A DNA stretch of 64,000 nt from Sclerodactyla briareus (Eukaryota; Echinodermata; Holothuroidea; Dendrochirotida; Sclerodactylidae): assembly GCA_026419785.1 (NCBI GenBank), contig JAODTK010004298.1, positions 62,001-126,000 on the forward strand. The letters run 5' to 3'. The notes under the pieces are model-generated. The model made no database searches, was not told the DNA's origin, and worked only from the letters and a program-made list of their open reading frames with translations. The translations under genes and the position numbers were made by a program. Positions 1-64,000 of this stretch are shown one piece after another; the stretch's first letter is position 1; every line of letters begins with the position of its first letter.

Positions 1-1840
1 TTGAGGAAGTATGCCTGAAACTTGCAAAATATTGAGTTTTTCATGTAGGTGTTATCACAAAAAAGAAACAAAGCATGAAACGGTAGACTAAGGGCTAAGC
101 CTGAGAACGAGTTACTGAGCAAAAATAAAATCCAACAAAAACATATTCATCAATTCCAGTAGGAGCGGAAGAGGGGAGTGGGTGGGGTGGTGTAGAATTC
201 TATAAAGCTGAAAAGTTCATAATCAATCAGTTAAAGTCTGCAAAAAAATATCTCAAAGAAGTTCAGCAGAAAAGTGCTCTTCCATCTGGTGTAAACTGGC
301 AGAAACTTCTGCCACCTTCGCGTGTCAGTGACGCCTGCCCGGTTCATCACATTAATTTCACACCGTGCACATTTCTGAGATTCACCATATATACACTCAG
401 GCGCGAGTAAGTCACGATTTTCAATTGTTGTTCTTTTGTTTTGCTGTGGAATTAAATTAACATTTGCTGACATTGATATCACTTTCGGGGCAAACCTATA
501 GATTCCTTTCGTTCATTCGTGCAAGCTAATATAATTATAAACGTTACATACGTCGATTCTTTTTCTTTTTATCATCACTCGCGCCGGAGAAATCATGGGC
601 GGAAGGTCAGTTTGGTTGATCAACGATTGCGACAATAGGATCTCACCCGTTAGATATTTTATACCTTTCAGTTCCTTCGATACATTAGGGAAATTTGATT
701 AAATTTGGCAGTTGCGGTAAGACGAAGGTGAGGTAAGAACGGGGAATGCAGATATGTCATTAATTGTCAGGATCACGTCTTGATGAAATGTTGCCTCGCC
801 CAGAGTATTATCTTCGAAGAAGGCAGCTGAGTAGTATTTACGAATTTCGCGTGATACAGTAGTATGAGGGATACAGTGTTGGATCCGCGTTGCCAGCTAA
901 TCCCGGGGATTCAATAATATGCTGTATTCAGACATAATAAACGCTCGATATTGTTTTGGGTTAGAAAATGACAGGTCTGTTACTCTTCGCTCCTGATGAC
1001 AGCAAGTTTTCCGGATTCTTTTCAATCTATGTCCTCCTCTTTTCTCGATAATCTACTCGTCGATCATAGAAGAAGCACCGTGATGAGAGATAAGGAAGGG
1101 AAAAACGACCAATCGCCAACAGTGATCACTGCCTCGCCATCATTCTTCGTTCCCACTGATCCTGTTCATGCTGACTCTTCTCAGCCTCCGCTCACATGTA
1201 TTTGCACATAACTGTTATGCGATGTGTGGCGAATAGTGATCTCTTCAATCTACGAAACGAGTAGAAAAAGATATTTTGGGGGGACTATAAAACTATTCGG
1301 GGAAACAAACGTGTTTTTTTTTATGGTTTCTTCCGTAGATTCGAGCGACCAAGGGAAATCCGCCTCCGTCAAACCTAGTAAGAACCAGACCCGCAAGTAA
1401 TGTAAACTTGTCGCGTATGAACGATAAACAATACTGGGTCTCGACACAGACGTTATACTCGACCTCCTGGAGGGGGAGATGGTCTGGGACGTCTCGCGGG
1501 TGGGCTCACTACGGCATCCGGAGCCACCCTCTCTCACCCATGATAACATCAATGGCATGAGTCTTTAGGCAGCCCGTTTTGGTGTCTTCCGTCCTCATTG
1601 TCCGGACAGATGAATCTCCATCGGAGGTGTGATATACACCACGTTTTATAGAACCTGTATATTAAATCAGCTTCGTTATCAGATGGTTTCCATCTGATAT
1701 TAGCGGGAATTGCCCAGCGAACTTCAAAGCAATATTCACCTTGCAGCAGATATAGCTTATGGTGGCGAGAGCTGGATTTGGTGCGTAGGAGAAGGGGCAG
1801 TGCTCAGAAAGTGTGGAGACCTACTTCCAGCAGGTCTGCT
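1..1840. other. Non-coding stretch, degraded repeat similarity
   Basis: I see no supportable exon here. Bases around 690-790 (a motif reading TTGGCAGTTGCGGTAA followed by GTGAGG) resemble the segments at about 18.9 kb and 21.83 kb, so part of this stretch looks like a third, weaker copy of that repeat family. The open frames present are short and have no recognisable composition or domain. Confidence 0.4.
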
Positions 1841-1990
1841 TGTGATAAGTTCCCCTGAGGTTTTCTTATCATTGCCCAGGTTCTTGGCACTTTGCCCAAC
1901 AACACACATAAAATTGAATAGATGGTATATAAAATTGAACTAATTTATTAATTAGTTGCGCACTCCTTGATGATGCCAAAATGTAAAAAT
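1841..1990 (+). repeat. Left terminal inverted repeat
   Basis: This pairs with 2881-3030 in reverse complement. The inner boundary is where the two arms stop matching, just after a shared ATGTAAAAA motif. Confidence 0.8.
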
Positions 1991-2880
1991 ATTTCAATTC
2001 ATACTTTTCACGACTGGTCGTCAACTTATTCAATCTTAACCATACATTTGCAGCTCAACACTGGCTCCTTCGCTTAAATTATGTAATTCCATCACACCAT
2101 ATATGAGAAATATAGAGTGTTCATAACTGGAATAGGTCAAAGTTCAGGTGTTAGGGGTTGGAACGATACGAGCAAAACCGTACGGCACCACCAGAGAACC
2201 AATCACCGGTCGTCTCCAGCATCAGAAGAAAAACAAGCAGTAGCCGTTGGCCGTTTCCCATCAACCCCAAAAGTAAAGAGCTCCAGGCTCCGGGTTAAAA
2301 GGTTAGACTGCAAGGCAAATAACGAAAGTTGCCTAGAATTGTATAAATATTCCCATATGTATAAACTCCATTTCAAGACAAACGTTACATGGTTCCTATT
2401 TATCATCAAGACAAATTCTCTGTTACGTATAAAGGTCGTGAGTGGGAAACTCGCAAACGGCTATCTTGCAACGATTTTGACTCGCCAACTACTTGGATGT
2501 TCTACCCAACCAAAATCACCACTGACTAAAGAGCAATACAGTCACGTGTCTAAGTACCAATCCTTTTTTTCTCATTGACTCCCTTTACATTTCACCACAA
2601 TATCATGCTATTTCCCGTAACCATAATATCGAACCCAAAATTTCATCTATCATCCACACTAACCCCCCTTCCAATTCTAGTTGATTTGAATACTCCAAGC
2701 AACAACCAACAGTCCCTCATTCATGCCTCAAATTTACAGCCAAGTTATTCTACACCACACCACATTGCTTTAAGAATACAATTACACTAGTTGCATAAAA
2801 CGTCCAACATTTCACCTCGGGACCTCCAAAAAAATATCAAAGCTAACTTACGTGAATGAATATGACTATGTCCTCTTATC

Positions 2881-3030
2881 GTTTTATCGTTTTTACATTT
2901 TTGCATCATCAAGGAGGTGCGCAACTAATTAATAAATTGGTTCAATTTTATCTATTCCATTTTATGCGTGTTGTTGGACAAAGTGCCAAGAACCTGGCAT
3001 GACAGGAAAACCCCAGGGGAACTTATCACA
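2881..3030 (-). repeat. Right terminal inverted repeat
   Basis: This is the reverse complement of the 1841-1990 arm, with scattered substitutions and small indels. The outer end reads AACTTATCACA and is followed directly by CTGCT. Confidence 0.8.
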
Positions 3031-3911
3031 CTGCTATCATACCAAAAAATCGAATCAGTGTCACGGGTCTGCAATAACAGATGTGTCACTGTAAACGTTG
3101 TAATGTTATGAAAATCTCACGGATTTTGATTCGAAGAAGATGATCAACAATGAGGAGCCAGAAATTTTCGTTCTTATCTCGTTCCGCATAGAAATAGAAA
3201 TCTAAAAAATAGCGTGAAGTAAAACCGTTTTCTCGCGTTCTGCGATACTTTAATTTGTAATAGTGAACCCTCATTTTGACCCATCTTTCTTTTTCAATGG
3301 ATTTTCTTCTTCAATTGAAAGATTCTCTGTGTTCTGCTGCAATAATGAAAATTATCCTTCAGCACCATTCCTTCATCTTATTTGAAATCAGCAAGGACCG
3401 ACGTACCCAATACTAACTACGAGATCTGTTGGAGTATAAAAGCAAAATATTTCCCCCTCCGCTAAATTAAGTGAGACATTCAAATGAGCAGTATGTGCAA
3501 TTGTGACATAATCCGATCATCTCGACTACAATTTGAAGATAATTAGCAATAGGAAATGCTTCTTGAAATCTATGTATTCATAATTAGACCTACCGACAAA
3601 GAATACAAAATGTCACTATATAGCAAAGAGTAGTTGTGTTGGCGTAATTTCAATTATTTCCGATTTTAAAAGCAATAGTCAATAATTGTTTCGTTAATAT
3701 GCCAGAGTGACTTCATGTGATGTTTATTCAATTACAAGCATTTCGTTATGTTGTTTTGGAAATATGTTTATTTGTCCGGAGGAGTCTCTGGATATAATAA
3801 GAAAAGATTCTACTCATAGATAACAGAATTGTCATTTATGACTGTACAAGAAATAGTCGTATGGAATGTTCACAATGCATCAAATGATTAAGAATGAATC
3901 TCCCAGTGCTC
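3031..3911. other. AT-rich non-coding stretch
   Basis: No exon, RNA gene or repeat was recognised. The stretch separates the inverted-repeat element from the minisatellite. Confidence 0.4.
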
Positions 3912-4512
3912 ACGCGACCCGCTCGGTACGTGTGTTTGTTCTAGCGAACCGCTCAGTACGTGTGTTTGTTCTAGCGAACCGCTCAGTACGTGTGTTTGTT
4001 CTAGCGAACCGCTCGGTACGTGGGGTTGTTCTAGCGAACCGCTCGGTACGTGTGTTTGTTTTAGCGAACCGCTCGGTACGTGTGTTTGTTCTAGCGAACC
4101 GCTCGGTACGTGTGTTGTTCTAGCGAACCGCTCGGTACGGGTGTTTGTTCTAGCGAACCGCTCGGTACGTGTGTTTGTTTTAGCGAACCGCTCGGTACGT
4201 GTGTTGTTCTAGCGACCCGCTCGGTACGTGTGTTTGTTCTAGCGACCCGCTCGGTACGTGGGGTTGTTCTAGCGAACCGCTCGGTACGTGTGTTTGTTCT
4301 AGCGAACCGCTCGGTACGTGGGGTTGTTCTAGCGAACCGCTCGGTACGTGTGTTTGTTCTAGCGAACGCTCGGTACTTGTGTTTGTTCTAGCGAACCGCT
4401 CGGTACTTGTGTTTGTTCTAGCGAACCGCTCAGTACGTGTGTTTGTTCTAGCGAACCGCTCGGTACGTGTGTTTGTTTTAGCGAACCGCTCGGTACGTGT
4501 GTTTGTTCTCCT
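3912..4512 (+). repeat. 30-bp minisatellite, about 20 copies
   Basis: The unit is GCGAACCGCTCGGTACGTGT followed by GTTTGTTCTA, 30 bp in total. It repeats head to tail about twenty times. Variants include CAGTACG for CGGTACG, TGGGG for TGTGTTT, GCGACCC for GCGAACC, TTTTA for TTCTA, and copies one or two bases short that shift the reading frame. Because the unit is a multiple of three it creates long open frames on both strands (a ten-residue period containing ANRSVRVFV). These are by-products of the repeat and not evidence of a protein. Each unit contains a GTAC centre in a CG-rich context. Confidence 0.97.
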
Positions 4513-4639
4513 AAACACATGTACCTCGTACATGTAGCCTACATAGTATCAGCAAAATATTGGTGACCTACCATCTTGAAGATATGAAGACTCACACCAA
4601 TTTATGACCCAATTGAGCCGAGCATTGTGGACCTTCAAT

Positions 4640-5720
4640 CCAACAATCCATCAATCCTTCAACCCATCAATGTGGTTCCTGTGCCTATCTCTACGAAGCT
4701 TTCTCTATTACGTTTCGAAGAGACCATGCAATCTATATCTACTGAGAATTTCGACCACAGTTGGCCCAAATGGTATTTTACAAAACATAAATTGGACACA
4801 AATTATTTCGTTTATGCCAACATCGACGACCTGTGATGCTAATTTCTCAGCAGAAGAACACGGAGATCACCTTCGTCAAGTCTATAAGCGACTTCAGGAA
4901 AACGGTATGCTGGTAAACACAACGAAGTGCGTCTTTGGCGTACCCACCCTAGAATTCCTATATCACTGGGTAGATGCCACTGATATTTCTCTACTTTCCA
5001 CTTTTCGCAACCAGCGACACTCCAGAACCTACGTGTGGGGTTAATGAACTTCTACCGCAGATTCATTCCCCACTGTGTGGACATCGACCGGCCACTGACA
5101 AATCTTCTTAAGTGCAAGACGAAAACTAAAGCAATTCAGCTGACTGCAGATGAGCATGTTGGTTTCGCAAGGTCAGGTCGACGCTTCTCAGGTTACACTA
5201 CTCGACCACCTTGACCTGCTGCGACAATCAGTGTAATCGTGGACGCATCGGACTCAGCAGTCGGAGGGTGAACTCCAGCAGTTGAAACAAGACGAATGGC
5301 AGACGATAAAATGCTTCTCGAAGAGACTCCGCAAGACGATAGCAGCAGCCCAGGAAGATGACGAGCTTAAACTTCATGAATCCACGTCCTCTCTTGCCAA
5401 CTGGATCAGACACGATCACCTGTGCCACTGGGCACTCGACCACATGAGCCACAAGAGAACTTTTCGATTCACTCCACTCAATAGCACATCCTTGTATCAG
5501 GGCAACGAACGTTTGTTGGGTACCTCGGAAAAGAGAACAAAGTACGTTTCACCCATGTGTACATGGATCTTCTAGGGCCTTTCCCACCCTCGAATGGACA
5601 CACATACATAGCAACTGTTTGAAAAAAAAATGGATGGATCCACCTACCGACACAATTGCAGCTATCTAACAGGTATAACGCCTTCATACGTGCAATAGAA
5701 ATATACCTGCATTTTTTTTT
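4640..5720 (+). mobile_element. Ty3/gypsy LTR retrotransposon pol relic (RT to integrase)
   Basis: Conceptual translation across several frames gives the order expected of gypsy-type pol. About 4790-4835 has a degraded form of the reverse transcriptase active-site segment (residues YANIDDL). About 4855-4965 gives a GDHLRQVYKRLQENGMLVN-type stretch followed by TKCVFGVPTLEFL, which is characteristic of gypsy RT. About 5040-5165 gives MNFYRRFIPHC and LLKCKTKTKAIQLTADEH, the RT thumb and start of RNase H. About 5545-5615 gives MDLLGPFPPSNGHTYIATV, the integrase core start. Frameshifts, a large internal loss between RT/RNase H and integrase, and no visible LTRs show a dead, truncated copy. Confidence 0.85.
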
Positions 5721-6309
5721 TATAACTTTTTTCCACTATATAAATTCGTCCTATTTGCTTTCAATACAATTAAAGTGGGATTACATGTACAATATTTGTA
5801 GTTGTTTTGTCCAGTTTTGTTTTCCTTGAGAATCCCCTGGAAATAGGTCTCCGGACTTTCGAGTGCATTCCTTGTATAGAGCAACATTTCCTGTCTTTGT
5901 TTATGCGTTCTCTTCATATGTTATTGTTCATTTTGTTGTCTTTCATGAATAAATACAAACAAACAAGCAGGAAGGAAGAATTGAAGGCCTCGTTGTTGAA
6001 ATTTTACTAAATCTGTTCGCCGAATAAATTTTACCGACTTAATTTTACGGAAATAAGGCAGATATGCTATTGCGCACATTTTTTGAGAGCTGTATCGTGT
6101 AGATTCTATGAGCGGGCTTCGCATCGTCCGCCGGCTTTTCACGTGACCCCATGTATCAGGGTAAACTTTGTTTGACGAAGTAAACTAACGTGAGTCTGAC
6201 AACATGTTGAAAGTTTCAAATGTCAGGTGTGGGTGTATATCAAACGATTTTCCTCCTGTTCATGGAAAAACTAAATCTGTAGTAATTAGTGAATCTGTAC
6301 CCCCCACTG

Positions 6310-7056
6310 CTTGCAATATGGGGTACCTGAAGGGTCAGTCCTTGGTCGTCTGCTATGCATTCTCTATAACATCTCTATTAGTGATATCATTTGTTCAGAT
6401 CAAGTTGGCACTCAGCTATACAATTTCCTTTAACCCTTTAGATTATTCATCCTCTATTTTCCAGTAGACCTGAGCAGTATGTGTCGGCTATGATGAACTG
6501 GATCACTAGAAAATAAGTTGAAAATGAATGACTCCGTTGTCATCATGTCATCCCGCCCTTCTTTACAATCGCAATTTACTCATTCAATATGATTCTAAAT
6601 CACATATTCGTGACATACCTCAGTCGGGTTCGTATGGCATCAACACATTTGGACAGCTACGGGAATATCTTGATGAGAATTCAACCTCCGTACACCTCGT
6701 CGGAACTTCTGCAATAGCAAACAAGCTCTTCGTCTTTCGCCTGAACTGAGGTAAGCATCAACATTGGACGGAGTGCAACTGCCAGAATTGTCACATGTAC
6801 GGAGCCGAGGCAAGCAAGATTCAACCCCTCTGCTACGCCACCTCATTGGCTCCCAGTTTAGGCCTAATATTCAAATCAAAAAGGCCCTATGTTCCCGTGT
6901 GTAACCTCTCGCAAGAGTCCGTGCTGAAACCTTCAGTGAACCTCCCATCTCCAAGTTATGGCCTTCGCCTAGGACCGTTTCTTCCAGAGGATGTCCGTAA
7001 CTCACTCAGCATCAGCTCCTTCAAAGAGAAGCATTTATTCACTCTGCACTTCTGAT
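6310..7056 (+). mobile_element. 5'-truncated CR1/L2-like LINE relic (RT region to ORF2 end)
   Basis: In one frame about 6325-6440 reads QYGVPEGSVLGRLLCILYN and continues to SISDIICSDQVGTQLY, the conserved GVPQGSVLGP block of non-LTR reverse transcriptase leading up to where the YADD box should be. The box itself has decayed. About 6495-6580 gives NKLKMNDSVVIMSSRPS, matching the W...N.LKLN..KTE region. About 6980-7055 ends in LPEDVRNSLSISSFKEK, typical of the C-terminus of CR1/L2-type ORF2. The intervening DNA has stops and frame changes, so this is a fossil. Confidence 0.8.
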
Positions 7057-7059
7057 TCT

Positions 7060-8600
7060 GTTCCATTTCTTTGTTGTGACGCGCTTCCAGGGAGTGTGTA
7101 AAACGCTATATAAGATCCATGTTATGTATTCATATTGTTCCATTTGTGCTACCTAACAAACTCATCCAAATATAAGATAAGATATGAAGAAGGGAAGCCG
7201 TTCATTCATCTGTATTCCAGGATCTCTCCCACGTGGAGTGAGATATGTGAATAGATTACCCCTTCGACGTTAAGAAAGAAAACAGCGGTCCCTTTCGATC
7301 GTATTTTATTTCCACTATAGCTTCATACTGGGTAAGTACTCCACATTCATTGGGACATTTGAAAGAGGTTACGTCAACTGATCGATTCAACTTTTGAGCT
7401 CTGAAACAGCGAGACCTATGTTGTCGAGAGCTATATTGTTCAGTTCATTATGGAAGAAAGGACTCATACTTTGTTACAGAGATGTACGTATTCAGTATTT
7501 TGGACTTATGGAACCTGTATTGGGGATGTATACATAATGTGCTATAAGTGATTGCAGCATACTTCAAATCCATCCAAAATAATAAAAACACAAAAAAAAC
7601 TGAATAATGCCTCCTCTCAGCTGCTTAGCAAGATCTAATAGGAACTTAACCTGTAGGCCTACTTCATATATTTTTTCTTCATAAAAACACACACGAGTAC
7701 CCTTGGGTCTCTGCCGCAGACTCATGATACCAGAATCATGTACGCTGTAGTCATTGTATCAACGAAAAGGCGTATAACCCTCTTTATGACATTTTATGCC
7801 CTGTGATATGAATGAACTCTAACAGATAATACCTCACCATTTCCATTATTAATAATTCAGAATGCACAATACTGAAGTTTATTAGAGAAACTTCTCGATT
7901 TTTGTGTGAAGCCTGTGTAAATACTAGATAGTAAAGCCAGCGAATGTACCGAACATTCACAGCAGGTGTGGAAAGGAAGTACCAAAAAACTTCTTGGAAT
8001 GAAGACATTTTATTTCCCCCATTGGAGAGGAATCCATAACCAAGACAAACATTTATGATCTCAGATTGAATAACATTTATGTCGATGCTATAGTGAGACT
8101 ACGTCACAACAACGACGAGAAAGAGGGAATTGAAGCTGACGGGGGCATATTCAAAAGATTATGTCCATAAATCACGCCTCCGCGTATAATATATACATAC
8201 CACCACGCGAGCAACACAGGAGAGAACCGCGCACAAATGTGGAGATGATTAGCAAATCCGTTCTACGTACACAATACATATATGCATGTTATATTTGTGC
8301 AAATTGACCGGGAAAGTTTAATTACTGAGTCTCTAAAGTCAGTGGCGTGCATAAGAAATGTGGGGTGGTAGGACCCAGGTGCAAATTTCCCTGATTGATC
8401 TGATCCACTAGGAAGGGGAGGAGGACGCTTTCCCACGTCCCTCAGATCCTCTACCTTAAAATGACTAAGAGCAAGCAAATTTATATTGCCAGCTACGTCA
8501 ATGGGGAGGGGGAGGGGTTATACAGTGTAGGAAACAATATATAACGCGGAAAAAAAATCAGAAGCCCCCTGAATTAGTTGTATCTTCCACAAATTCCAGT
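7060..8600. other. Non-coding stretch
   Basis: I recognise no exon or repeat. An AGGCCTAC word occurs near 7655, of the type seen clustered at 17.2 kb. Confidence 0.35.
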
Positions 8601-8608
8601 GGTATTAG

Positions 8609-8835
8609 TCAAACACGGACGATTTTTCCATGAAGCAATGCTGACTCACGAATCAAGTTATATTCATTGGAAGAAGAATGAGAACCTTCCTTGATAATAA
8701 GGGAAACATTTGCCTTCCTCCAATCCTCAAGAACCACGCTTTCTGCTAGAGTTTTATCAAAAATGAGAGCTAACGGAACAGACAATTGATCAGGCAACGA
8801 CTTTAGGAAGAACGGGTACACTCCATCTGACCAAG
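8609..8835 (-). mobile_element. LINE reverse transcriptase fragment
   Basis: The minus-strand frame reads FLKSLPDQLSVPLALIFDKT, then a segment with VVLEDWRKANVSLIIKEGS and NEY. This is the block of non-LTR retrotransposon RT around P..LK.....L..PL..IF..S......DW+.A.V.PI.K.G.....NYRP, with the final NYRPVSL degenerated. Only this fragment is left and nothing adjoining it is recognisable. Confidence 0.75.
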
Positions 8836-8839
8836 GAGC

Positions 8840-11800
8840 TTCACAGTCCTAAGTTTCAGTTCCTATAGATCGGTTATTTGTTATTCAGTCTATTTAGGCG
8901 GCATTATATTTGCAGCCAATTTGAGAAACATTCCAACATATCGCTCAAATCCTGCTAATGCCATCGACCATTATTTCATGACGGGACCCTAGAATAATAA
9001 TGGTGTTTTGTATCTGAGACCATTCTTAGAGGCCTATGACGTCTAAACCCTCACCCCAACTTAATGTTTCAAGTTTCAAGTAGTAACTATCATTGAAGAC
9101 ACAACAAATATTACCAATGTTATTCACCATCCTCGCCATCAAAAATTGCTGCATATCTTGTTACATCGCAGAAAGAGTAGGCTTTTATATCTGGCATGAG
9201 ATACTAGACCGAATTCGTATCTGCTTCAAGCTACAGGTCATGTCGATCCAGGCGATAAAAATATTGTGATTTACCAAAGGGCATTCGGCAAATTGAGTAT
9301 CGATCCAATTCATCTTGTAGACCACACTATGGAGTCATATTAAGTGAGGGAAATGCCCCCGTTGATGCTCACGTTCCTAATACAACTTATTGATTTTGCA
9401 AATTCATCGACCAGACAGACCAGAAGACATAAAGTCCAGAAATTTACCTCGAGCGAAATATTTTCAGTGTTTCCCTCATTCATCTAAATTCGGTGTAACT
9501 TCAGGCTGGAGAATGGTTTTGAACAATCACGCTTAATAACACATGTTATCGCTATGGCCGTTCATATGTCATGAACTTCATAACACTCACGTGAAAGTAT
9601 ATGATGATCAGATTTTCTGAATGAAAACAATTGCCAATTCACCAGATGAGTGAATGCGAAAATTCAACTACACAATATTGCATCCACATAAATTCAAAAT
9701 TACACTTGATACGCGATCGCATCGGATGGTTCTAGCCTTCTAGGGTGTGATTTTCGTAGTATTCACCGGTTCACACACTCCCCACAGGCTACTCGTGGTC
9801 ACAGTGTCTATTTTACACTGATAATCTACGATATGAGGATTTTGGTGAGTTCTCCTCTCCTCTAAATACCAGTGCAGTTGCGGCAGTAGTGATAGCAGCA
9901 TGGTCGCCACTACTACACACATTCGGCTACAAGATTTGACACATCTTGGGAAAATGCAGGGAAGGACTCGATTGTCTCACAAATAGATAACACTGTAACG
10001 ATAATACAGTACTCACATTGGCACCATCAGTGTCACCAGATTGTTAACCGTTTCCAACTTCTGTCTTTTGACAGAATCTCGTTTTGACAAGAGGGCTAAT
10101 ATTCCAAGGATGTCTACGTCCTGCCACATCAGTGCTCTTCCTATACCAGCCATTCACAGCACTGGCTCAATTAATCTAAAGACTCCAAGACTATTCTACG
10201 ACTTCCAGTAAAAATGCACACCTGTCGCTAAACTGAATTCCAGCGTTGATTTTCGAGAGTGAAGTTCTCTCTCGGGTACTTCTCCTGCAGAGTTAATATC
10301 GCCAGAAGAGCTCTATCGAATATGTAATCACGTCTACGTTTGTGAGTGAAAGTATACCCTAAATGTAATATTTCTTTATATTGTCCATAAACCAACTGTT
10401 GGTCTACTGCATCTATCTGTGAGCAGTGTCATCTATTAGGTGCACCCTGGGGCTATAGGTGTCCCCCTGGTGTATTAAGTAACTGAAGGCAGCCTTGTGC
10501 TTGTAGCTAGTTGAACGAGAAAATGGTCCCCGTGCGAGTAACATCGGAGAACAAGCAATTGCATTTGTATAAGTAACATCGTTTCAGCAAGATACAGTTT
10601 GTGTACTCTAATTGTAGATTGCAGAAAAGCTGCGGAGACAAATCCTAGGTAGAACATCCCGGATGTGAAAGGGCCAGTATGTGTACATGTAGTGTGCATG
10701 TAGTATCAACGTAAGGCAGGCAAGGAGTGCAATCCCCTTCCAGCACGGGTAGGGTCATTCTGGCTTCTAGCTATAGGTTGGGTGACTGAAGCCGAAAGTC
10801 GGTTGTACATCTGTCGCACATATACTAGCTAAGTTTAGAAAAGGTGTTTGCATAGTATTGGTCATTTTGAGTTATCACAGAAGCAGCGCCAATCCAGTAT
10901 GGGCGCGCTATCGCTGGATTATTATTCTAAGGACTCTCGAATAGTCAAAGGGCGCCCCCAACTAGGTGATTCCGGATTCGCTTCCCGTATTGTATAGATA
11001 GATTGTGTTTTGTTTAGTCCAGGGTTAAAGGTCAAATTAGCGAATATGGTTTAGCGTTTATCCAGTAGGGGAAATTCTCTTTCAGAGGTGCCAAGCGGCC
11101 CACTCCGAATCTTGGTTTTCATTTACATTCTTCATACGAAAGGAAATATTTCTATGGTATATTGTAAACTGTCTTTTCTACGGCCTAACAGGTGTCATGA
11201 TGGCACAAACCTCCAACCTCGGATCAGTTCCACTGCACTAGTGGATTCCGATACATTTTTGTGATAGGTAGCTCCCCATTGTGCCCAATGGTGTCTTTCA
11301 AAGAATATAAAGATATCAACCCCAATAGTGTGACGGTTCCAGTGATATGTTAAGCTCTGACGTAGCTGTCAAACACGTGGGATATCTCCCTGAAACGGAG
11401 CCAATGATAATTTCTCTCCGTCAACCTACTTTATTTCTACATAAAAAGAAGAAGGCAGAGATTCCGCACTCTATTTGTTCAACTAATTGCAACAAATATG
11501 TCATAACTAATATCAGTAGTTACGATACCATTTGTGCATCAGCTAGTCATATAGAGTATGGTTTCTATACAGTCGCTTCTTACGACCTACTGTGACATTC
11601 ACCCGATCCACGAACGAGAGATAGATAGCATATTATCGTCCATGCTAGAAATATATTATTCCTTAGTACATCACCTACTATTACCTAATTATATTCCCCT
11701 ACTCATTCCCAAGTGGCAATAAATTGCGAAACCCTGTTTTTCGGAAACGTCAGTTCGTCTCCAAAATGTTCCACTCGGTAATTTTGTTCTGTGCCACAGG

Positions 11801-12220
11801 GGAAACACGTTGGGTGCTTGAACGTTTCTCCAGCCATCGAATACCGTGTTCGATCACCTGATGCGTTTGCTCCGGCACTCGAGGCTCAGCTCGTTCCCGA
11901 TCACATTCATTCCCTCGCATTTCCCTTGATGTTCTTATAAGCCCCATTCAGTGTCCACTCTAAAGTTTTCATCGCCTCGCGACAGACCATCTATCTTCAT
12001 GAGTGTTTGCACTTCGAGACCACCGACCCTACGATACGTCACATCCCAGCCAAAGATGACTGGTCTATTTGAATGCAAATTTATTACTTGAATATACTGT
12101 GACAGCTATCGAAAGTGAAGCAGGTGAAGTTCAAAACCTTCGCCGATTTATTACTATACGAACATAGCATTACTTCATTTAGGACTATAGCAAGTCTTAA
12201 TTTCGATGACCCATTCATTT
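8840..12220. other. Long non-coding stretch
   Basis: About 3.4 kb in which I find no supportable exon, RNA gene or clear repeat. All open frames are short and lack flanking splice signals that form a consistent model. Confidence 0.35.
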
Positions 12221-12222
12221 GG

Positions 12223-12257
<35 letters not shown>

Positions 12258-12276
12258 CCTATAATAATAATAATGG
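12223..12276 (+). repeat. (ATA/AAT)n microsatellite
   Basis: An AAT trinucleotide run with one interruption (CCT). It creates poly-Asn and poly-Ile frames on the two strands that should not be read as protein. Confidence 0.95.
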
Positions 12277-12735
12277 ACACTCGTAAAGCACCATGGCAAC
12301 CTAGGCCTCATCCCTCCCTCCGCTTCCACAACATCGACCTCCTCCGGGCAACGACCACGCCTGGGCCGACCCATCCCTCCGCGCAACTCCTTCATGTCCC
12401 CTCGGAGCTGCGGCAACCCGAGCTACCCCCACTAACCCGGGCGGTCCTGGTGTCAGGCCTCAACCACCTGATCCAGTCCCACATTACACTATGAACCGGA
12501 TTCGCTCGCCGGGCAGCGCGCCATATGCCCAAAGAGCGCGCCATATTGCCCAAAGAAGCTCTTTGGCGATCGTAACCAGGCAGCTAACCTTCACACATCC
12601 CCGCCTTCCCCAAGGAACCCTGGCGTTGGTCGTGATTCCTGCCCGGGGTACCCGCGGGTTTCTGCGAAGAGAGGTGGTCAAAAAGTAATCGAATCGTCGT
12701 CTCGGCCCCTCGAGTGAGCGTCCGGGCTTCACTAG
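12277..12735. other. GC-rich island, unidentified
   Basis: Composition changes sharply from AT-rich flanks to CG-rich DNA containing repeated CCATCCCTCC and GCGCGCCATAT-type motifs (GCGCGCCATAT occurs twice around 12,520-12,548). Frames are open on both strands (plus 12,274-12,494; plus 12,491-12,688; minus 12,484-12,732), but none resembles a protein I know. It could be a foreign insertion or transposon fragment, since it starts at the AAT tract. Confidence 0.35.
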
Positions 12736-12739
12736 AATT

Positions 12740-13750
12740 TAGCAAGACTGGAAGCATAATAATGCCAAAACAACGGAGCTAAGGCGCTTTGCAACAAACA
12801 CACACAACAGTCCACTGTTGCAAAAGAAATTTTGGTGCAGAAAGTCTTTTATAATGTTTTCTGAAGATCGCCGAGGTTGCTGGCAAGTTTCACTGAAGAC
12901 GTGACGGCTCGCCTCTCTTGATTCAGAGATGCAAATAACCGTCAGTAGTTTCCTTGAAACATACTTGTGTATCACCGCGATAACTGGTAACCAGTCCTGC
13001 CTGAAGACCAATGGGTGTAATTATGAACTTACTATTGGGTACTTTCTAATTATTACATTCTACAGCATGCAGTCAAAACCCCTACAACCAAATTTCATTC
13101 AGCGAAACCCTTGGTGGGCCGATCAGGCGCAATCAGCTATTGCAAAATATCTCTTCGTGACGTCACGAGGGCCCCACAGAGTCCATGTCAAAATGTATTT
13201 TCTGAAACCCCTTTACGAACGCCCTATAGATGGGATCTGAATGAGAAACTGGCACGTTTCACAAGATTTCAGAATGATTTCAATAATTTATGAATAATAC
13301 CATTTTTCGTATGCTGTTATTTATGCTTCAAGAAGCCAGCATCTAACCTGTAATGACGTCTATGACAGGCCTTTGTATCGTTCCTCCTGAAATAAGTACA
13401 AGGAACAGGCTCGAACCTCCAAATTTGGCTGTGGGGTTTCGACATCTTTTCACATGTGCTTGTACGAAGTAAAATCTGTCGAATGAAGATGGACTTTAAT
13501 AGAAACTTGGCGTTATGTGAGCAGGATGAATAGACGCGAAGCTGCCGGGGCCTACACGACTATATTGGCAGGACGTTACGAGACAATGGGCGAAATTTGG
13601 TGATGATCAGTAGAATAATAATCCATTCCAAGAATTATTAGCAGGGAACAAAGCCTTCAATTCAACCAGCCATCCGGAATACTTCGGAGTTCAAAGTAGA
13701 AGATATACAACACAACTTTGGTAGTCAGAATTTCTTGTCATACTATGACT
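12740..13750. other. Non-coding stretch
   Basis: No exon or repeat was recognised. Open frames are short and overlap on both strands. Confidence 0.3.
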
Positions 13751-13754
13751 CCGC

Positions 13755-15190
13755 TTCGAAGCTCGTTTGCGTGGTCAGTAATCGTGTTACTAGTCACGCC
13801 CAAGGACTATACTGAAACAGATGCTCTCCTTGAGGGTTAAGCGAAACCTGATCAAAGAAGAAATGCGCTTTGAGATGTCTGTGACAGATCATTATTTTGT
13901 GCTGATTCGCACACTGATTCGCAAAGCTCTATACAAAACATATCTTCGAAAAAAAAGGAGCATCTCAGTCGCTATCTATGATTACTCAAAAACCCAGAGG
14001 CGGTGTTCTGTCAATCGAATACACGCCTCATTCATGATACTTACCAGCTAACGAAATGTTTACCTTCTACGAAACAAGATAACAATCACGGTAGCTTGAG
14101 GCACCTCTTTTGTTGAGGTTGTGTACCAGTCTGAACCTGATGTTTGATGAATAGCACAGTATCTCCACTTGTCTACTATCACGCATACGATGAATGTGAA
14201 CTATATATGTGGAACTGTGGACAAGCGGTTAACAGGCAAGGGAGAGAAACTGCTGAATTTTGAAAGGTGGGAATTTTTGACGCGAGCTAATCTGTCCTCG
14301 CTCTGAGCCATTTCGAGATCACATTTCTGGTACTTATCCCTGCTTTTCGTAGCATGATAGTGCTGCTAATACGGTAACCTGCTCCGGCTATGTTTTCCCC
14401 TCACCATTTAATTATTTTCTTCCGTTTCAGCAAAATTGGTGTTACACACTGAATCGCTGCGCATTTTGGCTTCCTGGGCAAGATATTCGTTTTCAATTCT
14501 GGGACATGATCCTTCGTTCCGTTAAATTTGTTTAGGTACATTCGTCAGCCTTTGTTTGTTGCCTTATATGTATTTTAGAGCTAATTTTTTAATTTTCTAC
14601 CGTAAGGCAAGAATAGTTGTGGAAGAAAGATAACGTTCTAGAACAACGCTATCAGAGCAAACATTACTTCCAACACCGAGTTGAAAGAAACAGTCTACGA
14701 GAGAGCCTGAATTACGAATCAACTTGATGGCCTCACCCGCGTAACATATAACCAAAGAAGCAACATATCTTCTTCATGTGATAGTCTTGTAAGTGTCTGT
14801 ACATTACGTAGGACGAATATTACTCTCCCACTATGCGGAATGCATTTTTCTCAAAAACAGAATCTTTTAGAGGACAACAGAGAACTGTGTTACAACCTTC
14901 GATCTTTAGAAGTCGAGATCTACGCTATGGATTCGACCTACAGTTCGGGAGAACATGACATATAAACCAAAATCGTGACTAAATGCACATTCGCCCTAGT
15001 AAACATACCTGTTTCGAATAATTATTGGGCAACATGCATCACCCATCACTGTATACGTTATGGCGTCATAAATGTCGAATACATACGATGGGAATATGAG
15101 GAGTGTCTAAACAAGTTGCAATTGACTTGTAGAGATAGAGACAAGTTCTGTAGTGGCAATAATCTTCCAAATGAAAATTAGCATGTGTAC
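13755..15190 (+). repeat. Duplicated segment B' (partner at 20.0-21.5 kb)
   Basis: Starting with TCAGTAATCGTGTTACTAGT, this segment runs parallel to 20,018-21,540 over about 1.4 kb. Shared landmarks in the same order include AAGAAGAAATGCGCTTT, GAGGCACCTCT near 14,100 and 20,390, GAACTATAT near 14,198 and 20,491, and ACACCGAGTTGAAAG near 14,671 and 20,966. Small indels are many, so the duplication is old. The 76-codon (13,821) and 68-codon (14,975) frames are not preserved in the partner, which argues against coding. Confidence 0.8.
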
Positions 15191-15319
15191 TCTTTATGGG
15201 ATACTTGCCGAGAGAGGACGAAACTTATTCAATGCCCAGCAAGGGTGAGACTGGATTCTGCACTTATTGTCAGCTGCGAATCCTTCACCATTACACAGAA
15301 TAAGGCAATGCCTTTTTAG

Positions 15320-15650
15320 CGTTACATTTACATGTGGGGGTGGGGTATATCACGCATACGGCAACCTTGTCAATTACCTACCCCCTTGTTTATCCCTGCT
15401 CCCGATCTCTTGTGCTTGAGCGCCCAGCGAGAAGGCAACAGGTACATTTTTATCTCTCGGTCTCGAAGGGCCAGATTAGATATTGCAGTCAGTTTACCAT
15501 CTCACCGTGTATAAACTGTTGCTGGTTGCAACGGTTGCTATGGTAACATTAGTGGTAATTAAGAACTATTCACTGAGCGGTACCCTATGTGGGGTGCCTA
15601 TGGTGTCAGGTTTTCCACAAGAGGTACCGAGCTCGCAAAGGTGTTCCGTT
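15320..15650 (+). repeat. Dispersed repeat family R1, copy 1
   Basis: Markers in order: CACGCATACGGCAAC, CCCAGCGAGAAGG, GAAGGGCCAGATTA, a TTGCAGTCAGTTTACCAT run, GGTTGCAACGGTTGCTATGG and AGTGGTAATTAAGAACTATTC. The same order is present at 16,690-16,990. Open frames here (up to 134 codons from 15,483) are not conserved between copies. Confidence 0.85.
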
Positions 15651-16239
15651 CATGTATCCTGCGTGTGTGTTTGTTTTGAGTGTGCATGTGCGTTTGCCTG
15701 TCCGTCCAGATGTTATATGGTGTCTTTCAGCACCTACTCCACTTTAGCTGGCCGACATGGTCAATTTTGCACACTCCTAAATAGTCACGACACACACGTT
15801 TACGTTCCGAACTTGGACACATTTCTTGCAAATCATGAAATTCAGAGGAGTAGAAAAGGGCCATCTTGGGAAGAAAAGTCCGGTTAACCCATTTCTCACT
15901 GTTGTTCATAATGTTCCTGTTCAACACGATGCCCTACATATTTGAGATTTCCTAACAAGAGTGGCAGATAACAAATATGACTGTTTCCATGTATTCAGGA
16001 GAAAATTGCAAACATTTTGGAATTTAGAGAAAAACACACTATTTGTTCTCTTAGAAATATCTGGCGACTGGAAGGACTGAATGGTTCATTTTCTGTTCAG
16101 AAGTGAATTGTGTTAAGACCCAAAATTAAAGATGTCAACTTTACTTCTAGTGAAGTTTCATTATATGAGGAACTTGGGAGAGAAGAAAACCATTAATACC
16201 CCACCTCCACTGGACTGGACCAGACATATGGATGAGTAA

Positions 16240-16262
16240 GGGGAAGGGGGGGGGGGGAGGGG
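16240..16262 (+). repeat. G-rich homopolymer tract
   Basis: A run of G with rare A. It shifts frame easily and is unreliable in assembly. Confidence 0.9.
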
Positions 16263-16604
16263 TAGAGGCGAGAAGTGCTTCTCCCATTGATCAGTTACCA
16301 CATCATTCAAATCAGAGCAAGACGAACCTGGAGCTGGAGACTCTAGGAGGTGTGAAAATCGGCTTATTACGCTACGACTGGTTCCATGGCGGAGGGAGCG
16401 GGACGATTGTATATGGTTAGTACATGTGTAACTGGATGTATGAGATAAGTGTGTTAGACTGTTATGGTCAGGGATTAGTGACATCCTAACTGCCCCATTT
16501 TCGAACCGAATGTCATATTTTGAACAGGAAATTGGAACCAAACAGTGAACTTCAATTGGAACAAGCTCATAATTATATAATTCATACAATATAATCCGAT
16601 GTCA

Positions 16605-16995
16605 GCCTTGCATGGCCACATTTTTATCTCATCGGGCGGCGGGACTTGAAGGGCCGGATGATATTGTAGTCAGTTTACCATTTCACCCTAATATACTGGG
16701 GGTGGGTAAGCTTCACGCATACGGCAACTTGCAAATTGCCTTACCCCTGTGTCTCTGCTCCAATCTCTTGTTCCGAGCGTCCAGCGAGAAGCAGCAGGAC
16801 CACCCTTTTGTCTCATCGTCCGAAGGGCAGAATAATGAGATATTGTAGTCAGTTTGTCATTTCATCTGTACATTCTAGTTGCCATAACAATGGTTTCTAT
16901 GGTCACAATAGTGGTAGTTAAGAACTATTCAATGAGGTGGGGCGCCCATGGAGTCGGGTTCGTCCAGCAATGGGCTGTGCACTCGCAAGGTTTGT
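16605..16995 (+). repeat. Dispersed repeat family R1, copies 2 and 3
   Basis: Bases 16,690-16,990 follow the same landmark order as 15,320-15,650 (CACGCATACGGCAACTTG, GTCCAGCGAGAAGCAG, GTAGTCAGTTTGTCATTTC, AGTGGTAGTTAAGAACTATTC). A partial extra copy, 16,612-16,690, repeats only the CTCATCGG...GTCAGTTTACCATTTCACC part, so the region has a partial tandem structure. Confidence 0.85.
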
Positions 16996-17159
16996 GAGGG
17001 AGGATCAAGGGTTAGGTTTAGGTGTTGGTTACGATAAGATTTGGGATAATGCATATGGAATTGGAATCTAACCCTGACCCCATCCCTTATTCCTAAAATT
17101 AATCTCATACATCCAGGTAGACACGCTACACATTATACAATTTTGCCATTTAAACCCAT

Positions 17160-17290
17160 CCTAGCCTAATTTTCAGCTAGCCGTGTGAAATTTACCTTTT
17201 TATGCAACAGTCATACTAGCCTAGGCCTACAGTTAGGCTATAGCGAGCCTAGGCTAGGCCTAGCCTTAGTTAGTCTAACTTCACATTGAG
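17160..17290. repeat. Clustered AGGCCTAG/GCTAGGCCTA words
   Basis: Several overlapping near-palindromic words (TAGGCCTA, CTAGCCTAGG, GAGCCTAGGCTAGGCC) lie within about 130 bp, embedded in AT-rich DNA. I recall such AGGCCTA-rich patches as common in echinoderm and some other invertebrate deuterostome genomes. This is the main basis for my tentative taxonomic guess. Confidence 0.6.
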
Positions 17291-18235
17291 TGTTTATAGC
17301 CCTAACTTTTCCGTCAAATAAAAAACTGTTTGGACAAAAATGGAAACAGCTTCACGCCCTCTTCCTGAGCCCAGATCAAGTAGTTTATCCCTCTTATAAC
17401 TCCCACCCTCTGTTTCGAAGCTAACAACCAACCCAGTATAGCAGGCTCTAAATCGGGAGTCTGACCAGCAATGTTTTGCGCTGCGCTGATGGCTGCTTGA
17501 AGTTAGCAGACGTAGACACTTTCGGACATAACGTCAACGGGTGAAATTCATATCATAAAGACAGGGAATATTTGGAAGAGAAAATACATGAAAATACAGC
17601 CAGATCCATGTAAATGTATAAATTGCACAGACGAAATCGTTCTTCCGGGTGAGGGCAGAATGGAACCAGCTAAGGAGGCTAATCCCCCAATTATGGCCAA
17701 AAAGGGAAAACAATATGGGTCTATTTTATTTGAAAGGGAACACTTGGGCGGTGTGCATCAGGTGTAAAGGGGTGTGCTGCCTTATTCATTGTTACTCCTC
17801 GAGAGAAAATGAAAATTGACAGCACAGAAAAGAGAGGCTCAAAACGGAAAATGGAGTGGAGGGAAGGGGAAAAGCAAGACGGAAAAGTGGAACTTGCCTG
17901 AAAAAACCAGTAAAGTTGCGGCATAAATGGACATAATCTCCGAAAATTGGTGAGGCCCAAAATGACATTAAGGTGTACTGGGGATATAGTCAGGTACGAG
18001 GAAGCCTGCTTATATGGAGTTCTCATAAAGTTAGCGGTCACATTTCCCCTCCCTATCCACATCCTCCTCCTCATTGCTTATAACCTTGCGACAGAGAAAA
18101 GAAAACCGTTTAGAAATGAGGCCTAATGAATTTGCCAAAATTATTTGGATGATGACTGCTAAAATATTCGTGTACCCGTGCATTCATATCCCGGAATGAA
18201 ACTCTCCAAGTCGATCTGAAAGCGTGTTGAAAACA

Positions 18236-18548
18236 TTAACGCTTCAATTTTAACCAAACCAAATCGTCTTGGAAGACTTGGCGAAGAAAGCTCATACCAG
18301 AACCTGACCTCTCCTGCCACTGCACACTTATAGGCAGAACTGCATGTTTTAGACAGCTATCCAGGCGATTTAATGCGTTAATTCTGACGGGTCTCAAACT
18401 CTGAAGACTGAATTCAGAGTGATGCCGATGATATAATTGGCAACCGAGGGATGCCCCTTTGTTGAAGTTCTGGTATGACCCGACCGGAATCGAACCCTGG
18501 TCTCCCGGTTGGAAGGCCGACGCTATATTCAATTGTGACGCCACGATG
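18236..18548 (-). mobile_element. SINE with tRNA-like 5' end
   Basis: Reading the minus strand from 18,548, the first ~75 bases have a tRNA-like form: a GCGTCGGCCTTCCAACCGGG anticodon-arm-like block, then AGACCAGGGTTCGATTCCGG, which holds a good Pol III B box (GGTTCGATTCC) in a closed T-arm. The CTTCCAA anticodon loop resembles a glycine tRNA. The 5' acceptor and D-arm are decayed, so it is not a functional tRNA. The following ~230 bp is the presumed non-tRNA SINE body. The 102-codon minus frame covering the same bases is coincidental. Confidence 0.65.
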
Positions 18549-18579
18549 CAATTATTCGATGAATATAACTCCCCGTTAA

Positions 18580-20000
18580 AACAGTTTTACATTTGGTTCA
18601 TTGGACCCTAACATTCTCAATGGCCCCACCCACTACCTCATTATACAGTTCAATCAATTCTAGCAAATTTATCTATTGACGCAAAACTGTTTTTTTACTT
18701 CCAGTACTAAAGCATCCGCATGTATGGGATCATAAAGGTTACCAAACTGCTCCATAAAATAAAGTCCTCGAGAATGCACGGGCTTATTTCATTGATTTGG
18801 GACAACCCTTTCTGCAATATAAAGTAACATGATGACTACAACGGTTTTTCGCTTTCCTATGTTTTTGTTCAATCAGAACAATGCATCGGGGAAGGATGGA
18901 AATCGACATTAGATTTGCAGTTGCGGTAAATGAAAATGTGAGGAATGACCATGGGGACTGTGAACTCCGTCGTTAATGCGGGACCCTCGGTGTGAATTTT
19001 AGACTTCTCCCGAGTTCTCTTTTCCGGAGAGGATACAAGGTCATTGCGGTGTAGCGGTTGGATTCACAGTGATATCCCTGAATACAGATATTTGACTGGA
19101 ACATAGAATTTTTATTGGGTAATCCTTTCGAAATGCAGCTTTGTTTGTGTGCCTCATGTAGCCTCCGCGCTGAGATTTTAATCTACGAAAACAAACATTC
19201 TCTGTCTGTGCATCACTCACAGACTCTCACAAACCCTCTCCGTCCTGAGCTTAAGGAATTACACTTACGGGCACTGCTCGTTTAAATCTAGCTGTGGAAG
19301 TATAGTGGCAAGTTCTTGTAATCAATGGAAACTAGCTTGTAGTAGGTTGGGATGCTATCATGTTCACGACACATCATCCCATACGTATTACATATGGTGT
19401 TATCCATGTGCCCTAAATGATCTAGGCGATCAGTACATTTCCTGTAAAGGAATTTCTGTAAGAATAGTGCTTAACCATTTTCATTTCAATTACGTAACTA
19501 CTTCCTATGTTCCCAGTTCTTGGCAATGTCGCTAACTATCTGTTTTGTGCATTATGTCGATTAGTGTTTTTTTTTTACCTATGATAAAATGCCGACCTAT
19601 GAACCGTTTCCTTGCCAACCCATAGAATAACAGTCCAGGATTTATCATTAAAGAGTCCTGTACCCATCTGCAGTTTCTTATGCAGGGCGTCGATCAGTTC
19701 GCCGAGCTGCAAAAATTACATAAGATAATTAAAAAACGTACTTGAACAATATTTGAGGATGCCTGAGTATTTTCTAGAGTGGTTTCAAGATGCGCTCGGT
19801 CTCCGAGGTATTAACATGCTAGTTGTTCCAAACACACCACTTTTCCCGCCTACTACGCATACTACTGCCCGCTACTGACACAATCAGACGCTCAATATTC
19901 CCCTATCAATGATGTAGTCCCTCTTCAAAAAACGATATGATGATCGAGTTCTCTTCCAAATACACTAGTTCTTCACGAAATCTCATCTTTCCGAGTGAGA
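18580..20000 (+). repeat. Duplicated segment A (partner A' at 21.6-22.9 kb)
   Basis: Shared ordered landmarks with 21,600-22,900 are: TTTATCTATTGACGCAA (TTCATCTATTAACGCAA), CAGTTGCGGT...GTGAAAATGTGAGGAATGACCAT, CCCGAGTTC.TCTTTT..CCGGAGAGG, AAACAAACATTCTCTGTCTG with TGCATCACTCACA, CACGACACATCATCCCATAC, and GATCAGTTCGCCGA. Segment A is followed directly by segment B, so A-B-A' is a tandem arrangement. Confidence 0.85.
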
Positions 20001-20009
20001 TGGCGACTT

Positions 20010-21545
20010 TGCGTTGTCAGTAATCGTGTTACTAGTCACGCTCAAGGACTGTGCTGACGCAGATAGCTCTTCTTGAGGTATAGCAAAACATGATTCAAAG
20101 AAGAAATGCGCTTTCAGATGTCCTGTGCCAGTTTTAGTTTTTTTTGCCGATTCAGAACAACCTGGCTACGTAAGCTCTATAAAATACAATTCAAATACAA
20201 TGTGAATCAAGGAACAAACCTTTGAAATAGAGCATCTCAGTCGCTATCTATGATTACTTAATCAATATCAACCAGGGTCTATGTTTTCATAAGTCATTGA
20301 ATGACGGTCCAATCATATACTTAAATCCAACGACATGTTGAACTTCTACCAAACCAAAAGAATGAACCATCACGGTAGCTCGAGGCACCTCTCTTCTTGA
20401 GGATGTGTACCAATTCCTGAACCTGATGTTTGATTAATAGCACAATCTCTTCTTCACTTTTCTAAATCATCAACCATAGCATGAATGGTGAACTATATGT
20501 GTGGAACGTGACAAAGTTGATTCACAAGCAAGGAAGAAACTGCTGATCAGGGAGGTGTGAATTTATGACGCAAGCTCATCTTTCCTCGCTTTGAGGCCAT
20601 TCGAGATCGCCTTTCTGTCCTTATCTTTTGCCTTTCATACAGTCATAGTGATGCTATATGTTAACCCGCCCCGGCTCTGTTTCCCTCACCAGTTAATTAT
20701 TATTCCGTTCACTAACTTATATATACCCTAAATGTGATCGCGCCATTCCAGCCATCGCTCAAAATACTCGTGTTTATTTTGAGAAATGAACCTTCGTTCC
20801 GTTAGCTTTAGTTACTTTGTCAGCCTTATGTTTTGTGCGTCCTTATATTTTAGAGCTAATGTTCTACTCGAAAGTCAAGAACTAGTGGTGGAAGAAAGTA
20901 TGAATATGGTTCTATAACACTGCTATCAGAGCGAACATACCTGACCATCCCTTACTACTTCCACACCGAGTTGAAAGTAGAAGGTTCTATGAGAGAGCCC
21001 AAGTATAATACGAACACTTATCGGCGCACGCCGCGTGACATTATCCAATAGCACCATATCTTCTTCAATACTATAGTATGTAAGTGCGGTAACGTTTACG
21101 TAGTTACGAATATTACTCTTGTCACTATGTCGGAATGCATTCGTTCCAAAAAAGATCTGTTGGAGGACACACCGGTTGTGTAGACACCGTCATCTTTAGA
21201 TTCTACACTATTGGATTCGTCGACGCCCAAAATGAGGGAGAACATGTTGATAAACCAAAATCGTTACTAAATCATATCCGCCCCTATGCCTGTATCGAAC
21301 ATATCTGTTTTGAATGAAGAACTTGGGCTAGGAATCAAATACTATCAGTTCGGGTGAAATATGTCACATTAATAGCGGTTCGCTGGCTATGAACATCTAC
21401 TAGCCAATAAGGTGCGAATGCGGGATCGTGATTGCGTCATAAATGGCGAAGTACATATTCTTTTGCTGTAAGAGATAGATACAAATCTTCACAGTGGCAA
21501 TAATCCTCCAACAGCAATGTACTAATGTGTGCCAATGTGGCATCG
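20010..21545 (+). repeat. Duplicated segment B (partner B' at 13.75-15.2 kb)
   Basis: It begins TCAGTAATCGTGTTACTAGT like 13,772 and parallels it for ~1.5 kb. It lies between A and A'. No reading frame survives in both copies. Confidence 0.85.
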
Positions 21546-21599
21546 GTGCAAATTGATTCGATTGAATATATATTTCCCGTAGAGCAAATTTACGCTCCG

Positions 21600-22900
21600 A
21601 TTTCTACAATGTTATATTATAGCCCCTTTACCTCATTAACAGATCCTATAAATTCATCTATTAACGCAACACTGGCTGGAAGTTACTGACCTTTCCTTAA
21701 AAAAAGACCTTGGGAATAGCACGGGATTCTTTCATTGATTGGGACATACAACACGGATGTAACTCGGAAGATTGCAACAGTCGCTTCCCATATGTTTTTT
21801 TCATCGAGAATGCATCAGGGAATCAAATTAGATTGGCAGTTGCGGTTAAGTGAAAATGTGAGGAATGACCATAGGGACTGTGAAATCGTCGTTAATTTAC
21901 CAGGACCACTCGAGAAATTTAGAGCTTCCCCCGAGTTCCTCTTTTTTTTCCGGAGAGGGTATCAGGGTTTGCAAATCAGACATTCAATGTCGACATTGGC
22001 GGTGTACGGGTTGTTATTTTTCCACAGTGATAATATCCCCCCGGAATACTAGATATTCCTGCTGGGAACAATTAATTTTAAAAATCGGGCAATTCTTTTC
22101 GAATGCAGCTTTTGTTTGTTTGCCTCATGTAGCCAGCCCTCCGCTGAGGAGTTTAATCTACAAAAACAAACATTCTCTGTCTGTGCATCACTCACATACT
22201 CACAATCAAATCCTGCTTCGATCATCCTGCAGATCGAAAGGAATTACTTGACGGGTACTGCTCGTGGTACTCATGTTTCATATAGGCTGTGGAAGTAATA
22301 TGCAAGGTTCTATGTATCATGTAGAAATAGCTTGTATCCAGTATGGGAAGGTATATACTGTTTCACGACACATCATCCCATACGTATTAACCATGTTGGG
22401 CAATGTTGCTAACTGTCGGTCTATTGGCATACTGGTCGTTTTTTTTCACAATAACCAAAATGCCGACTGGACACCCATATAATATACCGGCCTGTGATAT
22501 ATCATTACAGAAAACCTGTACCCATAACGCATAGCGCCTTATTGTGTAGGCATCGATCAGTTCGCCGACTGGCAAAAATTAATATACGATAACGAGAATT
22601 GAACATCTATGAAACACTTGAGTATCCTCTGAAATAGTTCAAGTTGCCTCTCTCCCTCCGAGTGTGATTCACCCTGCTTAGTTTGTTCCAAGGCCACCAT
22701 GTTGCCACGCCTACTCTGGCCTAGCTACTGGACACAATCATACGTTCAATATCCCCCTATTATTGATGCATCTCCTCTCTTCAAAAAACGATCTCGAGTT
22801 CTCTCAAAAATTGCATAATTTTTTCTTTGCGAAACCCTCATCAGAAGCGATAGCGACTTTCTTTACACTTCCCGTGGTTCTGACATGGTCGTGGAACTAC
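21600..22900 (+). repeat. Duplicated segment A' (partner A at 18.6-20.0 kb)
   Basis: See segment A for the shared landmarks. The overlapping 105- and 128-codon plus-strand frames (21,735 and 21,865) are not open in A, so I do not call genes here. Confidence 0.85.
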
Positions 22901-23295
22901 TGTTTGCTACATTAGCATGCTAATATATTACATTCACGTGCTGAAGGATTGAACTGGCCCAGAAGTTCCGGGAGAAATCCTGCAAATTAATAATGCTCAA
23001 TTTCCCCCTGCTTGTTCTTCCTCGACTGTATGTCTCTTGTTTTCATATTAATGTCATATGTGAATCCTATGTTTGATTCGAGAGCATGGATATGTCAGAA
23101 ATAACACCATATTACTGGATTTCAGTTCCGTATCTTTACATCTGAGACAACCAACAGTGGACCCACCTTCTTCTTTTCGAACAGTGCCATTTATTCACGG
23201 AGCAGACGTGTCATATGCAAAAGAGTCAACCAACTGACCCTTCCTACCCACTCCCTCCCGTTAGGAACCACTGGTCCTGTTAAGTGTAGCGAATA

Positions 23296-23571
23296 TTACG
23301 AACTCATAATGAACCCAGCCCACCAGCCCTCGTCTAAGCATCCCTGGGCTCGCTGGAACATAGGAAGAAAAATCATCAACAACACAAAACTGAGCAACTC
23401 CCGAGCATCCAGCTTGAATCTGCCTCCTCTCCTGCTCATCTCTCGTGATCGCCGTCGCGCTAAATGCTGTGAATTCTCACAACTTCCAGTCCGAGGCGTG
23501 TACCGACCCCCAGGTGCGGCATGACACTGCCCGGTCGAGAAAAGAAAGCATTGCACATTGCTTCCCAACAC
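23296..23571 (-). CDS. Possible first exon of a secreted protein (weak)
   Basis: A 91-codon minus-strand frame contains, after an internal Met (codon about 45), a basic N-terminus (SRRGGRFKLDAR) followed by a hydrophobic run LLSFVLLMIFLPMF and then QRAQG. That is the profile of a signal peptide with a plausible cleavage site. The local DNA is more GC-rich than its surroundings. No convincing splice donor follows and no downstream exon was found, so this could be chance. I do not recognise a family. Confidence 0.2.
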   Translation of the reverse strand: MLGSNVQCFLFSTGQCHAAPGGRYTPRTGSCENSQHLARRRSREMSRRGGRFKLDARELLSFVLLMIFLPMFQRAQGCLDEGWWAGFIMSS

Positions 23572-23579
23572 GACTCATG

Positions 23580-26500
23580 TTCATGACATCATTGACGGAT
23601 GGTTCTTGATCTTAGTGGCAAGACACTAAGGCTGAATCAACTCAGTGGATTTGCCTCCAGCCCATGCCTAGAGAGCATTGATAGAAAACCTGAGAGCAAG
23701 TGATGCTCGAAGAGTGAAAAAACCCACTATGACATTTTGTCGTAAAAAATGATGAGGGTTGACTGGTCTTGCGCACGCCCAGCGATAACAATGACGTAAT
23801 TATTTAACAACCCCGAATCTCAAATACTCATTATTTCCGGCAACGAAGGGTTCAATGTTACACATCCCTAATAACTACTCTCCGTACACCAATTGAGTGA
23901 TCTTTGGGTTTTGCAATGTGACAACAGTTTTTTCAAACGTGTTGACAGTCCTCTGTGAAAAGTCAGCAAAGCCACCTTTGACGATAAAACACTGTATTGA
24001 CTTTGCGCAGCATGAAGTGGAATCATCCGGGTTGATGGTGCGTCTTCTTTCGGAATGGCTTTGCTTTCTATTCTCTATTCTCCATCTTTCTCAGTTCATA
24101 CACACACTCTCCCATGGTTATTATATTTTTTTTCTCGGGATATCATACTGTCCATCATTATAGAAAGTATAATACAACCACAGTACATATTTCTCCCTCG
24201 TTTGTTCATGTAACCGCATTGTTGGATATCGGATTCGGACTCACTGGAGACCACATAACCCAGATCATGTCGGTTCCAGAAACACGGTCTATGGTACTAT
24301 CGTCAAAAAGACCGTTGGTAGGATCCCATCGCTTCTACGCGTCTGACATCCAATACTTGGGTAGGAGAGCAGAATCCTGAGTTTCCCCTATGCATAACAC
24401 GATATTGATTTTGTCCTGTATATTCATTAACCGCATTGTAAGTACAAGTGCCTCCAGCGAGTCGACGCACAAGGTATCACGGTCTTACAATTGACAACTT
24501 TTGACTCTTCAAAATGAGTTTTGTACTTAATTAATACGTTTTTGATCATAGTATGCCTTCACATTGGTGAAAAACAAGCCCATCTTATTACTGAGATCGT
24601 AGAGTCGCCTGTATTGAGCTATTCGAAATGCATTGTTGATCTGATTGCCCAAATGACATTTTGATTATCGTCCTGAAATTTAAAAAACAAAGCACATTCG
24701 ATGCATATACGCAATCAAATTAAAGCTCGCTGACGTAGTTATAACTGCGGAAATACTTGTGTACAACCCGGACCAAATTACAATATGCCTTCACACAAGC
24801 AGAAATTATCATTAATAAAGCCGCGTCACTCTAGTGGATGAATTGACAAGAACGAGCCTTTTCCTCTGCATATTGTGTTATTTTTTTGCACGTTCGCACA
24901 GGGTGTTGATGTAAAACAATTCTCTATCACTCAAGTCTACAAAAGAGTGTCGTTGTCGCGAATCATAATATATGTCCCGCTGGAATTCATGGGTCCTCCC
25001 AGAAATGTGGTGATGCCTCAATCTCGCCCCTAGTGGTATTTTTCCATTGACTAGCTATTTACCTAACTCTGACTCTGCGCCCAGGGGAGCGCGCGGTGAA
25101 ACGCGCACGCGCGCGCGAGAGAAAACGAGCTGTCCGACTGCACACGATTCAGAAGCCTCGGATCGAATCTGATTAGTCAGTTTAAAATAACCTTTGATAA
25201 CCAATCCCAAATACGTCTCACCCTGTCACCCCCTTTGGTGTTGTCGTAGCTAGTTCGAAATAGAAAGTTTAAATGTCTCATATACTGACGAATTGTGTCA
25301 TCAACAGTCCATACAGAACCTCCCATCATAATCATTGATGATGTTGACACGCAAGTAGTCATTTACTATGAAGGTAACACCACATTCATCTCGTCCACTG
25401 ACGTGTGGCCGAGGAGAATAATAAACTCACCAGGGTAGCGGTCTGATCGATGTTCGTGTGATGTTGCAAGTACTTCTTGTTAACATAGGTATTCTCTGTA
25501 ATGCAGTACGATGAGTTTTGTGGATCCTAGTTGATTTAGTGGGACATGCAACGATCATAGTAATCAGGGGAAGTAAGGAACCGGCAATCATATTTAGGAT
25601 CAAGTTCAGATTACATGAAGTTGAGCGACGCACATGGGACACAAAACACAAACAATGATGTGGCGGAATAGAACAGGGCTGAACGAGTGCAAGACTTCAG
25701 ATGGTTGAAATTAGTGGCAACATGAGTGTCTAGCAACACAGTGAGAATATTATGCCTTGCGATTTTGGTAAATTCAGCAAGGATGGATACAGCTAGATTG
25801 AGCACATGACGAACCTGTCATGGGTACGGTTTATTAGGGTGCGGCAACGCTACTCAGCTTTCTAAAAAATCAGATAACAAGCTGCTGACTCTCCCAGTAC
25901 TGGACTCGTCGAGTGACTAATAATCAATCAAGATCCTCATTAGCCAAGGGATATAGTTATCGACAGCTCGTGTTTAACAGATGCCAAGTGGTCATTTTGG
26001 CAAGGAACAATTCAATATGTGCTGTCAAGCATCCCAAAGACACAAATCCACAGTCATTCTGATATGATACAGATGGTCATCATAAGGTCTTTAAGCTTGT
26101 GCATGTTGACGCTATGCAGTGATAACCCAGTGGTTGGTGTTCAATAGAGACGCAAACAAGAGACTGATAATTATGAGTCGAAGGTCATGAGGGAACAATG
26201 GACAGTTCGACGTTGAAAGTACAGTGTGCAGAACGATCTTTCGAAATTACATACCTATGATGAAAAAGCTGAATGTATGAAATAACAAATGTCTCTGTTG
26301 TGGCATGGAATGCAAGTAGCCTGTTCAATTAATAACCGCTCGGTTGAACTTCTGTCATTCCTTTGGGTTTACGATGTATAATGGTCCCTGCAGTGACGGA
26401 CACTTAAGGGTAGTCGTCAATTTTTCTAAGATCAAATCGCAAAATACAGAGGAAACGCACTCAACTAGTCAAGTAGGGTGTGACAAAGCATATTATAGAG

Positions 26501-29500
26501 CGATCGACTTTTCAAAATGATGAAGTCAAGGTGGATTTCAAGATTCCCAGGCCGTCCCGTCGATGACATCCAATTCTAGAACCTGGCCTAGAAAGAGGAC
26601 AGACTAATGCAGTTACGTAACTAAGATGCATCATATGCAGTTACTATAACAGCGCTATGAAACTTGAAACAACAACATGCTACGGGGAAGGTCACTGTCA
26701 AAAGCGAGTCGGAATCCTCATTCGGCCATTTGTGTAAGTACTCACGAGTAATCGGACCCCGTTTCGCTGAATAATAATTCTACCCTGATTAGTTCCGCGA
26801 AACCATGTTCTATTATCGTGTTGCTGAGGTAACCGTTCGAGCGAAAAGACAGTGTCTCCGCTTTTTACCCAGGTGTCGGGATACCCAGGTATATATGACT
26901 AACCACCTGGTTCCACTTCGTACAGCACAGGCGCGTACGCCTTTATAGTCACCTCTGATCACTAGAACTATCCACGGAAAAATTACTTTGTTTCAACCCT
27001 ATGACGATGGATTTTCATCGAACACGGGCGAGAATCGTTGATCTCCCTCTGGTATTTTCGAAGTGATTCTGTTCTTCCTGTGTTTCTCTCGCATAAGTGT
27101 AACACCTAAACAACTAAGAATGAGTAGGCTATCACAGTGCAAGAAAATCCTCCACACTTTCACAGACACATCACCAAATGTGAAGTCTTTTGACGGCTCT
27201 TTAAAAAAAAAGTTCATGTATTTACTCATCATGATGAACATACTAATATAACTTCGGCAAAAAAAACAACTAAAATAGCCATATGCCTCATTCCGTTTAG
27301 TTGCGACGTCAGGTTTTCCTGTGACCTACAAGGCTACATAAAAAAAAAATCAATTTCGATCGAATAAACACAAGATACTAAAAAATGCGACGTAATGGTT
27401 GTACGATTTCTATAAAATTCATGTTATTGAAAATATGAGAATGTGCGATCGCATAGAACAAATCAGTTGAATGTATTAATTACTTACGCGGCGCTTGCAT
27501 GCCAGCGTTTTGTGCTCTCACGCCTGGTTAAAACGAAACGTCTCAATTGGTCCACCCGGCTCAATTTATAATGAATTGTTTCTTTTTGACTAATTCCCAA
27601 TATTGGTTTAAAATTACGCACGATAATGATGCACCAATTTGGCAGTCAACCAGTTCTTCTCGCGTTCCCTCCTCGCCGAATAAATTGGACTCTCTATCAC
27701 AATGTTCCTCGATATTATGAGAAGACACTATATTGCACCCGAGACCCATAACGGAAGAAAGAAGAAAGAATCCTCACCAAATCAATTCTTGATTGAAATT
27801 GTATCGACTTGATAAGAATAATCGCTTAAAATTCTGACCGGAAAGCTTCCCTCCAATAAAATAATGATGACCGTAATGATAAGTTCCAATCAGGCCACTT
27901 CCATTTCAACGCAATCTGTCACAAAAACACAGCTAACGCTATATGTGGCAGGTTCCGATTCTGTCGTCATGCCAGCATGCGATTCCCATAAAATTAACGA
28001 TTCTAGCGAAATAATAAGAGGGACTCTTTGGTATACAACTACAAGAAGAGACCTATCAATGTTGATGACAATATATAAAAACGATGACCAAGCACCCAAC
28101 AGTGCAAGTGAGATTTCCTCGAAATGTGTTTGTTGCTTTGGAGATGCCAGATAAGTCGTTGTTGCCAAATAAAATTGAGGAAACTCGTTGCCTGCATGCA
28201 TGTTTCAACCACATCTTGCCCCAACCCGTTGGGTAAACTGAAAGACAATTGAGTCTACATTAGTCTACTCAGTCTAACACTATGTTGTGTGTCTCCCAAA
28301 TAAATAATAATTTTATAAAATAATGTATATGCTATGACAACGGATTCCGAGGTCCCATAGCTGCGAGACGTGGACCCTCATTTTGGCGGCACGGGGATTT
28401 ATCTCGATAGACTGGTCTGGCAAAATGGTTGTTGGAAACGTCTGACATAATTACCTCAACGTAATGGCGCATCGTTAGTAGACAACCTACAAGAACATGG
28501 ATGTTCGCAGCTTGTACACAAGTGCCATATGTAAATGACCTATTTATCGATGACACCTCGTTCAACGATTGGAGACTTTAATACGGGGTTTATAGACTGG
28601 TCTCGGCGGCAAAACGAATGAACAACGGGGCGATAATGGTGAGGGGAAAAGCCTTTCCTTGTATAAATAAACCTTCCTTGATTGTTTGTGACAGTGTGCA
28701 TCCTCTTTCTGCTGCTGACTCCACGTTGCTTTCAGGGTCACTCAAAGTCAAAATGGGGCGATGGATATAGTTCCCTAATATCCCGCACTGGCCGCACATC
28801 GTAACTGAGTTATACGATGATCGTGTTATTCCATTGGTTTTTTAAATATTCCCCCTTTGTTACTGAGGGGTACGCTTAAGACTCCTGGGATAAATGTACG
28901 ACGTTGCAGAAGGTGCCATGAGCAATAGCAAAGCCGTTGCAGAAACTGATTCCTTCATTAAACTTTATCATTGATGGAACATCGTAAAGTCCATACGGGT
29001 CCACTAATTTACATGTACCAAACTGTTACCCATTTATACTGAATGTTCATTGAAATAACTCCAGAAATGAGAATGACCTGGAATAGTGACGTCATGGTCA
29101 AATTGCTTTTATGTAACTAACTGCTGTTCTTCTATCACATCATTGAGTGAATTGTGTAACACGGATTGACTAACTACTCGATTAGCGCTGTCATGAACTT
29201 ACGATGGGCCACCAGGATTGACTCCACCTCCAGATGGCGCCAATAGTAGACAGTTCAAAAACCAAAAACATCTCTTCAACTGCTACCTTGACTATGAGTA
29301 TCGGTCTTACGATAGCGTATAATGAATCGGTGATGATTACAGCTGGAGAAGTGCGCCGCCATAAGTTGGCAAAAAGCGAGGTAATATTGTTATGACCCTA
29401 GAAGGAATTGCCACAGAAAGCTTAGAGTGGGGTCAGGAGAAAGCTCAAAGATATACAAAAATAACCGAGAGAACCAACGATTAGGAATAAGAAGTTTGGT

Positions 29501-30370
29501 GGATAAATTCCGTCATATCATTCCCAAGTAGGAGCATAAAAAAAATTGCGGGCATGAATTTACGAATAATATATTGCCAGCGTCATAAATCCATATTCGT
29601 TCCAATACTATCTAACATTCATGCTGCTTGCTCGATTACTCGAGGTCAAGGGAGCAACCACTAAGCGCCGAAACGAGTCCGGACCTCTCCAACTTTTATA
29701 GAAATATTGGCTGCAAACTCTTCACTCTTTATTTCTCCGGACCCCCGACGACTTCTAACAATTGATTGTGCCCTTGCCCGGAGCGATACGGATTATGGAG
29801 ATTCAAATTAATGTGACTGGATGAAATGACGAGGATGTCAACATCAACTCCATTGGTCCAGGCCCGATAAGGTGCGTGTATTCTTCCTGGCTCGCTATAT
29901 ATATGGGATTAACACTCTGTGAGCTCGAGAGATAATTCGTTTACGGAGTACTTGTAACACGTCAGTCAGAAATAGGACCTATAAAATGTCCAGCAAGGGT
30001 GCGGACTTGTCGAATGTACCCTTTCCAACCTACAAACCTTTGCCAGGGTGCGGAATAAAGCAATGCTCGGTGTGGCGTGGGTAATTAATCCGCAGACGGG
30101 GTTATGCCAATTGCCTACCTTTCAGTTGGAGGGGGATGTCCAGGCCCATGTCTGGTTGCTTGCCCGGATTAGGCCGGAAGATCGGAAAGCGGCTGGTGAA
30201 TGCGGCTAGGTGCCTACCTGACATGTGCTCCCATGAATGAGTGAGTGAGTGCTCAATAGGCATCAATATACCTCATTTAGGTAAGCGCACAGTGATTGAA
30301 CGCACAGGCACAGAACCGACTAGACCACCACGCTATAACAATAGATTATTCGATATTCGATTTGATTTCT
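23580..30370. other. Long mostly featureless stretch
   Basis: About 6.8 kb without a supportable gene. Noted within it: a CG-dinucleotide-rich patch (GCGCGCGGTGAAACGCGCACGCGC, 25,090-25,118), and overlapping frames of ~100 codons on both strands at 27,864-28,201 that resemble nothing I know. Minus-strand frames at 25,427-25,805 have hydrophobic runs but no recognisable receptor motif. Confidence 0.35.
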
Positions 30371-30770
30371 ACAGTTTCAGGGAGCCAGTTGAGGCTCATT
30401 AATAACGGAATGAACCCTGGCCGTACTGTTCGTGGGTGGGCACCGGCGATCACATCGCTTCTTTCTCGACTCCTCCTTGCTGATGACATCGAGGTAGGGT
30501 TGTAACTATTCCCTACCTGCTCCAGTCCGCACAGTATCCACGGCCCCATGCCAAAATGGATACCAGTTCTGACCACTTTCTTGGAACCTGGTGGAAGGGA
30601 CGATTCTTGTCGTATGTGACTGCTCACATCCGACAATCCTACAATTCACTGCATTACAGCGGGACCATGAATTCGAGACCTATACCTCGCCCATGGCAAC
30701 TGTAGTACAGCCACCAAGCCTGCTAGAAGAAATGTGAAGCTGAATGCTCGAACTCGGAATGTTAGCTTGT
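30370..30770 (-). repeat. SINE-like repeat family R2, copy 1
   Basis: Read on the minus strand, the start GGCTGTACTACAGTTGCCAT, then CGAGGTATAGGTCTCGAATT and GGTCCCGCTGTAA, followed by GTGAGCAGTCA and a distal AATGAGCCTCAACTGG, parallels the copy at 47.2-47.6 kb in order and orientation. A GGTCTCGAATTC block could be a decayed Pol III B box. The 96-codon minus frame (30,346-30,636) is not conserved in the other copy. Confidence 0.7.
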
Positions 30771-30990
30771 AAAGCGTCACAAATACTTTAGATATAGTAG
30801 CACCCACCCCCTCTATGTTCCAGAGCATTTCAGAACAGATGAAAGCTGAAGAATAATTCGTGGCGGCTCTCAAAGGATCCGGCAGACAGTAGATTTCCTT
30901 GGCTGCCTTTCGGGGATCGTCTGTTCAGTTTCTGTTCTGTTCGTTGGTGGTGGTCTAGTCCGAGCGACTGATCGCTCTGGCAGTGACCGA

Positions 30991-31389
30991 CTACTCTCCG
31001 AAAGAAGAAACTACATGTTCAGTGTAAGCGTTCGTTTGTGGTCTGCTGTAGATGAGCTTCGTTATTCCACGTTCGCACTCTGTTCTTTCTATTCTAGCGC
31101 CTGCCTCCGGTCTTACCGGTATATCAGTGAGATGATTACTAATGTCCATCCTCCCCAGTTCTCGATTCCGATCACTCGAGATTTCATCGAGGGAATTTCG
31201 TATTGCTTGGCAGTGGCACTCGACTTCCGTCCTGATCAAATCGTATTTTTCATTTGACAAGCCTTCTCTCAAATCGACGCATTCGAATTTAGAGAGAGTC
31301 GCATGGGCTGTCCCAGTCGAAGGCCAGGCGGTTTCCTCCCCGAGAAGAATCAGAAGAATCGGCTTGTTCAAAACATCAGCCAAGTTGAA
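30991..31389 (-). CDS. TIR domain 2, C-terminal half and probable terminal exon
   Basis: After an acceptor ending ACATCAG it reads in phase 0 FNLADVLNKPILLILLGEET then AWPSTGTAHATLSKF. It aligns with IYLANMLNKPDIPLLMENIA WP of the 33.1 kb exon, with the same exon start position and phase. The frame then runs on for about 95 residues without similarity to the first TIR and stops at TAG near 30,993. Either this is a genuine divergent C-terminal tail or the true exon end lies earlier. No poly(A) signal was confirmed. Confidence 0.6.
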   Translation of the reverse strand, partial: FNLADVLNKPILLILLGEETAWPSTGTAHATLSKFECVDLREGLSNEKYDLIRTEVECHCQAIRNSLDEISSDRNRELGRMDISNHLTDIPVRPEAGARIERTECERGITKLIYSRPQTNAYTEHVVSSFGE

Positions 31390-34300
31390 CTGATGTCTAC
31401 ACTGCGACGACAAGAAATACTTTGTAGAAATACATGCGACGAAGACCTGAAGAAAATGGAGAACGGAGAATGTTATGAAACCTATCTTACTTGTAATTCA
31501 CTAGTTTAGGCAGAAAGCGATCCCGTCATTGACAGATATATTCCTCTGACAAAGTATCAACATATACCACCGATGTAATACATTCAACGAGCAATGGAGT
31601 GCGATTGTTTCTAATCAGTTAAACTATCGGCTAATATTTTGTTTTATGAACTGATATACGGCTTCACAACAATATACGTGAATGTTATATGTTCCATTAA
31701 CATGTTGTTTAATATTTAATGTTCCAGTGCATCAATTACTAACTGTACAGCATCAATTCAGTTAGATGCTTTGACTTCGAATATGAGTGCTTGTCGGCGG
31801 AGACATGGAAAGTGATGCGCTGTGTACACTCCGCGTCAGGATAGTAAAGAAAAAACTTCACGGTAGGATACAAGTGGGCCTATCACAGGTGGGCCTATGA
31901 CATAGATGTATACATTTATTTCTCCGTAAATGCAAAAACAAAAGTTACTTAAACGTGTTGGACGTATCTGACGAATTTGCACTGAATGTTTACATATATA
32001 CTAGGACCTCAATTCCTTTCCTCATATGAACCACTGCACTAAAAATTAGGAGGAAGATGAAAATCACTGATATAACAACAATGTGTATTGATAGTTGGGA
32101 ACAGCCTACCAACCTTGGATTTGCCGATCGCCTTCTCGGCAAGAATTCGTGTTTGAGGTCGCTGCGAGCCCATACTACACTTGTACCCACTCTCTGTAAG
32201 TCGACTGTAGAGATCTGAAGCATCTGATTGGCATCCCGCTGGTACGAGATGAAAACATCCTCAATGGCCTTCGAAATGAAAAGTAATGTACGTTACAGTG
32301 TATTCGTTCTTCATGAGGATGACAGATGAAAAATGTATGTATTTTCTCTCGTGACAGTTAATTATTGGCCGTGAAAAGCTCCCGTGTATTGTTCGCATCA
32401 ATTTGACTCCTATACATATGACCAAAATTTCACTCACCGGTTCTGAGTCTGCTCCACTTTGTTCATCTGGTGGGTGATCTGAAAAGTAATTGCAATGTAA
32501 ATTATATATATATATATATATATAATATATATATATATATTATATATATAATATATATATATATATAGATATATATATATATTATATATATATATATTAT
32601 ATATATATATATATATCTATATATATTATATATATATATATAATATATATATATATTATATAATATATATATATACAACCCCCCCCCCCCCCCCAAATAT
32701 ATGCAAAATTATGTAAACTCGAAATATTATATGTCACAGCCCCATGCGCGAACTGCACTACAATGACCAGAGGATAGCAACTATACTACAGTTGGTATTA
32801 GTACATATAGAAAACCCATTCCAGTGCCCTAAGCCTGTAAATATTGTAATTACGTAATTATAAAAGTGTCATTGTCATTCGTACTGAGCATTTGTACTAA
32901 ATGTTTCACCTACCCTTGGTGAGGTCAAGGTCTGATGTAGCATAATATATAATTTGCTCGAGCAAGTCTTGAAGTATTTCTTCTGGCCAGAGTTTCTTTT
33001 CTCTTGCGTCGTTGTCGTCCGAGTAAAACCGCGTGGGGAGTAGTTGCGCGAAAATCGTACTCGTAGGCCAAGCTATGTTTTCCATCAGAAGCGGAATATC
33101 GGGTTTGTTCAACATATTTGCTAAGTAAATCTGCATGAAGAAATGTAATTACGATAACAACAATAATTAGGATGACAACAATGAGTTTGGTTGGAATCAT
33201 GAACAACACAGACACCAATGAGGATATGAGTATAGTGGCAGGGGTGCCAGCGCCAGAAAAGTATCTGTAAGTATCTGTAAGTAATACAGGAATCAGTGAC
33301 GGATGATTCGTAAAGATAGAATTGATAAAGTTGGAGGCAGTGTAGCAGTGTTTATTAAGAATACATTAGTTTTATTCGACATTCCAAGTATGAATCTGAT
33401 AAAGTTGAGGCGATTTGGGTGGAGTTAATGTTACCTGATATAAAAAATGTATTACTGTGCATCTTGTACCGCCCCCCTAATTCAACATCAGACTGGATTA
33501 ACCACTTTCACGACATGGTAGCTGCCCCGTTTAACTCTTTTTCAGACATAGTTATTATGGGGGACTTTAATCTGAATTTATTAGATGGTAACAATAAAAA
33601 GTGGTTGCTGGACCTTGAAATGTATAATCTAAAACAGGTTGTGAATGTCCCAACCAGGGTAACCAATCTATCATGTTCCTCATTAGATCATATTTATACA
33701 ACAAGATTAAGTAGAATGGTAGATGTTGAGGTGCCGAAAATTAGCATGAGTGACCACTACCCTATTTACTTTAAGTGGAAATAGTTTTCTACTCATTGTC
33801 CAAGCTCTAAGAAGAATGTCATGAAGTTATGAAATATCGTGACGTAAAGAAATTAAATATAGATGCGTTTAAGTAGGACCTGAGAAATTGTGATTGGAAA
33901 TCTGTTCTGTATGAAAACAGACACGAACAGGGTAACAAACTGGATGAACAAATTTTTTTTTCTTTATTATTTGTCGATATTTTAAATAAACATGCCCCAC
34001 TTAAAGAAGAAAGGGTCCAAAAGAAAAACCAACCAATTTGGTTTAACGAGGAGATTAGACAGGCTATCAAGAAGAGAAATGCATTACAAAGAATTGATCA
34101 GCAGTTATATCGCTTCTGCTGTAACAAGTAAGTGACTTTGATTAGATCCGCCAAAAAAGGTTACTTTAAGGATTCTATCTGCAAGGGCATGGGTGATTCG
34201 AAGGCTATCTGGAAGCTGCTTAAAAACGCCCAATCCAACGACACCAACATGCAATGCCAACACATAAATTAATACAATAATTAGTGATGATAATGATCTT

Positions 34301-37300
34301 TTGTCTAGTCCCGTTAAGATTGCTGAAGCTTTTAATGAATTCTTACGTCTGTATCATCAAATATGCTGTTGATGACAAGTCGAACATCGAAAATAAATCT
34401 CTGCTGGGTAGTGGTCACGAATTGATCCACTAAATTAGTGATTGTGCTAGTTTAACAAATTCCAGCGGTTTCTAACGATTTTGTATTGAAATCCCTTGTT
34501 GAATTAGACACTAGTAAGGCCACTGGCCTGGATGAAATAAGCGCTTATGTTTTAAATATTTCGGCTGCTGAAATAGCTGAGAGCATCACTCATATATTAA
34601 ACAGTAGTATCAGGAGTTCAATCTTTCCCACCCTGTGGAAAAAGGCTAAGATTGTCCCTATTTTTTAAAGTGGGTCCCATCTTATGTTTCGAATTATCGA
34701 CCCATCTCAATCATGCCGGTGTTATCGAAGCTTTTAGAAAAACATGTACATGGTGCTTTAATTAAGTTCTTAAATGGCCATAAGCTTATACAGTTATACG
34801 GGCGGCTCAGTCTGGATTTAGAGATTCACCTATAATAATGGAGTGCTCTCACCCCCTCTGTCTGTGACATGTGGGGTTCCGCACGGGTCGATCCTGGGGT
34901 CCATTAGTTATTTAGGTTATTAATAAATGACATGGAACAAGTCATCAGTCACTGTACAGCAGATATGTATGCTGACGATACAACATTACACATGAAAGGC
35001 AAATCTGTAGACGAATTAAATGTACACCTTTAATGAAGATATGGACAGAGTGGTTGATACTTGGGGTTTATATCGATAGCGAGTTGTCCTGGGTTATCAT
35101 GTCGACTCTGTTGGCAAGATTGTGTCCTCAAGATTAGCCCTCCTCAGACGTATTAAACCATATTTGATATGAAAACATGTATATTGTACTATCATGGATA
35201 TATTCGACCAATATTAGAGTATTGTAATTTAGTATGGGGCGAATGCAACGCCACCAATGCCCTCAGACTTACGCGTTTACACAAAGTCTGCCGCTAGAAT
35301 AATTCTCAATGCCATTTCATCCACTTTCAACGATAGGTCTGAAGGCCCATTTCGCACTCTAAACTGGTCTTCTCTTGAACGAAGTCTGAGCTATAAAAGT
35401 TTGGTGATGGTGTACAAAATATTGAATGGGCTAGCACCCCAGTACCTTAGGGAATGTTTCGGTTCATTGGCGATGTACTTGGTCACTCCCTGCGGTCTAC
35501 CACCCAAAACAACTTGTTTCTGGAGGGTGGGAAACCCAGTACGGCATCAAATCGTTGTTCTCTCTACATAGCATCCAAAAATGGGGAACGTCTACCGATG
35601 GTATGTAAAAGCGCCAACTGCCTTAGCCACGTTTAAACGACTTATTAACGAGTTTTATTAAGAGGTCTTTCTTTTACTGTGAATTATATGTGAGTTATAT
35701 TTTTTTTAGTGTTTTATATATTTTATAATTGTTCTTTCTGAACGTTTCTACGACCATCTATGTTCCTTAATTTTCTTTTACAATTTACTTTGTCTTTTTA
35801 CAAGGGCCTCGGCTGAGATTAGCGTCACCGCTAACCGATTTCTTACCCTTAATGTTTAAATAAAATGAAACATATAGCAGGGGCGGTATATATATAGGTT
35901 GATGGAAAGGGGGAATGTGCCCTCTCTCTCACCCCGATGGAGAAACTTTGAGGAATAATACAACTTGGTTGAAAAAAAAAAAAACCGGTCCGGTGACCGT
36001 CGGAGTTATTTTTAGAAATGAATTACGAAGATTAAAGCAGTATGCTCCATTCTCGGTTTGATATCTAACCAAAGATTTCCGGGAAGGACACCAGTGAGGG
36101 AAAGAGTATAGGATGAACACGGCAAGGTGCAGGTGTGCGGCTGGGTGCAGTGAATGTCGGGCGTCAAATTTCTTGCCCGCGACCCCACCCCCCGCTCTCC
36201 CCTTCGGAAAAGCTGGGACAGCGCCTTTTGGGCAAATTCTGCGTCCCCACCTCGGAGGGAATAGACAGCTTTTGAAATCACCTATCGAAATGTGAGTTGA
36301 CTGGTTGTCAGTGATAGAGCTTTGATGCAATCAAGTACAGATAAAACTATCAATATTACTCCTCATGGCCAAATTCGAGCAACTCTATCTAAATAGGTAT
36401 TGCAATAAATATGGAGTTTACTTTAGAATGTTGTCAGATTTTTAATCTCTATATCAATCTCTATACTACCAGTGTATCGTAGAAACAGGCATCTATCGGT
36501 GAAGTTGTAAACCCAGCTCTATCAAAATACGGAGGAGATAACAGTTTGTGAAACAATGTTATATACGGTACCTCTTTAAGGCAGGATTCTGACTGGGCGT
36601 ACTTCTCAGTGACCATGCACAGAACGACTTTAGTAGCTCTCATGGCAATGCTGCTTCCATCAATGTGTTCATTGCTGTCTGCCATTTGACCGATGTCCAC
36701 CCAGCAACGATACCCAGCCATCTCCAAATAATCCTTGATGACCTTTACTTCAGGTTGATTATCCGAGTGGTAGCTGATGAAGATTGCACAATGTTGATCG
36801 GGTGCCTCATGAGTTGCCTTCGAAGGTAATTCTCCTATTGCAGTCGAATGGAATACGAGGGAGTGTGAAAGTCATCGGCCGTAATGAGGAGAATGTTCCT
36901 TCGAGAAAATTCTAAGTGAGATATCGATCAGTATATATAATATCTACTGACATGACTGGTGCATAACAATATTTCGGGCGTACCCAAATTATATTCATTC
37001 ACCATGAACATGGCATTCACAGGTGTAGTAAAGTGGCTACGAGAAGGGAGTACACAGCCCATACCTTTAATCAATCAGAACAGAGTATTTGCAATAATGG
37101 ATAATGGGGTTGTATAATTTCCAATAACTACTGACTCCGTTGCCTTTCCCGGAATAAACTGCATTGTCACGGTATCTTCCCAAAATCCCCTTCGGACACC
37201 AGGCCCATGTATACAACTGTGTACATAGATGGTACTGCACACTGTGGGAGGCCAGTGAAGCCGTTGCTACACCATGTGTACAACTATACCAATATATTGC

Positions 37301-40300
37301 TGAATTTCAATATCACTTGAGCAGAGCGCCATCGTATTGTCATCAGTCGAGCAAACTCGCCGACCGCTTGACTAGTATTCATTATACCAGAACAGGAAAG
37401 TTATCTCGCCAATTTACAATGAATTGAAATGACTGAATGACTGAATACGCTGGTTAGAAGACGCTCGAGGAAATTGCATTACTCGGCTGATAATTTCTTC
37501 TAAAATTTCTCCATTGCGAACTGGTGTGTAAAATTTATACTATGTGAGTCGTCTGGAAATATTAATAACAGTGTAACTGTGTAAGTCTCAGCTGTTTTGC
37601 TACATGGTTGTCAATTCCATGGGGGGGGGGGGGGGGGGTGGGGGCATCCATTTTAAGAAGTGGTTGACACTTAGACAGGAGTGTGATCGCACCACCGTGT
37701 GTATTAGTCACCCTTCGATTAATCCTGAATTTAGGCGCTGTGAGTCGTTTCACATGCGAGGGTGGTGAATTGTTGGGAGCAGGCTCATGGGGAGGGGCGT
37801 AATTTCTAGCATGAGCGCAGCCACACTGTTGGGGTTCTAGAGTAACAAGGAGGATGAGGGGGAGGAGGGGAAGAACACTTTTTTGCGGGAGATTACATCT
37901 GTCGATGAACCTCAAAAATATAGGCGTACGGCTTCGAAATACAAAGAGAAAGTACACCATTGTTTCGGGTACCAATTCAAGGTCATTTGAGGTCAGGAGA
38001 GGTCAGCAAACAGGAAAGCTTGTGCGCACGATATCAGAAGATTCAAAGCAGCAATCAACTACAATGTAGGAATAGAGGCTGCATATATGATGAGATGAAT
38101 CCTTAATATTACTATAATCAGCTTGAGGTCAAGAGTGGTCGGATTATAAAAACAAAACTGAGGAACAATATTGGTATCCATGTGATGGCTTCAAAAATGG
38201 AGAAAACCCCTTTTATCGCCAGGGCTAGTTGAAGGTTGTTCAAGGGGTTACACAAGTTGGTATTGTTTTGAGTAAGGTAACTAATCCCTAAGCACAGTTC
38301 TGTCCATGTGTTGATATATTCCGCTCTTGGATCCAACTAAATCTTATTTTGTGGCGTGTTTTATTCTTGTTTGTTCTGCTGGTAACACTGGGACAAATAG
38401 AAAGTCGAGATACGAGAAATAGGAGGCGCTATTGCAAATAAAGAAATCGATAGAAATGAAACATTTCTCGGACAAGGCCCTGACTACCTAAATATTCAAT
38501 CTCGTTAGAGAATGTGGTAAGGCGTAATTGGTTTAGCTTTAAGGTCAAGAGTGTTGAAATCGTAAAAAAACGAACCTGTGAAACAATATATGGCAGGTAG
38601 GTTATACCATGTGATGGTTTCAAAAATGGAGAAACCCCCTTTTATCGCCAGGGCTAGTTGAAGGTTGTTCAAGGGGTTACACAAGTTGGTATTGTTTTGA
38701 GTAAGGTAAGCAATCACTAGCACAATTTTGTTCATGTCTTAATATATTTCGCTCTTGGATACAACAACCACAATCTAAATTTGTGGCGTGTTTTATTTTC
38801 GTTGTTCTGCCGGTAATACTGGGACAAATATAAAGTCGAGGAAGAGAAATAGGAGGCGCTATTGCAAATAAAGAAATCGATAAAAATGAAAATATCCTGG
38901 AGACTACCCAAATATCCAGAATGTGGTAAGGCGTAATTAATTTTGAAATAATATTTAATATGGTATCGCCAGACCCAGTGCCCTCTTTTGGAGGTCTTTG
39001 GAAGTGTAGGGTGTGACTTTGAAGATTATGATTTCTTCTGATGATTATATATATAAAAAATCCAATCAGCAAACTCATTATCAGTCATGATATCGTGAAA
39101 TTAGCCAGACTTATTATTACGCAACGTGGGGGGGGGGGGTAGAAATGGACCTGCTCAATGCAAAGTCAATGCGATTTTTTTTACCCTGTCACACGGGGAT
39201 GGTGACCATGATTTCAAGGAAAAAAAATCTTAAATTGAAAAATCCTCAAGAATTAATAATGCAAGCAATAATTCATCGCTTGTAAACTCAATAGCAAAAT
39301 TTATTTGGTTCCCCTTGTCATTGGACCTAAACGATTAATGTTCATACCACAGAAATCTATTTCTGTGTTATGGAACCATTGTTCAATCTCGTTTCGAAAC
39401 GAACCATGCACGGTATTTGAATAATGCTACTTTACACTTTCATTGACCTTTTGAGATTGAAGGCACACACACGATGTACCTTACCTTCGGCCTCGAGTGC
39501 CTTCTCCAAAATTTGAACGGCCTTTGTTCTCCCCATGTCTTGTAGAGCCGAGAGTATAGCAAACGTCGCATCACTGTCGTTGCGTGCAGAGTACCATTCT
39601 GCTAGTATGGCGATAGTAGGATTGAGAGAGAGAGCGCGCAGTTACGGACATCTTCACTAGAGTAACCCAAGCGTAGCGCCAGATACCGCCAATCCATATG
39701 CACCTCGCACGTTCATGATCGCTGCAAGATCACGTGACCATTTCGGTATCTTGATGATTGTCTGAAAGCAAATAAGATACAATTACCCGTCTTTGCGAAC
39801 ATATTATTTTACTCAGACAGACACAAATTACCACCTCGAAATGTTGTAGGTAAATCATTTTCACCTAGATATTTTATTCATTCAGATTGATCTATTGATC
39901 TTAATCAGACATGTTAGGCCCATATGTGAAATGTTCAAATGTAGTATGGCCCACGAGTCACAGTGGCGCCGTCGGACTATCGGTTGACCGTCGGACTATC
40001 GTCGGAAAATTAGAGCCATGATACCTTCAAAATTCCCGTTAATTGCACCTTTTTTTTCTTTTCAGTTTCAACAAGTACTGGGTGGCGATATTCACTGTTC
40101 ACTGGGGCCTACCAAAGTCTGCGCACGAGGCCAACAAGTGCGCCGTCCTCTGTTATGCTGACTCCTGCCGAGTATAGTTCCATGATTCTTCAAATTCAAA
40201 TTAATTATGAATAATACTATGAATAAATAAACATGAATAAACATCTGGCAAGACGTCTTTCCACCAGGTAGGACAAAATCTTACTTTCGTGACAGATTGG

Positions 40301-43300
40301 CTTTTTGCATCTTTCGCTCCTACATCTTTTCCCACTATCGCCACCTCTGTTTGTTCTTCCGCAATTCTTTCTCCTGCTTGTTCGTCTGAAGTAAGGTCAT
40401 CATCATCATCCCGGGTTCTATGAGAGTTGGGCGCAATTTTACAAAATTGTTAGTAAATATACTAGTTTCTTTTCCATTTTGCATTACTGGCCTCGTTCGG
40501 AATCAATCCACGATCATGTGGCTTGTCGAATGAAACCGGCACTTGAGAACATTCAATAATGATATGAATATAAAATAAGCGACCATAACGCAACCGGTAT
40601 CGTTCAAACTTCCGAGAACCAAATCAAATCGTCGTAGTTTTGAAAGTAGCATTTTCTGCAACGATACAACCTAATGGATCTATTCCTCTTTGGTGAGCAT
40701 TTTGGTAACAACGCCCACTGTTGTATCACTATTGTTGTTAATCACAATAGCTACCACATTTCTATTTCCTTCATACCTGCCAGAAAGAAGATGATGCTAT
40801 AGAGAGGTCACGAAGCTCTAATTAAAAAAAAAACGGAGCATATTTTGAGATTCTTCAGTAACGAAAAGGAAAAGGAAATTAAGTCTCTTTAAGGTTACAA
40901 AAACATATTGCCTGAGTCAGCAGGCGAGAGCAGAATTGGTGAATATAAACCAAAATATATATTTCTGAAATTTTGCATCACATTGGGATTATAATTGGTT
41001 GACAATTTATGTATGTTCTTTATTAACGGTAAATGAATCTCCGTTCTTCTCAGGACAGGTCAAATCCAATGTCATTTAAGGTCAAACATATTCCTCTGGA
41101 ACACCATATAAACACGCATGTGGCTTGACTGCTAATGAGATGGAATTGAGTTCAATAATCATCCGACTCGTGGAAGGCATGATATTTCCCAATAAAGTAA
41201 ATTGGTGTAATTTGAGTTTAACTATATTACCGTCTGGATGTTGAGTTGCTAGTGCCTGGTTGGAGAAAAAAATGTGTGTTACCTTTTCGTTTCGGAGGGA
41301 GGGGGGGGGGGTGAGGGGTGGGGATGAGTTAAATGTGGTACATTAAACAAGTCTCCATATATAGGTTGAGTCTGACGTTTTGAGGGTCACCAACAGAGAC
41401 AATGTTCGGTATGGACTGTAGCGACGTGCAGAGAGCTCAATACACTGCGATTCCAATCCAGAATGTCTAGAATCATCATATAATTCCATACTGTCATCTC
41501 CTATCATATCCAGTATGAGTCTGATGGTGCTGCTTGGTTTATGTTTGTCTCGCTTCTCTGCCTCAATCGTCGTCTCGAGAAGTCTGAGTTCCTTCCCAAC
41601 TTCTCGCCGATGGTTTCATCTCAAAGAGCGACCAGGGCCGCTCGGTTTAATATCCGATTGCTTGCAACCTTTTCGCCATTGCCCGTAGACAACGACTGGC
41701 ATCGTCCTAAAGGGACGGTAATGAATTATCAAGATCATGTGAAACCATGAAAGTTGTGGTATTCGTCGGTTTTATAAGGGTAAACAAATAATTAATGAAA
41801 CATAATTCGCTCAATTCCACTAAGGGAAAAAAGAGCGTGCTGCCCGGCAGAAGTTCTGCCTATTGCCACTAAGCTCCGGACTTTCTGTACTGGCAGGCTC
41901 TATGCGGAGCAGAAGACAGTGTGAAGTGGAACCGTGTTGGGTTGCGTATTGCCCCAACGCGCCCCCACTAACAGTAGTTTCATAATGACATGCGTTTTGG
42001 GCGACATGATTCACATTCTGTCCAAAAATATTATAATTTGTTCTGTTTGACGGGCTCTTCTAGTTGAGTTCACATAAATTAGCTCTAGTTCGCTCCGTGA
42101 TGGTATACGTCATGGTGTTCCTACTACTAGACGCAAACGACTTTTATTCTCGAAATAATTATGTGTTTCTGGTGCTTCCGAATTGATCAACTACCACTCA
42201 CGGAAGATGTTCCGAATAGAACTATGGAGCGACAAAAGTATGCGTCGGAGCATATGTCGAAGAAATTCGCAGATAGTGAGTAAACAAGCTGAATGTGTTT
42301 CACTATGTTACACACAGTAGTGCGCCTCCTCACTTTGAGTTTGACGTCTCTCACGGGATTTTGGACAGGGCACACAATACGCAATCTAATATCCTCACCA
42401 GTTAAAATAATAGCTCCATGGTTGCCGCCTACAACCAATAATACTTTTTCGGTTTATGGGCATTCGAGGGACTATGAATCAGCATACAAGGCATCGCACC
42501 GACCCCCCAAAAATTTTTTTTTTTTTTCCCCCCGAAGGACTAGACAGCTGGAGATGCGGAGAATCGGAAGTCCCAATCGCTTCAGTTTTGTTAGTTTTTT
42601 CTTTTTTTCTTCAGCAAAAATTAGTTCTACAATTCTCCAACATCAATAAACCACCATTGTAAGCCCTAAATGGGTGTAACAGGGACTTTTGCTGCTCCAC
42701 AGTTGACATGATACGAGGAAGACTTTACTGATCAATAATGTGTATATTTGCTAAACCCCGCGGAACGCTATCAGCCTAAATTGGAGTATATACGACAGTT
42801 TTGAAGCGAAGCGTGTTTGCATTTAAGCGCGTGATGAGTTACATTCGGGTGCCCCTAAATTCTGGGCCTTCCAGTACGAGTCAAACTAAAATTGGTATCA
42901 TGATAAACTGTTCCTTTAATTCTCTATTTTGGTTAATTTCTTTGCCCAGTTCTGTACTGTACCGGTTCCCAATTCACCGCAATTTTATTTTTTCCCTGGC
43001 ACCCGCCAGTATAAACTCGACGACAACTATAACTACAGACCTGCTACACAATAATTCCAAATGGCCTCCTAGAGACAACTGCAGGTTCGATGTAATAGAC
43101 TGGGGTTATTTCATTTGGGAATTGAAAACTCTTTATTCTTGAGATACAACCCCAATTTCATACAATGTTCGTATGTGGGGTATTAGCGTTCCCAGATTGG
43201 TACATTAGGCAGAGACCTTGGGGGGAATCCCTATTGCGCAATGACGGACACAGTTCAAACGAGACAGATAATAATATTATGTATTTCCATTGTTTCATTG

Positions 43301-46300
43301 TGTGAAAACATTCCGCAGAAATTTGTTTTTCTCTCACCGAAGTAACCACCGACACCTACCAACCAACACAGCAATCCTCTCCTATAAAGATAAAATTTTT
43401 CAAAGCTGGAATGTTTGTTGTACATTACAATGGAATGAAGAATATTTGCAGGGTTGTGCAAATATGACATCAATTTGAATATTGCCGTGCTTTTTTCCAG
43501 TCTTACACTACACATGCACAAGCTCATAGGCAGAAAGGAAAATGCCGCTAACTCCGTAACGGGCTAATTGTTGATGACAAGCATTGTCGATGATCAAGGA
43601 TTTCCACTTACCTTGCTCAAGACCAATATTTGCCCAGGTTTTAGCCGCATAGCCAGTGCATCTGAACCCTGTCCCATGTCTTGTAGAAGTTCTTTGTAGT
43701 ACCTGGATATTTCTTCTGTGTAGGTATTTGATATTTAGCTATGACATGTACACTAAGTATACGTTGGATGCACTACGCAGGTCATGTACGATGTTGGCCA
43801 TTCATTGGAGAATTTCTGTAAGTAAAATTCATTGGACATCCTTCACATGATAAGTCACTGATTTTCATAGCCCATCAGTACTAATGATAAGAGCTCCCTG
43901 ACCTTTATATAAGTTGTTTCTGATATAATTTATAGTTTCGTCACACAGGATTTTGATGTTGAACTACACAACTTGTTCAGTAGTTAGTGGTGCGTGGTTC
44001 GACACGTGGGCTGTATGATCAGTATTTATCAGTTGTTACTTTTGGGAGTCTGGGTATCGGTTGGATTGGATGGAGAGGAATGGATACCTCGTTACAAAAA
44101 TATATAAATGTGTGGGAAAAACTGAACTCAAGACACCAAAGCACCCAAACTGGGGGTGGTAAATAAAACATCGAATAAACGTACGTCTATAGTCATGCAC
44201 AAATCACAATCGACAGTCTTTTAATTACCGGTACCACGTACTGGCAATCTGCGTCCATGACAGCCAGTTATACACCAAGACGTGTTATGATTCACGGTTA
44301 ATTCACCGTACACTACCCAAATAACGGCAACGTAATGGCAACAATGGACGCAAACTGCCTATGAGTTACCAATATTCACAGGCAGCAGTGCACTTTACAA
44401 GTTATAGCATCGCTCATTGGTTGATGAGAAAAAATTGTTCCATGATATTATGTGTCCATTATGATGTTATGAATTTCGGGAAGAGCGCTGATTGCTTTCT
44501 GTGAAAGGGATTTTTGGGAGGAGGAAAGGAATACTTACTATTCCATATCATAAGCCCCCAAATAATTGTGATAATCAACTTTGTCTGATTCTACCTCAGA
44601 TTTTGATGAGGATGTGATGCCATTCGGGGGCATCTCAGTTGGAGCAAATTTAGGTTCGTATTTACCGGTGTAGCAGTAGTTTAAGGAAGTGTTCTCCATA
44701 ATAAACTCACTCACTGGAACGGCCTAAGACATTGGACGCACCGTACAATTTTGAAGCATCGGTATAGGTTTGGGATACTTTTCATCTGCTGAAGCGAAAA
44801 CAAGTTCCATCGCTCAAATAAACAAGAGATCACACGTACGAGGAACAGTGGTGATTGGTACACTTAAGAAAAACACCGACAGGGTGATTCCTCGGACCGC
44901 AGTGAAAATAAATTACCTTTGGATATTTCTTGGCAATCTCACCCAGTAACACGTACATGTAGGTCTTCTCTATGTCATCCATGTCTTCGAAACTTTCATA
45001 TATTTGGTCCATCTACAAATGATCCGATGCGCAGTAGCTAGATACAGGGGTTTCAGCAACACTAAAACAGAAAGTGTGTACAGGGAATTGAGAAGCAGTG
45101 TTGAGAGAACATAACTCTGAAGATTTACTACAATAATATCATTAATTTCCTTCGACCACCATTTGAAACAAGAGATAGGAATGTGCATTGGTACAACGCA
45201 GCTATATCGCGGCAGCTGAGGGACACGAAAATCCATTTTCATGGTAAATGACTTAGGTGTGTGTCAACACGTCACAGTGAAATCCAAGAGAAAAAGTAGT
45301 AGTAGGGACGTGGGAAAAGAGAAGAAAGGAAATTATCGTGGAAGAGGATAACTCAGATCAGGGGTGGCGCCACGGGAGGGGGGGGGGGGCAGGGAGGGCG
45401 GGCTGCCCCCCCCTATGAGTTTGGAGCCGAAAAAATAAAATCGACCCAGAATGATTTTTATGTTTAATGCACACGGTTTTCGGTCGGGGGTGGTTGAAGT
45501 GTCAAAATACGTTATCCAACTTAGGTTATTTTTTATGCGTTCTCATCGAGACTCAAATCGAGACTCAACCTGTAATATAGCGTTCGCAAATAGCGTATGT
45601 TTACCAGGGCCGTAGCGAACGGGGGGGGGGGTGATTCACGCCCCTCCCAATAATTTCATGCCGGTCGGTCGGCCTGTCGGTCGGTCTGTCGGCGAAAAGG
45701 AGAAAGAGGAAGGAAAAGAAGAGGAAAAAAGGGGAGAAGGAAGAGAAAAGGAAAAGAGGAGAGGAGGAAAAGAAGAAAGAGGAAGGGAAGGAAAAAGGGA
45801 AGTAAGGGAAGGAAAAGGGGGAGGGAGGCCGGGAGTGAAGTGGAATGGAAGAAAGAAATAACGGAAGCCAGACTTTATTATCGGCTATTTCGATTTATGG
45901 CTCTTCATCTAATTGAACCATTGAGCGTCGGCAAGAGAACGGCACACCGGCAAAAATTAGATAATTTGACCGCCCGTCGATCGCCGTCGGTGTAAGTGGA
46001 CGAGTGACCGATTCTGTCGGCATTTCGGCAAAGTGGAAATGAAGGCGTACGTTAGCGTTTGACATTCCTAAATTTTTTTTTTAATCAGTTCTTTGACAGT
46101 TTACACTCCCCAACCCCTCCCCCCCCAAAAAAAAAAAAAACCCTTCGCGACAAACGCCCATGATGTTTACTGTTTTGAGAACCTGTGGTCATTATGAGGT
46201 GAAAGGACTCAGTGTTAACTTGCGAAGTTCGCAGCGCCTTCCGGCCTTATATGTGTGACCACGTGGCATGCGTGATCAGCCGACACATGCCGATTTACGC

Positions 46301-49300
46301 CATTAGCTATCTTCGAATTTGCCTTAGTACACAATTTTGGGCATAGGTAAGCCTGCCTACCTGTACAGAACTAGGTGCAGTTTCATCGGGTCTATTTTTT
46401 GTCAGGTGTATCGAATGAAATATGACCTGCCTGGAAAAATTGTCATGCATTTAAATTTTTTCCAGAAATTTATGTATTTTTGTCAAAACTCGTTGACGTG
46501 ATACAATTACAAAGTGCATCTAATGACGCACCATTTTGCATCTAAGCAGTATTAATGACTCAAAAAATCGCAGAGGGGAGGGGGACACCCTCGCCCCTTA
46601 GGACCCTCCCCCATGTCGGACATCCGAGTCAAATCTGCCCCCCCCCCCTATCGTAAAACCCTGGCGCCGCCCCTGACTGAGATTATGTACGGTGGTTCGC
46701 GGAATGTTAACTAGCGCTAATGAATGCAGAGCGTTGCATAATCCGAAAAATAGAATATGAGAATAATGGTCGTTGTGGTGCTCAAAATAATGATTACAAC
46801 GACCATGGTAGTCATGAAGATAATTATAAAGATGAGGGTGAGGGAGGATATATCTCGCTACCAAGTCATCGCCATCAATTCATGTTTATGTGATATTTCC
46901 GGTACTAGACTCACTTCCGAGTAGAGTCCTCCCTTTCCGTCTAGATATCCCGCAACACGTCGTCTGCGCATGAGGCCAACAGGTCAATCTGATCATATAT
47001 TTGGGCCACTGCAGTCACTGCAGCCTCTTCTAAAGTTTTCACTTCACAATTCATGAGACGAACCGTTCCAGGAGGAAATCTTGATCAAAATCCTTCTGGA
47101 AGAGTGCTGTGGAAAGACAAATTAATCAAGGAACAAGGTGGACGCTTCAATCTCTTTCCATCCCACAGCATAAAAAAACGCAGGAACGCGTTTGCATAGG
47201 TTATTCCAGGCGTTCGCCCACCCTGGTTTGGTTGTTCATTCGACTGAATGCTACGGATCAGGGCATTCCAAGTGAGGCTCATCGAGGCAAACCCCTTACA
47301 TTATTGGTCGTGGCTGATTTGCTGCGATAACTCGCCTTTTCTTTCCTACTAGTGCTCAGATGATACGAGGCAGGGGTTGGTACCCATCATTCCTGGTCAC
47401 GGGACCGTCCATTCCAAGAGAAGATAATGAACCCCAGGACTGACCCATTTCTCAGAACCTAGGAGCAGTGGAAGATTTCACAACGTTGACTGCTCACCAG
47501 CCAAACCGGTGATTGGACGCATTGCTAAAATCCTGCCTAAACAAACCCCGTAGTAACCCAGAAAACCTCCACTGACTTACAGCGGAAACCATGAAGGTGG
47601 AGACCAAGACCTCGACCCATCGCAACTGCAAAGTACATCCACTACGAAGAAAAAGTCAGTGATGCTGGAATGGGAAACCCCCCGGATGGTTCCTGTTGCA
47701 AAGCGGCACTGATACCACTCTACATTCTTCCGCCCACTACTGAAAGAATTGTTCAGTATTAGATGCAAACTGTCCTGGTAGGTAGACATGACCAGTAACA
47801 TATTAAAGTATAACCTCACAATAATCAAGCAGCAACGTCAATGTCAGGTTGAGGGTCTCTGATGGAGACCGAGGAAGGGTGCCAACACTTCCGCTCGTAA
47901 CCCTGCCTGGCGGTGGTTTAAGGGAGATGCTTTGTACACACGCGTTCGATAGAATGTGATGCAACAAAACTGGTCTCGTCCGTTTTCGGCCTATAGACAA
48001 CAAACAGTCCCACCGTTCCAATACTGAATAAACTCAGCTACAAAACCAATAATGTTCATTACAGAACAAGTAACGATGAAGCTCTTGCACTCTATGACTC
48101 AACCTTTACACAGTGGCCATTATGATGTGGGAGCTATGTTACTATATCCAGTGGCTGATCCGTGTGAATCTTTGGTGATGCAGTGATTAAATATTCTGCT
48201 CAGTTCGACTGGCGCTAGTCTACGGCAAAATGGGGAAGGCAAATATCGTAGCTCAATTCATTGCTACGTGAAAATTGCCTACATTACGAATAAAATGAAT
48301 CTAGTCTTTAAAAAGTATATCTTCATTTGGTCACGCCACAGTGAAAAAACGAATTTTATTTTGAAGAATCGTTGCTGACTAAATGTGATCATTTGTCGTA
48401 AACAAGTATTTTTCAGTTATAGAAAACTGCAGTCAGAGGAAAACTATGAAGGAAATTAAGAAATAAAACTCATTTCACATTGGATGTTGAACATAGATAA
48501 TGCTGGCGATTTAGGAGAGCCGAGTTGAAAAAACAACAAAATAGACCTTATGGGTATATCAAGTGGACGCGAAAACACACAGCCTTGATGGAGTCATTGA
48601 ACAGATGCGTATGTCATATAGTGTGGTAAACTGAGGTCCTCTCGTTCAGTCACCCTGACGATAGGCACGTGGTACGTACGCGCACCTCAAACTGCGCGCT
48701 CAATGTTTTTTTATGACTGTTACCTTGGACCTTTGTGACCTACTGCTTCGGTCATTAGTCCTCATTACTCACAAGCCTACCTCGTCCCAGGGCAGCTATC
48801 GTTGCGCAGAAAGAAAGAGAAGTCCACTTTCCGTTGGAATTATTCGTCAGGTCAATATCCTGAATCCACTTGAACATTTATCGTAGAGCGTGGCGATTTC
48901 AGTTGAAGCCTGCAAGAAGACATTCCATTCCGACTTCTGTGATTAATTAGGACGAAACTAAATGATAAATTCTCCGATTATAGCAAATTCACTGATTGTT
49001 ATTATCTTTCCGTGATATGGACTGTAGTTATGGAATTTAGTTGATAACCCTCTTGTGGCCTAGTCCGACATTTTCACTTAATATCTTATCAGTTTCTTCG
49101 TGTTTGGCAGCTAATATCTGACATTCTACGTCATCGATGGATTATAAGCCGCAACATGTTGAATACGTCAGGTGAGTAGATGTTTATCAACACAACACAT
49201 ACGTTTCAAGGAGTTGTCTTCCCAGATACTCTACGACGAACGGAGGATAGCATCGGCTTATGAGGGGAATCATCAATCCCAGGGGGAAGTTATGATATGA

Positions 49301-51488
49301 AGTTTGTATTTTCTAACAATTAATTACCATGGGCCAGACCCGCAGAACCTAGAACCAATTTGAGCTTAATTACGTGTGTGACAAAGTCCCAGCTTGATGT
49401 ACCGTGAAGCGCCTAATCACGTTGGCTGCAATCGAGGAATTCGGTATGAACCGACAGCGCCAAGAGTTGTAAAGATGTAACAATAATAATCTCCCATTTG
49501 ATTGAAAATAAGTTCAGTTCAACTGGAGGGCAGTGAGCTTTATGTTAGTGAGCCTTTTTCTTAGAGATTCGAGGAAGTTATTTCAGTCTCGATGATCATT
49601 GGTCAGCGCAATCGGAGTTGAATTATGACTTGTTATTGTCTGCACCATACCTTTGGACTCCCGTATAGTAATTTACTGTTTCAAACTAGAAATGCGCAGG
49701 CGGGTGAACCGCCCGAGTGATTATCCCCACAGAAAAAGCTTTTGTGGACCTTGTTTAGAGGATCACATGTGCCTCCAGTGATTGGAAATGCCTTACCAGT
49801 TGTCAGGTTCAACTGAGTCCCACATTCTCAATTTTTGTTGAAAGTACGACTAAGTAGAAAAAAATCGATGCATATATGCAAAAGGACCCCTGTGTGACCT
49901 TGAAAAGACTTCATGTTGTTCAGGACTAACAAAAAACAGTCACACCACCGAGTTTTTGTGCAAATTCTGACAAAGTTATGAAAAATGATCGCGAAAAAAC
50001 ACTAATTTGACTCTGGTGACCTTGAAATCATTCATCAGTAAATCGGAACCAACTTTCGTCCCACCCATCAAGTTTTGTGTGAATCGGGTCTTAACTCTGT
50101 ATTTTCGCAAGAGAAAAAACCAAATGTGAACCTCCGGTGACCTTTAAACACGGTCATGTTTGTGGGGACAAACTTTTGGTCCCACCCAAAAACCCAGCAA
50201 GTAAACTCAGTATTTTCGATGTGAAACTCGCAAAATAGAGGGCAGCAGACGCAGTGAGGGTTCTCGAACTCATCCGAGATTTCATAGGGCGGACAAGTTT
50301 TTAGTGATCAATCGAAATGAACGCCAGCGTTTTCAAGAGATCTGCCCTACCGCCTAAGTTTCGCGACGGCGGCGAGTACACCCCCAAAAACCATTATTAT
50401 CTCCGAACACTTAAAGGACAAATGCAGGCTGGATACAACAATAGTTTTATAAGTTTATAAGTTCATAATTGAAATCTGTGGAGAATTGAAAACTGCATCT
50501 ATATGTCCAAACCCATTTCAATACGATGTTTCTTTATAGTTATTGGCTGTCAATAACGCTAATGACGCCAAATCGACAACCCAGGAAATTATGTTTATGT
50601 TCATTGTTTCATTTTATTGAATTAGTTCAACATTTAGCGGAAGTTCCGATGTCTTTCTCTCACCAAAGTAACCATCAAAAACTACCAAACCCACAACAGA
50701 AATCCTCTCCCATAGACTGAAACCTGTTCAAAGTGAAAATAATGTGGGGAATTTTCAATAGATATATATAAAGAAGTTTACAGGGTTGTGCCAAGAAGAC
50801 TTATTATTATTGCCATGATGGATGCATTCCTGCGGAATACACACTGCACAAACTTCAAAGGGACTGTAACTCTTTAACGGGAAAGAGCGGAAACTTCGGG
50901 TTGGACGGGCGCATTCAGTGTTTCTCCAGCAATTTATTAGCCCTTTATATGAGGTATCATGATTCAGAGTCATGATTTATTGTTCATGAGTTCTATCAGA
51001 TAACTGTGTGCACAGAATGGCCAGCCAAAATCAGTTTAAATAACAAGTGTGGGTATGGCCATGGAAAATCGGGGTCACATTTCGGGCGGAAAATGGTTCC
51101 TACAAAGCAACGTTCTATGCTAACATGAAGTCGGTTGGAAATACATGATATATTGCAGCATCTAACTTCTGTTTCGTGTTCACCAGCAACTTCTAAATTG
51201 AGCAATGAAACTCGGCGCACAGCCTTTCTTTTTTGTCAGTTTATGTAACTAGCATCCATGGGTGACAATAAGGCAACACAGCCATTGTGGATTTCCTGTG
51301 ACGTCCTAGGGGTAACCACGGGAGCCCCATTGGGACCCGACGTCTATGTGGAACGAGTACCTATGAATGGCTCGGATATAAAACTTACGAAATGATTAAA
51401 AGATATACTCTCACCTACCGTGTTGGATTTTCGGGGCAGCCTTCGCATTGTTCACCGTCGTGACGTCATTTGTCTCATATTCACCCAT
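30991..51488 (-). CDS. Helical-repeat / death domain / tandem TIR protein (multi-exon gene model)
   Basis: Exons on the minus strand, in transcription order: 51,496-51,419; 47,106-46,959; 45,012-44,917; 44,723-44,539; 43,715-43,612; about 40,420-40,290; 39,761-39,485; 36,834-36,572; 33,130-32,914; 32,478-32,438; 32,268 to about 32,090; 31,389-30,991. Domain order is helical repeats, acidic linker, death domain, TIR, short linker, second TIR. Phases agree at 51.4/47.1, 47.0/45.0, 44.9/44.7, 40.3/39.8, 39.5/36.8, 36.6/33.1, 32.9/32.5 and 32.4/32.3 kb. They do not agree at 44.5/43.7 or 43.6/40.4 kb, so an exon or indel is missed there. Death plus TIR suggests a cytoplasmic innate-immune or cell-death adaptor or enzyme. 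MyD88 lacks the repeats, and SARM1 has SAM domains where this has a death domain. Frame breaks in at least three exons (47.0, 39.6 and 32.2 kb) leave it open whether the gene is live. Confidence 0.7.
32090..32268 (-). CDS. TIR domain 2, N-terminal half, damaged
   Basis: After a TTCGAAG acceptor it reads AIEDVFISYQRDANQ, a good TIR box 1. A frame change at CAGATGCTT then gives SDLYSRLTESGYKCSMGSQ (alpha-A, beta-B) and EKAIGKSK, as in TIR domain 1. Beyond KSK the TIR pattern is lost. A GTTGGT at that point could be a donor, but the segment carrying the expected beta-C and the catalytic-type Glu is absent. The exon looks truncated or pseudogenised. The 77-codon open frame here (to 31,990) with a hydrophobic stretch is probably read-through and not a real membrane segment. 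Confidence 0.6.
32438..32478 (-). CDS. 41-nt linker exon between the two TIR domains
   Basis: A short exon with excellent signals: TTACTTTTCAG| before and CCG|GTGAGTG after. Phases match on both sides (split Asp codon in, phase 0 out), giving D|HPPDEQSGADSEP|. The acidic, proline-containing peptide fits a flexible interdomain linker. The phase match on both sides is the best evidence that both TIR modules belong to one transcript. Confidence 0.7.
32503..32677. repeat. (TA)n microsatellite
   Basis: About 175 bp of imperfect TA repeat in the 435-bp intron between TIR domain 1 and the linker exon, followed directly by a C tract. The poly-Tyr/Ile frame on the minus strand is an artefact of the repeat. 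Confidence 0.98.
32679..32694 (+). repeat. Poly-C tract
   Basis: Sixteen C bases adjoin the TA microsatellite. Confidence 0.95.
32914..33130 (-). CDS. TIR domain 1, C-terminal half
   Basis: Acceptor CTTCATGCAG, donor AAGG|GTAGGT, 217 nt with no break. In phase 0 after ...CLKE it reads IYLANMLNKPDIPLLMENIA then WPTSTIFAQLLPTRFYSDD, later KKLWPEEILQDLLEQI. This is the second half of a TIR fold (helix C, beta-D with NKPDIPLLME, beta-E and the terminal helix). It ends in phase 1, and its final G plus AT of the next exon gives Asp. The intron before it (33,131-36,571) contains an antisense LINE. Confidence 0.88.
33285..35875 (+). mobile_element. CR1/L2-like LINE, 5'-truncated, antisense in the TIR intron
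   Basis: Endonuclease part, 33,300-33,784: IRKDRIDKVGGSVAVFIKN, then after one frame change KVEAIWVELMLPDIKNVLLC and ILYRPPNSTSDW, then IVIMGDFNLNLL, SSLDHIYTT and SDHYPI, all conserved APE-type endonuclease motifs. Reverse transcriptase part: KGYFKDSICKGMGDSKAIWK (about 34,155), STSKATG-like DTSKATGLDEISAYVL (34,507), CGVPHGSILG (34,870) and ADMYADDTTLH (34,960) with the YADD active site intact. C-terminal part (35,250-35,470): KSAARIILNAIS and VYKILNGLAPQYL. Stops and frameshifts occur throughout, so it is not active. It ends near AAATAAAATGAAA (35,858-35,870). Confidence 0.9.
35879..36300. repeat. Unidentified repeat-like segment
   Basis: It begins CAGGGGCGGTATATATATAG, resembling hAT-type ends, but I found no matching CCGCCCCTG end nearby. 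It contains a CCCCACCCCCCGCTCTCCCC tract and overlapping frames on both strands (133 codons on minus) with no recognised domain. Confidence 0.35.
36572..36834 (-). CDS. TIR domain 1, N-terminal half
   Basis: An unbroken 263-nt exon between CTGCAATAG and GAG|GTACCG. After a short linker (ELPSKATHEAPDQHC) it reads AIFISYHSDNQPEVKVIKDY then LEMAGYRCWVDIGQM (box 1 FISY, alpha-A, beta-B, BB loop), later ATKVVLCMVTEKYAQSESCL and KE. The final Glu (36,572-36,574) aligns with the catalytic glutamate of SARM1-type TIR NADases (the E in the WVHKE segment, E642 in human SARM1), as judged by its place before the next beta-strand. Phase 1 in and phase 0 out fit both neighbours. Confidence 0.88.
37621..37645 (+). 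repeat. Poly-G tract
   Basis: A near-pure G run of about 25 bases. Confidence 0.95.
38110..38945 (+). repeat. Two-copy tandem duplication, ~420-bp unit
   Basis: Copy 1 (about 38,125-38,535) and copy 2 (about 38,540-38,945) share long identical stretches, including CGCCAGGGCTAGTTGAAGGT followed by TGTTCAAGGGGTTACACAAG, and AGGAGGCGCTATTGCAAATA with AAGAAATCGATA. Divergence is low, so the duplication is recent. Both copies keep a minus-strand frame with LTQNNTNLCNPLNNLQLALA and IKG, but recent duplication alone explains this. Confidence 0.92.
39125..39480. other. Intronic non-coding stretch
   Basis: A G tract at about 39,128, then AT-rich DNA up to the death-domain exon donor. No feature was recognised. 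Confidence 0.35.
39485..39761 (-). CDS. Death-domain exon (two frame breaks)
   Basis: Acceptor TTTGCTTTCAG, donor GAAG|GTAAGG, 277 nt. It opens TIIKIPKWSRDLAAIMNVRG. After a one-base frame change it reads DWRYLALRLGYSSEDVRN, the W..LA..LGYS..DV core of death-fold helices 2-3. After a second change at a CTCTCTCTCT run it reads LNPTIAILAEWYSARN then DATFAILSALQDMGRTKAVQILE, which is helices 4-6 with the conserved Trp and the L..AL..MGR.DA pattern of death domains such as those of UNC5 and MyD88. The change at a dinucleotide run points to a read or assembly error as readily as to decay. It ends in phase 1, matching the TIR exon. Confidence 0.75.
40290..40424 (-). CDS. Acidic linker exon before the death domain
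   Basis: Acceptor CAACTCTCATAG and donor AAA|GTAAGA. The frame that stays open reads TRDDDDDLTSDEQAGERIAE then EQTEVAIVGKDVGAKDAKSQ and SVTK, a charged, disordered linker with a poly-Asp run encoded by GAT repeats. It ends in phase 0, matching the death-domain exon. Its start phase does not match the 43.6 kb exon, so one piece between them is missing from my model. Confidence 0.55.
40430..43065. other. Intronic stretch, no supported exon
   Basis: Poly-G (41,300-41,313) and poly-T (42,514-42,530) tracts are the only clear marks. Frames at 41,820-42,014 (minus), 42,187-42,438 (minus) and 42,293-42,649 (plus) overlap or carry no recognised motif. A missing exon of the death/TIR gene may lie here or at 43.7-44.5 kb, because the phases of its neighbours disagree. 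Confidence 0.3.
43070..43570 (+). repeat. Dispersed repeat family R3, copy 1
   Basis: Ordered landmarks shared with 50.4 and 59.75 kb: ACTGCAGG(C/T)T near the start, ...CCCATTTCAATACGATGTT-like, CTCACCGAAGTAACCACC, CTACCAACC with a following AATCCTCTCC, GCAGGGTTGTGCAAATATGA, ACACATGCACAAG and AACTCCGTAACGGG. The total is about 500 bp. No common reading frame is kept. Confidence 0.85.
43612..43715 (-). CDS. Exon of the death/TIR gene, helical
   Basis: Acceptor ACCTACACAG, donor AAG|GTAAGTGG. After two split-codon bases it encodes 34 residues: EISRYYKELLQDMGQGSDAL then AMRLKPGQILVLSK. The first half is a clear amphipathic helix. It ends in phase 0. No domain is recognised and the exon's membership rests on strand, order and splice signals. 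Confidence 0.5.
44539..44723 (-). CDS. Exon of the death/TIR gene, repeat end or linker
   Basis: The acceptor CCAATGTCTTAG is at 44,724-44,735 and the donor is ATA|GTAAGT. In phase 0 it continues the previous exon as ...KKYPK|AVPVSEFIMENTSLNYCYTG, then KYEPKFAPTEMPPNG, a Ser-rich stretch, and DKVDYHNYLGAYDME. The second half looks like a disordered linker. The exon ends in phase 2, which does not agree with the next recognised exon (43,715), where joining would create a stop. An unseen exon, an alternative donor, or an indel must be assumed. Confidence 0.5.
44917..45012 (-). CDS. Helical-repeat exon of the death/TIR gene
   Basis: Ninety-six bases, phase 0 at both ends, between TTTGTAG| and AAAG|GTAATT. 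It encodes 32 residues, MDQIYESFEDMDDIEKTYMY then VLLGEIAKKYPK. The pattern is that of a paired helix in an ARM/HEAT-type solenoid (a hydrophobic VLLGEIAKK helix ending in a Pro). The Met is internal and not necessarily a start. Confidence 0.65.
45351..45358 (+). repeat. Target-site duplication, left (ACTCAGAT)
   Basis: Eight bases directly before the hAT-like end, matching ACTGAGAT at 46,676-46,683 in seven of eight positions. Confidence 0.7.
45359..46675. mobile_element. hAT-like non-autonomous DNA transposon
   Basis: The left end reads CAGGGGTGGCGCCA and the right end reads CCCTGGCGCCGCCCCTG, forming inverted repeats of about 16 bp, each followed inward by a long G (or C) run. CAGGGGCGG ends are typical of hAT elements, and the flanking 8-bp near-identical repeats (ACTCAGAT / ACTGAGAT) fit hAT target-site duplications. 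Length is 1,317 bp. No transposase is seen. It lies in the intron between the 47.0 and 45.0 kb exons. Confidence 0.8.
45607..45870. repeat. Nested repeat start and purine-rich tract
   Basis: A sequence beginning CAGGGCCGTAGCGAACGGGG has the look of a second transposon end inside the hAT-like element. It is followed by a short GGTCGGTCGGCCTGTCGGTC repeat and about 160 bp of GGAAAAGAAG-type purine tract (45,695-45,855). The Glu/Lys/Arg-rich frame over this tract is low complexity and not a gene. Confidence 0.6.
46676..46683 (+). repeat. Target-site duplication, right (ACTGAGAT)
   Basis: It directly follows the CCCCTG right end of the hAT-like element. See the left copy. Confidence 0.7.
46959..47106 (-). 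CDS. Helical-repeat exon of the death/TIR gene (one frame break)
   Basis: The acceptor is CTTTCCACAG at 47,107-47,116. The exon opens ALFQKDFDQDFLLERFVS and then needs a one-base frame change to continue as MNCEVKTLEEAAVTAVAQIY followed by DQIDLLASCADD, an amphipathic alpha-helical pair reminiscent of ARM/HEAT repeats. It is taken to end at GACGAC|GTGTTG, a weak donor, in phase 0 as the following exon needs. An alternative frame runs on to a better donor (GAA|GTGAGT near 46,915). The frame break is either an assembly indel or a mutation. Confidence 0.5.
47210..47640 (-). repeat. SINE-like repeat family R2, copy 2
   Basis: On the minus strand it begins with GGATGTACTTTGCAGTTGCG and ATGGGTCGAGGTCTTGGTCT, continues through GGTTTCCGCTGTAA and GTGAGCAGTCAACG, and ends GATGAGCCTCACTTGGAATG, parallel to 30,370-30,770. 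It ends about 100 bp upstream of the 47.1 kb exon acceptor of the death/TIR gene. Confidence 0.7.
48020..49760. other. Intronic stretch, no supported exon
   Basis: No family-level similarity was seen. On the plus strand, 49,137-49,171 has an ATG frame of twelve codons reaching a perfect donor (CAG|GTGAGT), too little to call a gene. Confidence 0.3.
49765..50230 (+). repeat. Degenerate tandem array, four units of ~115-125 bp
   Basis: Units start near 49,771, 49,887, 50,012 and 50,130. Each has a core like CTCCGGTGACCTT(G/T)AAA, then a GG(A/T)..AACTTTCGTCCCACCC-like block and an A-rich (GAAAAAAC) end. Units differ widely, so the array is old. Arrays with a GTGACCTT core are frequent in invertebrate non-coding DNA. 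Confidence 0.7.
50405..50965 (+). repeat. Dispersed repeat family R3, copy 2
   Basis: It runs parallel to 43,070-43,570 and 59,745-60,330. Shared: AAATGCAGGCTGGATACAA, CCCATTTCAATACGATGTT, CTCACCAAAGTAACCATCAA, AAATCCTCTCCCATAGA, CAGGGTTGTG, ACTTCGGGTTGG and GCGCATTCAGT..TTCTCCAGC. Confidence 0.88.
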
Positions 51489-51496
51489 AGAGGTAA
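51419..51496 (-). CDS. Candidate first coding exon of the death/TIR gene
   Basis: A minus-strand exon between an AAG acceptor-like site and a strong donor (CACG|GTAGGTGAG). The ATG at 51,488 (context CCTCTATGG) opens MGEYETNDVTTVNNAKAAP and reaches the donor after ...KIQH plus one base. That phase-1 end fits the next exon at 47,106, where G+CA gives Ala and the frame continues LFQKDFDQDF. The exon may carry 5' untranslated bases upstream of the ATG. No promoter is recognisable. Confidence 0.5.
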
Positions 51497-51744
51497 CTTG
51501 AAATAAACCTAACCAAGGCGGACAGAAGATCCTTAAAGTTGTGGGTGAGGTTCTTACATGTCCTCTCCTCGTCTGTACGTGTCCAAAGAAGACATTTTCT
51601 GCAGCGGCCATTCAACTTTGAACATGTGAAATAATTCAGTTTACCTATGTTTGAGACTTCAGATATGTGGCGAATCATGACAACCAAGTGTCTGTATCTC
51701 AATACAGGTTGTGAAGGATTCGAAATATTGCCTCAGTGAAGTAC

Positions 51745-51869
51745 CTTCCAATGAAGATCATAGCATGACGCAGCCTTCACGACGCCACCCACCAAGCTCG
51801 TTTTTGCCTCTGTAGCAAGGCAAGTAGGACTGACATAATTCATTTTGATCATTTCTGCCAATCGCGTCT
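51745..51869 (-). CDS. Possible coding exon, gene unknown
   Basis: A 125-nt minus-strand exon with strong signals (CCCTTTTTTCAG| and GGAAG|GTACTT). One frame is open across it and ends in phase 0: TRLAEMIKMNYVSPTCLATE then AKTSLVGGVVKAASCYDLHW and K. The helical, hydrophobic pattern resembles a solenoid repeat. It lies just upstream of the presumed first exon of the death/TIR gene, but its end phase does not fit that exon's ATG frame. It may therefore belong to an alternative 5' end or to another gene. Confidence 0.4.
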
Positions 51870-52234
51870 CTGAAAAAAGGGTGAGAGGAAAGATATAGAG
51901 AGGCAATACTAGATTCAATGGACGAATCCGCCCATTGAAGAGTAATCTGTGAAAAGTTAATTATTCAAGATAGGTAATATATACTGATGGTGAGATTTCT
52001 CTCCCAGAGTAATGGACATCGCTCAAGTTCGTATCACACTATTAGATTACAAAATGCTAACTAATTCACAAATCGGAAACTTCCGCTCAAGGGCAGATAA
52101 ACGTTTAGGCTTGAGCAATAAAGGTTCTTTAGTTTTATAAAGTGTTACGGCGAAATCAACGGAAAAACAAGGGGTTATTCACTGGTAATCCATGAAGTAT
52201 AACAAATATGTGTGAAAAATAGCCTTGTAAAGAT

Positions 52235-52520
52235 GACCTTCTGACAGGTGCGTACCGAGCGATTCGTTCTTGGGGGGGGGGGGCTCGATGTCAGACCCAA
52301 GGGAAGGGCGCCTCATAAAGGCCCTCCACCATCCCTATGGCAAATCAAATACATGTTATGCTTACTTCGATACATCTGTTGCAATATTTGCCTAAATAAG
52401 CTGCAAAAACCTCTACTTGAACTGCCAAAAAATAGTTTTTGTTAACATTTTTGGTCACTTTGACCCACCCCCCTCCTCCCGTGGGGCGCCAACTGCTTTC
52501 TTGCGGAAAGGCCAGCTGGG
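52235..52520 (+). repeat. Dispersed repeat family R4, copy 1
   Basis: GTGCGTACCGAGCGATT, a long G run, GACCCAAGGGAAGGGCGCCT and CATAAAGG, then CATCTGTTGCAATATTTGCC and AGCTGCAAAAACCTCTAC. The same order occurs at 58.2 kb and, for its first half, at 63.6 kb. Confidence 0.75.
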
Positions 52521-53532
52521 TATATCCTAAAAACAAGCTTCGAGTTAACGGGAAAAGTGTAATATTTCTGATTTTTATTCTGATTTCTGACTATGTTCTG
52601 AATCGAATACAGTCTAACTGATGTCGCATCGCAAGAATACAAATGTGAGGTCTGGCAAGCCAGAAGCTTATATAGTATATATACCAGTCACACGGACGCT
52701 TACTAAGAACGTGGCGACCCAGTCCAGGACATATAAGGGACGGGACGGACAATAAATTCGTTATTAAGTGCATTAACACTCATTTTTTCCTTGGATTATA
52801 CGAACACGCGAATAACCAATTACTCTAAGCAAATTAAGACGCAGCTCTGAAATTGAGGTGGTTATGGAATGACTGTAAGTGTAATATATTGAACGAACGT
52901 TGAGCACCACGAGGCTATTGGGCGGTCATTAACATTTAGGGGTAACCCCTTGATATGCGGCACCACGAATTCACTCCCCCAAAAATTCTTACGCAGCTTG
53001 AACAAACTACAACTTGTGCCGTGCAAATTATCAAAATCAAACTTCTAAGGGAGATTTGACAGTTTATCTAGTGATTAATGCTTACTAATGAAAAATCCAT
53101 CATTGGTGGACGCAGCCCTGTGGACAGGCTTCCATTTATCGACGTCGACGTCACGTGACCCGACGAGCTCCGATAATCGGCGAATAATCCTTGGCCTGTT
53201 CGAGCTTCCGCTATGACCAAGACAGAAGGAATAGTAATTTGTCTCTTTTTAGTTCGATATATTTGATTAGCCAGAGTGATTTGGGTAAATTTTCAATAAA
53301 AATGGTTGGCGACGGAAGAACTAAATGATAAAATGGATTTCTCCCCATGTGGGGTGGTTAGAAGAATGACGGAGATAATACCATTTCCCGTCCACAGTAC
53401 ATGCACATACTTTTAATGGGATTTTGTCTTTCATCTTTTCATGGTACTCAGTAGAAGCGTTATGTGCGTTACACACCCGTTTGTTTGGTACAACGTTCTG
53501 AAACTTTTGTATTGCAAAACATTAGCTTCCAG

Positions 53533-53629
53533 AGAAACGTCATCGCTGGACATCAGGCTGGCAAAGCCCAGTCTGAACAATAAGATCAGAAGGATGGAGA
53601 CTAAACTGATGTGCAGTGTAGAAAGACAG
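53533..53629 (+). CDS. Possible plus-strand coding exon
   Basis: Between TAGCTTCCAG| and GACAG|GTGGAG one frame reads ETSSLDIRLAKPSLNNKIRR then METKLMCSVERQ, a heptad-like, coiled-coil-type helix. This could be an exon of a fibrous or lectin-type protein. The frame continues from 53,441 without a break, and no partner exon was identified. I do not recognise a family. Confidence 0.25.
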
Positions 53630-53660
53630 GTGGAGTCCGGCATGTTGTAGTGGGGAGGTA

Positions 53661-53682
53661 GGGGGGGGGGGGGGGGGGGGGG
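53661..53682 (+). repeat. Poly-G tract
   Basis: Twenty-two G bases in a row. Confidence 0.97.
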
Positions 53683-53925
53683 TGTGCAACAGATGTCTCA
53701 AACCAAAGTCTCATTGTGGCCTACCCCATATGATCAACCAAACCCTATTGTAGATACAGTTGCCGGAAAAAAAGACAGGCTACAGCGCGCGCAGCACGAT
53801 TTTTTTGTCATTTCGGCCTTCTAACATAACATTTAAGCAATTTAAAAGAACGATGAGTTAGCATTCTTGTATGGCCGCGTACTGTACTATGATTAGAGGA
53901 TCTTTCTTTACCAGTCCGCAAAATG

Positions 53926-54022
53926 TGGGGGGGGGGACATTTGATGTTAAGTCCCCCCCCCCACCAAAAAAAGATTGGGGGGACATGTCCCCCCTTCCAG
54001 TCTCCCGTGTCGCGCCCATGCT
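53926..54022. repeat. G/C homopolymer hairpin-like segment
   Basis: GTGGGGGGGGGGACATTTGA, then a C run, then GGGGGGACATGTCCCCCC (a perfect palindrome) followed by CGTGTCGCGCCCATG. It can fold on itself and resembles the end of a DNA transposon whose other end I did not find. Confidence 0.5.
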
Positions 54023-54024
54023 TT

Positions 54025-55415
54025 CATTACAACAGTTGTGATGGGATAATAATTATTCAATGAGGGCCAGTCCATTGTCGTAAAAAAATAGCACTAACAA
54101 ATATTGGAAGCGCTCAATTGGTCGATGCCACACTGGGCGTTTTTTGATCGGACTTCAATTAACTCTGTGAATTTCTCGAACCAGTAACGACTGAAATATG
54201 CGTTATCATTCAAGTAAAAGAAGGTCCAGAGGATTGACCCGATTAATGGCAGAGCTTATCCTAACGAAATCTGGGTCAACAATCGTCATTGTATGTTTTG
54301 CTCGAAAAAGCTACCCTCTTCCATGAATAATTATGGACAGCATGGGCAATTCAGGCTGCTTTTCGGAATATCAGTTTACGGGAAGAAACCACAGGACGTC
54401 TGTCAATTTTCCCCCGAGGAGGTCGTAAAAAAGGTCTCTCCCATCAAAGGAACGAAGGATGATTTTCTAATGACATATCATTAACACGAATGTATTGGCG
54501 GAGTCTAACCTCCATTGATTACTTTAGTTTAGTGAATACTCTCCGCAAGTCGAAAGACAATTCCGTGTATTTTTCTGAAACATGCATACACTTATATCCG
54601 CAGTCACGTCTTCGAACTCCGTCCGGCTATGGGATTGTAACAGAGTAAGGTCACGTATTTATACACAGCAGTTAGGAGAATTCGACTCAAGAGTTCAGTC
54701 AATTAGGTTTAGTCGAAGTTTGACAGTTTAGGCCCTATTGATATTGGAAATGAAACCATGGTGTATACCCTCTAACACAGTACGGTTTATAATCCAAACA
54801 ACGCTCGAAATCAATTTCAATAGATCGGAAGAGCCTCTATGAAGATGTAGGTAAGAGGCACGCGACCCCCCCCCCACTTTCAAATTGGATTAGTGGAAAT
54901 CGGGCACCCCTCGGCACTCTGAAATTGAGACTATCATTCAGTCATTCAACCTCCAAAATCTTGCAAAACGGGACAAATTATAATGATGGCTGTAAATGAA
55001 CGCCCATAATTACACAATTTTGCAATAAATTGTCGAGCACAACTGTTGGGAAGACTCTATTTGTTAAACCACTTCCCGCAACCTGTTTTACATTTGAAAC
55101 CATTCAAAAAGATGGTTCTTTCGAAATTCACATGTTTTTACGCCTCGATTCAATGGAAAGAATGTAATTTTTTACTTTTTTAACGTACGAAAGTACAAAA
55201 CATACAAAACGTTACATCATTAAGCCATTGGAATAGGCAATATTATCTCGGAAATTATCAAAACTAAAAATTGCCAAATGATGTGACAATGTGTGATGTT
55301 CCTTCTGAATTCAGTGTCGTACTTTGCCTAATTCTGAGGAGGAAAACGTGCTATAGGTATTCTGCCTGGTTAGGCTTGTGAAGGAATTTGCGGGGAAAGC
55401 ATAACCAATATCACG
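54025..55415. other. Non-coding stretch
   Basis: No supported exon. A 63-codon plus frame at 54,293 (ending KKVSPIKGTKDDFLMTYH) has no splice context or recognised family. Confidence 0.3.
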
Positions 55416-55420
55416 TTACA

Positions 55421-55508
55421 CATACGCAAACACATACACACAAACACACACACGCACACACACACCCACACAACCGCACACACACACACACACACAAACA
55501 CAGACAGA
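55421..55508 (+). repeat. (CA)n microsatellite
   Basis: An imperfect CA dinucleotide repeat. It gives poly-Cys/Val on the minus strand. Confidence 0.97.
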
Positions 55509-55574
55509 CAGCATGAAACCCCCTTTTAGTGCGCCACGGCATTGCTGACAAATTAATGACCTAAGGGTAGGTAG

Positions 55575-55695
55575 GGTAACCCTCTCCATAGTGTTACCAT
55601 TGCAACTGTTCCAATGGCAACCAGCAGCAGTGATTAGGTGAAAACGGCAAAACTGACTACCTATCTCATTGGTCTTCGGGAGCTGAAGGGGATAA
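55575..55695 (-). repeat. Dispersed repeat family R1, fragment
   Basis: On the minus strand: CCAATGAGATAGGTAGTCAG, TTTGCCGTTTTCACC, then GGTTGCCATTGGAACAGTTG and CAATGGTAACACTATGG. This follows the order seen at 15.46-15.56 and 16.82-16.91 kb. Confidence 0.65.
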
Positions 55696-55979
55696 CTATC
55701 AGAGATTCCACGGACTAACCTTTCAGGAGTGCTGGGTAGGGTAATTTCCGGTGACGCATACACGAACTTCTCACCATGGTTCTATACCTCACAGTTTGCC
55801 GCTTCGAAAGCCGAGACTATATCGTCCATATAATTCGTCAGATTGGGGGCGGACCGAATATATAGACGAGTTCCTGGATATCCATGACCGTGGCGGTTCC
55901 ACACTATTTTATTGGCGAGCCTAAGGGGAACGATATGTAGAGAGGAGGAGGACGAGAGAGGAAAAAAAATGAATGACTC

Positions 55980-58195
55980 GGGAGTGTGGATTTACGCCTC
56001 GAGCTATTTTTTTTTTTAAATCTTCAAGGAGTTAGCAATACATACGGTATTTAATATTTCTACAAATTGACAAAACAAAATAAACAATGGCTCTCTATGA
56101 AGGTTTGTAGGGGATTGGATTGAAGAATAAATTATGCAAACCTGATGTATAACCCGATGGCATCCGGAGAGAACTGTCAACGGGGGAAGTAGACGCGGTG
56201 AGGGTTGCCAATTGGTCATGCGAGTTCAAGTTTGCAATGGGCCATTTCCCCGACTAATAGTTCTGTAATGAGGGTCCGCTGCAGTCGAAAACCATAGCCG
56301 AACAAGTATAACAATTCCAGGGCAAAGTATCACTGTTCCGGATAGATTACTTTGACACTCGGCGATCTTTTGCGACCGATAGACACAGTTAAAGGCAATA
56401 AATATGAAAATTGCTTGCGAGATATTTTCGAAATCTAAGAGAAATTGTCGTCTGGTATTGTCAGCTGAAGAAAACGGCAAAAACCGTTGTTGGGCCATCG
56501 TAACGAGCGAAAAAACGTTTTAAAAATAAAAAAATTTTAATTTCAATCGATATCGATTTGCGGTTTATACCGACCACGATATTAGGGTGCAATGTAATTA
56601 ATTATTCGATACATCGCAAATCGATTTTTGTTGGTAATTTTTTATTCACCTCGACTATTAGCCCACCAGGCGACGCCAAGTATCTTAATACGAATAAATC
56701 TTTTGAACACCCATGGCAAGGATATCAAGGATTCTTTTTTTTACAGTGGTAGGCCTGTGTTTAAACGAAAACAACTTCAAAATTTGTCATGATTTTGGAA
56801 AACACATTTTGCCGAAACTGAATTCACAACATTACGACAAATTATCGCAAATAAATCTCGATAGCGGTAGACCACCTACTAGGACGGGAGAAACTTATGC
56901 CTCGACTTATTATTGTAACAGTTAAATTGGTTCTCCCCGATAGAACATTCCAGTAACTTACCAGATAGAGGTTTTCCATGGCTGCGGATGTGGTGTGCGG
57001 GGTATATTATGGATGTGTGAAAATCAATAATTTCTGGGAGGGTCGTGATTTTTAGGAGGAATGAACGACAGAATAAGGAACTCGTCTCTAAAAAAAATAG
57101 CGAGCAAATCATAAATAAGAACGTTAAATTGGAAAAAGGGTAGTAAAAGGGTTATTAAGGGCGATATCAGAATTAACCTACCGTGACACTGACAACCGGC
57201 TTATTGCTGCTCCGTGGACATGGGAATTTTGGTGTTCGTGTTGTTCGTTATTTTATGTGGAGGTTGGACTACGCCGCATATAGGGACACTCGCAATTGCA
57301 ATCCCAGCAGTTCTTAGCAGGGCGCTCAAAACCAGACCACGACAGGGGTTAGCGACAACGGGTAGGCCGAAAATATTGGGAGGGGGGGGGGGCTAGCGGG
57401 GGGGGGGGGCTAGCGTCGAGGGTCGTTCTCGTTTTTATGAAAGGATCAACATTTGGCGACAACTTCAATTTGAATCCGGAGTAACAGACAATTCAATGGG
57501 CAAAGAGTTTTCACTTTCACTTGAGATTTTCTGACACCACTTTATGTGATACGAGGGGCCTTGATTTCGCAGACGTGAAAGCACCAACAGCTACCTACTG
57601 CGCATGCGAAGACCCCACACCATGTCTTAGGCTGCGTGATTCACGACAGGGTCACAAACTTGTCCCTATAAGCTGAACGTGGGATAGCGGAGTTGGCTTG
57701 ATTGTTGCTAACCTGGGAGACTGGCTTATATCAAATACGCCGGAGATTCCATACTCAATTGTTTTGTATACACAACGCTCTATTGTTGGTCTTGATCCAT
57801 AATTAATAAGCCATGTGGTAGAATTCTAGAGCACCCGACGGCAAGATCGGGACCACGACTTGACCTTAAAAACGCAATCATTCCCCCAAGGTATTATAAA
57901 TGTAAGCTTAGAGGCTTGGACCTGCCAACGTGAAAGATTCCCCGTGTTGACGACTGCGCTGCGCATTTGAAGCCCCTGATGAGACAGACAGAAACGTTGT
58001 GATATGTCTGGGTAGGCTAATCAATCACACAATCAGCCCACTGAGCTCATGGGAGCACTGCTGGATGCACGTACAGCCGCACATAGCCCATCTCCTCGAC
58101 CCATTCCTCCCTAGCGGTTTTGGGACCCATCCGACAAAATTGTTCTTCCAGAATGGACGCTCGATGCCTGGAAAGCACAAAAAAACAAGTCCACG
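55980..58195. other. Non-coding stretch with G tracts
   Basis: No exon is supported. Two G runs separated by GGGGCTAGCG (57,381-57,415) are the only clear feature. Confidence 0.35.
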
Positions 58196-58204
58196 AGTAA
58201 GCAT

Positions 58205-58440
58205 ACCGCAGGCTCGTTACTGATAGATTTTGGTCTGGGGAGGGGGGGTGGGGGGGGTTGAGGGGTCGGAACCAAGTGGAAGTACGCCATTCATTTTCCG
58301 GCTCACACCCTCCCTATCTGATCCGGCATAAGTACGAATTTATGGTCCCTAGACAGATTCTGCTGCAATATCTGCTGAGTAACAGCTGCAAACCTCTACG
58401 GAACTGAAAAATAAGTTTTTTTGGTGTTGCAATCTCCGAG
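58205..58440 (+). repeat. Dispersed repeat family R4, copy 2
   Basis: GGCTCGTTACTGATAGATTT, G runs, GAACCAAGTGGAAGTACG, then TTCTGCTGCAATATCTGCTG and CAGCTGCAAACCTCTACGG, matching 52,235-52,430 in order. Confidence 0.75.
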
Positions 58441-58816
58441 CCTTCGATCATAATGTGAGTGGGTACGCTACTGAATCTACAACCCTCGCGTCACTAATCC
58501 CCGCTCCCGGGCAACCCTGTCGTCATTTCTCCTGACAGGGATCTGCCATTTTCCTCGGCCTTCTACCTTTGGTATATTCGCGAAATCCCGCGCGTCAGAG
58601 AGGTTGGAAGAATGGAAAACCTGTAGGTTGCCGTGAGCTACCGTACTTCGCGAATGCTCCGATGAAAATGAACATCAACATAACATCGACACAAACGATG
58701 TTTAATATCCTTAGATGATGTTTCTTCTCCACGTAACATATACTTCCGGCAAAGTTCCGGTCGGTACTGGGTATATTCAACGTTTATTCAGTGTAAGATG
58801 TCACCATCTTGAATTA

Positions 58817-58880
58817 CCCCCCCCCCCCCATCTCTCCTCCCCCCTTCCCCAACCCTCCCCTCCCCCGTCCGCCCTGGCCC
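58817..58880 (+). repeat. C-rich low-complexity tract
   Basis: C homopolymers and CCCTCCCC words. It is the source of a proline-rich frame without meaning. Confidence 0.9.
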
Positions 58881-59018
58881 TCCTCTCCTGGATTCGAAAA
58901 GAGAACCTCTGAGTATGATGGGTATCAACCCCAATTAGGTTGTATACAATTGACGTCATAGATTGTTACAGAAAATCCCGCAGTTATATCCGTGTGTGAA
59001 GTGAGGGTATTAACTCAC

Positions 59019-59171
59019 CCCTACCGATGTAGAACACGAACTTCCTAGCATCCCAAGGTATATCAGCCGAACTTTTAAAAATCTTCCACGTAGACCCAAT
59101 CGTACAGCCCGTTGGGTTGATTTCCAATTTTCTAAGAAGGCGTCCATATAGCGCGCGTCCATCGAGTAGGC
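59019..59171 (-). CDS. Possible GIY-YIG nuclease exon
   Basis: A 153-nt minus-strand exon with acceptor ATCAATGTAG and consensus donor GGG|GTGAGT. The open frame reads GLLDGRALYGRLLRKLEINP, then TGCTIGSTWKIFKSSADIPW and DARKFVFYIGRG. The final FVFYIGRG resembles the YIG half of GIY-YIG nucleases of the ANKLE1/LEM-3 type, where an I/V-FYVGKG motif is followed by RP..HL. The exon ends in that motif, so the decisive downstream part would be in another exon, which I could not find. It may be a partial or orphan exon. Confidence 0.35.
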
Positions 59172-59744
59172 CTACATTGATTGGACTTGTATCTGGCACG
59201 TATACAATGATGGTGCCTTACCTATTTTGTACGGAAGTAATGATGTGAGGGTTATTCGCTTCCACCTATACTCTTAACAACAGTTGTGCAATGTAGCTTC
59301 GATTGTAAAGGAAGTTCTGTGTTGCTGCAACGCGGGTGACGAACTGCCCCACGACACTAAATTATATTATAACTTTCCATGTTTTTCGGCCAGGTCAAAT
59401 AACGACACGGTTTGCACATGTTTTTGTAATAGTATTTCCCCTTTCTACGGTTTATGTCAATTGATATTATCAGTGCGGCCTATTTTGGTGCAATAAACAC
59501 AGGTTGGCAATTTTATGGTATCAATTGCTCTAGCTTGTACTCGGGCAAGCTATAAACAGGATGTGATTGACGGTAACTCACTCCGGTCCCTCTTCCAGGT
59601 CCCTGCAATTGGACAGCGTAATTAGTTCTGTTTTATGGGATGAGTAAAAACAGATTTACACCCCGATCGCCTCGAATCAACTGACCATAGTTTGCAACTG
59701 TTTGTACTTTAGCTGGAAGAGAATACCCCTGCTTTACATCGTCT

Positions 59745-60330
59745 TTAAAGTGCAACTGCAGGCTTGGATACAATAGAGGTTATATCGTGAATGGAAAAGT
59801 GTGTCTATAAAAATAGGTTCAAAAAACCCCCATTTCATTTCCAATACGATGTTCCTAGGTCAGTAGGTGGAGTTAATGACCTTCGAAGTTTGGTCCATCA
59901 TGCAGAGAATCGGGGAGAATCCCAATTGGGCAACGCATGACGTCACATTGGACAACAAAGGGAGGTATGTATGGAGTCTCCTTCTTTTGTTGAATAAGTC
60001 AATAGTTTCGCAGGAGTTCGGTTTCTTTTTAGCACCAAAAGTAACAATCAACAACTACAATCCACTACAGCATCTCTCCTTAGATATGATTTCGAAGTGA
60101 ATTGATGTGTGAATTGCAATAGGAAACAAAGATTGTTTGCAGGGTTGTGAAAGTATGACATCAATTACTATTGCAGGATGGGATGACTTTAGATTGTGCA
60201 ATACACATGCACAAAACTGTAAAGGACGTAATGCTGCTACGGAAAGTCGGAGAACTTCGGGTTGGTTTGGACTGACGCATTCAGTTTTTCTCCAGCTAAC
60301 ATATTAGAGGATTCATCTGCAGTGACCTTT
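59745..60330 (+). repeat. Dispersed repeat family R3, copy 3
   Basis: AACTGCAGGCTTGGATACAA, CCATTTCATTTCCAATACGA, AAAGTAACAATCAACAACTA, CAGGGTTGTGAAAGTATGAC (with ATCAAT), ACACATGCACAAAAC, AACTTCGGGTTGG and GACGCATTCAG.TTTTCTCCAGC. This is the best-preserved 3' half of the family. Confidence 0.88.
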
Positions 60331-60334
60331 AAAG

Positions 60335-62935
60335 AACACCTCTATAATTCAAGCCGGAGCATGGCATATGAAGTTACGCTTATACATCAGTCCTCTAGGG
60401 GAGAGCGGGGATGAAAGTCGCTATAGGGTTCGTTGTCACAAATGCCATAGCGCAAAAACTTCAAATGTAATAGGTGGAGAAGTGGTGTCTTGTTTTACCT
60501 CTATTTTCTTTATTGTATCTACCAAATTACATAGCTGAAATTTCGTTTCCCCATAGAAATGTGTGAGAACTAGTCCCTATCATGGGTCATAATTTTGCAG
60601 GTGTATTCTGATCGTGCATCCATGGTAGACTGGCTGGAAGGAGGACATGAAATAAAGGCTGAATGGAACTTTAATTGAGCTGATGTGGGGGCGAAAAAAC
60701 AGTAAAACGCTTTTCAAAAAGGCTAAAGGATATCGGAGATGATTTTACATTACATGATATATCATTGTGGCGATATCTGTATCGATATCAAATGCAGTGG
60801 GCGATTGTCATCGTAACGTCATGCGTCGCCGTCAGTTTTTCACGAGTGGCCACCAGATGATATCGACGCCTCTTAATATATGAGATAAGGTAACACGCAT
60901 TGTTTCGAATCAACCTGGCTAATGGGCTTTCATGGTATCAAAGTTCAGGAAGTCGCAGGAATATGGGTATTTGAAGTGTTTCTCCAATGAAACGACAATT
61001 GAGTTCACGACTTTCATCCATTTCCCCCCCATACCCTCTGATCCTCCCTGCGGATTAGCTACTTTTCAGCGTTTACATAGAAAAAGTACCACAAGCAGCA
61101 CGAGTATGATTTAGGAAGTGTACAGAGTACAGAGAAGACACAGGAAACTATTACTATTATTACTATTAAATTAGGGGCGGTGCGGTTGGGATAGAGGAGA
61201 AGGGAGGAGGGGTGGGGGGGGGGGGAGTGAGAAGGGAGGAGGGGGGGGGGGGTGAGGCCACCACCTGAGATAGCGAAGGAAGATACTTCGAACAGCAGGA
61301 AGGCCGGTCTCTCAATGCCCCGTGTCGATCCGTAGCATGTAGTACGACTAATGGTACGTTTGAACACGACAGACTTCGATGTGCAGACTGTGGACGAAAG
61401 TTGACCTGCTCCTCCTCAGCCGTCACGGCCTTATCACTATAGGCGGACAAGTCATTATAGGAGGACAGGAAGGATTGAAGAAAAAAAATATAAAGTACGG
61501 ACAAGAATATTTCACACTTCCATGAAAAATCGTGCATAGCCGCCCCGCTCGTAACGCTACACACTATTCTATATAGATCGACAACTAACCCGATTGAACC
61601 AGTCACGGAAAACGCTCCATTTTGTCGTGGGTTAGTTCGAATCAGATTAGGACAGCACAAAACAGTACGATTGGCTATGCATGGCAATGATACCATCTTG
61701 TACTTCCATTCTGTCTCCATCTCAGATCAGTTTAACAGTGGGTTTAAACGAGTATCGGAAAGTGGACATGGAATGCAGTAGTGTCTCACACGTCACGCGG
61801 AGATGCAAACACACTCGGCTCCAGCGATTCACTAGACGACAGTCTAACCTTTAAAGTAAACAGGAGGTTTTATATATCTCCAGCAATACTAGGATTAGGT
61901 ATCGGTATATGGGTCAAGATAAGTTCATCATATAGATCGTTCTAGGTAAATGCCCATAGGAAGCCGTTCCTCCTTGAATATTCCGTTACCATGGTGTGTC
62001 CATTACTATAGTATTATGACAAGGAAATGTTTACAAGATGGCTAACAGCAGCAGAACATTATCCTGTAACGTACGTAGCTTCCATCGGTCGAGTATTAGT
62101 CCCACACATTTCATGATCACTGTTAATGCACCTTCTGCTCAGAGTGGAGTACCTACCTACGTGAATATGAGAATGAAGCGGGGTTATGCACGCGTTCAAC
62201 TACAGTAGTCACGAAACGGATCCTCTTAAGATTCACAGACTGTCTCTGCATGTCTCTGCATGTCTCATAACCTAGTTTTCCCAAGAAAACAGTTTGATTT
62301 ATGATTTGTACTGCGTTTTATTGACCAACATGCACTGTCGTGCAATGGGCCAGAATGCGGCACTGTTGATATGCTGTTGAACTTGGTGAACTTTGTTTTG
62401 TTCCAAAGGCCAGCTGGCGCGTGTTTCTCATATTCCACGCACTATCAAACATCGTGCCAAAATCATAGAGCATAATGACGAACTAGAGGGCGGACTGTTC
62501 GGCACGCTCGCGTCAAGAAAGGCCTTACCAACCACACTACTCAAACACCTATAACAACTTCGAAGTTGACCTGTTTTACATTGCTTGCTGTATTTCGTTC
62601 AATTATTCCATCAGAACTTTTTTTTAAAGGAAAAACCTATCCTGTATAATATTTCATTAGCTATACCTTGTTCAACTCCAATACCATAAACCGCCTATTA
62701 CACTTTTAACATAACTTTTGAATGTCTTTGAGCGTATTTGATAATACGCTAGTGCTGATTTGATTGATATTATTTGGGTTTACAGTAGTATGTGGCATGA
62801 GCTTATTGTGAACTTTCAATTGATCGCCTTCATGAACAACTTTATCCTTGTCATAGGTTACATTACAATTGAATAAACTGGATGTTGTCTATACTGAATA
62901 GACTCAGGAAGAAGACTGAGACGACCTGTTTTGTT
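60335..62935. other. Non-coding stretch
   Basis: It contains a GGAGG-rich G tract (61,189-61,255), which gives a long proline/serine frame on the minus strand (184 codons, 61,166-61,720). Only the tract makes this frame look notable. No exon is supported. Confidence 0.35.
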
Positions 62936-62939
62936 GTGT

Positions 62940-63425
62940 GTGGGTATTGGTGTACTTGAATGGTAATGTGTGTGCTTGCGGGCACTTTTTCGTAATAGGA
63001 TATCTACTGAACATGCATCAGGATGAGCACATGACCATTTTACTTTGGTTTGGTTTAATTAATCTGATTGTTAATAATCGCATGTTTCCTCCTTAGTGGC
63101 AAAACCCTTGTACGATTCTTAAAAAAACTGTGACATTTTTTTTTTTTTCCGTTGTGAAGTCGTACAGTGGTGTATGTGTGTGTGTGTGTATGTGTGTATG
63201 TATGTGTGTGCTTCTGTGACACGTTTTTCGTATAGGATTCTACTGAACATATGCATCAGGATGAATCATCATTCCCATTTACTTTTACTACTTTGGGTTT
63301 GGTGTATTAATCTGATTGGGGGTTAATCGCATGTTTCCTCCTCCTATATTGGCAACCTTGTAGCGATTCTTAAAACGTGACTTTTTTCCGTTGATGAGTT
63401 TACAGTGTGGTATGTGTGTTTGTTT
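62940..63425 (+). repeat. Two-copy tandem duplication, ~240-bp unit, with TG microsatellite
   Basis: Copy 1 (62,965-63,200) and copy 2 (63,205-63,425) share TGTGTGCTT, TTTTTCGTA.TAGGAT, CTACTGAACAT..GCATCAGGATGA, TTAATCTGATTG, AATCGCATGTTTCCTCCT and CGATTCTTAAAA..GTGAC. Copies differ mainly by short indels. A (TG)n run at 63,171-63,210 sits at the junction. Confidence 0.9.
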
Positions 63426-63596
63426 GTATGTTGTGAACCTGCTTGTGACATGATAACTCGACTGCGAAACTGCGACCCGACCTGGATGGTCAAACTAATA
63501 CTTGGTGCGTGCATTTGGTTCCCAATAGTATTTTTGTGGGGGGGGTGGGTGGGGCAAAGGTCATTATTGAAGCCCGTCGCTAACACTACAACAAAC

Positions 63597-63720
63597 CCGT
63601 GGCGTACCAAGAGATTTGGTTTTGGGGAGAGGGGGGGTCGGGACCCACGGGAAGTGCTCCCTCATAAATGGCATCTCCCACTATATTGGCATATGAATTA
63701 TGGGGGAGGCGTTCTGCCCG
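63597..63720 (+). repeat. Dispersed repeat family R4, fragment
   Basis: GTGGCGTACCAAGAGATTTG, a G run, GACCCACGGGAAGTGCTCC and CTCATAAATGGC, matching the first half of the 52.24 kb copy. Confidence 0.65.
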
Positions 63721-64000
63721 AACTCTCCCCTTGCGTACTTCACTCTCGACTTAGCTCTGACTCACGACTGTGTGTTCCGATAGGGTATAATTGGTACTCA
63801 TACTCAAACCACAGGCCTAGCAGTCACAAGCAATGAAGTTTGCCGAAATGCTTGCTTTAGCCTGATCGAAAGGATCTTGACCAAACATTGGATGTTTTCG
63901 TTCAGTACTCTCACCTGGGCACTTGTTACACACTTGTTACACAGCATGTACCCAAGTATTGACATTTTCAAAGTACTTGTAACTCGGTACTCTTGAATTT

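What the first reader, a model, noticed from the sequence alone, without database searches (positions are those of the whole stretch)
30991..51488. A repeat-death-TIR-TIR gene with no exact counterpart among the classical adaptors
Seen: minus-strand exons whose phases agree link a death domain (39.5-39.8 kb) to two consecutive TIR modules, preceded by helical-repeat-like exons. Known: MyD88 is death-TIR, SARM1 is ARM-SAM-SAM-TIR. Inference: this is a lineage-specific innate-immune or cell-death protein combining both layouts.
Basis: partly seen in the sequence, partly recalled or inferred. Interest (0 to 1): 0.8.

Follow-up and report, generated by a model that had tools for sequence, protein, structure and literature searches.

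The report
Frame-broken sea-cucumber-type Death-TIR-TIR gene
The window holds a damaged, fast-changing copy of an old but little-studied animal immune-type gene that joins armadillo-like repeats, a death domain and two TIR domains; the layout is real but is shared by many invertebrates and is not new to this lineage.

Summary
On the minus strand, armadillo-like exons (48,909-41,424), a Death exon (39,761-39,485), TIR1 (36,834-36,572; 33,130-32,914), TIR2 (32,268-32,114; 31,446-31,120) and a tail ending CRIL (30,873) follow the order of one Apostichopus japonicus (sea cucumber) protein, P0033 (score 1612; controls 315 and 308). It is not lineage-specific: 138 proteins match the family profile at E<=1e-20, and the 120 listed span eight phyla. 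Among 108 members, 98 end in a CaaX box. By sequence their TIRs match SARM1 and bacterial TIRs best in the PDB. The window copy groups with P0033 (SH-aLRT 100) and shares its Glu-to-Gln change in TIR2. It has 10-32 frameshifts depending on penalties but 0-4 stops, has lost the GGGD loop of TIR1, and keeps 34 of 52 conserved TIR1 positions, lowest of 109 rows. Best reading: a recently broken or breaking copy of a divergent holothurian paralogue. A live gene in an indel-rich assembly is not excluded; the window's own genome could not be searched.

The parts
48773..48909 (-). repeat exon, relative residues 184-226
   Evidence: spliced alignment with P0033; residues 183-256 score 112.5 against 23-38 for six shuffled queries; two frameshifts
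48135..48219 (-). repeat exon, relative residues 227-256
   Evidence: tblastn P0033 228-262 E 5.8e-5
46915..47106 (-). repeat exon, relative residues 268-332
   Evidence: tblastn E 5.5e-11; GTGAGT donor; three frameshifts in the default alignment
44929..45061 (-). repeat exon, relative residues 333-377
   Evidence: tblastn E 7.2e-8, 21 of 28 identical in the second part; one frameshift
43612..43792 (-). repeat exon, relative residues 390-451
   Evidence: tblastn E 0.001; GTAAGT donor; five frameshifts in the default alignment
41424..41706 (-). end of the repeat region, relative residues 452-545
   Evidence: spliced alignment; two frameshifts; tblastn for its start only E 0.55
39485..39761 (-). 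Death domain exon
   Evidence: tblastn P0033 601-690 E 1.4e-19; Pfam Death on 39435-39641 E 6.1e-4; two frameshifts
36572..36834 (-). TIR1, first exon, open; GGGD replaced by ADSN; ends with the Glu at the catalytic position
   Evidence: Pfam TIR_2 E 2.2e-12 on the ORF; tblastn E 1.9e-25
32914..33130 (-). TIR1, second exon, open, four residues shorter after WP
   Evidence: tblastn E 2e-16
32114..32268 (-). TIR2, first exon, one frameshift
   Evidence: spliced alignment; no tblastn row of its own below the cut shown
31120..31446 (-). TIR2, second exon, open; Gln at the catalytic-Glu position
   Evidence: tblastn P0033 937-1013 E 6.6e-15, 44%
30870..31010 (-). C-terminal tail ending KSTVCRIL-stop, a Cys-box like the family's CaaX but with Arg after the Cys
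   Evidence: tblastn P0033 1079-1121, 44% identical, E 0.013; P0009 E 0.005

Best explanation
The locus is a degenerating copy of a holothurian paralogue (P0033 type) of an old bilaterian family. Intact members are built as an armadillo/HEAT-type solenoid, a coiled coil, a Death domain, two TIR domains, a flexible tail and a C-terminal CaaX box. Shown: architecture, homology, colinearity, the CaaX of relatives, frameshifts in the window sequence, lost TIR residues. Inferred: intact members sit on membranes through a prenyl group; the solenoid senses a ligand or holds the protein inactive; Death and coil drive oligomerisation; the clustered TIRs then signal, by NAD cleavage as in SARM1, by TIR assembly, or both. 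In the P0033 lineage TIR2 lost its loop and catalytic Glu, so that paralogue probably became a scaffold or dampener. In the window species TIR1 lost its loop too, mostly while the frame was kept, and then the frame broke, so this copy probably makes no full-length protein.
Confidence: 0.6

Rival explanations
1. A live, fast-evolving holothurian paralogue whose frameshifts are indel errors of the assembly.
For: More frameshifts than stops in every parameter set (17 to 0 by default); 0 of 150 neutral simulations to 60% identity lacked stops, while none is seen; TIR1 and TIR2 second exon open.
Against: Frameshifts are uneven: 0 in 804 nt of the TIR1 exons and TIR2 second exon, 17 in 2,424 nt overall, 5 in one 179-nt exon; for uniform errors that gap has probability about 0.001 (my arithmetic, on a grouping chosen after seeing the counts). 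Conserved residues are lost in the open TIR1 exons too. One parameter set gives 10 frameshifts and 4 stops.
Confidence: 0.3
2. Lineage-specific new fusion of a MyD88-like and a SARM1-like gene.
For: Mixed layout.
Against: Death plus two TIRs in named proteins of eight phyla; colinearity with a sea cucumber protein of 1,121 residues.
Confidence: 0.02
3. On mechanism, not on the state of this copy: intact members are non-enzymatic MyD88-type adaptors that bind TLR TIRs and recruit Death-domain kinases.
For: Death plus TIR; one sea urchin member is deposited as MyD88-like protein L1; Asn in place of SARM1's Trp; Hydra Toll-related TIR among the fold matches.
Against: TIR_2 (PF13676) fits P0033 and P0021 far better than PF01582, though PF01582 is also listed for many members; 19 and 8 PDB sequences at E<=0.01 include no MyD88 or TLR chain.
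Confidence: 0.35

Closest known systems
Apostichopus japonicus uncharacterized protein P0033 (1,121 aa)
   Same: Colinear from repeats to tail; diverged TIR2 with Gln at the Glu position; sister in the repeat tree, SH-aLRT 100
   Different: P0033 is a predicted unbroken protein with a TIR1 95% identical to P0021; the window copy has frameshifts and a TIR1 without GGGD
MyD88-like protein L1 of Strongylocentrotus purpuratus (P0011) and the wider ARM-Death-TIR-TIR-CaaX family
   Same: Domain order
   Different: Predicted unbroken, both TIRs with GGGD and Glu, uncharged residue after the CaaX Cys
SARM1
   Same: Armadillo-type solenoid before a TIR that matches TIR1 of the family best by sequence, Glu aligned
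   Different: No SAM found in two relatives; Death, second TIR and CaaX instead; Asn, not Trp, before the Glu
MyD88
   Same: Death followed by TIR
   Different: Two TIRs scoring best with TIR_2, solenoid, CaaX in relatives
ARM-fold MyD88-like proteins of Aplysia (PMC9334734)
   Same: Described as Death plus TIR with an armadillo-type fold (passages)
   Different: Not aligned here, so identity with this family is likely but untested

Membership tests
ARM-coil-Death-TIR-TIR-CaaX family | armadillo/HEAT-type repeat region | tested here: met
   Exons 48,909-41,424 align to residues 184-545 of P0033; fold shown on relative P0021 only; residues 1-183 not found
ARM-coil-Death-TIR-TIR-CaaX family | coiled coil before Death | tested here: inconclusive
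   Score 41 against 27-39 for six shuffled queries
ARM-coil-Death-TIR-TIR-CaaX family | Death domain | tested here: met
ARM-coil-Death-TIR-TIR-CaaX family | two TIR domains | tested here: met
ARM-coil-Death-TIR-TIR-CaaX family | C-terminal CaaX box | tested here: inconclusive
   CRIL before a stop; 98 of 108 relatives have the box, but my criterion there bars Arg after the Cys, so CRIL would not pass it
ARM-coil-Death-TIR-TIR-CaaX family | glutamate at the catalytic position of both TIRs | tested here: not met
   TIR1 Glu, TIR2 Gln
ARM-coil-Death-TIR-TIR-CaaX family | one open reading frame (working member) | tested here: not met
   10-32 frameshifts over five parameter sets; assembly error not excluded
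SARM1 | two SAM domains between ARM and TIR | tested here: not met
   Pfam on relatives P0033 and P0021 finds Death, no SAM, at E<=0.01
SARM1 | Trp four residues before the catalytic Glu | tested here: not met
   Asn in 108 of 108 relatives, Ser in window TIR1
SARM1 | NAD+ cleavage | not testable with these tools
   needs protein
MyD88 | single TIR after Death, no solenoid | tested here: not met
   two TIRs and repeat exons
MyD88 | TIR closest to MyD88 or TLR TIRs | tested here: inconclusive
   no such chain at E<=0.01 by sequence; by fold a Hydra Toll-related TIR is among the rows

The most novel reading that the evidence does not exclude
A holothurian branch of an ancient, probably membrane-anchored ARM-Death-TIR-TIR family turned into a decoy: first TIR2 and then, in the window species, TIR1 lost the loop, and TIR2 also the catalytic residue, while the protein stayed translated for most of that time. 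It may still be a live dominant-negative regulator, the apparent frameshifts being assembly errors or polymorphism.
Probability: 0.25. Interest if true: 0.65.

Novelty: new member of a known kind. Interest (0 to 1): 0.42.

Why it matters
The copy itself is worn, but it points to a family with the SARM1 plan (solenoid, oligomeriser, TIR) in which a Death domain stands in place of the SAMs, the TIR is doubled and a CaaX box is common (98 of 108). If intact members cleave NAD, Death-driven TIR enzymes existed in early bilaterians. The P0033 and window branch is a natural experiment in losing one TIR after the other.

Tried and rejected
Lineage-specific fusion: rejected. Chance ORFs: rejected. Second family copy in the window: tblastn of nine relatives on both strands gave no other place below E 0.6. 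Residues 1-183, coiled coil 545-600 and linker 857-884: not found, or barely above shuffled controls. RNA families at gathering score and tRNAs: none. Indel-to-mismatch ratio of repeats in the window as a gauge of assembly error: 227 gap openings to 678 mismatches, but most pairs are near 70% identity or one minisatellite, so not decisive. Other members with the diverged TIR2: one search (928 candidates, E<=1e-10) found P0033 alone; P0009, a shorter model from the same species, also carries it but is below that search's length limit. The test of conserved positions in the repeat part had only five columns, and the window row dropped out of it. Papers: the 3 papers holding at least four of TIR domain, prenylation, CAAX, Death domain, invertebrate are by title on other matters; a search for tandem TIR domains with HEAT repeats, Death and others found none; the term ecTIR-DC is in 3 papers, two of them seen as passages, and the source they cite (Gerdol 2017) is not read, so the family may be described there. 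The origin of the name MyD88-like protein L1 was not found (listings).

Full report
What is there. The window shows no RNA family at gathering score and no tRNA. On the minus strand, Pfam finds TIR_2 in 36,464-36,871 (E 2.2e-12), Death in 39,435-39,641 (E 6.1e-4) and a TIR_2 C-terminal half in 30,994-31,497 (E 5.7e-4); the last two are under Pfam's own cut-offs, and the other seven pieces in that call had no TIR or Death match. A joined query found nine proteins at E<=1e-5, from sea urchins, sea cucumbers, a mussel and an oyster; seven of the nine carry Pfam Death, and P0007 and P0009 only TIR.

One gene. P0033 of Apostichopus japonicus aligns in order along the locus, from residue 184 at 48,909 to residue 1,121 at 30,873. 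My frameshift-tolerant spliced aligner scores 1612; the reversed sequence and the other strand score 315 and 308. 941 codons match, 441 identical. Upstream of residue 184 the score, 105, is close to six shuffled-query controls of 78-100, so the 5' end is unknown and may lie outside the window; the coiled coil (41 against 27-39) and the inter-TIR linker (17 against 18-26) are not shown either. Introns are present, so this is not a processed copy. Of the six donors between supported exons, those at 48,773, 46,915, 43,612 and 39,485 are near consensus, those at 36,572 and 32,114 weaker; the aligner demands GT-AG.

How the TIRs compare. By sequence, TIR1 of sea urchin P0011 matches SARM1 best in the PDB (E 7.5e-5); TIR2 matches bacterial TIRs (best E 5.8e-4; NAD+ hydrolase AbTIR 1.1e-3); 19 and 8 sequences passed E 0.01 and none is named MyD88 or TLR. 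The glutamate in SARM1's KE pair, its catalytic residue (recalled), aligns with a glutamate that TIR1 has in 108 of 108 and TIR2 in 106 of 107 relatives with a residue there. Against activity: four residues before it TIR1 has Asn in 108 of 108, where SARM1 has Trp, a ligand-binding residue by PMC7075850 (passages); the same passages warn that the Glu does not track reported activity. NAD cleavage is an inference.

This copy. In the tree of the repeat part the window joins P0033 (SH-aLRT 100) within a five-row clade (99) of holothurian rows and the unnamed P0022; in the Death-TIR1 part it joins P0033 (91) on a very long branch; the TIR2 tree flags both as long rows and is not to be trusted; all three were quick trees without bootstrap. 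That the window comes from a holothurian is inferred from these trees. Both share Gln in place of Glu in TIR2. The window TIR1 keeps 34 of 52 conserved positions, the fewest of 109 rows; Death 20 of 27, third lowest of 109; TIR2 24 of 45, second lowest of 108 after P0033. Its tail ends CRIL: the Cys, the aliphatic residue and Leu fit the family box, but Arg after the Cys is charged, which none of the 98 relatives shows, and the tail match itself is weak (E 0.013). P0033 and P0021 are 95% identical in TIR1 and 48% in the repeats, which suggests gene conversion in Apostichopus (inference).

Broken or not. The default alignment has 17 frameshifts and no stop in matched codons (one stop sits in an inserted codon); other penalties give 10 to 32 frameshifts and 0 to 4 stops. 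Some frameshifts at exon ends or in weakly conserved repeats may be artefacts of the aligner. They fall unevenly: 0 in 804 nt of the TIR1 exons and TIR2 second exon, 5 in one 179-nt exon. Neutral drift of the 248 Death-TIR1 codons, with P0033 taken as the ancestor, to 60% identity would leave 5.9 stops on average, and 0 of 150 simulations had none; to 80% and 90% identity, 3% and 17% had none; none is seen at 143 of 248 identical. So the protein changed mostly while its frame was kept, and the frame breaks are late, or are not in the animal's DNA at all. I put a truly broken copy at about 0.6 and a live gene with assembly indels at 0.3.

What would settle it. The window's own genome could not be searched: 13 requests did not complete. 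An intact second copy, or equal indel density in unrelated genes, would decide between the two readings.

Noticed in passing
33359-33781 (+): LINE-type endonuclease ORF (Pfam Exo_endo_phos_2 E 8.8e-7) in the intron between the two TIR1 exons, opposite strand.
   Followed up: partly
35233-35568 (+): By eye the end of a LINE reverse transcriptase; no Pfam match.
   Followed up: no
3914-4509: Minisatellite, 30-base unit, 20 copies, 93% matches.
   Followed up: no
13766-15019 and 20008-21315; 18751-19390 and 21694-22389: Direct repeats at about 71-72% identity, possibly old mobile-element copies.
   Followed up: no
38123-38529 and 38539-38938: Adjacent direct repeats, 81% identical, in the intron after the Death exon.
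   Followed up: no
P0021 and P0033 (Apostichopus japonicus): Death and TIR1 are 95-96% identical while repeats are 48% and TIR2 35% identical: looks like gene conversion over Death-TIR1.
   Followed up: no
98 of 108 family proteins: C-terminal CaaX box, often after a basic-serine stretch.
   Followed up: partly
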